Positions 1 through 64,000 of a DNA stretch of 64,000 nucleotides are shown here, piece by piece. The translations under genes and the position numbers were made by a program. Below the pieces are notes generated by a model that was not told where the DNA came from, ran no database searches, and saw only the letters and a list, made by a program, of their open reading frames with translations. This DNA is from Photorhabdus asymbiotica (lineage in GTDB: Bacteria; Pseudomonadota; Gammaproteobacteria; Enterobacterales; Enterobacteriaceae), in the NCBI RefSeq assembly GCF_003634575.1, contig NZ_RBLJ01000002.1, forward strand, positions 62,001 through 126,000. The letters run 5' to 3'. Each line of letters begins with the position of its first letter. Position 1 is the first letter of the stretch.

Positions 1-924
1 TTTAACAATTTAGTGGGGAATTTGAGATAGGGTATTATGGTTAAAGTTGTTTTATCTTCAAGTTAATCGGTATAGAATTAATTACAAAGACAAACATTTA
101 GATTATTTAACTATAAATATGCAACAAAAAGGCAAAAAGCCAGAATTATTAAAACATATCATGTATAACATCAAGAACATTAATCTAAGCTTTAGATTAA
201 CCAAAAACAAAAAAACCATGAATATGATTAAAAAATATAATCAATTACATTGTATTCAAATATTATTAAAGACAGATAATTCATCCCTTAAATAATAAAA
301 CCCATTGTACTATTTTCCTCCAGACAGGATTTTTTACGCCACCACCAGACGGTATACTCCTGACCGGAAAAAACGTAGATTCGCAACTCGAAGACGCACA
401 TCAGGACAGAAAACATGTAATTCAGAAACAAGAATCCGACTATGATTTTCTTCTATCGGTTGACTACCGAAGAGAGGATCAATGTTTGGTTTGAAGATAA
501 AACCCTGTTTTTCAGTGACAACCATCTGGATATGACGACTGGCCTGCTGCAATACAACTCGCAACCAAAAACCGCCCACAACAGGCTGGACTCAATTTAT
601 CAAATACGATTAGGGGTCAAGGTAAGTCCACAACGCAGTCTCCACAAAGACGATAACCCGGACAATGCGTTATCATCTTTCCCATATGAGACCAGCCGTG
701 AAGGTTACCGCAACTTCGGCAGAAAATGAGAATTATGAAATAATGAACATTAACCAACCCACACAAGTGAATAGAAAAAGGCTGGAAATAACGTTACAGA
801 GTTCACAGATGGAAAATAATGACGAAATAAGGACATCCCGTCCTGCTATTCACAGGGGAAATTCATGCTGTTAAGACCACTGAATTTAAAGATATAATAT
901 AGCATCAAGAAAACAAAAAAGATC
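1..924. other. AT-rich left-edge region without a convincing gene
   Basis: I see no gene I can support here. Bases 1-300 are extremely AT-rich, and their one open frame is Lys/Asn/Ile-dominated, as expected from composition alone. Bases 310-730 have a more balanced composition, with short overlapping open frames on both strands (for example minus 334-579 and plus 442-729). This could be the worn remains of a gene, but no family is recognisable. The end of the 1060-residue adenylating protein follows at 925. Confidence 0.5.
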
Positions 925-3900
925 TTATCCGTTTTTCTTGGCAAGATCTGATAAAGCGTACCTAATTAACTTCCCACTACTTGTCTTAGGAAGCGCATTG
1001 ACAGAACGGAAAAAGTGGGGGTAGTGAGATTTCCCTAATTTACTACGTGCATATTCCTTCAGCTCAGACCATAACTTTGGTAAATCAGATACTTCTTCAG
1101 CCAGAACAATTAATGCATAAGGTCTTATAAGTTCAAATTCATCTTTACTAAACCACACAGCACTTTCTTTTACCTTAGGATGCTTCATTAAAACCTGTTC
1201 AAGAACTTGCGGTGAAAACCAACAGCCATTTATTTTTAGCGTCGCTCCTGATCTCCCAACATAATAGTAAAAACCTTCTGCATCCACGAAATATAGATCT
1301 CGAGTATTAAACCAGCCATCGACAAAGGAATCCGAGTTTTCACCTTTAGCATCATTTATATATCCTTTAGCTAAGGTATTTCCTTTCACCCACAATACCC
1401 CAACCTCACCAACACTACATATTCTTCCATCACTATTTACCAATTTAACCACAAAGCCGGGAACCAACAGTCCACTAGAACCTGGGCGGCTATAACCATC
1501 ACGATTTGAAATAAAGGTGGAAAGCACTTCTGTCGTGCCGATACCATCAATAATATCTGTCCCCATCTTTTGCTTTGCTTCAATATAAAGCGTTTCTGGT
1601 AAAACTTCACCTGAAGAGATACAAAGTCTTAAATTAGGTAAATTATTATCTTTAATTTCATCCTGCAAAATCATTTTTAGTATCATGGGTACAGTAAAAA
1701 AAACATTCACTGAGAAGCGTTTGAGAGTTTCAGCATAACTTTTTCCCTTCGCTAGAGGAGCCGCAATTACATGCGATGCCCCCGAAAAAAGCGAAATTAA
1801 TAGGCTATTCAAACCATACGCAAAAAATATTCTCGATGGGGTATATACACATTCCCCCTCACGTAAGCCAACAACGACAGGAGTATAATTCATATTACAT
1901 AGCACAAAATCTTTATGCTCATGTATCAATGCCTTTGGTGAACCTGTTGATCCAGATGTAAACAATATTACAGCCGGGTGCTCTTCAGGTAATAGAACCG
2001 CTTCATCGGTTATGTTATTACTCTCACCTACAAGACCTAATGTAATCTCATGAAAATTAATGATAAGACCATTGAACAAAGCTCGTAAATCTACATTCTG
2101 AGCAGTTTCATCACATATCAATACAAACGGATTCGCTGCACGCAGCATTTTCTCTATATGTTCTACCGAAGCTGAATAATTTATTGGACAAAAGACCAAT
2201 CCCCGCCAAAAACATGCCAGCATAATGATTACACTTTGAAAACTATCAACAGCCGCTAATGCCACAACGTCACCAATATTCAACCCAAGAGTATTAAGTT
2301 TTTGAGAATATCTCTTTGTATTCTGGTTGAGCTGATCGTAAGTCAGATGTTCGCCAGTATTAGGATCAAACAGCGCTATTCCTCTACCCGGCTTGAAAAT
2401 AAAATTACATAGATTCATTCTATTTCCCTTGAGAGTTTTTAGTGCATTTCTGGCTTGAATAGCCCCGAAATAATTATTGAGACCATCTCTAGAAGGTCTA
2501 GTTAATACTCCATGAAGAGATAGAACATTTTCAATTTCATATGGTACCACTGGTCCATATTGGCTTATTAAGATGGGATTACAATTATCTTTTAAAGCAA
2601 GGTGTGTTTCGATATCATTAATTATCTTATTGTTTAATAGTAGACTATTGGAAACATCGAAAAACTTCGCAATAATCATCGATAACAAAATTGATTCGTA
2701 AATAATCGAATAAGGAAGCCAGGAAAAAGCACGATGACAATCTTCCTCATGTGTTTCAAAATAAACATCTTTTATAATTAATAAATTAGCTCTCTGACAA
2801 ATAAGGTGATATTTGTTAAGTACATTTCCTTGCATATCAACCAATATTGAAACTTGATCAAATTCTCTGATATCCCACAACTTTTCTCCCTGCAAAATGA
2901 TTACAACATTTGCACAATATGCCTCCTGCCCTACGACCAAGTCAAAACAATCATATTGCTCAATTAACGGTAGCACGTAACTTACCACACGAACCTCACC
3001 CAACGCAGTAATCTTAATACGATTAGCACCACTTTGAATGTTTCGAGATATTTGCGTTAAAATTTCCCTTATTTGTATAACTAAAAAGTAATCCCCCAAG
3101 GAAAAAGTCTTTTTCAGTTTCTTCTCTAATTCATCCTTTCCAATAATACCTTCTATAACAGACGGCACCACGAATGCTTCTGCTTTATCAATATATTTCC
3201 CTGCAAAATTTAGCAACGCCTCCGAATATTGTTTTCCTCCATTCATCAGTTTTTCATAAGAAGTCGGCAATACAATCACATCAACCTGCGTGTACGTCTT
3301 CACAATCTTATAACTCCACAGAAAAAAGGGAGATAATATTTCACAAAGATAATTCCATACCGCCACTAACTCAGTTTCACTAAAAACCACCAGGCTTACA
3401 TCCCAATTTTTTATATCTGTTATAACGTTAGGATAAACGAAACATGTAATTGTTTGCTTATGATTACATTCCAATACTTTTTTACTTGATATTTCAGGAC
3501 GTGTATATGCGAAATCATCCTCTGCGAATCTGTCATAAACAACATGAGCAAGCAATTTATCACTTCGCTTCAAGGAAATGATTTCAAAGAGTATTTCCAT
3601 CGAACGCTTCACAACATCTACCTGTGACAACGTAAGACAGTCCGGGATATTCAGTATTATATCTTTTGAATTGTCATCTGCCGGTAAACAAACTATTTTA
3701 TGAAATATAAATAAGTAAGAACATATTACCGACATCAACTTATTTTGTTTATCCAGCTCAGCAATGAAATTGTCAAACTTATCGCTATCTTGTCTCATAT
3801 AAGAAATAAACAAGGATATTTTACTTTTCCCATCACCACTCATTCTACAATCCAAGTTTTCATAAGACTGAGTAATTTCGTTCAACAACTGAAATACCTT

Positions 3901-4107
3901 CTCATAATTTTCACTTCCATTTTTAACGTTACTATCAACTCTGGACAACAAATCAATATAACCTTCATCATCCAATTTTTTCTTATTAATGCATTGAAAT
4001 TCTGCGTTTTTATATCTACCACTTGTCGTATTTCTGCCTTCCTGAATAACTTCCATAAAGTTTTCATGAACAAATATTTCATTCATTAATTTATTTTCTT
4101 TATACAT
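925..4107 (-). CDS. Unknown N-terminal half fused to a benzoate-CoA-ligase-like adenylation domain (1060 aa)
   Basis: The C-terminal half (about residues 545-1060) is an ANL-superfamily adenylation domain. It has the P-loop FTSGSTGSPKAL near residue 716, then FFAYGLNSLL and IDGIGTTEVLSTFIS, which are typical of the benzoate/hydroxybenzoate-CoA ligase branch. The C-terminal lysine motif PKTSSGKLIRYAL is present. The family activates a carboxylate as acyl-AMP and then loads it on CoA or a carrier; no carrier domain is present here, so the acceptor is unknown. Residues 1-540 match no family I recognise. They are soluble-looking, AT-rich in coding, and contain alternating hydrophobic strands around 370-440. 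The start at 4107 is preceded by AGGGG at good spacing. Transcription follows the direction of the toxin gene, from which it is separated by about 455 bp. Aryl or acyl starter-unit activation for the nearby cluster is possible but unproven. Confidence 0.8.
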   Translation of the reverse strand: MYKENKLMNEIFVHENFMEVIQEGRNTTSGRYKNAEFQCINKKKLDDEGYIDLLSRVDSNVKNGSENYEKVFQLLNEITQSYENLDCRMSGDGKSKISLFISYMRQDSDKFDNFIAELDKQNKLMSVICSYLFIFHKIVCLPADDNSKDIILNIPDCLTLSQVDVVKRSMEILFEIISLKRSDKLLAHVVYDRFAEDDFAYTRPEISSKKVLECNHKQTITCFVYPNVITDIKNWDVSLVVFSETELVAVWNYLCEILSPFFLWSYKIVKTYTQVDVIVLPTSYEKLMNGGKQYSEALLNFAGKYIDKAEAFVVPSVIEGIIGKDELEKKLKKTFSLGDYFLVIQIREILTQISRNIQSGANRIKITALGEVRVVSYVLPLIEQYDCFDLVVGQEAYCANVVIILQGEKLWDIREFDQVSILVDMQGNVLNKYHLICQRANLLIIKDVYFETHEEDCHRAFSWLPYSIIYESILLSMIIAKFFDVSNSLLLNNKIINDIETHLALKDNCNPILISQYGPVVPYEIENVLSLHGVLTRPSRDGLNNYFGAIQARNALKTLKGNRMNLCNFIFKPGRGIALFDPNTGEHLTYDQLNQNTKRYSQKLNTLGLNIGDVVALAAVDSFQSVIIMLACFWRGLVFCPINYSASVEHIEKMLRAANPFVLICDETAQNVDLRALFNGLIINFHEITLGLVGESNNITDEAVLLPEEHPAVILFTSGSTGSPKALIHEHKDFVLCNMNYTPVVVGLREGECVYTPSRIFFAYGLNSLLISLFSGASHVIAAPLAKGKSYAETLKRFSVNVFFTVPMILKMILQDEIKDNNLPNLRLCISSGEVLPETLYIEAKQKMGTDIIDGIGTTEVLSTFISNRDGYSRPGSSGLLVPGFVVKLVNSDGRICSVGEVGVLWVKGNTLAKGYINDAKGENSDSFVDGWFNTRDLYFVDAEGFYYYVGRSGATLKINGCWFSPQVLEQVLMKHPKVKESAVWFSKDEFELIRPYALIVLAEEVSDLPKLWSELKEYARSKLGKSHYPHFFRSVNALPKTSSGKLIRYALSDLAKKNG

Positions 4108-4255
4108 TTACACCCCTAAAAAAATAGTTAGTGCCCCTTTTAACCAATTCAATCTTTCTCTATATGATCAGCAGCTCGCAAATTATCTGTGCCATTTATA
4201 TTATAGTTCGTCTTAATGTTACTTATTGCTTGCTATTAAAGAGGTTTTTGGGATC

Positions 4256-4420
4256 TCACCGACACGCTGGTACAAAGCATTTCTGATCCCATTTCACAAA
4301 TAACCATGTTACAACGACAAGTAATGCGATATTGAGCCTGATCGTTTCAATGTTAAGACCCGAAAATTCAGCAGGTGCGCATGCTAATTCCCGGTAATTG
4401 TCACTGTAAAAATATTGAAT
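4256..4420 (-). pseudogene. Possible 3' remnant of a small membrane protein gene
   Basis: A coherent reading frame on the minus strand ends with TGA at 4256-4258. It encodes about 54 residues with one clear transmembrane-like stretch (IALLVVVTWLFV) followed by a Trp/Lys/Cys-rich tail. The frame is closed upstream by TAA and has no ATG, so it looks like the end of a truncated gene, not a complete one. I do not recognise the family. It lies between the toxin gene and the adenylating protein gene. Confidence 0.3.
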
Positions 4421-4443
4421 TTACGTTTAACTGGGGCCAAGAG

Positions 4444-4470
4444 ACAGGAAGGGCTTTGCGCCCCTCCTGT
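4444..4470 (-). terminator. Candidate terminator downstream of the giant toxin gene
   Basis: Inverted repeat with arms ACAGGA-A-GGGC and GCCC-C-TCCTGT, interrupted by a single mismatch and separated by a five-base loop. It lies about 95 bp past the toxin stop codon. No long T-run follows, so a transcript-end role is only probable. Confidence 0.4.
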
Positions 4471-4562
4471 GGTTTCTCTTGCTAGTTCAAGACAATGAAG
4501 GCACCAGTACCGCTATGCGGTCTGACAGTTTTGCGGCAAGTGCTCGCAAACACCATCACCGG

Positions 4563-7500
4563 CTACTGGATGGCCCAAGACAGTTCAAACAAGCCATCCT
4601 TAGCCACTCCCATCCTGGTAAAACACTCGACCAAGTGATCAATGCTGATCACTGACGAGGAACCTTTCAGCTTGATTTTCAGATGCCGGTGTGTCACCGC
4701 TTGATTACCAAACACCTTGCGCATTACCAGGTCCGTGCCATTGGCCGAGTCGGTCAATATCAGGTCATCCTCGTGACGGCTGACGAGGATTTTTTCCGCA
4801 TCGGCCACCGGGATGATCAAGTGGTCCAGAGCCTGGCTCAGGTCATCGTTGTCAATGACGATCGTGCGGTAATGGGACCACATCGCCTCACTGAGACGGT
4901 AAGTATCGCTATCAGCCCCGCCATGCAGCACCACGCTGTCGACACCGGCAATCAGCGGAGGTGTCAGCTCGTCCTGACGGCCACTCATCTCCCCGCCCTG
5001 AAGCAACAGCGACGAACCAATGCGCTCGACACTGGTGTAATGCACACCACCGCCCTGAATCCGGTACAACGCCTGGTCCGTTGGGCTATACACGTACGCC
5101 CCCTTCTTCCCGGCATCAACTCCGACGAAACGCAAGTTGTCTGCGGCGGCAAGGATGCCACCGACGGAAAACAGTTGACCACTGTCGACATCGAACCATC
5201 CTCGAGATTCATCTCCTTGCAAGGTCAGCACACCTTTGGTAGGCCACTGACCAGCAACCTCAGCAAGTGCTTGTGGCAGACGGGCAAGGTTGACCTGTTG
5301 CCAGTCTTTGTCGACCGCAACCAACTGCAATTTGCCATCATTGGTTCGCAACAAGATCTCGCCCTTAACGGTGGTCAAACGCAGCCCGGCATCAACTTGC
5401 TCCGCCGCCTTGAGGTGCAGTTCCGGCATCAGCTCACTGACAGCAGGAAGTTGCGCCGAGGCTTTAAGCACCGCTTCGCTACCGAACGCGGCAGCCAGCG
5501 CATCGGCAGTCATAGGCGGCTGACGATACAACTTACCGTTGGCAAGTTCGAACAGTCGTGCGCTGGAACCGTCCGCTTCGAAACCCAGGAACTGTAAATG
5601 CTTGTCTTGCAGGGGAGCCGAAGCCACCACCACCTGACCATTGTGGTACCACACCGGCAGCAGGTTGTCATTGGTGCCCTTGACTCCAAACACCGCCAGA
5701 GTGGCTCTAAAGCCGGCAACACCGGCCAAGTCCTGCCACCAGTGGATATGTTTCTTGAGCCAATGCTCGTTAACTGCTGCGTAGTTAAGCTGACCCTGTG
5801 CATCAAGCCGGGCCACATACCCATCCTCAGTTATCGCAATCAGGTGACCGTTCACATTGATCACATTAGACAAGGCCGGCGTGGTGACCCGTAATGCGCT
5901 CGGCTGGCTGGCGTCGAGTACCGCCTGCCCTGGCCCTTCCTGGCGGAACAGAGCCTTTTCCTTCTTGCTGTAGAAGAAAAACACTTCCTTGCCTCCGGGC
6001 TGCGGCATACTCCCCGCCAACACCAGGTCGGACGGGATCTTCCAGGCACTACGGGTTTGTTTGCCCTCTTTGAGGTTCCAAGCCTGATCCGCCGGTGGCG
6101 CCAGATTCGGTTTGATTAGCGTCCTGTCGCTAGTACGTATCCAGTAGCGGTGCGGCACGTTAGCAGCATCCAAGCCGAACACCGTGATCAACTCCGCACT
6201 GGTTGGCTGGATCAACCGTGCGCCCAGCGTATACGTCGGAGTCTTGCGCGGGATACCATCGCTCTCATAACCCTTGCGTATGACCTGAAGCTCATCATTA
6301 TGCCGGTTAGTACCTGCCGAAAGCTGGAGCAGCTCATCATCACCCACCGCACTAACCAACTCCATTCGGTCACCGAGGATCTTATAGCCAAGCTCAGCCC
6401 CCCTCTTCTCTGGTCGTTGTTTTAGCAGCTCCTCTGCCTGTTCCTCTGGCCAATCCTTTAGCTGCTCCTCTAGCCGCTTTTCTGGCTGCTCCTTTACCTT
6501 TAGCCAATAATGGCGCGCCAGGTAAACGGCATCTCCCTCCTGCCATAGCCGACTGATCTTACCGTCACACTGGTTGAACCATAGTTCAAACTGCGCATCG
6601 ACCTGTCCGGTAGCGATGTCTACCCGCCACACCGCCACGTTATCGGCATCGTAGAAATAAGCATAGTCATCTATCACCGCACCCAATTGGGCATGTCTGG
6701 CCTGTTTCTGGCTGGTGTCAGTAAACAGCATACGGTCCTTAACCACATCGTAGAACGCTCGACCGACATCTCGCCCATTGTGACGATAGTTCTCGACTAC
6801 CACGTAATGTCCGTGTAGCTGATGCGCCTTATTCAGTTTTTTTAGATGCTGCTCAATTTGCTGGTCAGGCCCCTGCCATCCGTCCGCATCTACGCTTACT
6901 AAATTAACGATCGGCTGCGAGTTAGAGAAATCGACTACGTGCATCTCACCCTTGTTGACCACAGAGACCGACTTATTCTTGACCGGGTCAAGCTCTACCA
7001 CAACTCCACCGAACACCAGCTGATTCTTCGACACGCTGATGCCGTTACTGGCTAGCTGACTGAGATCGATGATCCATTCACTAGCAGCAACGTTTGTGAG
7101 CTTAACTCGAGTGCCTTCGTTGAGGCCGATCTGGTACTTACCACCGTTACCCTTTATCTCGTAATGCAGGTAGCCATGCAGTTCCTTGGGCAACTTAGGC
7201 ACCACCAGTTGTCGGTCACGCTGATCGAGCACCACCTCAATCGAGGTGTCGACGTACTCATGATGAATCCTGCGAATTGTCTGCTCACCCGGAAAGATGT
7301 AAAAGTCGTAGTCGAACCGCTTGTCTTCCTCAAGCCTGCGGATCACGTCAAAGCCGGTGTCGTGGCGAGTGGTAGCACCGGGGAGCAGCATGTATTCGTA
7401 TCTGATGTAGGACTTGGGCGTGCCCGGCAGGATAATTGCACTGTCGCCGTACTCAAGGGACTTGGAAGCCTCCTTGTAACCAATGCCGCTGCGCACTTCG

Positions 7501-10500
7501 ATTGCCTGATCACGGTCGTGGACCATTTGCGGAAAGTCACCGATCCAGAAGAAGTAATTGATTTCCCCCGAACCGGTAGAGCCGGAATGGGTACGGTAGA
7601 TGTACTGGCTGTCGAAGACTATCTGGTTCTTTTGCAGGTCGAGGCACTTGACTACCGCTCCAGGCAGGGACACCAGCACCTTCTTCTCGTTCTCGACTTT
7701 ATGATCATAGCCGTTGTGACCGTAGGCATAGTCGACCGTGTCGAAGTAACGGCCCACCGCCTTGGCATCCTCAGCAACCGCACCAAAAGCCTGCGCCAGT
7801 GCCGTGAAGCCCACTGCGAGTCCGCCAAGGATTACCCCAGCCCCACCGAGTACCGCCGCAGTCGTTGAGGCACCGACCAACCCGGCCCCCACCCCGGCTA
7901 CGCCAGTGACTAAGCTAGCCGAGTCGAACGCCAGCTGGGTACCGAACACGGCCTTCTGTACATCGTTCTCGGCGTGGGCCAACTCATAGGCATCCAGACC
8001 GACCATGACTCCACCAAATAACACACCGGCACCTTCGTTGACAGTGTGACCTAAGCTCAAAGCAAAGTCCTTAAACGAGGTTTCGGCGGCCTTCACTTCG
8101 CCGCGCAGCGCCGTGCGTACCAGTTCAGTGATCTTGACTACGTCCTGGAGACTACCGTGGGCCATCTGAGTCAGACCAAGATAGCTGTGGATCTTGAGTG
8201 CAGTAGCTAAATCAGGCGAAGCCACTCCGCTTGCAGCATCATGGCGGTTCTTGTCAGCAAACCACTGGATCAGTGTCTGGACCGTAAACCCGGCGTTCAA
8301 TCCGTCTACCGGCGCGACCTCGCTAACCCCTCTGCGAAGCTGCATCCGGCCATTCTCTAGGGTAAAGTGCTCATTCAACACTCTCATGTGTTCATCGACG
8401 AAGCGCCGGAATTCGACAAAAGTGCTATCGTCGGTGGTCAACCAGAGGGTCTGTTCGGGTTGGTCACTGTTGATGAACTGGACCCGGTAGTGACCTTCTC
8501 CTAGCTCTTCAGTCGTGGCAATAATCGGTAGCCAATGGCTGTCCAGTTGATACTCTTGCGCCAACTGAGTGCTGGCAACTTCGAACCGTCCCCCCAATTG
8601 CTCGGCATCAAGGGTCTTGAGCAAGGTACTTAGTCGCAAGTCTTCCGTGACCCGCTCTGGTGCTCTCACCGCCTGCTCAACCTGGCGCCGTTGCCCAATG
8701 ACACTGGCCAGTTCCTCGAACCGGGTCAGATCGGCCACGTTCAGGCCATTACCCACAGGTACCTCAGCCATCTTACCGGTATCGATCTCAACCAAGTTGA
8801 AGGCTGGCTCCGACTGACTGCCGAACGAGCCATAGTGTACGGCCAGATTGCGCTCCACCAAGTGCTTGTTCATTGCATTGAACAAATTCTTAGTGTTGTC
8901 AAAGGCAAAGATTCCGACGTTCGGGTCATAGAAGTAGTAGCGACGCCCTTCAGCTGTGACAGTGATCCCTACCATCATCGAGTGATTCTGGGTATTAAGC
9001 GCGAACATCGCAGTGTGGGCCGTTGTAGTCAGCCGCGACACCACTTCGGACAAATTGGACAGACCCAACTTTGTGGATGCCTGAACGGCTTCGACATTGG
9101 AGTGCAGCCTGATCAGGCTGTTCTTGAGCAACGTAGAGCCGCCCGCCTGTGGGTCGGCAGAAGCGAAGAACAGTTTTTGCACCAGATTGTTGATGCCGGT
9201 CTCTCCACTACTAGCCAATGCCACAGCCATGGCTCTAACCAAGGGGTAACAACGACCACCGGATCGGTCACCGACCAGCAACAGATAAAAGTCTTGTGGT
9301 ACCAGGCGATTGAAGACACTGCCGGCATCATGGAAGTCCTCACTGAACACCGCAGTCTGCCGCAGTACCTTGTCGATGTACTCGGCCTGGCTGGTTTCGG
9401 TGATGCGACCGCTCAAGGCACCTCGTTGTTCGGTGGTGAGTTTTCCCTCAAGAAATAGACTCTTCATGTCCAGGACTGACGTTTTATCATCCACCCCGGG
9501 GATATTGATCTCACGGAAGTTTTGCAAACCATAGGCAAACGCGGTGCCCAGCACACCACGTTGGTAAGCCTCGGCGATCGCATAACGCTCACCTACGCTG
9601 CTGGTACGCTTCCCGCCCTGAATGGCCGTATCGTCAATCCGTACCACCGCAGCGCTACCGTCTTTGGCCTTGATCTGCTGCCAGAGCCAAGCCTTTTCGA
9701 CAAAGTCAGCTTCACGCAATACTGAATCGTACTGTGCCCTGTAGTAATCCTGCGTAAGATTGAGTTGCTTGATCTGCTGGTCGATCAAGGCTGTATCGCT
9801 TGAGGTACGTCGTGCTTCCTGGAGCTGTTGGTGCTTGCCCGCCACTTGGTCGATGTCAGCTTTGACCTTAGCCTGAACCGCTTCGCGCAACCGGGTCCAT
9901 GCAGCAATCGCTGGATGTTCGGGAGAAAACTCGCCCTCTGTGTAGACACCGTCGGCAACCCCTTCAACCGATACCCCAAACTGCGTTGCTACCTTCTTCA
10001 GTTGTTGGTGAATCTGTTCGCGGTAGGTGGCAAACTCGCCCTGATTGTGCTGCCCAACTTGACTGTCGGCGACCAGGATCGAGAGTGGCTCCCCACCATC
10101 GCGTAACTTCGGCCAGACCCTCTGCCCATCTTGTTGATATTCTTGACGTTGGAACGCCAGTTGCCATTCGCCATCAACGTACTGCATGTACGCCGTAGCA
10201 AGTCCCTCAGTGGTACCGGATACTTGGTAATCCTTGTAGTCGACCGCCATCACCACGTTGTCATACAGCAGCGAGCTGTTGACCCGGCCATCGTGGTAGA
10301 CCCGGTAGGTATTATCGTCAAGACTAGTCACCACCAGCGATCCACCCGACAACGTACCGGTGAAGAGGAAATTGCCCGGTTCTCCCTGCTTAGGAATATC
10401 CACATAGGCAGGCACCGCATTGGCCTGATCTGGACCGTTGTAACCAAGGAAATACGCCACCACGCGGTTTGTCAATATGTCATTGGTGCTTCGCTCGATG

Positions 10501-13499
10501 TATTCAAGCTCATACAAGTTAGGCGTGACCTTCACCAACTGGACATTACCCTCTGCCGGCAGGCGACCAGACTTAACCAGTGCCTCGGCACTAATGGTAT
10601 GGGTTTTGGCAAACTGTATAGGATCGGTGGCAAATTGATGGATGTCGATGCTGCCTTGACGGGGTTCAAATCTATCACCTACAGACGCCAATCCGGCCTT
10701 GAGTTCGAGATCCTTCACCGCCTGCCCCAACAGCGCCGGCATTGGACCAATGCGGGTAAAACGTGGTGGATGAAACTCATCAGCCTTCGGTAAACCCTGA
10801 TTGATGATCGGCAAAACTCGCTTCATTACTCCGTCATACAGTGCACCCTGCAACGCCATCTTGCTGCCTTCAGCGCGGTACTTGTCAAACATCTTTAACA
10901 TGTCCTCGCCGATACTACCCGTACCTTTCGGTTCGTAACGCGCAGCGACGTAGAAGGTTTCGAAGAACGAATGATAGCCGTTACGGATCATGAAGGCCGC
11001 ATTGACCATCTGGAGCTGCCAGTACTCTTTGATACTCAACGCGCCACTGAATAATTCCGGCAAGGCATTGCTGACGGTTTGGGTGGTCCCGGAAATCCCC
11101 CCCACAAACGGGGTATCCAAGTCATTCATGTAACGTGTGGCGTCATTATTGGGGTCCGGACGGAATTGGTTGTAGCTGCGGTATTTATCGTCCTTGATCG
11201 GGTACGAACCACCGTGATACACCTGCCCCTCAGAGCTGGTATTGAGGATCAAATACGGGTCAGGCTGATTCAACCGGTTATTGATCATAACCTTGCCGGC
11301 ACCCAGCTCGGCGTGGGGATTGACTGGGACCGCAGCTTTGGAAAGACCATCAGCTACCGGACGCAAAACATGGAACAAGACCTGTTTACGCAAGCTCCGG
11401 CCCTCATGACTCAACAGCGCCCCTTTAACCGTCAGACGCAGTTGCACATCGGTACTCTCAAGGCCCTTGGGACCAGCTAACAACAGGGTGAGCAACTTGC
11501 CGTCCAGCAAGCGCTCAACCGCAACCTGATCGAAAACCTGTATTTTCGGGTTGCTTGGATGCTGTGCAGCATTGGCGCTGGCAACCCGCAGGGTTTCCGC
11601 TTCGACAGCCTGAATGCGCCACTGTTCGTACAACGGAGCCAACAGCTTCTTGGCTTGGGCAATGTCACTTTGTACATAGCCACTTTGCAGGACCTTGACT
11701 ACAGCCGGGTTCTTCACCAGACTCGCCGCTAACCCGAACAGCAGCGGGTCATGATCAACGCTCTGCCAGACCGCAGCGGCGAACGCCTGTTCCCATAGCA
11801 CTTTGTTCAGGTTATTGCCCTTGATATCGCGCATTCTGTCATAGGTGTATTCCGTCTCCAACACTCCTGCGGGGGTGATGTGGTTGCGTTCAAGCAAACG
11901 CACCAGTTGCTGCTCGAACTCCGTGCGTTCGCTGCTACCTTCGAACAAACGACTAGCCTCCGCACCATCGTCTCGCAATTGATCCAGCTTCTCAAAAAAT
12001 GTAGCGTTGTATTGATACAATTCAGTGGTCTGCGCCTTACTCAAGTGACTACTGCTAATCTTGTCGCCGTCAACGCTCATCACCACGAAGGGCGTTGCCG
12101 ACAAGTAGGTTTTGCTCGGGGTTTTGCCCTGTGGCATTTCTAGCAAGTACTGACGACCGGCAAAACCGACCGAGCGTTCCAGCTCATGGATATTGACGAA
12201 AAGCCCGTCACGGTCCGGGTGGTAACTGTTCTGGCGAAACCCCTCCAGGCCGATAGTCTGGAAGCTGGAGATATCAGCGTTCTGGTTAATCAGGTCACTC
12301 AAGGCGCCTGGCAATGGCACCTCACGAGAGATAGTGGTATTCAGCGCCTGACCAACCACCTGAATCCCAATCTGGTTCGGCACCTTGCGGTCAACGTTGG
12401 TCAACAGCATCTTGTGACCGTCACTCAGCAACTGTGCCTTAAAACCTTCGCGCAAGGTACTTTCCGAAACCAAGTAGTTGGCAAAGTACTTCTCGACGAA
12501 TGCAGTTTTGACCAGCACCGAGCGAATTGGCGCATAGGTCGGTGAACGGAAAGATGGAGGCTCATTTTTGAGCCGGTATTGTTGTTGCCAGGCTAGGGAG
12601 CGGGCTGCGGTACCGAAGGAGAAGTTGAGTACCCCATTCGTCGGTACGACCAACCTACCTTTCTCCAGGAAGAAGTCCTTGAAGCGGCCATCAGTGCTGG
12701 CATTGACCAACGCGACGTTCATGCGGATGTAGCCAGGACGTTCCTCCATCATCAAGAGTGAAATATTTACCGGCAGATCATCAGAGGCTTGAGGCACCTT
12801 GGTCAGCGCGTCGAGGGCCGCCGCTTCTTCCTTAGGAGATGATGCATTGAGAAAGGCGTTGTAGCGGGCATTGACATCCTTGTAAGCTTGCAGTTCGGAA
12901 AACAGCGTCACATATTTTGGGCTAAATGTAGAGTCGGCTACCTGTACGGTCAGTTGCTGTTCCAAACGCTTAATCTCGGCATCCAGCTTAGCCCGCTTGT
13001 TCACCTTATCCTCCTTCAGAATCATCTCCTTCGAGGTCACCTCCTTCAGGGTCGCCGTCTCCACATTCAGGGGCGCCTCATTCAGGGTCTTTAAGCCGCC
13101 TGGACTCAGCATGCCCAGGGCCTTGCCCCAAGTGCTGTCAAAGTGCGTTATGGCTGTTTGCTGGCGGCGATATAACAAGATGTCACGGTCCAATTGCTGC
13201 TTGTAGGCGTTGACCGCCGGCGTACCGGGCACATTGTCCATCTGCTTGCGTCTTTGCTGTAGCGTCTGCAACTGGTCGCCGACAGAAATAGGGTTGTCCT
13301 GCATCTGAAAATGCTGAGCAGCCAGCACACTCAGGGTACTCTGCTGTATTTCTTGCAGCCGTTCGTTTACCTGCCTGATGTAGTCGGCACGCTCGTCAGG
13401 GCTCATGTTGAACCATTCGGTCTGACGACCCGCCGCTTTGATCTGTCGCTCGATCAGAGTATTAAGCAGGTTCGTAAAGTCTCCAGATATAAAAGCCAT
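4563..13499 (-). CDS. Giant Mcf/FitD-family insecticidal toxin (2978 aa)
   Basis: Length is close to Mcf1 (about 2930) and FitD (about 3000). A protease-like domain of the C58/YopT and MARTX-MCF kind has a plausible triad: Cys1417 in GDRSGGRCYPLV, His1506 in QNHSMMVGI and Asp1525 in YFYDPNVG. A TcdA/TcdB-pore-type region follows, with a long Gly/Ala-rich hydrophobic stretch near residues 1820-1910. The C-terminus has an RTX-like GGADSDTY motif near 2858, in line with unaided secretion. There is no signal peptide. By family knowledge the pore region inserts into host endosomes and delivers the N-terminal part, with host cell death and loss of body turgor. An Arg/Glu/Gln-rich insert lies near 2335-2370. 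The start was set at ATG 13499, which has AAAGGA upstream; an in-frame start 15 codons earlier lacks such a site. The gene is much GC-richer than its flanks (60% in bases 5101-5160 against 35% in 3001-3060), suggesting transfer. Whether it is nearer Mcf or FitD cannot be settled here. Confidence 0.85.
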   Translation of the reverse strand: MAFISGDFTNLLNTLIERQIKAAGRQTEWFNMSPDERADYIRQVNERLQEIQQSTLSVLAAQHFQMQDNPISVGDQLQTLQQRRKQMDNVPGTPAVNAYKQQLDRDILLYRRQQTAITHFDSTWGKALGMLSPGGLKTLNEAPLNVETATLKEVTSKEMILKEDKVNKRAKLDAEIKRLEQQLTVQVADSTFSPKYVTLFSELQAYKDVNARYNAFLNASSPKEEAAALDALTKVPQASDDLPVNISLLMMEERPGYIRMNVALVNASTDGRFKDFFLEKGRLVVPTNGVLNFSFGTAARSLAWQQQYRLKNEPPSFRSPTYAPIRSVLVKTAFVEKYFANYLVSESTLREGFKAQLLSDGHKMLLTNVDRKVPNQIGIQVVGQALNTTISREVPLPGALSDLINQNADISSFQTIGLEGFRQNSYHPDRDGLFVNIHELERSVGFAGRQYLLEMPQGKTPSKTYLSATPFVVMSVDGDKISSSHLSKAQTTELYQYNATFFEKLDQLRDDGAEASRLFEGSSERTEFEQQLVRLLERNHITPAGVLETEYTYDRMRDIKGNNLNKVLWEQAFAAAVWQSVDHDPLLFGLAASLVKNPAVVKVLQSGYVQSDIAQAKKLLAPLYEQWRIQAVEAETLRVASANAAQHPSNPKIQVFDQVAVERLLDGKLLTLLLAGPKGLESTDVQLRLTVKGALLSHEGRSLRKQVLFHVLRPVADGLSKAAVPVNPHAELGAGKVMINNRLNQPDPYLILNTSSEGQVYHGGSYPIKDDKYRSYNQFRPDPNNDATRYMNDLDTPFVGGISGTTQTVSNALPELFSGALSIKEYWQLQMVNAAFMIRNGYHSFFETFYVAARYEPKGTGSIGEDMLKMFDKYRAEGSKMALQGALYDGVMKRVLPIINQGLPKADEFHPPRFTRIGPMPALLGQAVKDLELKAGLASVGDRFEPRQGSIDIHQFATDPIQFAKTHTISAEALVKSGRLPAEGNVQLVKVTPNLYELEYIERSTNDILTNRVVAYFLGYNGPDQANAVPAYVDIPKQGEPGNFLFTGTLSGGSLVVTSLDDNTYRVYHDGRVNSSLLYDNVVMAVDYKDYQVSGTTEGLATAYMQYVDGEWQLAFQRQEYQQDGQRVWPKLRDGGEPLSILVADSQVGQHNQGEFATYREQIHQQLKKVATQFGVSVEGVADGVYTEGEFSPEHPAIAAWTRLREAVQAKVKADIDQVAGKHQQLQEARRTSSDTALIDQQIKQLNLTQDYYRAQYDSVLREADFVEKAWLWQQIKAKDGSAAVVRIDDTAIQGGKRTSSVGERYAIAEAYQRGVLGTAFAYGLQNFREINIPGVDDKTSVLDMKSLFLEGKLTTEQRGALSGRITETSQAEYIDKVLRQTAVFSEDFHDAGSVFNRLVPQDFYLLLVGDRSGGRCYPLVRAMAVALASSGETGINNLVQKLFFASADPQAGGSTLLKNSLIRLHSNVEAVQASTKLGLSNLSEVVSRLTTTAHTAMFALNTQNHSMMVGITVTAEGRRYYFYDPNVGIFAFDNTKNLFNAMNKHLVERNLAVHYGSFGSQSEPAFNLVEIDTGKMAEVPVGNGLNVADLTRFEELASVIGQRRQVEQAVRAPERVTEDLRLSTLLKTLDAEQLGGRFEVASTQLAQEYQLDSHWLPIIATTEELGEGHYRVQFINSDQPEQTLWLTTDDSTFVEFRRFVDEHMRVLNEHFTLENGRMQLRRGVSEVAPVDGLNAGFTVQTLIQWFADKNRHDAASGVASPDLATALKIHSYLGLTQMAHGSLQDVVKITELVRTALRGEVKAAETSFKDFALSLGHTVNEGAGVLFGGVMVGLDAYELAHAENDVQKAVFGTQLAFDSASLVTGVAGVGAGLVGASTTAAVLGGAGVILGGLAVGFTALAQAFGAVAEDAKAVGRYFDTVDYAYGHNGYDHKVENEKKVLVSLPGAVVKCLDLQKNQIVFDSQYIYRTHSGSTGSGEINYFFWIGDFPQMVHDRDQAIEVRSGIGYKEASKSLEYGDSAIILPGTPKSYIRYEYMLLPGATTRHDTGFDVIRRLEEDKRFDYDFYIFPGEQTIRRIHHEYVDTSIEVVLDQRDRQLVVPKLPKELHGYLHYEIKGNGGKYQIGLNEGTRVKLTNVAASEWIIDLSQLASNGISVSKNQLVFGGVVVELDPVKNKSVSVVNKGEMHVVDFSNSQPIVNLVSVDADGWQGPDQQIEQHLKKLNKAHQLHGHYVVVENYRHNGRDVGRAFYDVVKDRMLFTDTSQKQARHAQLGAVIDDYAYFYDADNVAVWRVDIATGQVDAQFELWFNQCDGKISRLWQEGDAVYLARHYWLKVKEQPEKRLEEQLKDWPEEQAEELLKQRPEKRGAELGYKILGDRMELVSAVGDDELLQLSAGTNRHNDELQVIRKGYESDGIPRKTPTYTLGARLIQPTSAELITVFGLDAANVPHRYWIRTSDRTLIKPNLAPPADQAWNLKEGKQTRSAWKIPSDLVLAGSMPQPGGKEVFFFYSKKEKALFRQEGPGQAVLDASQPSALRVTTPALSNVINVNGHLIAITEDGYVARLDAQGQLNYAAVNEHWLKKHIHWWQDLAGVAGFRATLAVFGVKGTNDNLLPVWYHNGQVVVASAPLQDKHLQFLGFEADGSSARLFELANGKLYRQPPMTADALAAAFGSEAVLKASAQLPAVSELMPELHLKAAEQVDAGLRLTTVKGEILLRTNDGKLQLVAVDKDWQQVNLARLPQALAEVAGQWPTKGVLTLQGDESRGWFDVDSGQLFSVGGILAAADNLRFVGVDAGKKGAYVYSPTDQALYRIQGGGVHYTSVERIGSSLLLQGGEMSGRQDELTPPLIAGVDSVVLHGGADSDTYRLSEAMWSHYRTIVIDNDDLSQALDHLIIPVADAEKILVSRHEDDLILTDSANGTDLVMRKVFGNQAVTHRHLKIKLKGSSSVISIDHLVECFTRMGVAKDGLFELSWAIQ

Positions 13500-14326
13500 T
13501 ACAGTGATCCTTTGTCTGTTTTTGAGGGAAGCCCTTCGCACCACGAAAGGCTGTCTGTCGATACGGATTTGTTATCCAATACATTTACCGTGGAATTCCC
13601 GCACATACGGCCGGGTCGAAGGTAAATATCATTTGGTACTCCTTTATTTGAGCGATAGTCGCAGGCCATGGTTCTTTAGGTTGGTGAATATTGGATAGCT
13701 AATAGTTCTTTGCTCTATAATTGTAGTCATCATTGTTTCCTTTATTTTTCGTTTATATTGCAGATCACATAAGTGATAACCATTGAATATAATCAACTGT
13801 GTATATATTTAAATATCAATTATTAATTATTTGAACTATTTATTAATATGATTATTTATATGTGGTCATAATTTTCAGTCATATTTTTACGTTTTTTATA
13901 AGACATTGAATAAATAAAATGACGAATTTTAGGAAGGTTATTTATTGACGAATGGTTATATCTGATTTTTTTAGGCTTGATATTTCAACTTATTGGGTTT
14001 TAATAGTGCAAGTGAGGGATTAATATCGTTTTGACTCTATGGATAAGTTTATTTCTGTTTTTAATAACGTGACTGTTCTCCGCCTTATCCTGTCTCTTGA
14101 TCACATCTACAGGTCAAAAGATTGGCAGTGAATATTAGTGACCTGCTCCCGCCGCTAAGTCACCAGTAACTCTGGCGGGGCTTCTTATGACCTTTAGCAA
14201 AAACTAATAGCTTTTCGTTGCCATCCCTACACTGATAGGAGTTACTACAAGGGAACTGTTTACATAAACCGCTAGATCCTAGCATATCAGCTAATCCTTG
14301 ATGGCAAACCAGGCAAGCACCTTTTA
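13500..14326. other. Long AT-rich region upstream of the toxin gene
   Basis: About 830 bp without a gene. Bases 13500-13680 keep the composition of the toxin gene. Bases 13720-14050 are very AT-rich and probably hold the toxin promoter and binding sites for silencing proteins such as H-NS (inference). The rest lies downstream of the HFCD gene at 14327. Confidence 0.5.
14145..14181. repeat. GC-rich hairpin between toxin and biosynthetic cluster
   Basis: Arms GCTCCCGCC (14145-14153) and GGCGGGGC (14174-14181) can pair apart from one bulge and enclose a 20-base loop. It may end transcription of the biosynthetic operon, which runs toward it, or be a REP-like element. Confidence 0.35.
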
Positions 14327-14896
14327 TCAATGTTGCCCTGATTTTACCTCTATCAACCTGGACCTCAACAACTCCACGACTTCGCTAGCTGGTGGCAAGG
14401 AAGGATGACCAACTATCCGCTGTAGCGCAGTATCATAGTTTTCATGCCATACAGGTTGAATAACCTCATAATTATCCTCACAAATTTGACGAACATTTCT
14501 ACACACAGCAGATTTCTTCCACATTACCGCCCCCATAGCGGGAAAAAATAAGACTGGGAAATCAGCAGCAAGAATAACCGTCGTTAGACGATTAGGGGCC
14601 GCCCCCTGTGCTACTGAAGCCAGGGTATTAGCCGTTGCTGGTATAACAGCCATAATATCGTGATCGGCAACAATTTTTGAGGGCTTATCTGTTGGCCAAT
14701 CAGCTGGATTTTCATCAGCGATGACGCGATCAGCCCACAATCTCAGAGTTTCAGCAGGGATAAATTGAGTTGCCTGTTTGGTCATCAATACCGTTAATGA
14801 GCAGTTAATATTCGCCTTAATTGCCTTCAAATATTCCGGAAGATAAGTAATATCTACCGAGCCACAGGCACCTATTAAAATTCTTTTTTTCACCAT
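14327..14896 (-). CDS. HFCD-family flavoprotein cysteine decarboxylase, dithiolopyrrolone type
   Basis: A 189-residue homo-oligomeric flavin-containing Cys decarboxylase (EpiD/CoaC-like). Seen: N-terminal flavin-binding strand RILIGACGSVD, the PATANT motif (PASANT in the family) and PAMGAVMW in place of PAMNxxMW, so the usual Asn of that motif is Gly. Family members oxidatively decarboxylate a cysteine carboxylate. In the holomycin and thiomarinol pathways the corresponding enzyme (HlmF/HolG) acts on a cysteine-derived intermediate of the pyrrothine core. It is the last gene of the run 20774-14327. A housekeeping CoaBC is unlikely, because the CoaB half is missing and the context is biosynthetic. 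The start was placed at ATG 14896; an upstream TTG at 14911 is possible. Confidence 0.8.
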   Translation of the reverse strand: MVKKRILIGACGSVDITYLPEYLKAIKANINCSLTVLMTKQATQFIPAETLRLWADRVIADENPADWPTDKPSKIVADHDIMAVIPATANTLASVAQGAAPNRLTTVILAADFPVLFFPAMGAVMWKKSAVCRNVRQICEDNYEVIQPVWHENYDTALQRIVGHPSLPPASEVVELLRSRLIEVKSGQH

Positions 14897-14983
14897 TATA
14901 ATATTCCACAAGGCAAAGATATTTAGCAGCAGTCATTGTGAAAGTAAAAGCCTTCACTTTCACTGAAGTATTAACAGCAATAA

Positions 14984-15448
14984 TTAAAGTGTTCCGGGAG
15001 GCGCTTCTCCCCATCCCCATTTTTTAATCGTTTCACGTTTGGAGCATGGGGCTTTAGGTTGTGAGTTGGCCTGCGCACGACGAGACCCCCACTCAATGTA
15101 AGCTGCAAAAGCAGAGCGAAATTCTGGATCAGAAGGAAGATTAACCTCATCAGCACATTCCATCATTAAATCCACCCAACGCTTACGCTGTTCAGGCTGA
15201 GTATTTCTACCTCGGTGTTTAGAAATCATGCCCTTAAAACCGCCCCTATGAGCCGTATAATTCGGCTCTCCACCTAAAACCTCCTCCAACCAAATTGCCA
15301 CATGTTCTGGATGATCGGATGACATACGGGAAAACATAGGTGCTAATAATTCATCTTTTTCAACTTTAGCGTAAAAGGTCGTCATTAATTTCATCAACAC
15401 TTCTCTTCCCCCCATCCATTCAAATAATGTTGGTGTACTGTCAGACAT
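14984..15448 (-). CDS. Group II truncated hemoglobin in the biosynthetic cluster
   Basis: A 154-residue globin of the 2-on-2 truncated type. Seen: LFEWMGGREVL at the A/B region, FYAKVEKDELLAPMF, HPEHVAIWLEEVLGG, HRGRNTQPEQRKRWVDLM (His proximal-region motif) and a C-terminal extension rich in Lys and Pro. Dithiolopyrrolone clusters carry such a globin (HlmG/HolH) of unsettled role, perhaps in redox chemistry or oxygen handling. It starts at ATG after GGAGAAATT. It lies 88 bp upstream of the HFCD gene and 51 bp downstream of the acyltransferase gene, on the same strand, so an operon is likely. A generic oxygen or nitric-oxide globin is the alternative. Confidence 0.85.
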   Translation of the reverse strand: MSDSTPTLFEWMGGREVLMKLMTTFYAKVEKDELLAPMFSRMSSDHPEHVAIWLEEVLGGEPNYTAHRGGFKGMISKHRGRNTQPEQRKRWVDLMMECADEVNLPSDPEFRSAFAAYIEWGSRRAQANSQPKAPCSKRETIKKWGWGEAPPGTL

Positions 15449-15498
15449 AATTTCTCCATTAAGCTTAATCAGCTACAGTTCAAATGAATTAATGTTAT

Positions 15499-16368
15499 TT
15501 AGCCCAATTCCAGAGAAGCCAATGCATTAATCTCTGGATGATACTGAACAGGCGGATTCCCACGATACATCCTGCACGTGTAAAAAAGCGGTTTAAATCC
15601 TAAAGAGTTGACAAGAGCTATTACATCATGAGCATATTCAGGAATATCCAACGTTACCTTAGTATTCTCAGATATTTCATTCAGCGCCATTGACATCAGA
15701 ACTTTCATGTCCTGTTTATTTCCAGCATAAAAAGGTCCGATACGATATCCCTCATCAGAAGGCCGCAAACCAATTAAACCTTCGATGCCGTTTTTTCCGG
15801 TAATAATAAAACCTTTTCTACCGTCGCCAAAAAACCAAGTCGAGAGTAAACTCAGGCGTGAATAGCCCATAAAACGAGAGTCATACTCCACCACCGCCAA
15901 AATATTTTCTTGATTCACCGTTTCAACATTCTGGAAATTGACCATTTGTTTACTGGCTGTTCCCAAAACTCTCAACGTCTGATAATGCGTTACAAAACCC
16001 CATTTTTGATAATTTTTCTCTTGGGCAGGCATGCCATCCAACCCAATACAACGCCCTTCAGCATGTTCAATCGCCACACGCCATGTATTAAGCCCTAGCC
16101 CTTTGCCGCGAAAAGCAGGATTAACGATATAATGGCCAAGATGCGAGTAATTTTGAGCGTAATTCACCACAGACACCGATGACACGGGTTGCCCATGCAA
16201 ATAGCCAATATAAAAGCCGTTTGCATCAACATTAAAAAATCTCCGAGCATCCTCCCGCCCCAAATCCCAGCACTCCCGGCGGGCCATATCGATGGCAGGT
16301 AACCATATTTCAGGCGTAGCAATCTTCACCTGAAAATTATCTTCAGACAATTCACTTATCATATTCAT
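15499..16368 (-). CDS. GNAT-family N-acyltransferase, candidate pyrrothine acyltransferase
   Basis: 289 residues. The N-terminal GNAT domain has the acetyl-CoA loop NPAFRGKGLG near residues 85-95 and a KWGF motif. The C-terminal region resembles the second domain seen in two-domain GNAT proteins (Acetyltransf_18 type). Holomycin-type clusters encode an acyltransferase (HlmA/HolE) that acylates the amino group of pyrrothine. I assign that role here by context only. The gene follows the chimeric oxidoreductase by 31 bp and precedes the globin. It is intact, unlike several neighbours. Confidence 0.65.
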   Translation of the reverse strand: MNMISELSEDNFQVKIATPEIWLPAIDMARRECWDLGREDARRFFNVDANGFYIGYLHGQPVSSVSVVNYAQNYSHLGHYIVNPAFRGKGLGLNTWRVAIEHAEGRCIGLDGMPAQEKNYQKWGFVTHYQTLRVLGTASKQMVNFQNVETVNQENILAVVEYDSRFMGYSRLSLLSTWFFGDGRKGFIITGKNGIEGLIGLRPSDEGYRIGPFYAGNKQDMKVLMSMALNEISENTKVTLDIPEYAHDVIALVNSLGFKPLFYTCRMYRGNPPVQYHPEINALASLELG

Positions 16369-16399
16369 ATTTTCCCGCGGTCAGATTAAAACGTAATAC

Positions 16400-17404
16400 T
16401 CACAAGCCCATCGATTTACTAATAAACTCTTTAAGAATTTCGCTAGTACCGCCATAAATAGTTTGTACACGACTATTTGCCCAAGATTTTCCAATAAAGG
16501 AATCACTCATATATCCCGCACCGGAACGTTGCAATATAGCGGCTGATCCCACAGCCCCAGCACAGAGCACGACCTGTTCAGCATGATAAGTGGTATGTTC
16601 CCCATTTTTAGTCACTTCAACGCCCGTCGCCCTGCTGGCGGAAAACAGCACTCTTTCAACCATCACATTGGTGAGAATATGCAAGTTTTTCCGCTCCCGA
16701 GCCGTGGAAAGGTAGGCTCGATAAAGATCAAACCGTTCCGCACCCTGCACCACATTGGCAGGAACAGTTCCAACGGCAGGCCCTTCCCCTTCATTCAGGT
16801 CATCCACAAAAGGAATACCGTGATCTTGGCACGCCACAGAAAAAGCCTTTTCTAAAGGCAGAATTTCAGCGTCACCCGGCCTGCGCAATCTCAGCGAACC
16901 CTTGTGACCATGCAATGAAGAATTCTGTCGATCACAATCATTTTCAAGAAATTTGTACCACGGCAAGACATCCTGCCATGACCATTTCTCACAGCCCATT
17001 TTCACCCAATATTCGAAGTCACTGGGAAAAGCTCTTAATGCGACGGCACCATTAATGGCTGAAGATCCCCCCATCACTTTCCCTAAGCTGTAACCAAATT
17101 GTTTACGTCTATCTCTCCCTACGGGAGAGATATCATCAGCCTGAACAAATCGTGAGAATCTGTCTGCACCATGAACATTCGCTTCGTACTGCCAATTATA
17201 TCCTTCCAGAACCAACCGAGAAGCATCCAACAATGGGCTGTCGGGCCTGTCCACATCAGAATCCTGTCCGGCTTCAATCAGCATGACCGAGTATTTACCA
17301 TTCTCTGAAAGACGCGATGCCATGACGCAACCGGATGTTCCTCCCCCTACGACGATAAAATCAAACTGAATAGACGTATGGGCCGCGGTAGAGTGATTAC
17401 TCAT
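16400..17404 (-). pseudogene. In-frame chimera: GMC oxidoreductase N-terminus joined to the tail of an acyl-CoA dehydrogenase
   Basis: Residues 1 to about 296 are a GMC flavin oxidoreductase: FAD-binding FIVVGGGTSGCVMASRL at the N-terminus, GKVMGGSSAINGAV, and VVLCAGAVGSAAILQRSG. GMC enzymes are normally about 500-550 residues and carry their catalytic His-His/Asn at the C-terminus, which is absent. The last 38 or so residues (GYMSDSFIGKSW, then NSRVQTIYGGTSEI and a LKEFISKSMGL end) are the classic acyl-CoA dehydrogenase C-terminus. The junction lies near 16510-16525, at RSGAGYM, where the GMC SG-x-G and the dehydrogenase GGAGYM motifs share sequence. A deletion between the two genes explains this, and would have removed anything in between. 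Both activities should be lost. In intact dithiolopyrrolone clusters these are HlmD/HolF and HlmB/HolC. The start has AGGAG upstream. Confidence 0.85.
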
Positions 17405-17415
17405 ACATACTGCTC

Positions 17416-20052
17416 CTAACCATTATCCGACACAGTTGCAAGAATCTTTGAAAAATCACGAACAGAAGCATTCATAAATAAGCTTTCAATCATATCCTGC
17501 TCGCTTGTAGGGCTGACATTAAAGGATTCACGCACTGCACTGAGAATGCCCACTGCATGTAATGAATCTCCACCAATATCAAAAAAGCCGTCATTGACAT
17601 CAAAATCGTTATGTTTCAATTGCTTCGACCAGAGATCGAATAAACGGGACTCAATATCATTGGACGGCAAGCTTTTACTTTTTTCAGCTACCGCTTCACC
17701 CCAAGGCGTTGGCAAAGCTTTACGATCAATTTTTCCGTTGGTGGTCAGTGGCATGCTATCCAGTAATACAAACCAGGTAGGTACCATGTAAGAAGGAAGA
17801 TTGTCTTGAGCAATCCCCCGCAATTCATTCTCTAATAACCTGTTATCGCTATCGTTACTTCCTTTTTCTGCAACGATATACGCAGCCAACTGCTTTTGAC
17901 CGGTTTTCGGATGGATTGCAGCATTGATTACCACATGGTTAGCCTGTTGATGTGATAGCAAACAGGCTTCAATTTCTCCCAGTTCAATACGATATCCGTT
18001 AATTTTTATCTGGCTATCTTCCCTCCCAAGAATTTCAATTAATCCCTGATCAATATAGCGTCCTAAATCACCCGTTTTATACAATCGTTCGCCAGTGACA
18101 GGATGGATAATAAAACGCTCGCGGGTTTTTTCCTCGTCGCAGAGGTAGCCTTGTGCAACACCCTCTCCGGCAATAAAAAGCTCACCAGTTACCCACTTAG
18201 GGCAAGGTTCAAACCAGTTATTGAGTACGTGGAATCGCTGATTAGCGAGCGGTTTGCCATAGGGAATACTTTTCCAGTTCGCATCAACCTCTCGGATGGG
18301 ATAAACAATTGACCAAATCGAACCTTCAGTCGCCCCACCAAGACTCACCACCTCAATACCGTCTATTGCTGCTTTAATCTGGTCCGGCAGATTAACGGGT
18401 ATCCAGTCGCCACTCATCAAAACCAAACGCAAAGCGCTGGTGGAGAGTTGAGGCCCAGCATGTTCAATCAGCGCCTTAACCGGTGCAGGCACACTGTTCC
18501 AGAGGGTTATTTGGTGTTTAATTATTTGTCTGGCCCAGGCTTTAGGATCGTTAGCTTCATCTTCTGAAGGAAACAATATCTTGCCACCTGCACCCAATAC
18601 GCCAAAATAGTCATAAACAGAAAGATCAAAACCGGCTGGTGCAATGGAAAATACCCCGTCATCTTCGCTGACGCCAAAACGACGATTAATATCCAAAACG
18701 GTATTAGCCGCATTACGGTGGGTAATCATCACTCCTTTCGGTTCACCTGTGGAACCAGAGGTAAAGATCACATAGGCTAGATCATCCAACGTTTGAAACG
18801 CGACCCGTTCAGGGAACCTAACAGGGGCACTGCTATCAATATCCACATTGATTCTCACCAACAAATCTGGCTCATCAGCACAAGCATGAGTAACTATCGC
18901 CTTGGCTGAACAACGTTCTATCAATCGCGACCTACGCTGTCTCGGCAACATCGGATCGATGGAAACGTAAGCAGCCCCGGCAATTAATACCCCTAGAATA
19001 GCAGCAATCATTTCCGGCCCCTGCGGAAGTGAGACTGCGATGATGTCACCGGACTTAATCGACACCGACGCTCTCAGTCGGTCAGCCACATTATTGGCGC
19101 TAGTTACTAGTTCACCATAGCTAACCTGACGCTCCCCCTGAATAATTGCCGTTTTGTGGGGGAATTGACGGGCACTATTCAGGATAAGATTTTGCAATAA
19201 CTCTGGTTGAGTATCATTAGCAGTAGCGTTCGCCACCTGCCTTTCCCATAAATCATGTGGTGACAGAACAACCACCGAGCCTTTTTGGTCCCAAATTTCC
19301 GGGTTATCAGCACATTGCTCCAAAAGCGTTACAGAAGCATCAAACATCATTTCCAGCATGCCTTGTGGGAACAAGCCATCAACATAATTCCAGTTCATTA
19401 CTAAGTTGCCGTTGACATTCAATAGCTGATTCTCAAGCCAGATCCCTGGCGTCTGTGTACTACTGTAAGTTACCGGTGCAGTACCCTCCCAGGTATAATC
19501 GGTGATAATATCGCGCAGTTCTATGTCAAGCGTATTACTAAACACAACCGGCATGGAAAGTGCGCGTCCATTGCTACCACGACGATTTAGTTCTCTCAGC
19601 ACCTGGATACCGTTAAACGAAGAGTGCCATCGATTCATAAACAGCTCTGTTTGCAATATAGTCAGCCGATTTATAAAAGAATCCGATTTGTTGTCGTCAA
19701 CGCAGAGCAAACTTGACTGAAGAAAATTCCCAACACACGATTGAACAAGGGGAAAATGCGGACGTCGGGTATGTTGAGTTAATGTCAAAGTAAAAGTCTG
19801 ATGACGTGACCACTGCCGTAACGTTTCTACATAGGCCCCTAGAAAAAGCGTTTCCATGGTAATACCTTGAGCGGTACCAATCTGACGGAGTTTATTCAAC
19901 AATTCAAAAGTGATTTTATGAGAAATCGTTTTGAATATCGGTTTCTTAATTAACTCCGGTGACTGCTGAAACGGTAATTCAGGCGCGGAAGGCATATTAT
20001 CTAATTTTCTAATCCAATAGTCTTTATCTCTAATACCCTGTTCATTATGCAT
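17416..20052 (-). CDS. Cysteine-activating NRPS, C-terminal part: end of Cy domain, adenylation domain, carrier domain
   Basis: 878 residues. Residues 1 to about 265 are the second half of a heterocyclization (Cy) domain. Residues 285-780 are an adenylation domain with FTSGSTGEPKGV, YKTGDLGRY and the C-terminal NGKIDRKAL lysine motif. The end is a peptidyl carrier domain with the phosphopantetheine serine in GGDSLHAVG. Reading the pocket positions from FDLSVYDYFG, LWNSVPA, LVLMSG and SLGGATEGSIW gives D-L-Y-N-L-S-L-I, the cysteine code. A free-standing Cy-A-PCP cysteine enzyme is the core synthetase of dithiolopyrrolones (HlmE/HolA type). There is no thioesterase domain. The first half of the Cy domain lies in the preceding frame (20001-20774), and the two overlap by 52 bp with a -1 shift. 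ATG 20052 has only a weak ribosome site, so independent initiation is doubtful. It ends 11 bp before the GMC chimera. Confidence 0.85.
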   Translation of the reverse strand: MHNEQGIRDKDYWIRKLDNMPSAPELPFQQSPELIKKPIFKTISHKITFELLNKLRQIGTAQGITMETLFLGAYVETLRQWSRHQTFTLTLTQHTRRPHFPLVQSCVGNFLQSSLLCVDDNKSDSFINRLTILQTELFMNRWHSSFNGIQVLRELNRRGSNGRALSMPVVFSNTLDIELRDIITDYTWEGTAPVTYSSTQTPGIWLENQLLNVNGNLVMNWNYVDGLFPQGMLEMMFDASVTLLEQCADNPEIWDQKGSVVVLSPHDLWERQVANATANDTQPELLQNLILNSARQFPHKTAIIQGERQVSYGELVTSANNVADRLRASVSIKSGDIIAVSLPQGPEMIAAILGVLIAGAAYVSIDPMLPRQRRSRLIERCSAKAIVTHACADEPDLLVRINVDIDSSAPVRFPERVAFQTLDDLAYVIFTSGSTGEPKGVMITHRNAANTVLDINRRFGVSEDDGVFSIAPAGFDLSVYDYFGVLGAGGKILFPSEDEANDPKAWARQIIKHQITLWNSVPAPVKALIEHAGPQLSTSALRLVLMSGDWIPVNLPDQIKAAIDGIEVVSLGGATEGSIWSIVYPIREVDANWKSIPYGKPLANQRFHVLNNWFEPCPKWVTGELFIAGEGVAQGYLCDEEKTRERFIIHPVTGERLYKTGDLGRYIDQGLIEILGREDSQIKINGYRIELGEIEACLLSHQQANHVVINAAIHPKTGQKQLAAYIVAEKGSNDSDNRLLENELRGIAQDNLPSYMVPTWFVLLDSMPLTTNGKIDRKALPTPWGEAVAEKSKSLPSNDIESRLFDLWSKQLKHNDFDVNDGFFDIGGDSLHAVGILSAVRESFNVSPTSEQDMIESLFMNASVRDFSKILATVSDNG

Positions 20053-20774
20053 GAGTTTTTTTCCGCATAGATATAATCAACAAAACCAAACTCCGGTAAT
20101 TTATTTAATGCTTTGGCATTCTTATAAAACCCCCACCAATCCTTCATCAATATTTTTACGCTATGCAAATCAAGAAACATCAATTCAAAACACAGATGCA
20201 AACGAACCACATTATTATTGAGCAATGTAGCTCTAATATCGAATGGAGGCGACGTTTCTAAAGAATTCAGATGAGTTTCCATTTCATTTCGCGTCTGTTT
20301 AATAAAATCCTGCTGTACCTTCTCATCCATTGAAGCACAGTCAGTTATGGCAATCTCATAACGCTTGGGAGTAAACGACGCCCTCTGCCTGCCACAGTCA
20401 GTCAGCTCAGCGCTAAGCATAGGATGAACAGCAATTGTCTGATTTAACGCTTCATTGAGCTTTTGCAGATCAAGGTTAAATATTTCAGTTTCAAAATAGT
20501 AGCGGGTTGCAATCCCCCCCAAAGTCATACCTGCATTACGACCAATCAGATAAGCATATTGGATGTCAGTAAGTGAAAATGGCTCAGATACTTCTCTTTT
20601 ATCTTCTATATTAAAAAGCAACAAATCATCAACAGGTAATTTTACATTGAGAAGATCATTTATTTTTATAGCATATTTACTAGTCGCATTTTCAGTATGC
20701 TTAGCAATATAACTCTCTTCTATAACTAAATTATTTAAACCAATTTTATCCGCAGATTCCTGCACTATATACAT
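20001..20774 (-). CDS. NRPS, N-terminal part: first half of the Cy domain, frame-shifted from the rest
   Basis: 258 residues. After about 65 residues of linker comes the Cy start motif FSLTDIQYAYLIGR. The family DxxxxDxxS motif appears as ELMFLDLHS, so the first Asp is Glu. The protein ends with an unrelated tail after AEKNSCIMN, at TAG 20001-20003. The natural continuation (HNEQGIRDKDYWIRKLD) is in the -1 frame and begins the next open frame. ATG 20774 was chosen for the AGGGG site upstream; 22 extra codons before it look non-coding. Together with 17416-20052 it would form one Cy-A-PCP protein of about 1120 residues. Confidence 0.8.
   Translation of the reverse strand: MYIVQESADKIGLNNLVIEESYIAKHTENATSKYAIKINDLLNVKLPVDDLLLFNIEDKREVSEPFSLTDIQYAYLIGRNAGMTLGGIATRYYFETEIFNLDLQKLNEALNQTIAVHPMLSAELTDCGRQRASFTPKRYEIAITDCASMDEKVQQDFIKQTRNEMETHLNSLETSPPFDIRATLLNNNVVRLHLCFELMFLDLHSVKILMKDWWGFYKNAKALNKLPEFGFVDYIYAEKNSCIMNRVLEIKTIGLEN
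20055..20061 (-). other. Perfect -1 slippery heptamer at the NRPS frame break
   Basis: On the minus strand the codons AAA AAC are preceded by A in the zero frame (GAA AAA AAC). This is exactly the A AAA AAC heptamer that allows -1 slippage, inside a run of seven A. A -1 shift here restores the Cy domain. The same result would follow from one lost A in an eight-A run, by mutation, phase variation or sequencing error. Confidence 0.6.
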
Positions 20775-21033
20775 AATGTACCCCTGTGAAATTATTAAGA
20801 AATCACTAAAAACAAAATAACGTGAAAAATAGCCACCCATTGGGCAGAACGAAAAACCCGAACTGCAATTTTTAATAGAAGCTTTATATTAAAGATATTT
20901 CTAGTTAAATAAAACCATCACCAAGTTCACTCCATGGTTAATTAATATAGAAAATCAGCAATGTCATGAAATAATAATAATCCACCCATTTAAGGAATGA
21001 ACATTAGGATTTTCATCAAAATTAATTAAATAA

Positions 21034-21160
21034 TATACCCAATAAATTTCGAGTTGCAGCACGGCGGCAAGTGAACGAATCCCCAGGAGCATAGATAACG
21101 ATGTGACTGGGGTGAGTGAAAGCAGCCAACAAAGCAGCAACTTGAAGGATGAAGGGTATA
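21034..21160. repeat. ERIC element, 127 bp
   Basis: The element starts at TATACCC and ends at GGGTATA, giving terminal inverted symmetry and exactly the 127-bp ERIC length. The central ERIC core is visible as ATCCCCAGGAGC and GTGACTGGGGTGAG around a short spacer. It sits in the divergent intergenic region 20775-21393 between the NRPS and the exporter. Apart from this repeat I see only AT-rich promoter-like sequence there. Short open frames inside it are artefacts of the repeat. Confidence 0.9.
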
Positions 21161-21393
21161 CACCATATATTCCTATCGCTAATGAAGATATAACCAGCAA
21201 AATGATTCACAATAACTATTTGAATTTTATTACCAATATGATTCCTAATATATAGCTTGATCTACGTAGCATTTATTGTAATTAAAATCAGCAAAAAATA
21301 ATGTTAATCATTCCACTTAGTTATTCATCTTGACAAAGTAAAAACAACGGGAATATCACTAAAATATTCAATTGAATGATTAAGGTGAAAAAA

Positions 21394-22833
21394 ATGAGTG
21401 AAGGTATCGTGATAAAGAGCAAAAAATTGACCGAACTTGAAAAAATCAGCGTTCAATCGACAATCAACGACCAAATATCAACCAACAGCTCCCGAGTATT
21501 TACTATCCTTGCTGTAATACAAGCAACATTGATTTTTACGATCGTAATGATCGGAGTACCCATGCCCGCCATTGGTCTTGAGTTCAAGTTATTTCAAGCT
21601 GAATTGGTGTTGGTTAGCGCCGCCTATGGTCTTCCCTTCAGTGGCCTATTGTTGTTTGGAGGACGACTGACTGACCGTCATGGTGGCAGGAAAATGTTCA
21701 CCCTCGGTCTGCTAATATTTGGTCTTTCGTCTCTGGCCGGTATGTTTGCCCCAACTTACTGGGCATTAGTTACTATTCGTTTTATCCAAGGTATTGGCGC
21801 TGCTCTCACTGCTCCGGCGTTGATGGCGCTATTACGCCAGCTTTACCACGATCCCAACCAGTTCAACCAAGCAATGGCAACCTGGGGAGGGGTATCTGTG
21901 CTGGGCGGCGCCATCGGATTCCTCTCTTCCGGTGTGATTACCACATGGCTATCTTGGCGCTGGATGTTTATCGTTCCAGTTTTAGTTGCTTTCATCGGCC
22001 TAATACTAGTTCGCAAAATGATGAAGCCTACATCGCTCAGCAGTACCGATTCACCTGATCTGGATTTATTGGGCGCGTTACTGGCAACCAGCGGTATTTC
22101 AATATTCAGCTTCGGCCTTATTATGAGTGGAGAATATTCTTGGCTAACACCACAGGTATCAGTACCAATAATCGTCGGTGTTCTATTGATTATTTCCTTC
22201 TTGATTGCTGAAAAACGGGTAACTTCTCCTCTGTTACCCTTAAGTTTTATCCGCGATCCTATGCGTATTACCGGCCTGGTGGGTATTCTGATGGCTGCGG
22301 CAGGAATGGGATTGATTACATTTTTACTTTCTCTGTATCTACAACAATTCCGCGGCTGGTCATCATTCGCCACTTCTATGGCTTTTATACCCTATACACT
22401 TGGTCTTCTGATTATAAATCGAGCCGCAGGACCTCTGGTAATGCGCTACGGTGCATTTCATATCACAATAACCGGATTATTGATTGGTGCAGTCGGGCTA
22501 TTTCTACTGGCAATGATCGATGACAAAACCACCTATACTGTGGGCCTGCTTCCAGGGCTGTTTATACTACCAACTGGCGCATCTTTAGTGTTTTCAGGCA
22601 GCGCCGTGCTTTCTACAGCTAATGTTCCCCTGAGCCAAGCCGGGCTTGCAGGTGGTGTGATGAATACCTCAATGGAGCTAGGACCAACAGTCGGGCTGGC
22701 AACATTAATGGCCGTTGCAGCTACCAGAGTGGATGTTATCAATGGATATGCTTGGGCATTTGGCACCGCCGGTGGGGCTTATTTACTAGCCGCTCTTGGC
22801 GCATTGTTTTACCTAAGAAAAATAAAACACTAA
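21394..22833 (+). CDS. MFS drug exporter of the DHA2 (EmrB/QacA) type
   Basis: 479 residues with about 14 hydrophobic helices. The motif between helices 2 and 3 is GGRLTDRHGGRK, and helix 5 carries the antiporter motif C-like segment GGVSVLGGAIGFLSSGV. It most likely expels a toxic product by proton antiport at the inner membrane. Dithiolopyrrolone clusters include an MFS exporter (HlmH type), so self-protection against that product is the likely role. It is divergent from the damaged NRPS operon and itself looks intact. ATG 21394 was chosen because AAGGTG lies 6 bases before it; an ATG six codons upstream lacks a site. Confidence 0.85.
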   Translation: MSEGIVIKSKKLTELEKISVQSTINDQISTNSSRVFTILAVIQATLIFTIVMIGVPMPAIGLEFKLFQAELVLVSAAYGLPFSGLLLFGGRLTDRHGGRKMFTLGLLIFGLSSLAGMFAPTYWALVTIRFIQGIGAALTAPALMALLRQLYHDPNQFNQAMATWGGVSVLGGAIGFLSSGVITTWLSWRWMFIVPVLVAFIGLILVRKMMKPTSLSSTDSPDLDLLGALLATSGISIFSFGLIMSGEYSWLTPQVSVPIIVGVLLIISFLIAEKRVTSPLLPLSFIRDPMRITGLVGILMAAAGMGLITFLLSLYLQQFRGWSSFATSMAFIPYTLGLLIINRAAGPLVMRYGAFHITITGLLIGAVGLFLLAMIDDKTTYTVGLLPGLFILPTGASLVFSGSAVLSTANVPLSQAGLAGGVMNTSMELGPTVGLATLMAVAATRVDVINGYAWAFGTAGGAYLLAALGALFYLRKIKH

Positions 22834-22908
22834 ACTGACCTTGCCAATCACTGAATCCTGTACATCAGGATTCAGTGCCATAACAGGCAGGTAAACGCGA
22901 AGAGCTAC

Positions 22909-23580
22909 CTATCTGTCATTCTGTACCTCGAACCCAGCCGCTTTCCAAGCTGGAAATCCCTCTTCCAAACGCCGCGCAAGAAACCCCTTTGATCGCAGTA
23001 TCTTCATCGCATTAAGGGAAAGTACACAATATGGTCCGCGACAATAAGCCACAATTTCTTGCTCCTTAGGCAACTCTGACAAACGCCCCTCAAGTTCTTC
23101 AGCGGGAATATTGATAGCCCCAGGAAGATGCCCGGAAGCGAACTCTTCCGAAGGGCGAACATCCAGCAAGGTAACCTCCCCCAGATTAAGTCTTTGAAAC
23201 AATTCTTCACGTGAAATCGACTCCAGATGCTCTCGTCGGTTAAATGTATCGGCGATAAATGCTGCTATCTCACTATTTCTATATTCAACATACTGATGGA
23301 GTGCCGCCAATAGATTTTGTACCGGACCGTTACCCAAACGATAGTAAACGTTCTTACCTTCCCGACGTGACTGCACAAAACCTGCTCGCTTAAGATGCTG
23401 AAGATGTTGTGACGAATTAGCTATTGTCAATCCAGTTAGCTCAGCCAGACGTTCTACCGGCCTTTCTCCCTGAGTAATATGTTCCAGTAGCATCAGACGG
23501 TGGGTATTTCCCAAAATTCGAGCTACCTCCGCCAACTCGTCAAAGAGTTGTCGTTGGGCATCATCATTGAATATTGACAT
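22909..23580 (-). CDS. ArsR-family regulator fused to a rhodanese domain
   Basis: About 223 residues. The N-terminal winged helix (about 10-100) has the ArsR recognition region LTGLTIANSSQHLQHLKRAGFV. The C-terminal rhodanese domain (about 120-220) has DVRPSEEFASGHLPGAINIP and the catalytic cysteine in CRGPYCVLS. Such fusions sense sulfur or persulfide or metal stress and repress neighbouring genes. It is divergent from the broken DUF2938 gene, which is its likely target. The start is uncertain: ATG 23580 or an in-frame TTG at 23598; neither has a strong ribosome site. Confidence 0.85.
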   Translation of the reverse strand: MSIFNDDAQRQLFDELAEVARILGNTHRLMLLEHITQGERPVERLAELTGLTIANSSQHLQHLKRAGFVQSRREGKNVYYRLGNGPVQNLLAALHQYVEYRNSEIAAFIADTFNRREHLESISREELFQRLNLGEVTLLDVRPSEEFASGHLPGAINIPAEELEGRLSELPKEQEIVAYCRGPYCVLSLNAMKILRSKGFLARRLEEGFPAWKAAGFEVQNDR

Positions 23581-23739
23581 ACTGTTTTCATTGCTCAATC
23601 ATTCAATATAATAGTTGAACATGATCATATCAAAGGTTGCTCATACTACCCAGCGTGTGGTCATTTTTTTCTGCTATTTTTCAACCTAGTTTATTACAAA
23701 GCATGTTCTATATTTCTTTCAATTACCTGGAAGTGTCAA

Positions 23740-24248
23740 ATGGATATACTACTGCACGCAGTGATAATAGGAATCGGTGCTACCTTGATTATGGATCTTT
23801 GGGCAATAGTACAAAAACGCCTATTCAATATTCCCTCCCTTAATTATCAACTGGTTGGACGCTGGCTCGGACACACATGCCGGGCGGCAAATTTGTTCAC
23901 CATACCATTATTCAAGCAACCCCAATTAGAGGTGAAAAAGTCCTTGGCTGGACAACGCACTATATTATTGGCGTATTTTTCTCCCTGCTATTTATTATCA
24001 TAATAGGTCAATCCTGGCTGGAAAATCCTACCCTTTTACCTGCCCTAGCCATGGGGATCATTAGCATAATCGCCCCATTTTTTCTGATGCAGCCTGGTTT
24101 TGGATTTGGGTTTGCTGCGGCTAAAACGCCGCAGCCTAATGTAGCCCGTCTGCGCAGTTTGGTCGCACACACTAGTTTTGGGGTAGGAATTTACCTTAGT
24201 GCGTTGATTATTAATGAATTATTCCCAATAAGCAAACTTATCAATTAA
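23740..24248 (+). pseudogene. DUF2938 membrane protein gene broken by a two-base insertion
   Basis: Two overlapping frames make one DUF2938-like protein of about 168 residues. The first frame gives MDILLHAVIIGIGATLIMDL through RWLGH, then runs into an unrelated tail ending near 24003. The second frame resumes with MPGGKFVHH and continues through several membrane helices to 24248. The break lies at 23871-23877, in an ACACAC run; removing one AC repeat restores a single frame. The function of the family is unknown. The start has GGAAG upstream. The gene is divergent from the ArsR-rhodanese regulator. Confidence 0.75.
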
Positions 24249-24362
24249 ACCCGATCAACGTGGAGCAAGCTCATTATCATATTGGTGCTAGAAAAGTCTT
24301 CTTGTACTGGGCAATCCCCAGAAGTGAACGAATCCTGTATTCACAAATAAATCCGCTTAAAG

Positions 24363-24387
24363 ACCTCGGTGCTAAATCCACCGAGGT
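24363..24387. repeat. Perfect inverted repeat downstream of gsk
   Basis: Arms ACCTCGGTG and CACCGAGGT around a seven-base loop, about 90 bp past the gsk stop. There is no T-run, so it may be a weak terminator or an mRNA-end stabiliser. Confidence 0.4.
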
Positions 24388-24477
24388 GCTCGTATCAACA
24401 AATTTCTTATAAAAGAGCCCCTCGCCCTATCGGACATAGGGCCAAGGTTTACAGCGGATTTCGCTAATATTATTAAA

Positions 24478-25788
24478 TTATCTTTCCCAGTAAGACTCTT
24501 CCAGGCTATCTTCTTTTTCCGGCAAACCACGGCTTAATCGTGGAGAATGCTGACTCAATACCTGATAGCTGACCCTGTTTGAATATTTACAAACTTGAGC
24601 AAGAGATGAATATGTTAAGTAAGTACGAACATGCTTACTGGAATTCGGCACATTCGTTCTGTGATAGTTATTAGCCGTTATATCATGTAATAAAGCAGAT
24701 AAAGCACCATCACCAGCACCATTGGTATTCATAATTTTTTCTGGTCCCCCCATATAAGGTTCAATATGAGAATAAACCTTCATAGGAGACTGGCAATCAG
24801 ATTTACGCATAGCACGGCTAAATTCATAACGGTTAAATTCAGCAATCGCACCCGGTAACAATGGATGAGTTGTCCGGCGTTTATAACTTTCTTCGGTATA
24901 ACCAGCCATATATAATCCAGCCGGGCCAGCGGTACACAGAACTAAATCTACCCAATTTAATGCCATATCTGAAGCCAATAATGGATCACTAAAACCAGTA
25001 AGCTCATAAGCTTCATCTTCATTCATTGCCAGAACAGAAATATTCTCAGCCAGAAAATCACGCCACCATTGTGGATCATCAGCAATAACATACTTTGTCC
25101 CCAAAGTCAGAACGACGGGAACACTATATTTTTTCGCATATTCAATAGCTTTCATTGTTGCTTCAGGCATCGGCTCTCCTGGTCTGCAACGAACCAAATA
25201 AGCGGTCAATACCAAAGCTGAAGCTTCAGCAATAATCTGTTCAGGAATACTCTCAGGCTTAAGTTGATTCATTTGTCCAGGACTGATGGCAAAAGTCCGT
25301 TCACCATTTTCTGTTACCAAAGTGAAACAGCGGCCAATTGCTCCATCCACACCTTGTAAATAATTTAGATCAGTACGGCTAGAGGTATTACATAAATAGC
25401 GATAAGCATAGCTACCAATCTGAATATTATTACACATAGCCCCCAGTAAAACGGAGCGATCATCAGCAAGAACTGAGTAATTATGGAGGGTATTACCGAT
25501 AGTACCACCAGCAAATTCATGGCTAATAAGATTATTATCAGTAAGTTCTTTATACAAGGTTTCAGCTACATCATCTTCAATAACCAATGAGTGCCCCTGG
25601 CTAAGGTTATAACGCCGGATAAAATCTTCGTCTACTTTCGCTTCAATATCCACTAATGTCTGATCGATACCAACGATATAAGCCCGATTATTCTCACTAT
25701 CCATCATGTCTTTAATTGGCTGGAGTAAGGGATCACGCAGACTGACAGGAAAATAGTGTTTTGATTTACGTTTACCAGGGAATTTCAT
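24478..25788 (-). CDS. gsk: Inosine-guanosine kinase
   Basis: 436 residues, near-identical in layout to E. coli Gsk (434), with the same N-terminus MKFPGKRKSKHYFPV. It is a PfkB-type (ribokinase family) kinase that phosphorylates inosine and guanosine with ATP in purine salvage. Seen: GGTIGNTLHNYSVLADDRS for nucleoside binding and NTNGAGDGALSALLHD with the catalytic Asp and anion hole near residue 370. It stands alone on the minus strand, downstream of the Wzz-type gene with a 99-bp gap. Confidence 0.97.
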   Translation of the reverse strand: MKFPGKRKSKHYFPVSLRDPLLQPIKDMMDSENNRAYIVGIDQTLVDIEAKVDEDFIRRYNLSQGHSLVIEDDVAETLYKELTDNNLISHEFAGGTIGNTLHNYSVLADDRSVLLGAMCNNIQIGSYAYRYLCNTSSRTDLNYLQGVDGAIGRCFTLVTENGERTFAISPGQMNQLKPESIPEQIIAEASALVLTAYLVRCRPGEPMPEATMKAIEYAKKYSVPVVLTLGTKYVIADDPQWWRDFLAENISVLAMNEDEAYELTGFSDPLLASDMALNWVDLVLCTAGPAGLYMAGYTEESYKRRTTHPLLPGAIAEFNRYEFSRAMRKSDCQSPMKVYSHIEPYMGGPEKIMNTNGAGDGALSALLHDITANNYHRTNVPNSSKHVRTYLTYSSLAQVCKYSNRVSYQVLSQHSPRLSRGLPEKEDSLEESYWER

Positions 25789-25887
25789 ATTTGATTGATG
25801 CTATAGGGACATAAAGATGCGGCATATTAGCACAATAAAAACAGACAAGCAGCAAGTGTCACAATGACACTTGCTGCCTAAAGAACA

Positions 25888-26994
25888 TTAGGCCGCTTGT
25901 CGACGACTGCGCACCATGTGACGAAGCATAACGAAAATAACAGACAGGATAAGACCGATAAAAGCACTGCCTATCAAGATAATCAGGCGCTTAGGCGAAT
26001 CTTTCGCCGTTGGTTCATAAGGAGCCTGCATATATCTGAACGGCTGAAAGTCAACTTTATTTATTCTAAGTGATTTAAGTTCATTTATATAAAACATACG
26101 GTTACGTAAATCAGCATCAATTGAGGCTGGATCTTTAATTTCTTCCGTAATTTTTAACTTACGCTGTAATGCATCAGAACCTAAGGCAATAGAGTAATCT
26201 GGATCGTCTTTAATCATTGCTCCTTCACTAGAAATAGGTTTTTTAATTCCCGCTGAATTAGCAATGGATAATGCATGTTTCAGCCGCTCAACATTAGCTC
26301 TCTGTATATTACTCACGCGGTTTAAATCAACCTGGTATAAACCTTCAGAGTAAGCAAGCTTCTGTTCAACCATATCACCCAATTCGTTTTTCACTTGGTC
26401 ACGAACAACAGACGATGCATAGTTAATGTAGCCATTTAGCAGGTTATATGCATCTTCAGCAGTCTCTGCACTGAAAACCAGTTTAACCTCCTCATTATTT
26501 TGATCATCTTTTTCCACTTTTGAAGAAGAGGAAATATTATCATTTACAATTTTTTCAATAAGTTTTCTTTTTGCAAGTGGCGAATGATCATCTGATTTAG
26601 CTATCAGATTTTTAAAATATTCTGTATTAATCAGATATTCTTCTCGTAAAACCCGTGAATTAAAATTATTCAAAAAATTATGATACAACGATGATGAAGT
26701 TACCGATGGTTGTAAACTTAAAACCTCTAACGTAGTCAGGAGATTTTTAAGTGGCTGTATTTCTTCAAGTTGAGGTTGAATAACTGAAGCTGAACTCGTC
26801 CATTTTTGTGGCATCAACGATGTTGCTACAAAACCAATAACAGCAAAAACGATAGTAACAGCAATAATCAATAACTTTGATTGAAATAAAACAGAAAATA
26901 ACTCAAACAAATCGATTTCATCGTCTTGTTTTGAATTGTAATAATTAAAATATTCTTCATTGAAGTTAGTGCTTTTAACCGGTTTATTAATCAT
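25888..26994 (-). CDS. wzz: Wzz/FepE-type O-antigen chain length regulator
   Basis: 368 residues. Two membrane helices flank a large periplasmic, coiled-coil-rich domain: helix 1 near 42-62 (LLIIAVTIVFAVIGFVATSL) and helix 2 near 338-358, before a short basic tail. The Pro-rich PYEPTAKDSPKR just before helix 2 is the family signature. These proteins set the chain length of lipopolysaccharide O-antigen made by the Wzy route. Long size and sequence favour the FepE branch. In E. coli the site between hemH and gsk holds aes instead, so this gene is a lineage-specific placement. Confidence 0.85.
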   Translation of the reverse strand: MINKPVKSTNFNEEYFNYYNSKQDDEIDLFELFSVLFQSKLLIIAVTIVFAVIGFVATSLMPQKWTSSASVIQPQLEEIQPLKNLLTTLEVLSLQPSVTSSSLYHNFLNNFNSRVLREEYLINTEYFKNLIAKSDDHSPLAKRKLIEKIVNDNISSSSKVEKDDQNNEEVKLVFSAETAEDAYNLLNGYINYASSVVRDQVKNELGDMVEQKLAYSEGLYQVDLNRVSNIQRANVERLKHALSIANSAGIKKPISSEGAMIKDDPDYSIALGSDALQRKLKITEEIKDPASIDADLRNRMFYINELKSLRINKVDFQPFRYMQAPYEPTAKDSPKRLIILIGSAFIGLILSVIFVMLRHMVRSRRQAA

Positions 26995-27173
26995 TATTTA
27001 TATCCAAATTCAAATATGGCTGTTACTAATTGCTCTACAAAACATCATCCCACTGAACCCTATGGTTAATTTCATTTATCCTAAAAACCAAGTATGGCAG
27101 TTCAGATAGACAGGTACTTGAGTAGGAATATACCACTAAAGAATCAATTCATCCTAATGATAGATTAATTCCA

Positions 27174-28157
27174 TTACGACTCAACTCTGCCTCTGACAAC
27201 ACTGTTCACTAATGCTTCAAGCAGCAAAATATGACTACTATTGTCGTTAAGCGCAGGAATATATTCAAATTTCTCTCCACCAGCATCAAGAAATATCTCC
27301 TTATTCTGCAATTTTATCTCTTCCAGCGTTTCCAGACAATCAGATGAAAAACCGGGACAAAGTACCTGAATATGTTTTATTCCCTGATCAGGCAATGATT
27401 TCATCGTCTGATCCATGAATGGCATCAACCATGGCTCTCGACCAAAACGCGACTGATAAGCCATCATTACTTGTTCTGCCGGATAATTAATAGTTTGCTT
27501 TAACAATCGTGTTGTTAACTTACATTGCTCGGCATAAATATCACCAGTATCAACAAAACGTTGCGGAATACTATGATAGGAAAGCAATAATCTATCCGGT
27601 TGACCATGCACATAAAAACTCTTCTCAATCGTCTCCTTCAGTGCAGAAATATAAGCCGGGTGATCAGCATAGCTGCGAATAAAGTGGACTCCAGGAATAG
27701 TACGATATTTCTGTAATGCCAGACTGATACCATCAAATACAGCCGCAGATGTGGAACAAGAATACTGGGGATAAAGTGGTAAAACAACCAATTGTTCAAC
27801 ATTCTGCCTGAGTAGATTATCAATTGCCTGTTCAATAGATGGAGAACCATAACTCATTCCTAGTTCAATAGGAATATCTACCAATTTCTCTGCTAATAAT
27901 TTCTGCTGACGGCGGCTATATACTAACAGAGGAGAACCTTCATCTGTCCAGATTTTCTGATATAACTTTGCCACACGTGAGGAACGTAAAGGCAAAATAA
28001 CACCATATAATATTGGCTTCCAAATTAGTGTGGAAACATCTACAACTCTTTTATCACTAAGAAACTCGGCTAAGTAACGCTTTATAGCCGCAGTTGTTGG
28101 CTGATCAGGAGTGCCAAGATTAACTAATAAAACGCCATACTTATCGCTGCTGCTCAT
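27174..28157 (-). CDS. hemH: Ferrochelatase
   Basis: 327 residues, slightly longer than E. coli HemH (320). It inserts Fe(II) into protoporphyrin IX, the last step of heme synthesis, at the inner face of the membrane. Seen: [24 protein letters not shown] at the N-terminus, the catalytic His region [11 protein letters not shown], and the Glu region [15 protein letters not shown]. Conserved order adk-hemH. About 165 bp separate it from adk. Confidence 0.97.
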
Positions 28158-28293
28158 TATGCCGATTCCCTATTGTTTTCACTGATGAGAACCCTAACAT
28201 AATAAAATACGGATGAAAATCATGTTTATCCATGAAAAACAATAAATAAAAACCAACTAATCAGCTGAAATAGTAAAGAAATAATATAAGATT

Positions 28294-28314
28294 AAGGCAG
28301 CTTAACGCCGCCTT
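28294..28314 (-). terminator. Intrinsic terminator of adk
   Basis: Arms AAGGCGGC and GCTGCCTT (one G-U type mismatch) lie just past the adk stop codon, followed on the minus strand by AATC and an AT-rich stretch. Confidence 0.55.
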
Positions 28315-28321
28315 TTAAGAA

Positions 28322-29005
<684 letters not shown>

Positions 29006-29091
29006 TTATATTTTAAGAAAACAAATCACCATACCATTTGGAATGGGGTTCCCTCAAGGAAACAGGTAAACGATTTCGTGATATTTTTCTG

Positions 29092-29136
29092 CAAAAAATA
29101 AACCACGCCTCATTTCACTACCGGAGGCGTGGTTTA
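29092..29136 (-). terminator. Strong intrinsic terminator of htpG
   Basis: A perfect 13-bp stem (TAAACCACGCCTC with GAGGCGTGGTTTA) with a 12-base loop, followed in the minus direction by TATTTTTT. It lies 26 bp past the htpG stop. Confidence 0.9.
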
Positions 29137-29161
29137 CAATCGTTACCAAAATATAACTAAA

Positions 29162-31060
29162 TCAAGCTTTTCCAGACAGTAATAACTGATTCATACGACG
29201 GATAAACTGATTTGGATCTTCCAATGTGCCCCGCTCAGCAAATAATGCCTGATCGAACAATAATTCGACCCAATCAGCAAACTGTGTTTCATCACTAATA
29301 TCAGCCGCCAGTTTTACTAATTGATGATCAGGATTCAGTTCAAAATTGTATTTAACTTCTGGGACCTGCTGACCAGCCGCAGCAAACAATTTCGCCATCT
29401 GTGTACTCATTTCATCCGCGTTTGTTGTCACAATTGCCGGAGTATCAGTTAGGCGGTAAGTCAATTTGACCTCTTTTACCCGATCGCCAAGCAATGTTTT
29501 CACACGCTCAACAAATGGCTCTAATTGCTTTTCAGCTTCTTCCTGCTCAGCTTTGTTTTCGTCTGCCAATTTATTCAAAGATTCATCGGCTTTACTGACT
29601 GATTGGAATTTTTTACTATCGAACTCAGTAAGATAGCTCATCATCCATTCATCTATACGATCTGACAATAGCAGAACTTCGATACCTTTCTTACGAAACA
29701 GTTCTAAGTGCGGGCTATTTTTCGCCGCAGCATAACTGTCCGCAGTGATGTAGTAGATTTTATCCTGACCTTCCGTCATTCTACTAACATATTCTTCCAG
29801 AGAAACTGTCTGGGCAGAGCTATCATTATGGGTAGAAGCAAAACGTAACAATTTAGCAATAGTTTCTTTGTTAGTATGATCTTCTGCCGGACCTTCTTTC
29901 ATCACCAGACCAAACTGTTGCCAGAATTGCTGGTATTTCTCTGCATCATCTTTTGACAATTTATCCAACATCTGTAATGCACGTTTGGTCAACGCATTAC
30001 GCAAATTACGGGTAATAGAGTTATCTTGTAGAATTTCACGAGAAACATTCAGCGGCAAGTCATTGGAATCAATCAGACCACGAACAAAGCGCAAATAGTT
30101 TGGCATGAACTGTTCTGCATCATCCATAATAAACACGCGTTGGACATACAGTTTCAATCCGTGCTTATGCTCACGATTCCACATATCCCACGGAGCCTGG
30201 GATGGAATATAGAGCATGCTGGTATATTCCTGTTTACCTTCTACACGATTATGGCTCCAGATCATCGGATCAGCAAAATCATGAGAGATATGTTTGTAGA
30301 ACTCTTTGTATTCTTCATCTGTAATTTCAGATTTACCACGAGTCCACAAAGCCTGGGCTTTATTAATCTTTTCCCAGGTTACGGTATCTTCTTCGCCTTC
30401 TTCTTCACTCTTATTTTTAGTTTCAATTTCAACTGGCAGAGCAATATGGTCAGAATATTTGCTGATAACAGAACGCAAACGCCAGTTATCCAGGAATTCA
30501 TCTTCCCCTTCACGTAAATGAAGAGTGATCTCTGTACCACGAGTTTCTCTTTCAATATCAGCGATAGTGTAATCGCCTTCACCAGCCGATTCCCAGAATA
30601 CCCCTTGATCAGTTGAAGCACCAGCAGCACGGGTACGTACAGTGACTTTATCCGCTACAATAAATGCAGAGTAAAAACCAACACCAAATTGTCCAATTAG
30701 CTGGCTATCTTTCGCCTGATCTGAACCAATAGATTCCAGGAAAGCTTTGGTGCCTGATTTAGCAATAGTTCCAAGATTATCAATGACTTCATCTCGGGTC
30801 ATACCAATGCCATTATCACTAATCGTAATAATTCTCTTTTCTTTATCAAAAGAGAGGCGAACACGCAGTTCACCATCGTTTTCATAAAGATCTGGGGCAG
30901 ATAATGCGCGGAAACGTAATTTGTCAGCAGCATCAGAAGCGTTTGAGATTAGCTCACGAAGAAAAATCTCTTTATTGGAATAGAGTGAATGGATCATTAA
31001 TTGCAGAAGTTGTTTTACTTCAGACTGAAATCCACGGGTTTCCTGACCTTTCATACTCAT
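29162..31060 (-). CDS. htpG: Hsp90-family chaperone HtpG
   Basis: 632 residues (E. coli 624). A dimeric ATP-dependent cytoplasmic chaperone. Seen: N-terminal GHKL ATPase with [16 protein letters not shown] and [11 protein letters not shown], a middle domain with the client region, and a C-terminal dimerisation domain. The start at 31060 has GAGG six bases upstream; a second ATG two codons later, which corresponds to the E. coli start, is possible. A heat-shock promoter candidate lies about 55-85 bp upstream. Confidence 0.97.
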
Positions 31061-31114
31061 TTGTTACCTCAATCTAAATCCAGTTCAGATAGATAAAATC
31101 AGACGATGAAGTTC

Positions 31115-31143
31115 AAATGGGGATAAATAAATTGAATTTCAAG
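31115..31143 (-). promoter_or_regulatory. Candidate sigma-32 (heat-shock) promoter of htpG
   Basis: On the minus strand a CTTGAAA -35 element is followed, after CTTGAA plus 15 bases, by a CCCCATTT -10 element. This matches the sigma-32 consensus and the known control of htpG in E. coli. Confidence 0.75.
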
Positions 31144-31312
31144 TTAGGTTATTCAAAAGAATATGAAATAGAGTAAATAAGTTAATTATTTAAATAACTT
31201 ATAGAATACGCTGCATAAATGCAGCGCTTTAAAGTCTTTACGGTTTGATCTATAACAGGATACACAACCATATTTTTCCAGCCAGATAAAACCGTAAGGC
31301 ACTAACAGAAAA

Positions 31313-31917
31313 TTAATAAGTAATCTTCTGCCGCCCAGCAAGTGAATGTGACAAAGTTGTGCCATCTACCATTTCAAGTTCACCGCCAACCGGCACACCA
31401 TGAGCAATACGGCTCGCAGTTACTTCATACTGGGCGCACATATCTGCAATATAATTAGCAGTTGCCTCTCCTTCCACTGTCGGATTGGTCGCCAGAATGA
31501 CCTCTGAAATCACTTCAGTGGAGAGACGCTCCTCAAGACGATCTAACCCAATATCCATCGGGCCAATACCATCCAGCGGAGATAAATGTCCCATCAATAC
31601 AAAGTAGCGCCCAGCAAACTGACCCGTTTGCTCAATAGCATGAATATCCGCGGGACTTTCAACCACACAAATTTGACCATTTTGCTGACGGCGTGAGTTG
31701 GCACAAATCGTACACTGTTCCTGCTCAGTAAAAGTCCGGCAATACTGACAATGTCCAATTTCTGACATCGCTTTTGTCAACGCCTGAGCCAAACGCATTC
31801 CACCACTGCGATCACGCTGTAGCAGATGAAAAGCCATCCGTTGTGCAGATTTAGGGCCAACCCCTGGCAAACAGCGCAATGCTTCCATCAAGGATTCAAG
31901 GAGAGGACTGGTTTGCA

Positions 31918-31918
<1 letters not shown>
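31313..31918 (-). CDS. recR: Recombination mediator RecR
   Basis: 201 residues, the usual length. It acts with RecF and RecO to load RecA on gapped DNA. Seen: helix-hairpin-helix region [17 protein letters not shown], the four-cysteine zinc motif CQYCRTF and CTIC, and the Toprim domain beginning [13 protein letters not shown]. Its ATG overlaps the ybaB stop by one base (TGATG), so the two are translationally coupled in the dnaX-ybaB-recR operon. Confidence 0.97.
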
Positions 31919-32262
<344 letters not shown>

Positions 32263-32300
32263 CTATGGCTACATCGTACAACAGGTACAGATTGCAGCGG

Positions 32301-34277
32301 TTAGACCGGTCGGATACTCTCTTCATCCAATTCAGCATCAAATACCTGCCGCAATGTCTGAATAGTTTTATCCGCAATAATTGATTGGCGAGCTTGTGCC
32401 AACTTCTCTTCATAAATGGCTTGTCGCCATTCCAGCGGAGTTTTTTCCGCCGGATTATCATCTTCAATAATGCTGAATTCAACCGTTGCACCATGCAACT
32501 CGCTTAACGCTTCCGTTAATGACTTTTGTGCAAAAGCGGAATTAAGGTGACGCTGGCTCGAACGCAAGTGTAGGCAGATCTGATTTTCACCAACCTGCTC
32601 TTTGAACGCATTTAATGCTAATTGTTGCACCAGTTTAGGAATTTTAAGTTTATCAACTTCTGCGGCCCATGCATCTCTTTGTTTAGATTCTTCCGCTAAT
32701 TTCTCTGCCAGCTCTGGTGTTTTCTCATGTTCCAACGCTGTTCTTAAAGCTTTTGGCGTAGCCACATAAGTTTCTGGTTTTTTCTCAATATTCTTAGCAC
32801 GCCAACGGTAAGCCTCTTTTTTCTCAGGCTTGTTTTCCTGAATTTTAGCCACTGATGATTGAGGTCGTTGCCCTGACACTGCGGCAAGCCGTTCCAGTGC
32901 CGAGGTCGCCGGCCTCGTCTTAACAGACGTAGCCGGTTCAGACTTTTTTGGTGGTGTTTGCTCTTGCTGTCGGGATAACGCATTCCTTGCTTTTAATAGT
33001 TGCGCGGTCGGGCTCGATACAAGTGCCTGGGGTATCTGAGATTCTTTCTGAGAAGTTCTATCCACCGGTACCAACTCACCAACATGATTAGTAGAAGTTA
33101 TCTCCTTCTGGTGATCATGTTGCCGCTGAGCTGCCGTGGGTGGCGTAACCGTGGGTTGTACCACCGGTACAGGAACCTCTTCTATGACTGTTTTGGGATG
33201 AAATGCTAAAGCCCTGAGTAAAGCCATTTCAACACCCATTCTGCGCTCTGGCGCATACGCCAGATCTCTACGACCAATCAGTAACGTTTGATAATAAAGT
33301 TGCAAATCTTCCGGTGAGATAGTCTTTGCTAATATCCGCAAACGGCCATCTATTGAAGAAGGACCAATCTCTGATTGAGAAGGTAACAGTTGGATCATTG
33401 CAATACGATGTAGCAATGAAAGTGTCTCTACCAACAGATTTTCCCAGTCAGTACCGCGTAAAGCAACTTGCTCCACCAATGCCATAACCTGCCGACCGTC
33501 AGCCCGAACCAATGCTTCAATAATGGATAAAGGCTGTTCATCATCCAGCGTCCCCAGCATTTGGCTGACTATTTCAGCCGTCACCTGTCCTTGCCCCATA
33601 GCAATAGCCTGATCGGCCAGACTTAGGGCATCACGCATACTACCATCAGCAGCACGAGCCAAAAGCTGGCGAGCACGGCTGTCACTCTCTAGATGTTCAG
33701 CTTTAAGTATACGCTCAAGCTGATCGCTTATTTGAGCGACATCCAGCGCTTTGAGATGGAACTGTAAACAACGGGATAGAATGGTCACTGGCAATTTCTG
33801 CGGATCAGTTGTTGCCAGCAAAAATTTCACATGTTCAGGTGGCTCTTCCAACGTTTTCAATAATGCATTGAAACTGTGGCGAGAAAGCATATGCACTTCA
33901 TCAATCAGGTAAACTTTGAAACGCCCGCGAGTTGGAGCATATTGCACGTTATCCAGCAATTCACGCGTATCTTCAACTTTAGTACGGGAAGCAGCATCAA
34001 TCTCAATCAGATCAACAAACCGCCCTTGTTCAATTTCAAGACAATTAGCACATTTACCACAAGGCTTATCAGTAATACCTATTTCGCAATTCAATCCCTT
34101 AGAAAATAAACGGGCAATTGTCGTTTTTCCAACGCCTCTGGTGCCAGAAAACAAGTAAGCGTGATGAAGCCGATCATGGGCAAGACCATTAGCTAACGCA
34201 GTCAGGACGTGTTCCTGGCCAATCACATTAGAAAATATTTGTGGGCGCCACTTACGGGCAAGTACCTGATAGCTCAT
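32301..34277 (-). CDS. dnaX: DNA polymerase III subunits tau and gamma
   Basis: 658 residues (E. coli tau 643). The clamp-loader ATPase. Seen: GTRGVGKTTIARLFSK Walker A, zinc cysteines in CGKCANCLEIEQG, DEVHMLS Walker B and SRC at the sensor region. The Pro/Gln/Lys-rich linker begins near residue 370 and the tau-specific C-terminal domain follows. Full translation gives tau; slippage at 32943-32949 would give gamma of about 446 residues. A 96-bp gap separates it from apt, which lies upstream on the same strand. Confidence 0.97.
   Translation of the reverse strand: MSYQVLARKWRPQIFSNVIGQEHVLTALANGLAHDRLHHAYLFSGTRGVGKTTIARLFSKGLNCEIGITDKPCGKCANCLEIEQGRFVDLIEIDAASRTKVEDTRELLDNVQYAPTRGRFKVYLIDEVHMLSRHSFNALLKTLEEPPEHVKFLLATTDPQKLPVTILSRCLQFHLKALDVAQISDQLERILKAEHLESDSRARQLLARAADGSMRDALSLADQAIAMGQGQVTAEIVSQMLGTLDDEQPLSIIEALVRADGRQVMALVEQVALRGTDWENLLVETLSLLHRIAMIQLLPSQSEIGPSSIDGRLRILAKTISPEDLQLYYQTLLIGRRDLAYAPERRMGVEMALLRALAFHPKTVIEEVPVPVVQPTVTPPTAAQRQHDHQKEITSTNHVGELVPVDRTSQKESQIPQALVSSPTAQLLKARNALSRQQEQTPPKKSEPATSVKTRPATSALERLAAVSGQRPQSSVAKIQENKPEKKEAYRWRAKNIEKKPETYVATPKALRTALEHEKTPELAEKLAEESKQRDAWAAEVDKLKIPKLVQQLALNAFKEQVGENQICLHLRSSQRHLNSAFAQKSLTEALSELHGATVEFSIIEDDNPAEKTPLEWRQAIYEEKLAQARQSIIADKTIQTLRQVFDAELDEESIRPV
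32943..32949 (-). other. Programmed -1 frameshift site of dnaX
   Basis: The in-frame heptamer A AAA AAG (codons 444-445) is followed by TCT GAA. After -1 slippage the next codons are GTC TGA, so translation stops at once and yields gamma. Same logic as E. coli, where GAG TGA follows. A GC-rich stretch downstream could form the stimulating stem-loop. Confidence 0.85.
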
Positions 34278-34373
34278 TGATACCGGAGAAATTAAAGATG
34301 ATTGGCTACCATGCTAACACAGCCCCACTACAGACAGCGAGGCCGATATGTTAGTAATGCGAAAATAAACAGA

Positions 34374-34925
34374 TCAATGACCTGGGAATTCAAGCAGAGT
34401 AAAACTATTCACTCCTTGCCTTTGCAGGCGCTCAATGCCCCCCAAATCTGGCAAACCAATAACAAAGGCAGCTTCAGAAACTTTACCTCCTAAACGACGG
34501 ATTAAGCGGACAGTTGCCTCAACAGTGCCACCGGTTGCTAATAAATCATCAACAACCAGCACTTTATCGTTCTCTCTTATACTATTTTTATGCATTTCCA
34601 ATGTATCAGTGCCATACTCTAGATCGTAAGTTTCACTCAATGTTTCACGAGGTAACTTACCGGCTTTACGCACGGGGACAAAACCAACACCGAGACGCAA
34701 CGCAACTGGAGCTCCGAATAGAAAACCACGAGCTTCAGTGCCAACAATTTTTGTTATGCCCTTGCCTTGATATCGCTCTACCAGAAGATCAATCGTTGCT
34801 TGGTAGGCAGGAGGATTATCCAATAAAGTTGTGATATCACGAAAAAGGACCCCTGGTTTCGGGTAATTCGGAATAGTTTCTATACTGTCTTTAATAAATT
34901 GCAGTTGCTGCGCGTTTGTGATCAT
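34374..34925 (-). CDS. apt: Adenine phosphoribosyltransferase
   Basis: 183 residues, equal to E. coli Apt. Converts adenine and PRPP into AMP in purine salvage. Seen: [33 protein letters not shown], and the PRPP-binding [14 protein letters not shown]. The start at ATG 34925 was chosen by alignment with E. coli (TAQQLEY / NAQQLQF); no good ribosome site is visible there, and a longer frame begins at 35000. Confidence 0.95.
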
Positions 34926-35068
34926 AATCGGGGCCAGTGAGTAGAACACGAAAGTGCTAAAATCTATGCAAACTGATAGAAAAAAGCAACCAATCAACAT
35001 TCATCAGCCTATTTTTTGTCGTTCAAAATCAATTCTACTTTACAACACATAACCACTTTAAGGTATAA

Positions 35069-35611
35069 ATGAGTACACGAAATTTATTAAACTTGCTCGA
35101 AAAACAGGTCGACATACTGGCAAAAGAACTTGCTCCACTAGCAGACACTCCATTTTCCACTGCCCGGTTTGATCAGACTTTATTTAACCGACACAGCGAT
35201 AAGCTCCGTGGCTATTTGCAAGAAGTAAAGCACAACATGGAACAACTAAAAGAGTGTGTTCAGGATAACCGGACAGAACAAGTCGCATTTCTATCTGAAC
35301 GTTTAATTATTCAAATAGAAGCATTAAAGCGTGAGTCATCTACCCAGTCCCTGAGAAGAAAAGAGAGTCAGTTCGAGCATAAACAACAAGCTACTGACCT
35401 GTATCATAAACTGGCTGAGCATCAGGATTATGAACGCCGCCTACTCGCAATGATCAATGATAGAGAACTAAGATTGAATCAACAGACTACACTTAGTAAT
35501 CAGCAAAAAGTACAGAAAGAAATTGCAGCCTTAGCTGGAAGATTGGCACGTTGCCGCCAATCTATGATGCGAATTGAAAAATCAATCGAATATAAAGAAA
35601 ACATGGATTAA
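35069..35611 (+). CDS. priC: Primosomal replication protein N''
   Basis: 180 residues (E. coli 175). PriC helps reload DnaB at stalled forks with PriA and Rep. The sequence is helix-rich with many Arg/Lys/Gln, ending in LAGRLARCRQSMMRIEKSIE, the conserved C-terminal helix. It is divergent from apt and followed 22 bp later by rsmS on the same strand, as in E. coli. Confidence 0.93.
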   Translation: MSTRNLLNLLEKQVDILAKELAPLADTPFSTARFDQTLFNRHSDKLRGYLQEVKHNMEQLKECVQDNRTEQVAFLSERLIIQIEALKRESSTQSLRRKESQFEHKQQATDLYHKLAEHQDYERRLLAMINDRELRLNQQTTLSNQQKVQKEIAALAGRLARCRQSMMRIEKSIEYKENMD

Positions 35612-35633
35612 CAACTCAAATGAGGAATATTTT

Positions 35634-35810
35634 ATGTCCGTCGAACATGCACCACCTGAAGTTCAGCTTGCTGTTGATCTAATCTATTTACTGGAGTGCA
35701 ATGAAATCACTCCTGAAATCGCACTTGCCGCACTGGAAATAGTCAAACATGATTATCAAGCAAAATTAGTGAAGCAACTACAATCTACGATTGACTGCTC
35801 TTCTTCTTAA
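35634..35810 (+). CDS. rsmS: Small regulatory protein RsmS (YbaM/PriM)
   Basis: 58 residues. Matches E. coli YbaM through the shared EHAPPEVQLAVDLIYLLE and ALEIVKHDY segments. In Pectobacterium the protein affects exoenzyme and antibiotic control; it has also been linked to primosome function. ATG 35634 follows GAGGAATATTTT, and the upstream extension of the frame is not conserved. It ends the conserved block; an inserted segment follows. Confidence 0.9.
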   Translation: MSVEHAPPEVQLAVDLIYLLECNEITPEIALAALEIVKHDYQAKLVKQLQSTIDCSSS

Positions 35811-35835
35811 AGAAGAGGATTCCCAGAGACGAACC

Positions 35836-35965
35836 TTACCCACAGTGACGCGAATTAGGGCTGACCTTCTCTCCATGGGCTAACAATGTCAACTCGATAA
35901 CTTTAATATTTCGTACCGCATTAATGTCGCGGTCATGGTTTATATGGTGCCTCGGATACGCCAAT
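35836..35965 (-). mobile_element. C-terminal scar of an IS605-type TnpB (OrfB)
   Basis: The minus strand encodes HHINHDRDINAVRNIKVIEL and a short tail ending in TAA at 35836. This is the conserved end of TnpB proteins (RDINAxRNI). The rest of the gene, including the zinc cysteines, is gone. It marks the left edge of the inserted block 35.8-39.9 kb. Confidence 0.8.
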
Positions 35966-36041
35966 AGCCTACTTAAAAAGGAAGCTGTTTCAGGGTATAT
36001 CCACAACCACTACCAGAACGGCTTTATGTTTAGTGCATTTT

Positions 36042-36476
36042 TTAACTCTTCCCATCGCTTAGTTTAAGAAGCGTTGAAGAATAGTCGTCAGCAGCTATTC
36101 GAGTGCAAAGCAACTCCCATTCACAACCTACACAGGCACCCCTTACAATCCCACGACCGAAAGCCCATCGCGCCTGCCTAAAATAAGCTGAATCAAGTCT
36201 TAATCTATGTCCTATTTCGACAGACCGCCCCATAAGAGTACCTACAGCTTCTAAAGCATGGCTATCGCGAATAATGACACTCTCTCCCAAACAATGAGGG
36301 TTATCTTCTCCAAGCAAAGGAGCACATACGTCATCCGGCCCAGCCACAATCAGAATATCCTCGTCCCGAATTCGGGGAATAATTTTATTGTAGTTTTCGA
36401 TAAAACCTGGGGTATATCCGTTGCCGGCGTAGGTAAGCATACAAAGAAGGTGATGACCTCTCAGAGATATTGTCAT
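36042..36476 (-). CDS. DUF1284 family protein
   Basis: 144 residues. Begins SLRGHHLLCMLTY, the family signature, and contains spaced cysteines (CMLTY, DDVCAP, NPHCLG, GACVGCEWELLC) that could bind an iron-sulfur cluster. The function is unknown. ATG 36476 has AGGA eight bases upstream; eleven earlier codons were left out. It is divergent from the 2-oxoglutarate oxygenase gene, with 122 bp between the starts. Confidence 0.8.
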   Translation of the reverse strand: MTISLRGHHLLCMLTYAGNGYTPGFIENYNKIIPRIRDEDILIVAGPDDVCAPLLGEDNPHCLGESVIIRDSHALEAVGTLMGRSVEIGHRLRLDSAYFRQARWAFGRGIVRGACVGCEWELLCTRIAADDYSSTLLKLSDGKS

Positions 36477-36598
36477 TATCGTGTTCCTGAGTGTGACCAA
36501 ATGTTGCATTATTATACAATCAATGTTATACGATCAATTCCAGCCTTCAAATAGATCAATTTTTCTAATGTAACGAAATAAACTAGGAATTGGCTATC

Positions 36599-37363
36599 AT
36601 GTCGTCAAGGTGGGCATCAAACGAACTTATCAAATTATCATCAGAAAGCTTGCAAGCAATCATAGATAACAAGATTCCGGCAGCAGTGATAAATGATTTT
36701 GCAACGACAGAGGAATGTGAACAGCTTTCAACTGCAATACTGAGCATGAAGGCAAAACCCTATGCATTCGGGAGACCAGGCTTTTATCTGGGAAATCCGT
36801 TAGCTCATTATCGTAATCGGCCCAAAGAAGAGTACTTTGCTCAAGTCAGTTCGGCTGAGCAAGAACGTACTCAAGTCATCAATCAAGCTTTTGATCCAAT
36901 TGTTCGATTCATACGATGTATCAAACATGATACAAATTTCAACATTTCGGTCGCTGAAGAACCGGGATTAGGTCCCTATTTTGCCGGCATCATCCGCATT
37001 ATCTCCAATGGTTCGGACTTACATGTGGACTATGCACCTACTTTTGCGAAAGGAAACCTGGCTATCGGTGATGTGTCAACTCAACTCGCTTGGAACCTCT
37101 ATGTTTCGTCTCCTTCTCAAGGAGGAGAAACAGTGATCTATAATCAACCATTCAAGAGTACTGTTATAGATAAAACATATAAGCCATATGATAGTTCACT
37201 ATTGGTTGATTGCGAATCCTTCACCTTCCAACCTCAAGTTGGCTCTATCGTCATTTTTAATACTAGTAATCCCCATATCGTCTTACCTGCGGGAGGCTAT
37301 CGGATTACAACAGGTTCTTTTATCGGATTGCTAAATGAGAAGAATCTGATCCTATGGTCGTAA
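36599..37363 (+). CDS. 2-oxoglutarate/Fe(II)-dependent oxygenase
   Basis: 254 residues. A plausible facial triad and 2-oxoglutarate anchor are visible: His142 and Asp144 in LHVDYAP, His226 in SNPHIVLP and Arg235 in GGYRITTG. These fit the double-stranded beta-helix family of prolyl-hydroxylase or amino-acid-hydroxylase kind. The substrate is unknown. No biosynthetic partner lies beside it, only DUF1284 and the biotin transporter. ATG 36599 has AGGA ten bases upstream; a TTG three codons earlier is too close to that site. Confidence 0.8.
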   Translation: MSSRWASNELIKLSSESLQAIIDNKIPAAVINDFATTEECEQLSTAILSMKAKPYAFGRPGFYLGNPLAHYRNRPKEEYFAQVSSAEQERTQVINQAFDPIVRFIRCIKHDTNFNISVAEEPGLGPYFAGIIRIISNGSDLHVDYAPTFAKGNLAIGDVSTQLAWNLYVSSPSQGGETVIYNQPFKSTVIDKTYKPYDSSLLVDCESFTFQPQVGSIVIFNTSNPHIVLPAGGYRITTGSFIGLLNEKNLILWS

Positions 37364-37602
37364 TACATTTTGGTAAGACGCTGGAGTCTGAACATGAAGG
37401 TACCCTTTTCTTGCACTACTACTGGCCTACACATCGTGACGATCTCACGGGAAAATCATATATACCTAGCGTGATCATCTTTTCTTCGATTCACTCGGAG
37501 CATGCGGATTTGCCATAGTCGGTACAATGATGACTCTTAGTGGTAACTATTGGTGCTCACAACCAAGTACCAGCCAGTCACAAAGACCAACATTTAGAAG
37601 CG

Positions 37603-38142
37603 TTACTCATAAGTGGGATAAGCCCGGCGAATAGTTTTCGCAATCAAGATAACCAGTACAACTTTGATAATATCTCCCGGTATGAATCCAAGCGAACCTA
37701 CGGTTGCTTGCCAGAGGTTGATATTGGCAAATGCTGCAACCCATGGGATGCCAATCACGTAAACAAACACTATCCCACCAAATACAAGAAATCCAGCTTC
37801 TTTGAAGACGTTCAGTTTCGCCAAGTTCTGCTCATACAAGTAGCCGATAACAAAAGCTGCAATTGGCCATGCCAAAACAAAACCACCACTCGGACTGAGA
37901 AATACCCCCAATCCCCCCATACCTCCAGCCATTACCGGTAATCCAACTGCAACAAGCACACAAAAAAGCAACAACGCCAATCCCCCCCGTTTCGCACCAA
38001 CAATGGCGCCGGCAAGCATTGCTCCCATCGATTGAGCTGTTATCGGAACGCCCACAACAGATAGTATCAATGGCGGGAATAAACCCAATGCTGCGGTTAA
38101 TGCAGCAAATAGTGCTATATAAACAATATCTTTCGTGGACAT
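37603..38142 (-). CDS. bioY: Biotin ECF transporter S component BioY
   Basis: 179 residues with about six membrane helices. The family motifs TAALGLFPPL and GLPVMAGGMGGLGVFLSPSGGF (biotin-binding region) are clear. It captures biotin at the inner membrane and works with the ATPase BioM and the transmembrane BioN encoded just upstream on the same strand. E. coli uses YigM instead, so the trio is an accessory function here. About 240 bp without a gene separate it from the convergent oxygenase gene. Confidence 0.95.
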   Translation of the reverse strand: MSTKDIVYIALFAALTAALGLFPPLILSVVGVPITAQSMGAMLAGAIVGAKRGGLALLLFCVLVAVGLPVMAGGMGGLGVFLSPSGGFVLAWPIAAFVIGYLYEQNLAKLNVFKEAGFLVFGGIVFVYVIGIPWVAAFANINLWQATVGSLGFIPGDIIKVVLVILIAKTIRRAYPTYE

Positions 38143-38181
38143 TTTCTCCCCTTGTTTTTAAATAAGGCTACAAATTGTGCT

Positions 38182-38811
38182 TTATTTACTGATTGATTTC
38201 TTTCTCACAAACCCAGGATCATAGGACCGAGCATCAATAGCAGCAGAAATATCATCTGCCATCTTAAGTGTTCTTACAATAACGGGTACTGCAATTGCTA
38301 TGACACTCTTATCAAGACCCCTTGCTTTCTGCGCCTCCCGTACTTCCCCTGTAATTGACACTAGAACAGGGATAAATCGTAAAGCAAGCGATAATGCCAG
38401 GCTCACTTTTCCAGGATTAACACCAAGATAGTACAGCCACGCAAGGCCCTTTTCCAATGCGTCAATCATGTCAGAGGTACGAGTAGTGAAAGTAACAAGC
38501 GAAGCTAGCAGCAAAAGTGAAACAAGGCGAACTATCACAAGAACACCAACAGTCCAATGATGCAAAAACACTTGAACTATAAAAATAAGTGAGAGAATCC
38601 ACATAGCCGGCCGTAGTTGCGCCCAAGCAGTTTTTAATGAAATTCTGGCCAACAAATATAAAAGTACAATGCCTGACAAAACTGCAACTGAAAGATCAAT
38701 ACGCGGAATAATAAAGAGTAATGTTCCCAAAATAACCAAAGAAATAATCTTGAGCCCTGGGCTGGCTCGATGTACAAATGATGAACTATGCTCATGCCCA
38801 GACAAGCTCAT
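38182..38811 (-). CDS. bioN: ECF transporter transmembrane component BioN (EcfT)
   Basis: 209 residues, several membrane helices and the EcfT coupling segments EAQKARGLD and the final ARSYD region that contact the ATPase. It couples ATP hydrolysis by BioM to biotin uptake by BioY. Its ATG overlaps the bioM stop by 4 bp, so the genes are translationally coupled, and bioY follows 39 bp later. Confidence 0.92.
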
Positions 38812-39482
38812 GACATCATCCTTACATATTCAGGAATAGCAATGGAGGGAATGTCATCGATAACCACACGACCATCATCGAAAACAAGCACGCGATCGAA
38901 TCCTGCCAAAAACTCAAGGTCATGAGATACTACAATCACAGTTTGAGATAAGTTATCGATCGCTTCGGCAACACGGCGCTTGTTCCGCAAATCAAGCAAA
39001 GTTGTAGGCTCATCGAAAATTATGTAAGCAGGGTCCATTACAAGCACACCAGAGATTGCAAGGAGTTGTTTCTGACCACCACTTAAAAGATGGGCAGGAT
39101 GCTCTCTAAACTGAAGTAAATCATATCGTGAAAGTACCTCCTGAACTCTTTGTTGAATCGTGTCCTTGGTAAAACCAAGATTTTTCATTCCAAAAGCCAA
39201 ATCCTCTTCAACAACTGGAAAAACAATCTGATTGTCAGGATTTTGGAATACAAAACCGACCTTACGCCGAATCGCTTTTCCATCTGCTCTCGTGTTCAAA
39301 CCATCCACCAGAACATCACCACTTTTCGGTACTAATAGTCCATTGAGAAGACGCACAAATGTACTCTTGCCACAGCCATTACTACCTATGATGGCAATTC
39401 TTTTTTCCTTCAACTGCAAATTTAAGTCTCTCAATATCACACGCTCACCGTAAGCATGCGTTACATTTTGTATTTCCAACAT
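38808..39482 (-). CDS. bioM: ECF transporter ATPase BioM (EcfA)
   Basis: 224 residues. A complete ABC ATPase: Walker [17 protein letters not shown]-loop [10 protein letters not shown] (ECF-type), signature [14 protein letters not shown], Walker [14 protein letters not shown] and H-loop VVSHDLEF. First gene of the bioM-bioN-bioY operon, preceded by GAGGGGT. Confidence 0.94.
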
Positions 39483-39877
39483 AGATGATAGCTACCCCTC
39501 AACAATTACGACCAACTGCGTAACGCTGTATCCACTCAGAACTTCGCTTGCATCTACCAGATACGCCTAACCAGTGCACTGAATCGCTGATATCACAAGC
39601 ACTTGTACCAGCCTTGTGAATTCTACCGGTAATTTTGTATAGTCAGAATCATCAGCATTTACTTTAGGTTATAACTTTACCTTTTAAGATTACTGCCCTT
39701 AAGGCCAGTAGCAACAGTATCTAATATTTTAAATATAATTTCCGGCTAGTTTCTGGGTATTGTTCTTTTTATAGATAAACGAAGAGCACAAGATAATGAC
39801 TTTTGACCATTAGTCACGTTATTAGCAATTACCAGAATAGAACTACTCTATAATTCCTCCTCTATAATTCTGATTCT
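39483..39877. other. 395-bp region between bioM and acrR
   Basis: No gene seen. It should hold the bioMNY promoter. Short inverted repeats (for instance CACAAG with CTTGTG near 39598-39623) occur upstream of bioM, but I could not match a BirA operator or a known riboswitch. The part next to acrR is AT-rich. Confidence 0.4.
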
Positions 39878-40519
39878 TCATTTTTCAACAATTTTCATAT
39901 ACTCACTATATTTAAGCACATCGATAAAGCTATCCGTTAACGATTCAGCTTCTTTCTGAATATCAAAACTATCTGGTGCAAACAACCAATTCTCCAGTAA
40001 ACCTGTTATCAACCCTCTCAACATGATAGCGGCTCGCCTTAGATTCAGATTATAAGGAAGCTGACCTAATGCAATACAGTCAGAAAGTAACCCTTCAATA
40101 CGAACATAGTCTGCAACACACAGTTCCTGACGAGCTTCCACCAAAGCAGACATTTCACCAACAAATTCACATTTGTGGAAAAAAATCTCCATTAATAACC
40201 GACTCTTCGGATCATCGACAACCGACGTCAAAATATGAATTATTAAAGTTCTTAAAATCAGGAGTGGATTATTAGAATATTTTGCTTGATACTCTTTTTC
40301 TAATTCATCAATCTTAGAATCTGATATTTTACAAGCTTCAGAAAACAGGTCTACTTTATTTTTAAAGTGCCAGTAAATTGCTCCTCGGGTTACCCCAGCC
40401 GCTGTAGCAATATCTGTCAGTGAAGTAGCCGAGACACCGCGCTCAGAGAACTCTTTTATAGCTGCGTCTATAATCTGTTGCCGGGTCTCCTCAGCCTGTT
40501 GTTTAGTTTTTCGTGCCAT
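39878..40519 (-). CDS. acrR: TetR-family repressor AcrR
   Basis: 213 residues (E. coli 215). N-terminal helix-turn-helix [23 protein letters not shown]-terminal ligand domain. It represses acrAB and itself and releases DNA on binding pump substrates. Divergent from acrA, with the operator palindrome in the 129-bp gap. Confidence 0.96.
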
Positions 40520-40548
40520 ACACTCTGTTTTTAGCCTGAAGTTGATTT

Positions 40549-40566
40549 ACATACATTCATGTATGT
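40549..40566. promoter_or_regulatory. AcrR operator
   Basis: A perfect palindrome ACATACAT-TC-ATGTATGT lies midway between acrR and acrA. It matches the E. coli AcrR site (TACATACATT...AATGTATGTA) and should control both promoters. Confidence 0.85.
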
Positions 40567-40648
40567 TTGTATTATAGCATGCTGTTATTAATGGAGTAAT
40601 GGTTTTACGGATTGAAAGATCAACATTTAAAAATATTGAGGTTTACTT

Positions 40649-41842
40649 ATGCGAATAAACAGGGGAGTTTTGCCTCTGGCTGCAGTACTGGTACTATCAG
40701 GCAGCTTAGCTCTTTCAGGATGTAACGACAAAGACTCTCAGCAAGCGGCTGGGAACCAACAAGCCCCTGAAGTCGGTATCGTGACGCTGAAAACTGAACC
40801 TCTGATGGTCACGACTGAATTGCCAGGCAGAACATCAGCCTTCCGTATTGCAGAAGTGCGTCCGCAAGTAAGCGGTATAATTCTGAAACGAAACTATGAA
40901 GAAGGAAGCGATGTAAAAGCAGGTACTTCCTTATATCAAATAGATCCAGCAACTTACCAGGCTACCTATGACAGTGCTAAAGCTGATTTGGCGCAAGCTC
41001 AGGCTAAGGCAGAAATTGCACGCCTGACAGTAAACCGCTATAAGCCACTATTAGGAACAAACTATATTAGTCAACAGGAATTTGATAAAGCTAATGCTGA
41101 TTATACACAGGCAAATGCAGCAGTACAGTCATCAAAAGCTGCTGTAGAAACTGCCCGTATCAATTTGGCATATACCAAAGTAACAGCACCGATTAGTGGC
41201 CGTTCCGGCAAATCGACCATAACTGAAGGTGCTCTGGTCTCAGTTGGCCAACCAACAGCACTGACGACTATTCAACAGTTAGATCCAATTTATGTAGATG
41301 TCACTCAGTCAAGTGATGATTACCTGCGCCTGAAAAATGAAATCGCTAAGGGTATTGTGCAGAAAGGGAATAGTAAAACTAAAATTCATCTGATCATGGA
41401 AGACGGTAAAGAATACAGTGAAACAGGCTATCTGGAATTCTCTGATATCACCGTAGATGAAACAACCGGCTCTATTACCATCCGTGCAATATTCCCTAAT
41501 CGGAATGAAGAATTACTGCCTGGTATGTTTGTTCGCGCAAAACTAGAAGATGGTGTTCGCCGAGATGCAATACTGGTTCCTCAGCAAGCAGTCACCCGTA
41601 CACCTCGTGGCGAAGCCACCACCATGGTGGTTGGTAAAGACGAAAAAGTCGAACTACGAATTATTAATGTAAGTCAGGCTATTGGTAACAAATGGCTAGT
41701 AAATTCCGGCTTGAAAACAGGTGATCGGGTTATCGTCACTGGTTTACAAAAAATTAAGCCTGGTATACCAGTCAAAGCAGAAGAAGTAGATTTAAATGCT
41801 AAATCTGCTACGAACCAAACTGAGCCTGCGAAAAAGTCTTAA
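40649..41842 (+). CDS. acrA: Multidrug efflux membrane fusion protein AcrA
   Basis: 397 residues, as in E. coli. Lipoprotein signal with lipobox LSGC, so Cys25 is the lipidated residue. Then lipoyl, hairpin and beta-barrel domains (RPQVSGIILKRNYEEGSDVKAG; VNRYKPLLGTNYISQQEFD). It joins AcrB to the outer-membrane channel TolC. It is followed 18 bp later by acrB. Confidence 0.98.
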   Translation: MRINRGVLPLAAVLVLSGSLALSGCNDKDSQQAAGNQQAPEVGIVTLKTEPLMVTTELPGRTSAFRIAEVRPQVSGIILKRNYEEGSDVKAGTSLYQIDPATYQATYDSAKADLAQAQAKAEIARLTVNRYKPLLGTNYISQQEFDKANADYTQANAAVQSSKAAVETARINLAYTKVTAPISGRSGKSTITEGALVSVGQPTALTTIQQLDPIYVDVTQSSDDYLRLKNEIAKGIVQKGNSKTKIHLIMEDGKEYSETGYLEFSDITVDETTGSITIRAIFPNRNEELLPGMFVRAKLEDGVRRDAILVPQQAVTRTPRGEATTMVVGKDEKVELRIINVSQAIGNKWLVNSGLKTGDRVIVTGLQKIKPGIPVKAEEVDLNAKSATNQTEPAKKS

Positions 41843-41860
41843 TTAAGGAGTCGGTGATTC

Positions 41861-44800
41861 ATGCCTAAGTTTTTTATAGATCGGCCAATATTTGCATGGG
41901 TAATTGCAATTATCACCATGCTGGCTGGGCTGCTGGCAATTATGAAATTACCCGTGGCGCAGTACCCTACTATCGCACCACCGGCGATTTCTATCTCCGC
42001 AACTTATCCCGGTGCTGATGCGACGACTGTGCAAAACACAGTTACCCAAGTTATAGAACAAAATATGAATGGTATCGATAACTTGGTTTATATGTCTTCC
42101 AACAGTGATTCTGCTGGTAACATGAACATCACGCTAACCTTTGAAGCTGGTACTGATCCTGATATTGCCCAGGTACAGGTGCAGAACAAACTGCAACTAG
42201 CTATGCCTCTATTACCTCAGGAAGTACAACAGCAAGGGATACATGTGGACAAGTCCACCAATGCCTTCCTAATGGTAGCTGGATTCACCTCTGAAGATGG
42301 AAGCATGTCACAGGAGGATATCGCTGACTATGTTGGTGCAAACGTTAAAGATCCACTAAGCCGTGTAACTGGTGTAGGCGATGCAATGCTGTTTGGTAAC
42401 CAGTATGCAATGCGCATTTGGTTAAATCCCGACAAGCTTATTAACTACAAAATGACAACTCTGGATGTAATAAATGCAATCAAAGCGCAAAACAACCAGA
42501 TAGCAGCCGGTCAATTAGGAGGAACTCCTCCGGTTCCAGGTCAACGGCTAAATGCTTCAATTATTGCCCAAACACGTCTGACTTCTCCTGAAGAGTTCAG
42601 TAAGATTCTTCTGCGTGTTAATACCGACGGTTCTCAGGTTCGTCTGAAAGATGTGGCAAAAGTGGAATTAGGCTCAGAAAGCTACAACCTCATTGGCCGC
42701 TTTAACGGCAAACCTGCTGCTGGTATCGGTATCAAATTAGGAACAGGCGCTAACGCCCTGGATACATCCAAAGCGGTAAAAGAAGCGCTAAAAAATATGG
42801 AACCTTTCTTCCCTCACGGGCTGAAAATCGTATATCCATATGACACCACCCCATTCGTTAAAATTTCTATTCACGAGGTAGTAAAAACACTAATTGAAGC
42901 AATTATGCTGGTGTTCGTGGTAATGTACCTGTTCCTGCAAAACTTCCGTGCAACACTTATTCCTACCATCGCGGTTCCAGTCGTACTGCTGGGAACATTT
43001 GCGATACTCGCTGCATTTGGCTACTCAATAAATACGTTGACCATGTTTGCTATGGTACTCGCCATCGGCTTACTAGTAGATGATGCCATTGTCGTGGTAG
43101 AAAACGTTGAACGTGTTATGCAAGAAGAAGGATTATCACCTAAGGAAGCAACTAAGAAATCAATGGGACAAATCCAAAGCGCCTTGGTTGGTATTGCTAT
43201 GGTACTATCTGCTGTATTTGTTCCAATGGCCTTCTTCGGTGGTTCAACCGGTGCAATTTATCGTCAGTTCTCGATCACCATCGTATCTGCAATGGTACTA
43301 TCTGTACTCGTTGCATTAATCCTAACACCTGCTCTGTGTGCTTCCATGCTGAAACCAATTGCTAAAGGTAGTCACGGTAAACAGACTGGGATCTTCGGCT
43401 GGTTTAACCGTTTGTTCGATAAAAGTACCCACCACTATACTGACAGTGTCGGCCGCATTCTACGCAATACAGGCCGTTATCTGGTGATTTATGTATTACT
43501 GGTTGCTGGTATGGCTGTCATGTTTACTCGTCTACCATCCTCTTTCCTTCCTGAAGAAGATCAAGGTGTATTGCTGACAATGGTTCAATTGCCTGCCGGC
43601 GCAACACAAGAACAGACGCAGAAAGTTCTGGATGAAGTCAATCACTATTTCAGCACGGAAGAAAAAGATCGTGTGGTTTCTGTATTTACAGTAAGTGGCT
43701 TTGGTTTCAGTGGTCAGGGGCAAAATACTGGCCTGGCATTTATGAGTTTGAAAGACTGGAGTGAACGCCCTGGTGCTGAGAATAAAGTACCTGCTATTGT
43801 TGCCAGGGCAAGTGCTCACTTCCAGAAAATCAAAGAAGGTATGGTTTTTGCGTTTAACGTCCCAGCAATTGTAGAGTTAGGCTCAGCAACTGGTTTTGAT
43901 TTCGAATTAATTGACAAAGCAAACCTTGGGCATGACAAACTAACCGAAGCCCGTAACCAATTGCTTGGTATGATACAACAACGTCCAGATATGTTAGTGG
44001 GTGTTCGTCCTAACGGTCAGGAAGATACCCCTCAATATCGAGTTAGGATTGATCAGGAAAAGGCTGAGACTTTAGGTGTTTCCATCGCTGATATCAACTC
44101 GACACTAAGCACAATGTTTGGTAGTCACTATGTGAACGATTTTATCGACCGTGGTCGGGTCAAAAAAGTTTACATTCAGTCAGAAGCACCTTATCGTATG
44201 CTACCGAGTGATATCTATAAATTATATGTCCGTAACAAACAGGGTGAAATGGTTCCATTCTCTGCCTTTGCAGATATGTCTAAAGAACCATGGACCTATG
44301 GCTCACCACGTTTAGAGCGCTACAACGGTCTGCCATCAATGGAAATTCTGGGTGAAGCAGCACCTGGCAAAAGTACTGGTGATGCAATGGCCTTGATGGA
44401 AGAACTGGCATCCCAGTTACCAAATGGCATCGGTTTTGACTGGACAGGCATGTCCTATCAAGAACGCCTGTCAGGTAATCAAGCCCCCGCTCTATATGCA
44501 TTATCATTGATAGTGGTATTCCTCTGCTTAGCTGCGCTATATGAAAGCTGGTCAATTCCATTCTCTGTCATGCTGGTAGTGCCATTGGGTATCGTTGGCG
44601 CTTTGTTAGCAACAACATTCCGTGGTCTAGATAACGATGTTTACTTCAAAGTTGGCCTGTTAACCACCATCGGCTTATCCGCAAAGAACGCAATCTTAAT
44701 CGTTGAGTTCGCTAAAGATTTGATGGAAAAAGAAGGCAAAGGACTGATAGAAGCTACATTAGATGCTGTAAGAATGCGTCTCCGTCCAATCCTGATGACA

Positions 44801-45010
44801 TCATTAGCATTTATGTTGGGTGTCATCCCTCTGGTACTGAGTAACGGGGCTGGTTCCGGCTCTCAAAACGCAGTAGGTACCGGGGTATTAGGAGGTATGA
44901 TTGCTGCTACCTCGCTGGCTATCTTTTTCGTACCAGTATTCTTTGTAGTTATAAAACGACGTTTCAGTAAGAAAGTAGAGGAGATTGAACCAGCGTCAGA
45001 ATCTCACTAA
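41861..45010 (+). CDS. acrB: RND multidrug efflux pump AcrB
   Basis: 1049 residues, as in E. coli. A proton-driven trimeric inner-membrane pump with 12 helices and two large periplasmic loops. The proton-relay Asp pair sits in [17 protein letters not shown], and the second relay Lys in [16 protein letters not shown]. Exports drugs, bile salts and dyes through AcrA and TolC. In an insect pathogen it probably helps tolerate host and self-made toxic compounds (inference). Confidence 0.98.
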
Positions 45011-45028
45011 TGCAACTAACTATAATCG

Positions 45029-45049
45029 GAAGGCCGTTAAACGGCCTTC
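45029..45049 (+). terminator. Terminator of acrAB
   Basis: Perfect 9-bp stem GAAGGCCGT / ACGGCCTTC with a TAA loop, 19 bp past the acrB stop. The following sequence is AT-rich with only a short T stretch. Confidence 0.75.
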
Positions 45050-45619
45050 TTAAATATAATAGTTGCTTCACATTCAGCAGATTCTGATCATCAACCTATC
45101 CACTTAACTTTTACATAATTTCGTCCAAATTTAATTAAAAACACCACTTATGAGTAGAAAATAGCTTTAAAAATCCGAGTATTACTGACTTTAATAAAAT
45201 TAATAGGAAAGTTGTTGGGCAAGAATTATTTTACCTTTTTTACATTAAATGACAAAAAACAATACCAGCGCATAGTGACTTATGTAATAATGATGTTATA
45301 TTCGTTGATTATTGTAGCCATCAGGCTATAATCTGCTGTTACTAGCATCTGAGGGTAATACTATTTTATATAAGCTTACATATTAACTCACATATACTGG
45401 CCGATATTTATAGTTTATTGTGTTAAAGGTATGAATTTTTGTTAAGAGCTGATTTTGCTTTACCAAAAGCAAACCAGAATTGTCTGTGAAAAAGATAAAT
45501 AATCCCAAAGAACGATTATAGACACATAATAATAATCTCTCGAAAAAGAGTTTCTATAATACATGTATATGTTTAGCCTTTGACTCAAATTAAGTAATGG
45601 CATATACAGGGAGATCAAC
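45050..45619. other. AT-rich intergenic region after acrB
   Basis: 570 bp with no gene I can support on either strand. By synteny it precedes tomB and probably contained its promoter. Confidence 0.5.
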
Positions 45620-45990
45620 ATGACATGGATGAATAATTCACTAGAATGATATGATATTGCTGAATTGAAATACTTGTGTGAGAATCTAAGACAAGAAGCT
45701 ACTTTCAGTGTTAGAGTACACCGAGACTAGTTGTATAAATAATCTTTACGTCTCAGGATAATTTAAAGCTAAATGAATTGAGTACATATCAACTTTCGTT
45801 TAGCACTTTAAAATCAAGTATTCTGATGATTTCAGCCTTCCCGCTTGAATTGATGAATATTTTGATGATACATATACTTTGTTTGGAAGCGATGAGATTA
45901 ACTTTTCTAAACTTGCAGAATACCCAAAAACCAATGAACGTTTAACCAGCATACGATTGCATGATTTAAATTGTTCCTTGGGTAAAATTT
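45620..45990 (+). pseudogene. tomB: Decayed tomB (Hha toxicity modulator)
   Basis: Pieces of TomB can be read in different frames. After a near-start ATG GAT GAA (45625) interrupted by TAA, bases 45653-45688 encode DIAELKYLCENL (E. coli: DIAQLKFLCETL). Later, bases 45852-45945 encode DEYFDDTYTLFGSDEINFSK (E. coli: DEYLDDTFMLFSSYGINMQD). Stops and shifts separate them. Position and strand, directly before hha, match E. coli tomB-hha. Confidence 0.85.
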
Positions 45991-46044
45991 GGTTGAATAT
46001 TTCCTTAAATAATTTTTTATATATGTTAAATAAGAAAGGCGACT

Positions 46045-46248
46045 ATGACTAAAACTGATTATCTGATGCGTTTAAGAAAATGCACCACGATTGATACACT
46101 GGAACGTGTGATTGAAAAGAACAAATACGAACTTTCAGGAGACGAACTTGAACTATTCTACTCTGCTGCGGATCATCGTCTGGCAGAACTGACCATGAAT
46201 AAACTGTATGACAGAATTCCACCTTCGGTATGGAAATACGTTCGCTAA
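46045..46248 (+). CDS. hha: Hha nucleoid co-regulator
   Basis: 67 residues, close to E. coli Hha (72), with the conserved [39 protein letters not shown] and [10 protein letters not shown]. It binds H-NS and strengthens silencing of horizontally acquired genes such as virulence loci. Intact although its partner tomB upstream is broken. A ribosome site AAAGG lies upstream. Confidence 0.96.
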
Positions 46249-46327
46249 AATAGTCTTCATTAAACAGAAAATGATCCGGGCCGGTAAAGTGCTATCGGCT
46301 TATCAGGTTAGCTGTCAACAAAATTGG

Positions 46328-46438
46328 CGAGGGCTCTGCCAGCGACATCCCGGCACACACATCCCTTGCTATGGCTGCTTCCTTCCGGACCTGACCAAGT
46401 TAACAAGTTAGCGTTGCGGGAGAACCAACAGAGCCCCC
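46328..46438 (-). ncRNA. ffs: 4.5S RNA of the signal recognition particle
   Basis: Minus strand from about 46438 begins GGGGGCTCTGTTGGTTCTCC, as in E. coli ffs. The invariant Ffh-binding core GGTCAGGTCCGGAAGGAAGC is present, and the 3' end pairs back (GCCGGGATGTCGCTGGCAGAGCCC region). It forms one long hairpin and acts with Ffh in targeting membrane proteins. The exact 3' end is uncertain by a few bases. Confidence 0.95.
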
Positions 46439-46560
46439 ATTGACTTGCTGCTTTGACTTCAAAGCGGTGCCATTATCATTCATACCTGTCTAAATAGCAA
46501 GACAAGCAGGTTCGAATGATGATTTCTTACACATAGCGAATAAATACTTAGGAAAATGTA

Positions 46561-47007
46561 TTATCTAACCGCTTTTAGTATGATTTCAATATCTTTAGTC
46601 TTCCCATTATTAATCACTTCGTATGCAGTATCCGTAACAAACATTAAACGATCATGTAGAGAAACAGAAGCACTGACGATAATACGCGCATTTGGCTTAA
46701 TGTCGCTTGGACGATACGGTAGAACAAAATGGAAAGGTGATTGTTTTCCGTCTAAACGCTCTTTCTTTTCGGACAAAGTAACTGAGGGTGCATCAAGTAG
46801 AGATACATCAGATAAAGACACTGTCAGAACAGCATCTGCCGGTAATGCAATACGCTGTAAGATATTGATATTGCCTTTAACATAATACCGCTCTACTGAG
46901 TTTTCAATCTGTTCCACCTGGGTATTTACTGCCTCAGTACCTTTGCTATTACACCCAATCAAAGCAACTGCCAGTAATACACTCGTAGATAGTTTCCATA
47001 ATTTCAT
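46561..47007 (-). CDS. ybaY: YbaY family lipoprotein
   Basis: 148 residues. Lipoprotein signal with lipobox LIGC (Cys19), then a beta-rich domain containing GNINILQRIALPADAVLTVS, typical of the YbaY/YscW family. Role in the envelope unknown. Divergent from tesB, as in E. coli. Confidence 0.88.
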   Translation of the reverse strand: MKLWKLSTSVLLAVALIGCNSKGTEAVNTQVEQIENSVERYYVKGNINILQRIALPADAVLTVSLSDVSLLDAPSVTLSEKKERLDGKQSPFHFVLPYRPSDIKPNARIIVSASVSLHDRLMFVTDTAYEVINNGKTKDIEIILKAVR

Positions 47008-47255
47008 ACATACTTCTCCATTTTTAAATGATCTATATAAATAATAAAATAAATTTAAATATCAAACTATTAAATCCAAACCGCCTGAATTATAGATTAA
47101 AAAATGGATATAAGTCTCAGATCAATGCCATATTCTTTATTGCGCTACTATCAGGACTTGAAACATTTACAATTTAGTTATTTATTTATCATTCATTAAT
47201 GGGACAATAATCACATGTTGTACTCTAATAACCCAGTAAAAAACAAAGGCATATT

Positions 47256-48119
47256 ATGAGTAAGTCATTACATAATCTAATCAATTTGATGAATCTAGAA
47301 AAAATTGAAGAAGGTATTTACCGGGGTCAAAGTAAAGACTTAGGCTTTCCTCAGGTTTTCGGAGGGCAAGTTATCGGCCAAGCACTCTATGCTGCCACAC
47401 AAACTGTTGCTTATAACCGGATCTGTAACTCTTTTCACAGCTATTTTTTACGTCCCGGTGACAGTAGCAAACCTATCGTCTATGACGTTGAAATTTTACG
47501 TGATGGAGGAAGTTTCAGCGCTCGACGAGTTAGCGCAATCCAAAATGGCAAACCTATCTTTTACATGACAGCCTCGTTCCAAAGCTATGAAGAAGGTTTC
47601 GAACACCAAAACATGATGCCGGATGTACCATATCCTGAAGAGCTTACTCCTCAAGATGAAATTGCGAAGAAAATATCTCACCTATTACCGCAAAGAATGC
47701 AAAACATGTTTCTCTTCCCCTGCCCATTTGAAATGAGGCCCATAAAATATTACAGTCCATTTAATTGCCCACCTGAAGAACCTACACGCTATGTCTGGTT
47801 TCGCAGTAATGGCGATATGCCTGCGAATCCTTTGATTCATCAATATTTGCTTGGCTATGCCTCTGATTTTAACTTTCTACCAACAGCATTACAGCCTCAT
47901 GGTGTTGGATTCCTTGAAAAAAATATCCAAATAGCAACTATTGACCATTCTATGTGGTTCCATCGTCCATTTAAATTGGATGACTGGTTACTATATGCTA
48001 TAGACAGCCCATCAGCCTCTGGTGCCCGTGGTTTTGTTCGTGGACAAATTTACAACCGAGAAGGAGTGCTTATCGCTTCAACTGTACAGGAAGGTCTGAT
48101 CAGAAAGAAAACCAGGTAG
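47256..48119 (+). CDS. tesB: Acyl-CoA thioesterase II
   Basis: 287 residues, close to E. coli TesB (286). A double hotdog-fold enzyme that hydrolyses medium- and long-chain acyl-CoA. Seen: [12 protein letters not shown] in the first hotdog, and [18 protein letters not shown] with [28 protein letters not shown] in the second, containing the catalytic Asp and Gln. Convergent with amtB. Confidence 0.96.
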
Positions 48120-48191
48120 AAAGGTAACAAAGGCAGCAATAAGAAGCTAGTATTACATTTATGGCCTTTTACCGCTGCCATTTATTATAGA

Positions 48192-49475
48192 TTAGTTATA
48201 AGCACTCTCACCGTGAGCATTTATATCCAAACCTTCTCTTTCTGTTTCAACAGTAACCCGCAGCCCTACCAATAGAGCTGCTATTTTGAAAGCAATAAAC
48301 GCAACAACTATTGACCAAACAACACAAACTAATATGCTGAAAGCTTGGATACTAACTTGCTCCAACATAGTTACCCCGTCAGAATAACCGGTCCCTCCCA
48401 GTGATTTAGCTGTAAAAACTCCAGTCAAAAGGCAACCAACTATCCCACATACGCCATGTATACCAAATACATCACACACATCATCAGCACGTAACCACTT
48501 TTTCAGGATAACTACTCCCCAAAGCCCTGCAAAACCTGCTATCAGGCCAATGATAAGGGCACCACCGACACCAACCGTTCCCGCAGCTGGTGTAACACCA
48601 ACCAATCCAGCAATGCAACCTGAACAAGCACCTAAAAGTGACGGCCTATTACGGAAGAACCATTCAGCAAAAACCCACGACAGAACAGCCGCCGCCGTCG
48701 CCACAACTGTATTCAAAAATGCCAAAGCAGCTATCTCATTAGCTTCACCAGCAGAGCCAGCATTAAAACCAAACCAACCAATATAAAGTACAGCTGTACC
48801 AATGAAAACCATTGGCAAATTATGTGGCTTGAATGCTTCTTTCCCAAAACCAATACGTTTTCCTAACAAGTACGCCCCCACCAATCCAGCTACAGCCGCG
48901 TTAATATGTACAACCGTACCACCAGCAAAATCCAGCGCTCCATCTTGTGAAAGCACACCACCTCCCCAAACCATATGAACCATAGGCAGATAAGAAAATG
49001 TTAGCCATAGCACACTGAAAATTAATAAAGCCGGAAAGCGGATACGCTCTCCCAAGGCACCAATAATCAAGGCGACTGTAATACAAGCGAAAGACCCTTG
49101 AAATGCTATATGAATTAATTGATAAAAACTGCCACTTAAATCAGTCAGTACCAAATTCTTCAACATCATCTGACTAAAGCTACCGAAAAAACCATTTCCC
49201 GGTTCAAAAGCCAAGCTGTAGCCATAAATTACCCACAACACACATACCAGAGCAAAGCTCACCATAACCTGAGCCATCAGAGATAAAACGTTTTTGCTCC
49301 GCAGCAACCCTCCATAAAACAGAGCAATTCCCGGAATTGTCATAAACAAAACAAGTGCTGTACAAATCATCATAAAGGCATTATCTGCTTTATCGGCAAC
49401 ACCTTCTGCCGCTTGAGATAATGATGGTAAACAACTGGCCGCAACACCGGCAGCCACAGAGAATTGTCTTTTCAT
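48192..49475 (-). CDS. amtB: Ammonium transporter AmtB
   Basis: 427 residues with a signal-like N-terminus and 11 membrane helices. ADKADNAFMMICTALVLFMTIPG and GGTVVHINAAVAGLVGAYLLGKR (pore His) are as in E. coli; the C-terminal tail EREGLDINAHGESAYN is the GlnK-docking site. The start was set at ATG 49475 by alignment; the frame runs on into glnK without meaning. Co-transcribed with glnK, 22-bp gap. Confidence 0.96.
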   Translation of the reverse strand: MKRQFSVAAGVAASCLPSLSQAAEGVADKADNAFMMICTALVLFMTIPGIALFYGGLLRSKNVLSLMAQVMVSFALVCVLWVIYGYSLAFEPGNGFFGSFSQMMLKNLVLTDLSGSFYQLIHIAFQGSFACITVALIIGALGERIRFPALLIFSVLWLTFSYLPMVHMVWGGGVLSQDGALDFAGGTVVHINAAVAGLVGAYLLGKRIGFGKEAFKPHNLPMVFIGTAVLYIGWFGFNAGSAGEANEIAALAFLNTVVATAAAVLSWVFAEWFFRNRPSLLGACSGCIAGLVGVTPAAGTVGVGGALIIGLIAGFAGLWGVVILKKWLRADDVCDVFGIHGVCGIVGCLLTGVFTAKSLGGTGYSDGVTMLEQVSIQAFSILVCVVWSIVVAFIAFKIAALLVGLRVTVETEREGLDINAHGESAYN

Positions 49476-49497
49476 ATATATTGTCTCTATCAGTGAC

Positions 49498-49836
49498 TTA
49501 CAGCGCCGCATCATTAGTTTCGCCTGTTCTGATACGAATAGCCTGTTGTAATTCGGTAACAAAAATTTTACCGTCTCCAACTTTTCCAGTGAAAGCTGAT
49601 TGCTGAATAGCATGAATTACCTCCTCAACTAATTCATCTGCAACAGCGATATCGATCTTTACTTTAGGTAAAAAATTGACGTTGTATTCAGCTCCACGAT
49701 AAAGCTCTGCATGTCCTTTCTGACGACCAAATCCTTTTACTTCTGTTATCGTCAGTCCCTGGACGCCAAGAAGGGAAAGAGCCTCTCTTATATCCTCTAG
49801 TTTGAATGGTTTTACAATGGTCGTAATGAGCTTCAT
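49498..49836 (-). CDS. glnK: Nitrogen regulatory PII protein GlnK
   Basis: 112 residues, the standard PII length. Tyr51 in the T-loop (RGAEYNVNF) is the uridylylation site. GlnK blocks AmtB when nitrogen is plentiful and binds ATP/ADP and 2-oxoglutarate. ATG 49836 has AGGGG upstream. A sigma-54 promoter lies about 45-60 bp upstream. Confidence 0.97.
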   Translation of the reverse strand: MKLITTIVKPFKLEDIREALSLLGVQGLTITEVKGFGRQKGHAELYRGAEYNVNFLPKVKIDIAVADELVEEVIHAIQQSAFTGKVGDGKIFVTELQQAIRIRTGETNDAAL

Positions 49837-49880
49837 ATATACCCCTACCACTAAGTTATTGTGTTTGCAATTAATGCAAT

Positions 49881-49896
49881 AGCAAGGGGTGTGCCA
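49881..49896 (-). promoter_or_regulatory. Sigma-54 promoter of glnK-amtB
   Basis: Minus strand TGGCACACCCCTTGCT matches the -24/-12 consensus TGGCAC-N5-TTGCW with the correct GG-N10-GC spacing. Expression should depend on RpoN and NtrC under nitrogen limitation. I did not find clear NtrC sites upstream. Confidence 0.88.
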
Positions 49897-50015
49897 GCAA
49901 TTAAAAACATATAAAAATCAAATAATAATAAAGAAAATAAAACTACGAGGAGAAGAAAGAAGGGAGAACAACGAATATACTCTCCCATTAGCGCACAAAA
50001 TTAGTGCAAGGCAAA

Positions 50016-51800
50016 TTAAATCAATATTTCTTTCTCAGAAATTGTCCCGCATTCGCTTAATGTCTCCCCCACTCGTTGTAACTGATACATCTGGTAATAA
50101 CGTCCACGCTTCGCCAATAACTGCTGATGGTGTCCCTGTTCAATAACTGCACCACGATGCAGCACCAGAATAGTATCGGCCTCTACAATAGTGGACAGAC
50201 GATGAGCAATAACAATCAAAGTTGTTTGCTGACGAATTAATCTCAGCGCCTGTTGTATTGCTTGTTCTGTACCAGAATCGATATTTGCTGTCGCCTCATC
50301 AAGGATTAAAATCTGCGGTGTTTGCACTAACACTCTCGCCATAGCAAGCAGTTGCTTTTGCCCAGCTGACAACGTATTACCCTGTTCTCCCAGGATAGTA
50401 TGGAGGCCATCAGGCAATGAGCGGACTAATTCAGCTAACTGCACTGTTTCCAGTACCTGCCAAACTTTCTCTTCTGAGATATTCCTACCAAGGGTAATAT
50501 TGCCAAAGAAAGAATCAGCAAGAACAGCCGGGTCCTGCTGAACTATTGCCACACCATTACGTAATACTGAATGAGACAAGGATGATACAGACCGCCCATC
50601 AAGGTAAATTTCCCCTTTCTGCCACGGGTAATATCCCATCAGCAAATTTGCCAACGTACTTTTACCGCTGCCGGTATGCCCAACCAAAGCAACAAAACCG
50701 AGAGCCGGAATCTGCACATTGATATCTTGTAAAACCACTTTGTCATCTCGGTAAGAAAAACTAACATTTTCTATTTCAATCCGACCGCTAGATAACGGCT
50801 GACTATCTATGCCATAACCTTGCTGAGGGCTATCCATCAACTCAAATATCCTCTCACCAGAAACTACAGCTTGTTGCAAGATCGATTGCTGAGAAGTCAA
50901 TTCAATCAGTGGTTCATTCAACCGACCTAAGTAATTAATGAAAGCATACAATACCCCAACACCAATTACTCCTGACCCACTGAACCCAAACAGCACAAGA
51001 AGGCCACATAGCACCATAGCCGATAACAAACTCAGCAATGGCCTTAATAAAAGCCCATCCAATCGCAGCGCCTGCATTCTCGCTTTATAATGAGCACGGT
51101 TGGTCAATAATATACGCTCACCAAAACGGGCCTGTTGTCTGAACTGCTGAACAACATGCATTCCATTGATGATCTCATTAAAATCATCATTAATATCGGC
51201 AAGATAACTACGCACCCTCCGGACAATCGGTGTACTCAGGTGCTGATATATCGCCATGACAATTAACACAGCAGGAAAAATAAGAATGGCAATCAGTGCC
51301 ATACGCCATTCCAACATAAACATAGCAATCAGCATCGCGCCAATTAATGCTATGCTACGGAATACCGCAGGAACCACATTGACATAAAGATCTTTAATAA
51401 CTTCAGTATCGTTCGTTACGCGGGAAATCAATTGCCCAACAGGTTGATTATCAAAAGCACTTAGAGGCTGACGCAATGCTGCATTCATCACATCAGTACG
51501 AAGTTGTTGCACTATATCAACTGACACTTGATTAAACAATAAAGCCTGAAAATAGTGCAATGCCGCTGTAATTAATTGCAAAACAACAAAAGTTATAGCT
51601 AGTCCTGTAACCACTCCAACAGGCATATTACCCGTCTCAACCATATTATCGATAAAGTAACTAATTAAAACCGGGCCGCTTACTTCTGCAATGGCAGCAC
51701 CCCACAGCATCAGTATTGCCACCCCCAATGGTTTACGATAATTTTTTCCATAAATTAACAAACGTTTCAGAGATGGCCACAATTGACGAGCCTTAGTCAT
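50016..51800 (-). CDS. mdlB: ABC exporter half-subunit MdlB
   Basis: 594 residues. Six-helix membrane domain followed by an ATPase: Walker [17 protein letters not shown], signature [13 protein letters not shown], Walker [14 protein letters not shown]-loop IVIAHRLST. Pairs with MdlA to form a heterodimeric exporter of unknown substrate. Its start overlaps the mdlA end by 8 bp. Confidence 0.95.
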
Positions 51801-53565
51801 CTTTATTTCCTTCTGTTATTCCTTCCTCGTTATCCAGTGCTGCTTCAAGTTGCTGATAATGATACATATCACGATACCATCCTGGCTGTTCCACCAATTT
51901 CTGATGTCGCCCTTGATGTATAATAGAACCCTGCTGCATCACCAAAATATTATCTGCATCCGTTAATGCAGACAGACGGTGAGCACTGATAATAACAGTG
52001 CGTTGTTGTCTCCATTGACTGAGGTTTCGCAAAATATTGTACTCAGTTTGCCCATCAACTGCAGATAAAGAGTCATCCAGAATTAAAATCTCTGCATCTA
52101 AAAGTAAAGCCCTGGCAATAGAGATGCGTTGTTTCTGTCCACCAGATAACATCACTCCACGCTCCCCCACTTCCGTCTGATACCCTTCAGGTAAACGAAG
52201 AATATCTTCATGGACATTGGCAAGACGGGCAACTTCTTCGATCTGTTCCTGTGTTGCATCTGGACATCCCAAAGCAATATTCCCAGCAACTGTATCTGAA
52301 AATAGAAAAGGTGTTTGATTAACAACAGCAAATCGTGCTCGCCACTCATCTAACCGGATATCAGCAATTCTCATCGACTGGAAAAGAATTTCTCCATCAG
52401 TTACATCAAACTGTCTCTGTATCAGTGCAAGTAGTGTGCTCTTACCTGAACCGGTTGGACCGCAAATCCCCAGTAACTGCCCAGGAGATAACCAGAAATT
52501 AATCTGACTCAGAACAGTTTTGTCACTTTGCGGATAATTAAACGCTTTGATATCCACATTCAAAGTACTACGCTCAAGCGATAAATGACGGGTACCATCC
52601 TCAATGACTGGAGGTTCTTGCAACAAACTACGGATACGGCTGTATGCAGCACTTCCCCGCTCAACGATATTAAACATCCATGCCAACGCCAACATTGGCC
52701 AAATCATCAGGCCAAGATACATCACGAAGCTAGTGAGTTCACCAAGTGTCAAAACACCATTCAACACCATCCAGCTACCACCACCTATAGCCAAAAAATT
52801 TGACATACCGATCGCAATAAAAATTGTCGGATCAAATCGGGCATCCACTTTGGCAACATACATATTCTTACGACCAGCTTCTACAGCAACCCGTTCAAAC
52901 TGATTTGATTGCAGATCTTCAAGACCAAATGCCTTGATCATTCGAATACTGGTCAAACTTTCTTGAGCTTGGTTATTCAGAGCAGAAAATGCACCTTGGG
53001 CAGACTTAAAACGGCTATGAAGCTGATCACCATATCGTTTAATGATAATTGCCATAATAGGCATGGGTAACAGAGACAGTAGGGTTAATTGCCAACTAAT
53101 TTGTACACTCATCATAATCAACACTGCACAACCCATAACCAACGAGTCAACTAAAGTAAGCACACCCTCACCCGCCGCAAATACCACACGATCTACATCA
53201 TTAGTGGCACGGGCCATCAAATCCCCCGTGCGGTGTCGCAAGTAAAATTCGGGGTTTTGGCAACTAAGTTGCCGATAAAAATTATTACGTAATTTAATCG
53301 CTAATTGATATGACGCGCCAAACAACCATAAGCGCCATATATAACGCAGAATATAAACAATCAATGCAATGACCAACATAACACCAATCCACACCATCAA
53401 TTGGTAAGATGACATAGATTTGGTACTAATACCGTCAACAATTACACCTACTAGATATGGTGGAATTAGTAGCAGAATAGAGATGATAATAAGCAGAGTC
53501 ACTGCGCCAAGATAGCGACGCCACTCACTGCGGAAGTACCAACTTAATTGAGAAAACAATCTCAC
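51793..53565 (-). CDS. mdlA: ABC exporter half-subunit MdlA
   Basis: 590 residues. Membrane domain with six helices, then ATPase motifs [42 protein letters not shown] and [10 protein letters not shown]. The Asp after the Walker B motif, where Glu is usual, marks the degenerate site common in heterodimeric exporters. First gene of mdlA-mdlB, downstream of decR on the same strand. Confidence 0.95.
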
Positions 53566-53645
53566 ACGTGTATATCCCGAAATAGATAGTATAAATATTG
53601 AATAACATTCTGAATAATTGAACTAATTTACTGAATAACAATTAG

Positions 53646-54107
53646 TTATTCTGGTATCGGTAATGCAGTAGTATATTTGATTTTTTCCATCGCAAAGCTA
53701 GATGTAACATCAATCAACCCAGGAATACCGTTAACCATACGCTTATAGAACAGATCATAACTTTTCATATCCACAACTTCTACATGCATTAGATAATCAC
53801 ATTCACCAGCCATACGGTAAAAAGCTAAAACTTCTGGCATTTGTTTTATAAATGCAACAAATTGCTCGTACCAACTACTGTTATGCTGCTGCGTTCTTAT
53901 CATCACAATCACTGTCAATCCCAATCCTAACTTTTCACTATCAAGCAAAGCAACTTTACCAACAATATATCCTTCATCTTCAAGTCGTTTTAGCCGCTTC
54001 CAACAAGGTGTAGAGGTAAGATTAACAGCTTCCGCCAATGCATTCAGAGACAGACTACAATCTTTCTGTAATAAATTAAGCAATTTGCGGTCTGTTTTAT
54101 CTAACAT
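53646..54107 (-). CDS. decR: Lrp/AsnC-family cysteine-responsive regulator DecR
   Basis: 153 residues, strongly like E. coli DecR/YbaO (MLDKxDRKLLxLLQ; [17 protein letters not shown] helix-turn-helix; [16 protein letters not shown] end). It senses cysteine and activates desulfhydrase genes. ATG 54107 has AGAGG at five bases. It is divergent from the cysteine desulfhydrase gene, its probable target, with a 126-bp AT-rich gap. Confidence 0.93.
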
Positions 54108-54233
54108 ATCCACCTCTTATAGAAAATTTTTCCATAAAAAACCCATACATTAAGAAAAATAACAATCCATTTCTCCCAGTATAAAGTTAATCTATTCATC
54201 ATCAATTATATTCTAATCAAGAGTTAGTAATCT

Positions 54234-55286
54234 ATGTCACACTGCTGGACTACCAAAGCAATCAAAGAGATTCAGGCAGACTATCAACGCAGTTCTGATA
54301 CTCATCTTATCCGTCTTAATTTACCAACTTTTCCCGGTATCCATTTATATCTGAAAGATGAAAGTACTCACCCGACTGGTAGTCTGAAACACCGGCTTGC
54401 CCGTTCCTTATTCCTTTATGCACTCAGCAATGGTTGGATTAAGGAAGGCACTCCAATTATTGAGTCCTCATCTGGTAGTACCGCTGTATCTGAAGCCTAT
54501 TTTGCCCGTCTACTTGGATTACCTTTTATTGCTGTTATGCCGTCATATACTGCAAAACGTAAAATTCAGGAAATTGAGTTTTATGGCGGTAAATGCCATT
54601 TTGTCGACCATTCAGCACAAATTTATGCTGAATCAGAGCGACTAGCGAAAGAGCTAAACGGTCATTATATGGATCAATTTACTTATGCCGAGCGTGCAAC
54701 AGACTGGCGAGGTAATAACAATATTGCTGAAAGTATTTTCCGCCAGATGCAAATGGAACCATTTCCTGAACCAGATTACATCGTTATGAGTGCTGGCACT
54801 GGTGGTACTTCTGCAACTTTAGGACGCTATATCCGTTATCAAGGACACAACACCAAACTGATCGTCGTTGATCCGGAAAATTCCGTATTTTATGACTGTT
54901 ACCGTCAAAATTGTTGTGACATCGTTAGCAATTGTAGCAGCAAAATTGAGGGTATTGGCCGTCCTCGGGCAGAGCCTTCTTTTATTCCCTCAGTTATCGA
55001 TGACATGATACAAGTACCAGATTGCGCTAGCGTCGCAACGATCTATTGGCTAGAAAAATTACTGGGTAGAAAAGTTGGGGCATCCACAGGGACCAATATC
55101 TGGGGAGCACTCCTGCTCGCTAACCAAATGCATGAACGTGGAGAACAGGGATCGATAGTAACTTTACTGTGTGATAGTGGTGAACGCTACCTTGATACTT
55201 ATTACAACCCAGACTGGGTAAAAAACAATATCGGCGATATCTCGCTTTACCTCAAGCAACTACCCAACCTCTGTAGTTATAAGTAA
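54234..55286 (+). CDS. cdsH: PLP-dependent cysteine desulfhydrase, CdsH type
   Basis: 350 residues, fold type II PLP enzyme of the cysteine synthase family. Schiff-base Lys in [13 protein letters not shown], substrate loop [12 protein letters not shown], phosphate-binding [11 protein letters not shown] and the C-terminal [12 protein letters not shown]. The divergent pairing with decR is the one described for Salmonella CdsH, which splits cysteine into pyruvate, ammonia and sulfide to relieve cysteine toxicity. A cysteine synthase role is less likely given the context. Confidence 0.85.
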
Positions 55287-55318
55287 CATAACCGTTTTAT
55301 TCCAATGAGGATATTACA

Positions 55319-56017
55319 ATGAGACGAGCTGTTGTTGTATTCAGTGGTGGGCAAGATTCCACCACATGCCTGATTCAGGCAATTAATCAATATGATGAAG
55401 TGCACTGTATCACTTTTGATTATGGACAGCGCCATTGTGCTGAAATCGATGTTGCACGTAATATCAGCCGTTCTCTTGGTGTTGTTGCACATAAAGTTCT
55501 GGATATCACATTGCTTAACGAACTTGCTCTTAGCAGCCTGACTCGTAATAACATCCCTATCCCCAACTACAATGAAAGTGAAAAAAGTACCATACCCAAC
55601 ACATTCGTCCCCGGGCGCAATATTTTATTCCTAACTCTGGCTGCTATATATGCTTATCAAGTTGAAGCTGAAACAGTCATTACCGGCGTATGCGAAACTG
55701 ATTTTTCTGGCTACCCTGATTGCCGTGATGAATTTGTCAAAGCTATGAATAAAGCTGTAAGTCTTGGCATTGCCCGTGATATCCGTTTTGAAACTCCATT
55801 GATGTGGCTCAACAAAGCTGAAACTTGGGCGTTGTCTGACTACTATCAGCATTTAGACTTCGTTCGTAGCCAGACACTAACTTGTTACAATGGCATTCAA
55901 GGTAACGGTTGTGGTACATGTGCTGCTTGCCACCTCAGAACTAGCGGACTAGAACAATATCTGGATGCGCCTGAAAAAATAATGACTGAAATGAAAGCAA
56001 AAACACATTTAGCCTAA
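55319..56017 (+). CDS. queC: 7-cyano-7-deazaguanine synthase
   Basis: 232 residues (E. coli 231). Forms preQ0 from 7-carboxy-7-deazaguanine in queuosine tRNA modification. Seen: PP-loop [13 protein letters not shown] and the zinc cysteines [20 protein letters not shown] upstream of ATG. Convergent with fadM. Confidence 0.97.
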
Positions 56018-56024
56018 TACAAAT

Positions 56025-56053
56025 GACGATGGGAGTCTTTCACTCTCATTGTC
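56025..56053. terminator. Bidirectional terminator between queC and fadM
   Basis: A 12-bp stem with two G-U pairs (GACGATGGGAGT / ACTCTCATTGTC) and a five-base loop, followed by CTGTTTTC in the plus direction. It overlaps the last codons of fadM. Confidence 0.5.
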
Positions 56054-56453
56054 CTGTTTTCACCAAAGCTCCCATTATTTCGCGTAATTCACCTTCAATA
56101 GAGAGTGCTTTCTGCGTTTGTCTATCAATCCAAACAAACGTAGTTTTCGCATCTGCAATGAGTTGATTATCTTTTCTACGTATTATTTGCTGAGAAAATA
56201 CACCACTTCTATTTCTCAACTCCGTTAATCGGCAATCTACTTCCAATTCATCGCCAAGAACTGCCGAACTACGATAATTAATATTAATGTTGACTACCGC
56301 AAACCCAACATCATTTTTCTGTATCCATTCCACTACAGAATATTTATGCAACCATTCCCAACGAGCACTTTCCATAAATTCCAAATAGCGGGCATTGTTC
56401 ACATGTTGAAATAAATCTATATGATAGCCATGAACTTTTATAATTGAACTCAT
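56046..56453 (-). CDS. fadM: Long-chain acyl-CoA thioesterase FadM (YbaW)
   Basis: 135 residues, single hotdog fold. IKVHGYHIDLFQHVNNARYLEF contains the catalytic Asp of the 4-hydroxybenzoyl-CoA thioesterase type. In E. coli it belongs to the FadR regulon. ATG 56453 has AAGG seven bases upstream, and 19 earlier in-frame codons are not conserved. Confidence 0.92.
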   Translation of the reverse strand: MSSIIKVHGYHIDLFQHVNNARYLEFMESARWEWLHKYSVVEWIQKNDVGFAVVNININYRSSAVLGDELEVDCRLTELRNRSGVFSQQIIRRKDNQLIADAKTTFVWIDRQTQKALSIEGELREIMGALVKTGQ

Positions 56454-56609
56454 AATATTGCCTTTAATGTTAATATTACTCATCTGACCAGATTGATTTA
56501 ACAATAGCAAAACAGAAAATTGACACTAATTAAAGTCACTTATTTGTGATCTATGTCACAACATCCTCAATCACAAAGTAAATTATGACTGAGGATGCTG
56601 GATGATACA

Positions 56610-56984
56610 CTAGTAACTCAACTTACTTCTGTTCCGCTCAATGAAAACTGGCCCTATTCCCTGAACCTCCTGTAATTGTTCCACCGTAGTAAATGCACCA
56701 TGTTTTTCACGATATTCAACAATTCCCTGTGCTTTTTTTACCCCAATACCACTCAGCGCTTTTGCTAATTCTTCGGCACTTGCAGTATTAATATTCACCA
56801 TTCCCTTTTCTTCTACTTTCAAAGCATCTTGCTGCTGTAACTGCCTTTCTGATGAAGAATTGTTTGTAGCATTTACTGCTTTAGCTAATTTATCTTTTAC
56901 TGGCTCGGCAGCAACTGCAAATTGCCCTCCACATACATAAAGCAAGCTAGCGAGTAAAACAGATAAAGCTCCTGATTTTTTCAT
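56610..56984 (-). CDS. ybaV: ComEA-like helix-hairpin-helix protein (YbaV)
   Basis: 124 residues. Signal peptide (KKSGALSVLLASLLYVCGG, then AVAAE) so it is periplasmic. The C-terminal helix-hairpin-helix pair is VNINTASAEELAKAL and then GAFTTVEQLQEVQGIG. The fold binds DNA non-specifically in ComEA, but a role in DNA uptake is not shown for the enterobacterial protein. ATG 56984 has GGAGG upstream. Confidence 0.9.
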   Translation of the reverse strand: MKKSGALSVLLASLLYVCGGQFAVAAEPVKDKLAKAVNATNNSSSERQLQQQDALKVEEKGMVNINTASAEELAKALSGIGVKKAQGIVEYREKHGAFTTVEQLQEVQGIGPVFIERNRSKLSY

Positions 56985-57067
56985 ATAAATCCCTCCATGT
57001 TTTATTTGGCGCAAAGAAGATTGCCACAGATAAATTTAAGCACAATGAACAAGTATCAGATATGCGA

Positions 57068-57087
57068 AAGGCCGCGAAAGCGGCCTT
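57068..57087 (-). terminator. Intrinsic terminator of ppiD
   Basis: Perfect 8-bp stem AAGGCCGC / GCGGCCTT with a TTTC loop, 48 bp past the ppiD stop. Confidence 0.75.
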
Positions 57088-57134
57088 GATTAACAAGATA
57101 ATTACAAAGATATTTGCGATATTCCTCGCAAACT

Positions 57135-59006
57135 TTATTCGATATGACCGAACTTAACTTTGGCCTTTTCACGCAGGTTAATCAGTAAAGACTCCAGCAT
57201 AGCATTACCTATCTCATTCTGGTAACCATCAGCCATACCTTTAATTTGCTCTTCCGATATAACACCTGGAGTAACTTTATCCAGTTGGATCAGAACAATA
57301 TCATCCAGACTATTTTTCACTGAGCCATACTCTGCTTTACCTTCTTTTGGCTGTGGTAAAGCAAATACTGCATCAATCAATGCATTATTCTGAGATGTAC
57401 GTTGAATGATTTGAGACTCACCAAACTGGATGCCTGCGTCTTTCAGAACCTGTTCAGCTTTGCCCTCTTTTAAGGCAGCCAACAATCTTTCACTTTCAAC
57501 TTGAAGCTGTTTTTCAGCTTTTTGACGCTTAACAAGTTCAGTAACCTGCTTTTTAACTTGCTCAAATGGTTGTACTATTTCCGGTTTGTAGTTATCTACA
57601 CGCAGAACAAATGCACGATCACCTTCAACAGAAATCACATCAGAGTTAGCACCTGTTGGTCCTTGCACATCAACAAGATTACCTTCAAAAATTGCATGAA
57701 TAACAGGACCAAAGTTAATCTCTGCTGGCACATTATTACGATCAAACCATCCCGTTGTAACAATCTTAGTACCTGAAACTTCCTCGGCAGAAGTTAAAGA
57801 CTCATTATCGCTAGTAGCCGCGTCACTAACTTTCTGTTGCAGAGCATAAAAAGCATCTACCGCTTTTTCCTGCTTAATCGTCTTCTCAATTTCAGAGCGA
57901 ACTTCAGACAAAGGCTTGGTTATTTGAGGCTTAACATCATCCAAATGGAAAATGGCAAAACCATTAGGAACCTTAATAACGGAAGAAATTTGGCCCTTCT
58001 CTTTCAAGTTAGCTTTTTTCATCTCTTCAGGGAGAGAATCCTCTTCCATCCAGCCAATCTCACCTTTATTTTTTGCTGAAAACTTATCTGTAGATTTTTC
58101 AGCCGCCAATTTACCAAAATCAGCACCTTTATTCAGTTCATCAAGCACTATTTTGGCTTCAACTTCAGTTGCAAGCTGAACTAAACTATATTTTTTCTGC
58201 TCTGGCTGAGTATAACGCTTCAGGTTATGCTCATAGTAGGAATCAACATCAACTGATGTGACAGAAACTTTATCCATTTCATCCGCCGCATCCATTCTGA
58301 TATAGCTGATTTTTACTTCTTCAGGAGCAATAAAGCTGTTCTTATTCACATTGTAGTAATCTTGTAAATCTTTATCTGTTACTTCTTGCCGCACATGAAC
58401 TTTTTTTAGCTCCAAAGTAGCCAAACGGACAGCTCTTTGCTGTAGAAACAATTCAGCATTGAGTTTTACTTCACTAGGCAATACAATTTCGCTACCAGAA
58501 AAAGCCATAATTAATTGCTGATTAATTAAATTCTGACGCGTTTGTTCAGCCAAAATATCCGGACTCAAATTTGAACGATTCAGAAAATCCAAATATTTGT
58601 TGTTATCAAATTTACCGTTTATCTGAAAATAGGAAATATTCCGGATAGCATCCTTAACCTGCTCATCGCTAGCAGACAAACCTAGTTCTTGAGAATATTG
58701 ATCAATCAATGCATTATTAATCAGGCGCTCCAAAACCTGGCTACGAATCTGCTTCATGCTTTGTTCATTACTTGCCAACACAGAGAATTTGTCCCCTAGT
58801 TGTTCTTGTAACATGTTTCTCTCTTGCTGAAATGCCTGCTCTAATTGAGCACGACTGATAGTCTGGCCATTCACTTCGGCAGCATAACTATCAGTTCCAC
58901 TTGTCAGATAGCCCCCAACCCCTGTCAATACAAAAGACAAGATAATGAGAGCCAGCACGATTTTAAGCACAGGACTGTTTGCCGCCGTGCGTAGGTTGTC
59001 CATCAT
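57135..59006 (-). CDS. ppiD: Periplasmic chaperone PpiD
   Basis: 623 residues, equal to E. coli. N-terminal membrane anchor (VLKIVLALIILSFVLTGVGGYL), SurA-like N-terminal domain, and a parvulin-type domain near 265-360 (ATEVEAKIVLDELNKGADFG). Helps newly exported proteins at the Sec translocon. It lies between hupB and ybaV, as in E. coli. Confidence 0.96.
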   Translation of the reverse strand: MMDNLRTAANSPVLKIVLALIILSFVLTGVGGYLTSGTDSYAAEVNGQTISRAQLEQAFQQERNMLQEQLGDKFSVLASNEQSMKQIRSQVLERLINNALIDQYSQELGLSASDEQVKDAIRNISYFQINGKFDNNKYLDFLNRSNLSPDILAEQTRQNLINQQLIMAFSGSEIVLPSEVKLNAELFLQQRAVRLATLELKKVHVRQEVTDKDLQDYYNVNKNSFIAPEEVKISYIRMDAADEMDKVSVTSVDVDSYYEHNLKRYTQPEQKKYSLVQLATEVEAKIVLDELNKGADFGKLAAEKSTDKFSAKNKGEIGWMEEDSLPEEMKKANLKEKGQISSVIKVPNGFAIFHLDDVKPQITKPLSEVRSEIEKTIKQEKAVDAFYALQQKVSDAATSDNESLTSAEEVSGTKIVTTGWFDRNNVPAEINFGPVIHAIFEGNLVDVQGPTGANSDVISVEGDRAFVLRVDNYKPEIVQPFEQVKKQVTELVKRQKAEKQLQVESERLLAALKEGKAEQVLKDAGIQFGESQIIQRTSQNNALIDAVFALPQPKEGKAEYGSVKNSLDDIVLIQLDKVTPGVISEEQIKGMADGYQNEIGNAMLESLLINLREKAKVKFGHIE

Positions 59007-59072
59007 AAAGAGGCAAAACTCCGCTTTGGTGAAATTGAAACTATCATATTACGCTAATTCAAGCGTTAAGAG

Positions 59073-59103
59073 AAAAAAAGCGCACCAATCAATTGATGCG
59101 CTT
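59073..59103 (-). terminator. Intrinsic terminator of hupB
   Basis: Stem AAGCGCATC / GGTGCGCTT with AATTGATT loop, followed on the minus strand by a run of T. About 70 bp past the hupB stop. Confidence 0.75.
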
Positions 59104-59174
59104 CTATTCTAACCTACCAAATCTGTCTCGTCAGTCTGTGTTTTTGACGATAAACAAGCACTGACAAACAATAT

Positions 59175-59459
59175 TTAGTTTGTGTTACTGTTCACAGCAT
59201 CTTTCAAACTCTTACCTGGACGGAAAGCAGGTACTTTAGCCGCAGCAATTTTAAGCTCTTTACCTGTCTGAGGGTTACGACCAGTACGTGCAGAACGTTC
59301 ACGAACAGCAAAAGTACCGAACCCTACCAGAGCAACATCATCGCCATCCTTCAATGCACCCGTTACAGAAGAAATGAATGCATCTACTACACGCCCTGCA
59401 GCTGCTTTAGAAATATTAGAGTCAGCAGCAATTTTGTCGATCAGTTGTGATTTATTCAC
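59175..59459 (-). CDS. hupB: DNA-binding protein HU-beta
   Basis: 94 residues. [22 protein letters not shown] and [24 protein letters not shown] (DNA-binding arm) are typical. GTG 59459 is taken as the start because E. coli HupB also begins at a GTG before NKSQ, and GGGGA lies eight bases upstream; two ATGs just before would add five residues. The C-terminus has four extra residues (SNTN). Confidence 0.95.
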
Positions 59460-59598
59460 TCTTATCATCCCCATATAGTATTTTACTATCGCATCAGAAT
59501 CCTAACGGATAACCCGATAGCAGTGCCGTTATATCAATCCTTTCCGGTATTGGCAAGAAATCATAAGACAACAGACAGTTCATTCCAATCAACGATAC

Positions 59599-59635
59599 AA
59601 AAAAGCCGGCAAGCCCGAATTTTAACTTGCCAGCT
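59599..59635 (-). terminator. Intrinsic terminator of lon
   Basis: Arms AGCTGGCAAG and CTTGCCGGCT pair with one G-T, enclose a 12-base loop, and are followed on the minus strand by TTTTTT. About 45 bp past the lon stop. Confidence 0.85.
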
Positions 59636-59678
59636 TATGTTTCATCCATAACTATTGAGATAGTGTACTATTTTTGTA

Positions 59679-62033
59679 TCACTTTACTGACACCAATTCT
59701 GCACCAAACACTGGGTCCTGCAATGTAATCGCTAAAACATCTTCAATACGCTTAACTGGATGGATCTGTAGGTCTGCAATAATATTCTGCGGAATTTCTT
59801 CCAGATCGCGTTTATTCTCTTCTGGAATTAAGACTGTTTTAATTCCACCTCGATGAGCCGCCAATAATTTCTCTTTCAAGCCACCAATCGGCAAAACCAA
59901 ACCACGAAGAGTAATTTCACCGGTCATAGCAACATCAGCACGAACTGGATTGCCAGTCAAGCAAGATACTAACGCTGTACACATAGCAATGCCTGCACTT
60001 GGGCCATCTTTTGGCGTCGCACCTTCCGGGACATGGACATGGATATCCCGTTTCTCATAAAAATCAGAATTGATACCCAATTTATCAGCACGAGCACGAA
60101 CAACGGTTAATGCAGCCTGAATTGATTCCTGCATGACCTCGCCCAGTGAACCGGTATAAGTGAGTTTACCTTTCCCTGGAACACATGCGGTTTCAATTGT
60201 CAGTAAATCACCACCAACTTCAGTCCATGCAAGCCCTGTAACCTGACCAATACGGTTTTCTGTATCTGCACGACCATAGTCCACACGTTGAACACCCAGA
60301 TAATCTTTCAGGTTATCTGCATTAATTTCAATGTGTTTCAAACTCTTATCCATTAGCAATGTCTTTACCGTTTTACGGCACAGCTTAGAAATTTCTCGCT
60401 CTAAGCTACGTACCCCTGCTTCACGGGTATAATAACGGATAATGCCAATGATAGCGCTGTCATCAATAATTAATTCATTTTCTTTCAGAGCATTACGCTC
60501 AATTTGTTTAGGCAACAAATGACGTTTAGCAATATTCAGTTTTTCATCTTCGGTATAACCGGACAGACGAATAATTTCCATACGATCCAATAATGGTGCA
60601 GGAATATTCATGGAGTTGGATGTAGCAACAAACATGACATCTGACAGATCATAATCGACTTCCAAATAATGGTCGTTAAATGCCACATTCTGTTCCGGGT
60701 CCAAAACTTCCAGTAAAGCGGAAGCCGGATCGCCACGCATATCAGATGACATTTTGTCGATTTCGTCCAGCAAGAATAGTGGGTTTTTCACCCCAACTTT
60801 GGACATTTTTTGAATTAACTTACCTGGCATAGAACCAATATAGGTACGGCGGTGACCACGGATTTCAGCTTCATCACGAACCCCACCCAATGCCATGCGC
60901 ACATATTTCCGTCCAGTCGCTCGTGCAATCGACTGACCTAAAGAGGTTTTACCTACTCCAGGAGGCCCAACTAAACATAAAATTGGCCCTTTAATTTTGC
61001 TGATTCGGCTTTGTACTGCCAGATACTCAAGAATACGCTCTTTTACACGCTCCAAGCCATAATGATCGGTATCCAGCGTTTCCTGGGCCTTAACCAAATC
61101 TTTTTTAACCTTACTACGGTTAACCCATGGAACTTGTACCATCCAATCGATGTAACTACGGACAACAGTTGCTTCCGCTGACATAGGCGACATCATTTTC
61201 AGCTTTTGCAATTCAGCTTCAGCTTTTTCACGGGCTTCTTTTGGCATTTTTGCCGCTTCAATTTTACGCTTGAGAGTTTCATACTCATCAGGCGCATCAT
61301 CCATTTCACCCAATTCTTTCTGAATTGCTTTCATTTGTTCATTCAGGTAGTACTCGCGCTGGCTTTTTTCCATTTGTTTCTTCACGCGGTTACGGATTCG
61401 TTTTTCTACCTGTAGCAGATCAATTTCTGATTCCATCATTGCCATCAGATATTCAAGGCGCTCAACAACATCAGACATTTCCAAAACAGTCTGTTTATCA
61501 TTGAGTTTCAATGGCATATGAGCAGCAATTGTATCAGCCAACTTGGCTGCATCTTCAATACTGTGTAGCGAGGTCAGAACCTCTGGTGGAATTTTCTTAT
61601 TTAACTTAATGTAACCTTCAAACTGATTAATAACAGTCCTTATCAGAACTTCCTGCTCACGCTCATCAACGATCGGTGAGTCAAGATATTCAGCCTGAGC
61701 AGAAAAATGTTCACCATTATCAGTCAGAGTTGTAATACGAGCACGTCTCAACCCCTCAACGAGTACTTTTACAGTACCATCGGGCAATTTCAACATCTGT
61801 AAAATAGAAGCTACTGTACCAACGGAGAAAAGGTCATTAACCCCTGGCTCATCAGTTGAAGCTTCTTTTTGCGCAACCAACATGATCTGTTTGTCATGAT
61901 CCATTGCTGCTTCCAGGCAGTGAATAGATTTTTCACGCCCTACAAACAGTGGGATCACCATATGCGGGTAAACCACCACATCGCGCAAAGGCAATACAGG
62001 GATTTCTATGCGTTCGGAACGCTCAGGATTCAT
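59679..62033 (-). CDS. lon: ATP-dependent protease Lon
   Basis: 784 residues, as in E. coli. N-terminal substrate domain, AAA+ module (GPPGVGKTSLGQSIA; FLLDEIDKMSSDMRGD) and C-terminal protease with catalytic Ser in PKDGPSAGIAM and Lys in GGLKEKLLAAHRGG. Degrades misfolded and regulatory proteins. A sigma-32 promoter candidate lies about 90-117 bp upstream. Confidence 0.98.
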   Translation of the reverse strand: MNPERSERIEIPVLPLRDVVVYPHMVIPLFVGREKSIHCLEAAMDHDKQIMLVAQKEASTDEPGVNDLFSVGTVASILQMLKLPDGTVKVLVEGLRRARITTLTDNGEHFSAQAEYLDSPIVDEREQEVLIRTVINQFEGYIKLNKKIPPEVLTSLHSIEDAAKLADTIAAHMPLKLNDKQTVLEMSDVVERLEYLMAMMESEIDLLQVEKRIRNRVKKQMEKSQREYYLNEQMKAIQKELGEMDDAPDEYETLKRKIEAAKMPKEAREKAEAELQKLKMMSPMSAEATVVRSYIDWMVQVPWVNRSKVKKDLVKAQETLDTDHYGLERVKERILEYLAVQSRISKIKGPILCLVGPPGVGKTSLGQSIARATGRKYVRMALGGVRDEAEIRGHRRTYIGSMPGKLIQKMSKVGVKNPLFLLDEIDKMSSDMRGDPASALLEVLDPEQNVAFNDHYLEVDYDLSDVMFVATSNSMNIPAPLLDRMEIIRLSGYTEDEKLNIAKRHLLPKQIERNALKENELIIDDSAIIGIIRYYTREAGVRSLEREISKLCRKTVKTLLMDKSLKHIEINADNLKDYLGVQRVDYGRADTENRIGQVTGLAWTEVGGDLLTIETACVPGKGKLTYTGSLGEVMQESIQAALTVVRARADKLGINSDFYEKRDIHVHVPEGATPKDGPSAGIAMCTALVSCLTGNPVRADVAMTGEITLRGLVLPIGGLKEKLLAAHRGGIKTVLIPEENKRDLEEIPQNIIADLQIHPVKRIEDVLAITLQDPVFGAELVSVK

Positions 62034-62120
62034 AGAGCTCTCTCTTCGTTTAGCTTTCGCCAGTTTTTAGGGAATCTCGTGAAACACGGTCATCACGAGT
62101 TTCACATCATAGAATATAAA

Positions 62121-62150
62121 ATATATGGGGACAGGAATTTGACATTCAAT
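62121..62150 (-). promoter_or_regulatory. Candidate sigma-32 (heat-shock) promoter of lon
   Basis: Minus strand ATTGAA (-35) and CCCCATAT (-10) are separated by 14 bases, close to the sigma-32 consensus and to the known heat-shock control of lon. Confidence 0.75.
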
Positions 62151-62172
62151 AGTATGATACGCTAATAAAAAC

Positions 62173-62197
62173 AAAATGAGGGTAACCCCCTCATTTT
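62173..62197 (-). terminator. Intrinsic terminator of clpX
   Basis: Perfect 10-bp stem AAAATGAGGG / CCCTCATTTT with a five-base loop and flanking T/A runs, 45 bp past the clpX stop. It separates clpPX from lon. Confidence 0.85.
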
Positions 62198-62241
62198 ATT
62201 CAATAATATCCCATTTAGTGAATTCCCTGTCCTGACCTCAA

Positions 62242-63513
62242 TCACTCACCAGAAACCTGAGCATCCGGCTTGCTGTAAATCAGTAATGGTGCAGATTGAC
62301 CATTGACAACAGATTCATCTACGACAACTTTTCCAACATTATCCATCGATGGCAGATCATACATAGTGTCCAGCAATGCACCTTCAACAATAGAACGCAA
62401 ACCACGAGCACCTGTCTTACGAACCATCGCTTTCTTAGCAATAGCAGTCAGTGCTTCAGCTCTGAATTCCAGATCGACACCTTCGAGGTTAAACAATGCC
62501 TGATACTGCTTAGTCAACGCATTTTTAGGTTCTTTCAGAATCTGAATCAACGCTTCTTCACTCAGTTCACTGAGTGTAGCAACAACAGGTAACCGTCCAA
62601 TAAATTCAGGAATTAGACCAAATTTGATCAAATCTTCTGGTTCAGCCTGTGCAAGCAGTTCACCTTCAGTCGCTTTCTCCGACTCACCTTTCACCTTCGC
62701 ACCAAAACCAATACCGGTACTGGTATTTAGACGCTGACCAATTACTTTATCCAGACCTGCAAACGCTCCACCACAAATGAATAAGATTTTGGAAGTATCT
62801 ACCTGTAAAAACTCCTGCTGAGGATGTTTACGCCCGCCTTGAGGAGGAACTGCCGCAATCGTACCTTCAATCAGTTTTAATAGTGCTTGTTGTACACCTT
62901 CACCAGAAACATCTCGGGTAATTGACGGGTTATCAGATTTACGTGAAATTTTGTCAATTTCATCGATATAAACAATACCGCGCTGGGCTTTTTGTACATC
63001 GTAGTCACATTTTTGCAGTAATTTCTGAATAATGTTTTCTACGTCTTCACCCACATATCCCGCTTCGGTCAGAGTAGTCGCATCTGCCATAGTAAAAGGA
63101 ACATCAAGGTAACGGGCCAGCGTTTCAGCCAGCAGCGTCTTACCACTCCCTGTCGGTCCAATAAGCAAAATATTACTTTTACCTAATTCAACGCCATTAC
63201 TCACATCACCATTACGCAACCGCTTGTAATGGTTATAAACAGCAACAGCCAACACCTTTTTCGCCGTTTCCTGGCCGATCACATAATCATCCAGATGCTG
63301 ACGGATTTCATGAGGAGTTGGTAATGCACTACGCTCACGATGTGGTACAAGCTCTTTAATTTCTTCGCGAATGATGTCGTTACATAAATCCACACATTCA
63401 TCGCAGATATACACTGACGGGCCAGCAATCAATTTCCGCACTTCATGTTGGCTTTTCCCGCAGAAAGAGCAATACAGCAGCTTTCCTGAACCGTCTTTGC
63501 GCTTATCTGTCAT
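62242..63513 (-). CDS. clpX: ClpXP unfoldase ClpX
   Basis: 423 residues (E. coli 424). Zinc-binding domain CSFCGKSQ and CDECVDLC, Walker [16 protein letters not shown], Walker [10 protein letters not shown], and the GIGFGAKV loop for docking on ClpP. Unfolds tagged proteins into ClpP. Downstream of clpP with about 142 bp between. Confidence 0.98.
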
Positions 63514-63655
63514 CAGTCACAACCTCACTTTATCAACTGCTACCCCAGATTCATCTGGCAAAGCAGGAAACTTCTGCTATTACCCCGAACAACATTGCCT
63601 TACCAAATGCAATGGTAAGGCGAATATTTATATTATAGCTTCCGGGAATAATAAA

Positions 63656-64000
63656 TTAATCGCGATGGGTAAAAATCTTATCAACCAACCCATATTCTAC
63701 GGCTTCACTTGCTGATAAGAAACGATCACGTTCTGTATCTTTCTCGATTTCTTCGAGAGATTTCCCTGTATGCTTTGCCATCAAACTATTCATACGCCCT
63801 TTAACCTTAAGTATTTCCTGAGCATGAATTTCAATATCTGAAGCCTGCCCTTGGAAACCACCTAATGGTTGATGGATCATGACTCGGGAATTTGGCAAAC
63901 AGAAACGTTTTCCTTCTGCACCAGCAGTCAACAAAAACGCGCCCATTGAACAAGCCTGTCCCATACAGATGGTGCTGACATCTGGTTTAATAAACTGCAT
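63656..64000 (-). CDS. clpP: ClpP protease subunit, cut by the window edge
   Basis: The last 114 residues or so; the N-terminus lies beyond base 64000. Catalytic Ser in [11 protein letters not shown] (Ala-Ser in E. coli is Cys-Ser here), His in MIHQPLGG, Asp in [12 protein letters not shown]. It forms the tetradecameric peptidase served by ClpX. Confidence 0.97.

What the first reader, a model, noticed from the sequence alone, without database searches (positions are those of the whole stretch)
14327..22833. Decaying dithiolopyrrolone (holomycin/xenorhabdin-type) gene cluster
One run of genes holds the unusual combination of Cy-A-PCP cysteine NRPS, GMC oxidoreductase, acyl-CoA dehydrogenase tail, GNAT, truncated globin, HFCD decarboxylase and an MFS exporter. 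This is the parts list I know for holomycin (hlm) and thiomarinol/holothin (hol) clusters. Two core parts are damaged and the thioesterase and disulfide-forming oxidase are not in the window. The cluster therefore seems to be an antibiotic pathway caught in the act of being lost, with acyltransferase, globin, decarboxylase and exporter still open.
Basis: partly seen in the sequence, partly recalled or inferred. Interest (0 to 1): 0.8.

Follow-up and report, generated by a model that had tools for sequence, protein, structure and literature searches.

The report
Recently broken holomycin-type antibiotic cluster
An insect- and human-infecting Photorhabdus carries the remains of a gene cluster for a known sulfur antibiotic, apparently disabled so recently that the surviving genes still look like those of a sister species whose copy is whole.

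Summary
Window 14327-22833 carries NRPS, a GMC/acyl-CoA dehydrogenase fusion, GNAT, truncated globin, HFCD decarboxylase and a divergent MFS exporter. The genome is a Photorhabdus, probably P. asymbiotica: 15 kb of one small contig is 99.9% identical to a P. asymbiotica plasmid. P. australis DSM 17609 has the whole set intact next to gsk, 92-95% identical in DNA, and its seven core proteins match the thiomarinol hol genes of pTML1, in the same order, at 44-69%.

Against P. australis, a net 2,525-bp deletion removed the GMC C-terminus, the thioesterase and most of the dehydrogenase. No replacement GMC or dehydrogenase was found in the assembly. None of 29 flanking genes is broken. Surviving genes show dN/dS 0.01-0.20 and no faster protein change than the sister's, so the loss looks recent.

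Correction: the 'missing' disulfide oxidase is absent from the known Gram-negative clusters too. Addition: 9 of 9 cluster-bearing genomes among 392 sampled also carry an ArsR-rhodanese and a DUF2938 gene, beside the cluster in 8.

The parts
14327..14911 (-). HFCD/PPC-decarboxylase-like flavoprotein (HlmF/Hom1/HolG type), open; an ATG start at 14896 is also possible
   Evidence: PF02441; 67% to HolG of pTML1; dN/dS 0.127 vs P. australis
14984..15448 (-). truncated globin (HlmG/Hom2/HolF type), open
   Evidence: PF01152; 68% to HolF; dN/dS 0.013
15499..16368 (-). GNAT N-acyltransferase (HlmA/Hom3/HolE type), open
   Evidence: PF18014/PF00583; 45% to HolE
16400..17404 (-). in-frame fusion left by a deletion: residues 1-297 of the GMC oxidoreductase joined to the last ~45 residues of the acyl-CoA dehydrogenase; junction at about 16522-16524
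   Evidence: Pfam; blastn breakpoints L029 12975/15502; junction alignment; matches HolB 11-294 and HolD 334-378
17416..20061 (-). 3' part of the Cy-A-PCP NRPS (end of Cy, A, PCP); A-domain pattern DLYNLSLIW
   Evidence: 53% to HolA
20058..20774 (-). 5' part of the NRPS (start of Cy) in another frame; frame break inside a short run of A at about 20058-20061
   Evidence: tblastn of the P. australis NRPS: aa 1-239 in frame -3, aa 239-1119 in frame -2
21033..21160 (.). ERIC-like repeat (about 127 bp, many genomic copies; the name ERIC is recalled) in the NRPS-MFS intergenic region
   Evidence: 61 other places in the own genome match this stretch, some only in part; a copy lies at a different site in P. 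australis
21376..22833 (+). MFS exporter (Hom8/HlmH type), divergent from the NRPS, open
   Evidence: PF07690; 97% to P. australis; dN/dS 0.065
22909..23598 (-). ArsR-family regulator fused to a rhodanese domain, open; conserved neighbour of the cluster
   Evidence: on the same contig, 7.5-11 kb from the globin, in 8 of 9 cluster-bearing genomes
23740..24248 (+). DUF2938 gene, frame broken by a dinucleotide expansion at about 23874-23877; whole in P. australis

Best explanation
This is a dithiolopyrrolone (holomycin-type) biosynthetic cluster of the Gram-negative hom/hol architecture that has recently stopped working. In the intact form (P. australis) an iterative Cy-A-PCP NRPS would load and couple two cysteines. 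The acyl-CoA dehydrogenase, GMC oxidoreductase, thioesterase, HFCD decarboxylase and globin would turn the Cys-Cys unit into holothin. The GNAT would N-acylate it and the MFS protein export it. Here a deletion of about 2.5 kb between short imperfect repeats removed three of those steps, and the NRPS frame is also broken. The strain should therefore make no pyrrothine. Shown: gene content, order, lesions, and that no GMC or full dehydrogenase replacement is in the assembly. Inferred: chemistry from homology, and loss of product, helped by the published loss of holomycin when the GMC homologue hom6 is disrupted in Y. ruckeri.
For: Intact syntenic cluster in P. australis DSM 17609. Gene-by-gene match to pTML1 hol genes. 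Deletion breakpoints and in-frame junction. NRPS split over two frames. Own-genome searches find only the locus's own GMC piece, only the dehydrogenase remnant plus a 28% partial hit, and thioesterases at 22-23% identity. 0 of 29 matched flanking genes split. dN/dS 0.013-0.204 over the surviving cluster-unit genes and pieces. 13 window-branch against 14 australis-branch amino-acid changes when polarised by two agreeing outgroup loci, 99 unresolved. hom6 disruption abolishes holomycin (PMC3826145 section 16).
Against: No reads were available, so assembly error at the NRPS homopolymer cannot be excluded; the 2.5-kb deletion is harder to explain that way. No second strain of the same species was available. 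Whether P. australis makes a pyrrothine was not tested, and I saw no report of it in the papers read in part. Low dN/dS over the whole branch cannot exclude that some surviving genes are still selected.
Confidence: 0.92

Rival explanations
1. The damage is an artefact: the living strain has an intact cluster and the assembly dropped a stretch and a base.
For: The NRPS break lies in a homopolymer run, a common site of sequencing error.
Against: 0 of 29 matched flanking genes are split. The deleted GMC and dehydrogenase pieces were found nowhere else in the assembly. The DUF2938 break is a dinucleotide expansion, a less usual error. The deletion junction is a clean join with short imperfect repeats.
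Confidence: 0.06
2. The pathway is dead but the tail (GNAT, globin, HFCD, MFS, ArsR-rhodanese) is kept because export or acylation protects against dithiolopyrrolones made by related competitors such as P. australis.
For: All these genes are open with dN/dS 0.013-0.127. The fusion ORF stays in frame, so the downstream genes may still be translated (inference).
Against: The whole-branch dN/dS is explained as well by recent loss. Branch changes are about equal in both species (13 vs 14, 99 unresolved). The DUF2938 companion is itself broken.
Confidence: 0.1
3. The GMC/acyl-CoA dehydrogenase fusion is a new working enzyme in a remodelled pathway.
For: The join is in frame and keeps the GMC FAD-binding N-terminus.
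Against: It has no match to GMC_oxred_C, which the intact protein has, nor to the acyl-CoA dehydrogenase N and middle domains. The NRPS upstream is broken too.
Confidence: 0.02

Closest known systems
hom cluster of Yersinia ruckeri (holomycin), hom1-hom8
   Same: Same parts list, and by the gene numbering the same order (decarboxylase, globin, acyltransferase, dehydrogenase, thioesterase, GMC, NRPS, MFS); reported to lack HlmI and a free-standing C domain (PMC3826145, passages).
   Different: Here GMC, thioesterase and dehydrogenase are mostly deleted and the NRPS frame is broken. The RNA-methyltransferase self-resistance named in the title of Qin et al. 2013 (seen only as a reference; paper not held) was not looked for. 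No Y. ruckeri sequence was compared by name.
hol cluster of thiomarinol plasmid pTML1 (holA-holG), Pseudoalteromonas sp. SANK 73390
   Same: Seven genes in the same order; P. australis vs hol 44-69% identity; a DUF2938 gene (54.5%) lies on the same side of the NRPS.
   Different: No MFS or ArsR-rhodanese match in the 24 kb fetched around hol; the hol product is joined to marinolic acid (PMC3069032).
Cluster of Photorhabdus asymbiotica ATCC 43949 drawn in Fig. 4 of Fukuda et al. 2011
   Same: Same species if the plasmid evidence holds, and very likely the same locus (PMC3069032, caption and passages seen).
   Different: The figure itself was not visible to me; the passages seen do not mention deletion or decay.
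Clusters of four genomes of one unnamed genus, g13 (guessed to be Xenorhabdus)
   Same: NRPS, GMC, TE, ACAD, GNAT, globin and HFCD present in order, the NRPS only partly fetched in one.
   Different: In the three loci where the far side of the NRPS was fetched there is no MFS match; in the one locus examined an extra ORF, metallophosphoesterase-like by eye, lies between globin and HFCD. GNAT only 37-40% identical to P. australis.

Membership tests
Dithiolopyrrolone biosynthetic cluster (hlm/hom/hol) | Single Cy-A-PCP NRPS module activating cysteine | tested here: inconclusive
   Domains and the DLYNLSLIW pattern present and shared with HolA, but the ORF is split over two frames. That the pattern means cysteine is recalled.
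Dithiolopyrrolone biosynthetic cluster (hlm/hom/hol) | Acyl-CoA dehydrogenase (HlmB/Hom4/HolD) | tested here: not met
   Only the last ~45 residues remain; whole in P. australis
Dithiolopyrrolone biosynthetic cluster (hlm/hom/hol) | Thioesterase (HlmC/Hom5/HolC) | tested here: not met
   Absent from the locus; only 22-23% relatives elsewhere in the genome
Dithiolopyrrolone biosynthetic cluster (hlm/hom/hol) | GMC oxidoreductase (HlmD/Hom6/HolB) | tested here: not met
   Truncated at residue 297 of 543; no second copy found
Dithiolopyrrolone biosynthetic cluster (hlm/hom/hol) | GNAT, globin and HFCD decarboxylase together in hol/hom order | tested here: met
   45%, 68% and 67% to HolE, HolF, HolG, same order
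Dithiolopyrrolone biosynthetic cluster (hlm/hom/hol) | HlmI-type dithiol oxidase | tested here: inconclusive
   No such ORF seen by eye in the ORF lists of the window region or the P. australis locus; it is absent from the two known Gram-negative clusters (PMC3826145), so it does not discriminate. The whole genome was not searched for it.
Dithiolopyrrolone biosynthetic cluster (hlm/hom/hol) | A pyrrothine compound is made | not testable with these tools
   Needs mass spectrometry; predicted absent here
Intact sister locus in P. australis DSM 17609 as a dithiolopyrrolone cluster | All seven core genes plus MFS, open and in order | tested here: met

The most novel reading that the evidence does not exclude
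The ArsR-rhodanese fusion regulator and the DUF2938 protein form an unrecognised dithiolopyrrolone-linked module in Gram-negative producers. The regulator would sense reactive sulfur or dithiol species and control MFS and biosynthesis, and DUF2938 would act in self-protection or export. P. asymbiotica is then a natural case in which the producer lost both pathway and DUF2938 while keeping regulator and exporter.
Probability: 0.3. Interest if true: 0.5.

Novelty: new member of a known kind. Interest (0 to 1): 0.33.

Why it matters
Two sister Photorhabdus species, both known from clinical isolates (abstract of PMC2717986 in the listing; reference title), differ in one antibiotic pathway: one copy whole, one freshly broken. 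That makes the ecological value of dithiolopyrrolones in this symbiosis testable by comparing close relatives. The repeated company of the ArsR-rhodanese and DUF2938 genes gives candidates for regulation or self-protection in Gram-negative producers; for the thiomarinol plasmid, Fukuda et al. reported finding no gene for resistance to the pyrrothine part (PMC3069032).

Tried and rejected
Chance assembly of unrelated genes: rejected, because the same core order occurs in P. australis, in eight further cluster loci of the family (the NRPS only partly fetched in one) and in pTML1.

Loss of a disulfide oxidase: rejected as a lesion, because the two known Gram-negative clusters lack it (PMC3826145).

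A replacement GMC, dehydrogenase or thioesterase elsewhere in the genome: searched. No other GMC; besides the locus remnant, one 28% partial dehydrogenase hit; thioesterases at 22-23% identity.

Old, drifting pseudogenes: not supported by dN/dS or by the outgroup comparison.

ArsR-rhodanese or DUF2938 as markers found only with the cluster: rejected, since 8 and 33 of the other 383 genomes carry them.

An order-wide sample with the dehydrogenase at the strict limit E <= 1e-130 gave 1 of 384 genomes, one already known. The GNAT has no solved-structure relative by sequence at E <= 0.001; the NRPS search of solved structures gave 35 NRPS-type sequences and no dithiolopyrrolone enzyme by name. Four literature searches bearing on a Photorhabdus dithiolopyrrolone cluster or its loss listed 25, 30, 25 and 15 of 361, 66, 153 and 194 papers; no listed title or shown abstract start reports the loss in P. 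asymbiotica. I opened only some of them, in passages. PMC3312335 and PMC9456166 (passages) had nothing on Photorhabdus clusters; of PMC10134970 I saw only abstract and outline.
Full report
What the window is. The window is G000:C2:62001-126000 of a 5.10-Mb Photorhabdus genome in 8 contigs. In a scan of named genomes, which finds close relatives only and may leave out the window's own genome, the single locus found for the GNAT was P. australis DSM 17609 (94%). The first 15,000 bases of contig C7 (27.4 kb) are 99.9% identical to the P. asymbiotica plasmid NC_012961.1, 29,330 bp. I therefore take the strain to be P. asymbiotica, on plasmid evidence only.

Observation. On the minus strand the order is NRPS (two ORFs), GMC/ACAD fusion, GNAT, globin, HFCD; the MFS gene is divergent.

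The intact sister. P. australis locus L029 has the same block beside gsk with every gene whole: NRPS 1119 aa, GMC 543, thioesterase 248, acyl-CoA dehydrogenase 376, GNAT 289, globin 154, HFCD 196-215 by start codon, MFS 476, ArsR-rhodanese 223, DUF2938 162. DNA identity is 92-95% over the aligned pieces.

Lesions. (1) L029 12976-15501 is absent from the window, a net loss of 2,525 bp. The join puts GMC residues 1-297 in frame with the last ~45 residues of the dehydrogenase. The two breakpoints carry imperfect 12-nt repeats, 8 of 12 identical in P. australis as read by eye, which suits a short-homology deletion. (2) The P. australis NRPS aligns in two frames, residues 1-239 and 239-1119, with the break in a short A run. 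(3) DUF2938 is split by a dinucleotide expansion. As a control, 29 neighbouring P. australis ORFs of at least 150 aa that match the window at over 70% all align in a single frame: 9 of 14 from L067, 15 of 15 from L068 and 5 from L029. One of the 29 is cut by the window edge and two by the ends of the fetched loci; the 5 unmatched L067 ORFs were dropped. Five of 10 cluster-unit genes are damaged against 0 of 29 (Fisher p = 4.4e-4); those five come from three events.

No rescue elsewhere. Whole-genome searches found no other GMC relative; besides the locus remnant one 28% partial dehydrogenase hit; and thioesterases at 22-23% identity.

Age. dN/dS against P. australis is HFCD 0.127, globin 0.013, GNAT 0.122, GMC part 0.088, NRPS 3' part 0.088, NRPS 5' part 0.204, MFS 0.065, ArsR-rhodanese 0.093; gsk is 0.032. 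With two outgroup loci agreeing, 13 amino-acid changes fall on the window branch and 14 on the australis branch; 99 are unresolved. Most of this divergence is therefore probably pre-loss. This cannot tell recent loss from continued selection on single genes.

Family identity. Against pTML1 hol genes the P. australis proteins are 48.9% (NRPS/HolA), 59.4% (GMC/HolB), 45.7% (TE/HolC), 63.7% (ACAD/HolD), 44.0% (GNAT/HolE), 68.6% (globin/HolF) and 65.6% (HFCD/HolG), in the same order. In 'plasmids', pTML1 ranks first of 303 records for the NRPS. The A-domain pattern DLYNLSLIW is identical in the window, P. australis, L063, L064, L066 and HolA; that it is the cysteine code, and the positions read, are recalled. 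Hom1-Hom8 in Y. ruckeri and HolA-G in pTML1 are the published counterparts. HlmI is absent from both, and hom6 (GMC) disruption abolishes holomycin (PMC3826145, passages and section 16).

Distribution. In the genus sample, 2 of 12 genomes (the window's own and P. australis) have the NRPS at 96% or more; the best match in the other ten is 33-39% identical, to other synthetases. gsk is in 12 of 12, but the ArsR/DUF2938 side matches in DNA in only those 2. In 4 of the other 10, fetched and examined, no cluster gene lies by gsk beyond low-identity NRPS/TE hits in one. In a family sample the cluster globin is in 9 of 392 genomes, 6 genera, the window's own included; P. australis was not in that sample. 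Cluster loci of the eight others were fetched. In seven, GMC, TE, ACAD, GNAT, globin, HFCD and NRPS are open over the stretch seen, with the NRPS only partly fetched in one (L098). In one (G200, L065) the NRPS changes frame in a homopolymer. The window's is the only one of the nine that lacks TE and most of ACAD.

Companions. All 9 globin-positive genomes carry an ArsR-rhodanese relative and a DUF2938 gene; among the other 383, 8 carry the former and 33 the latter (Fisher p = 4e-14 and 8e-10, ignoring relatedness: four of the nine are one genus). In 8 of 9 both lie on the globin's contig, the ArsR-rhodanese gene 7.5-11 kb from it; in G323 they are on another contig. pTML1 also has DUF2938 (54.5%) but no ArsR-rhodanese in the 24 kb seen. 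DUF2938 appears in 1 paper of the library, by search listing an Acinetobacter paper. A search combining rhodanese with dithiolopyrrolone terms (15 of 65 listed) led to a different rhodanese gene, rhlA of S. clavuligerus, whose disruption greatly lowers holomycin (PMC3826145). No function of either companion in this pathway was tested.

Already in print. Fukuda et al. 2011 (PMC3069032, passages) drew the P. asymbiotica ATCC 43949 cluster beside hol; I could not see whether the drawing shows the gap. The ATCC 43949 genome paper counts 2 pseudogenes in all (PMC2717986, passages). P. viridis is reported with an antiSMASH 'holomycin' hit (PMC11499390, passage), so the cluster may be wider in the genus than my 12-genome sample shows. 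Xenorhabdin clusters are known in Xenorhabdus (PMC9946207, passages). The kind of cluster and its presence in the species are therefore known; the decay and the companion genes are what this work adds, as far as the searches show.

Verdict. A real, correctly read and recently disabled member of a known antibiotic family.

Noticed in passing
window 22909-24248: An ArsR-rhodanese fusion and DUF2938 gene pair is present in 9 of 9 cluster-bearing genomes of 392 sampled, beside the cluster in 8; DUF2938 is also on pTML1.
   Followed up: partly
window 21033-21160; L029 8424-8550: ERIC-like elements sit at two different sites of the same NRPS-MFS intergenic region in the two sister species, which suggests independent insertions.
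   Followed up: partly
window 4563-13544: A 2993-aa ORF with a TcdA/TcdB pore-forming domain (PF12920) sits between the cluster and an AMP-binding gene (925-4107); at that place P. australis goes from the cluster to the AMP-binding gene homologue without it.
   Followed up: no
   Followed up: no
window about 20180 (NRPS 5' part): The first acidic residue of the Cy-domain motif (motif recalled) is Glu in the window, P. australis and L064 but Asp in L063, L066 and HolA.
   Followed up: no
L066 5631-6476: An ORF that looks like a metallophosphoesterase (by eye, not scanned) lies between globin and HFCD in a genus-g13 cluster; the two Photorhabdus copies have no such gene there.
   Followed up: no
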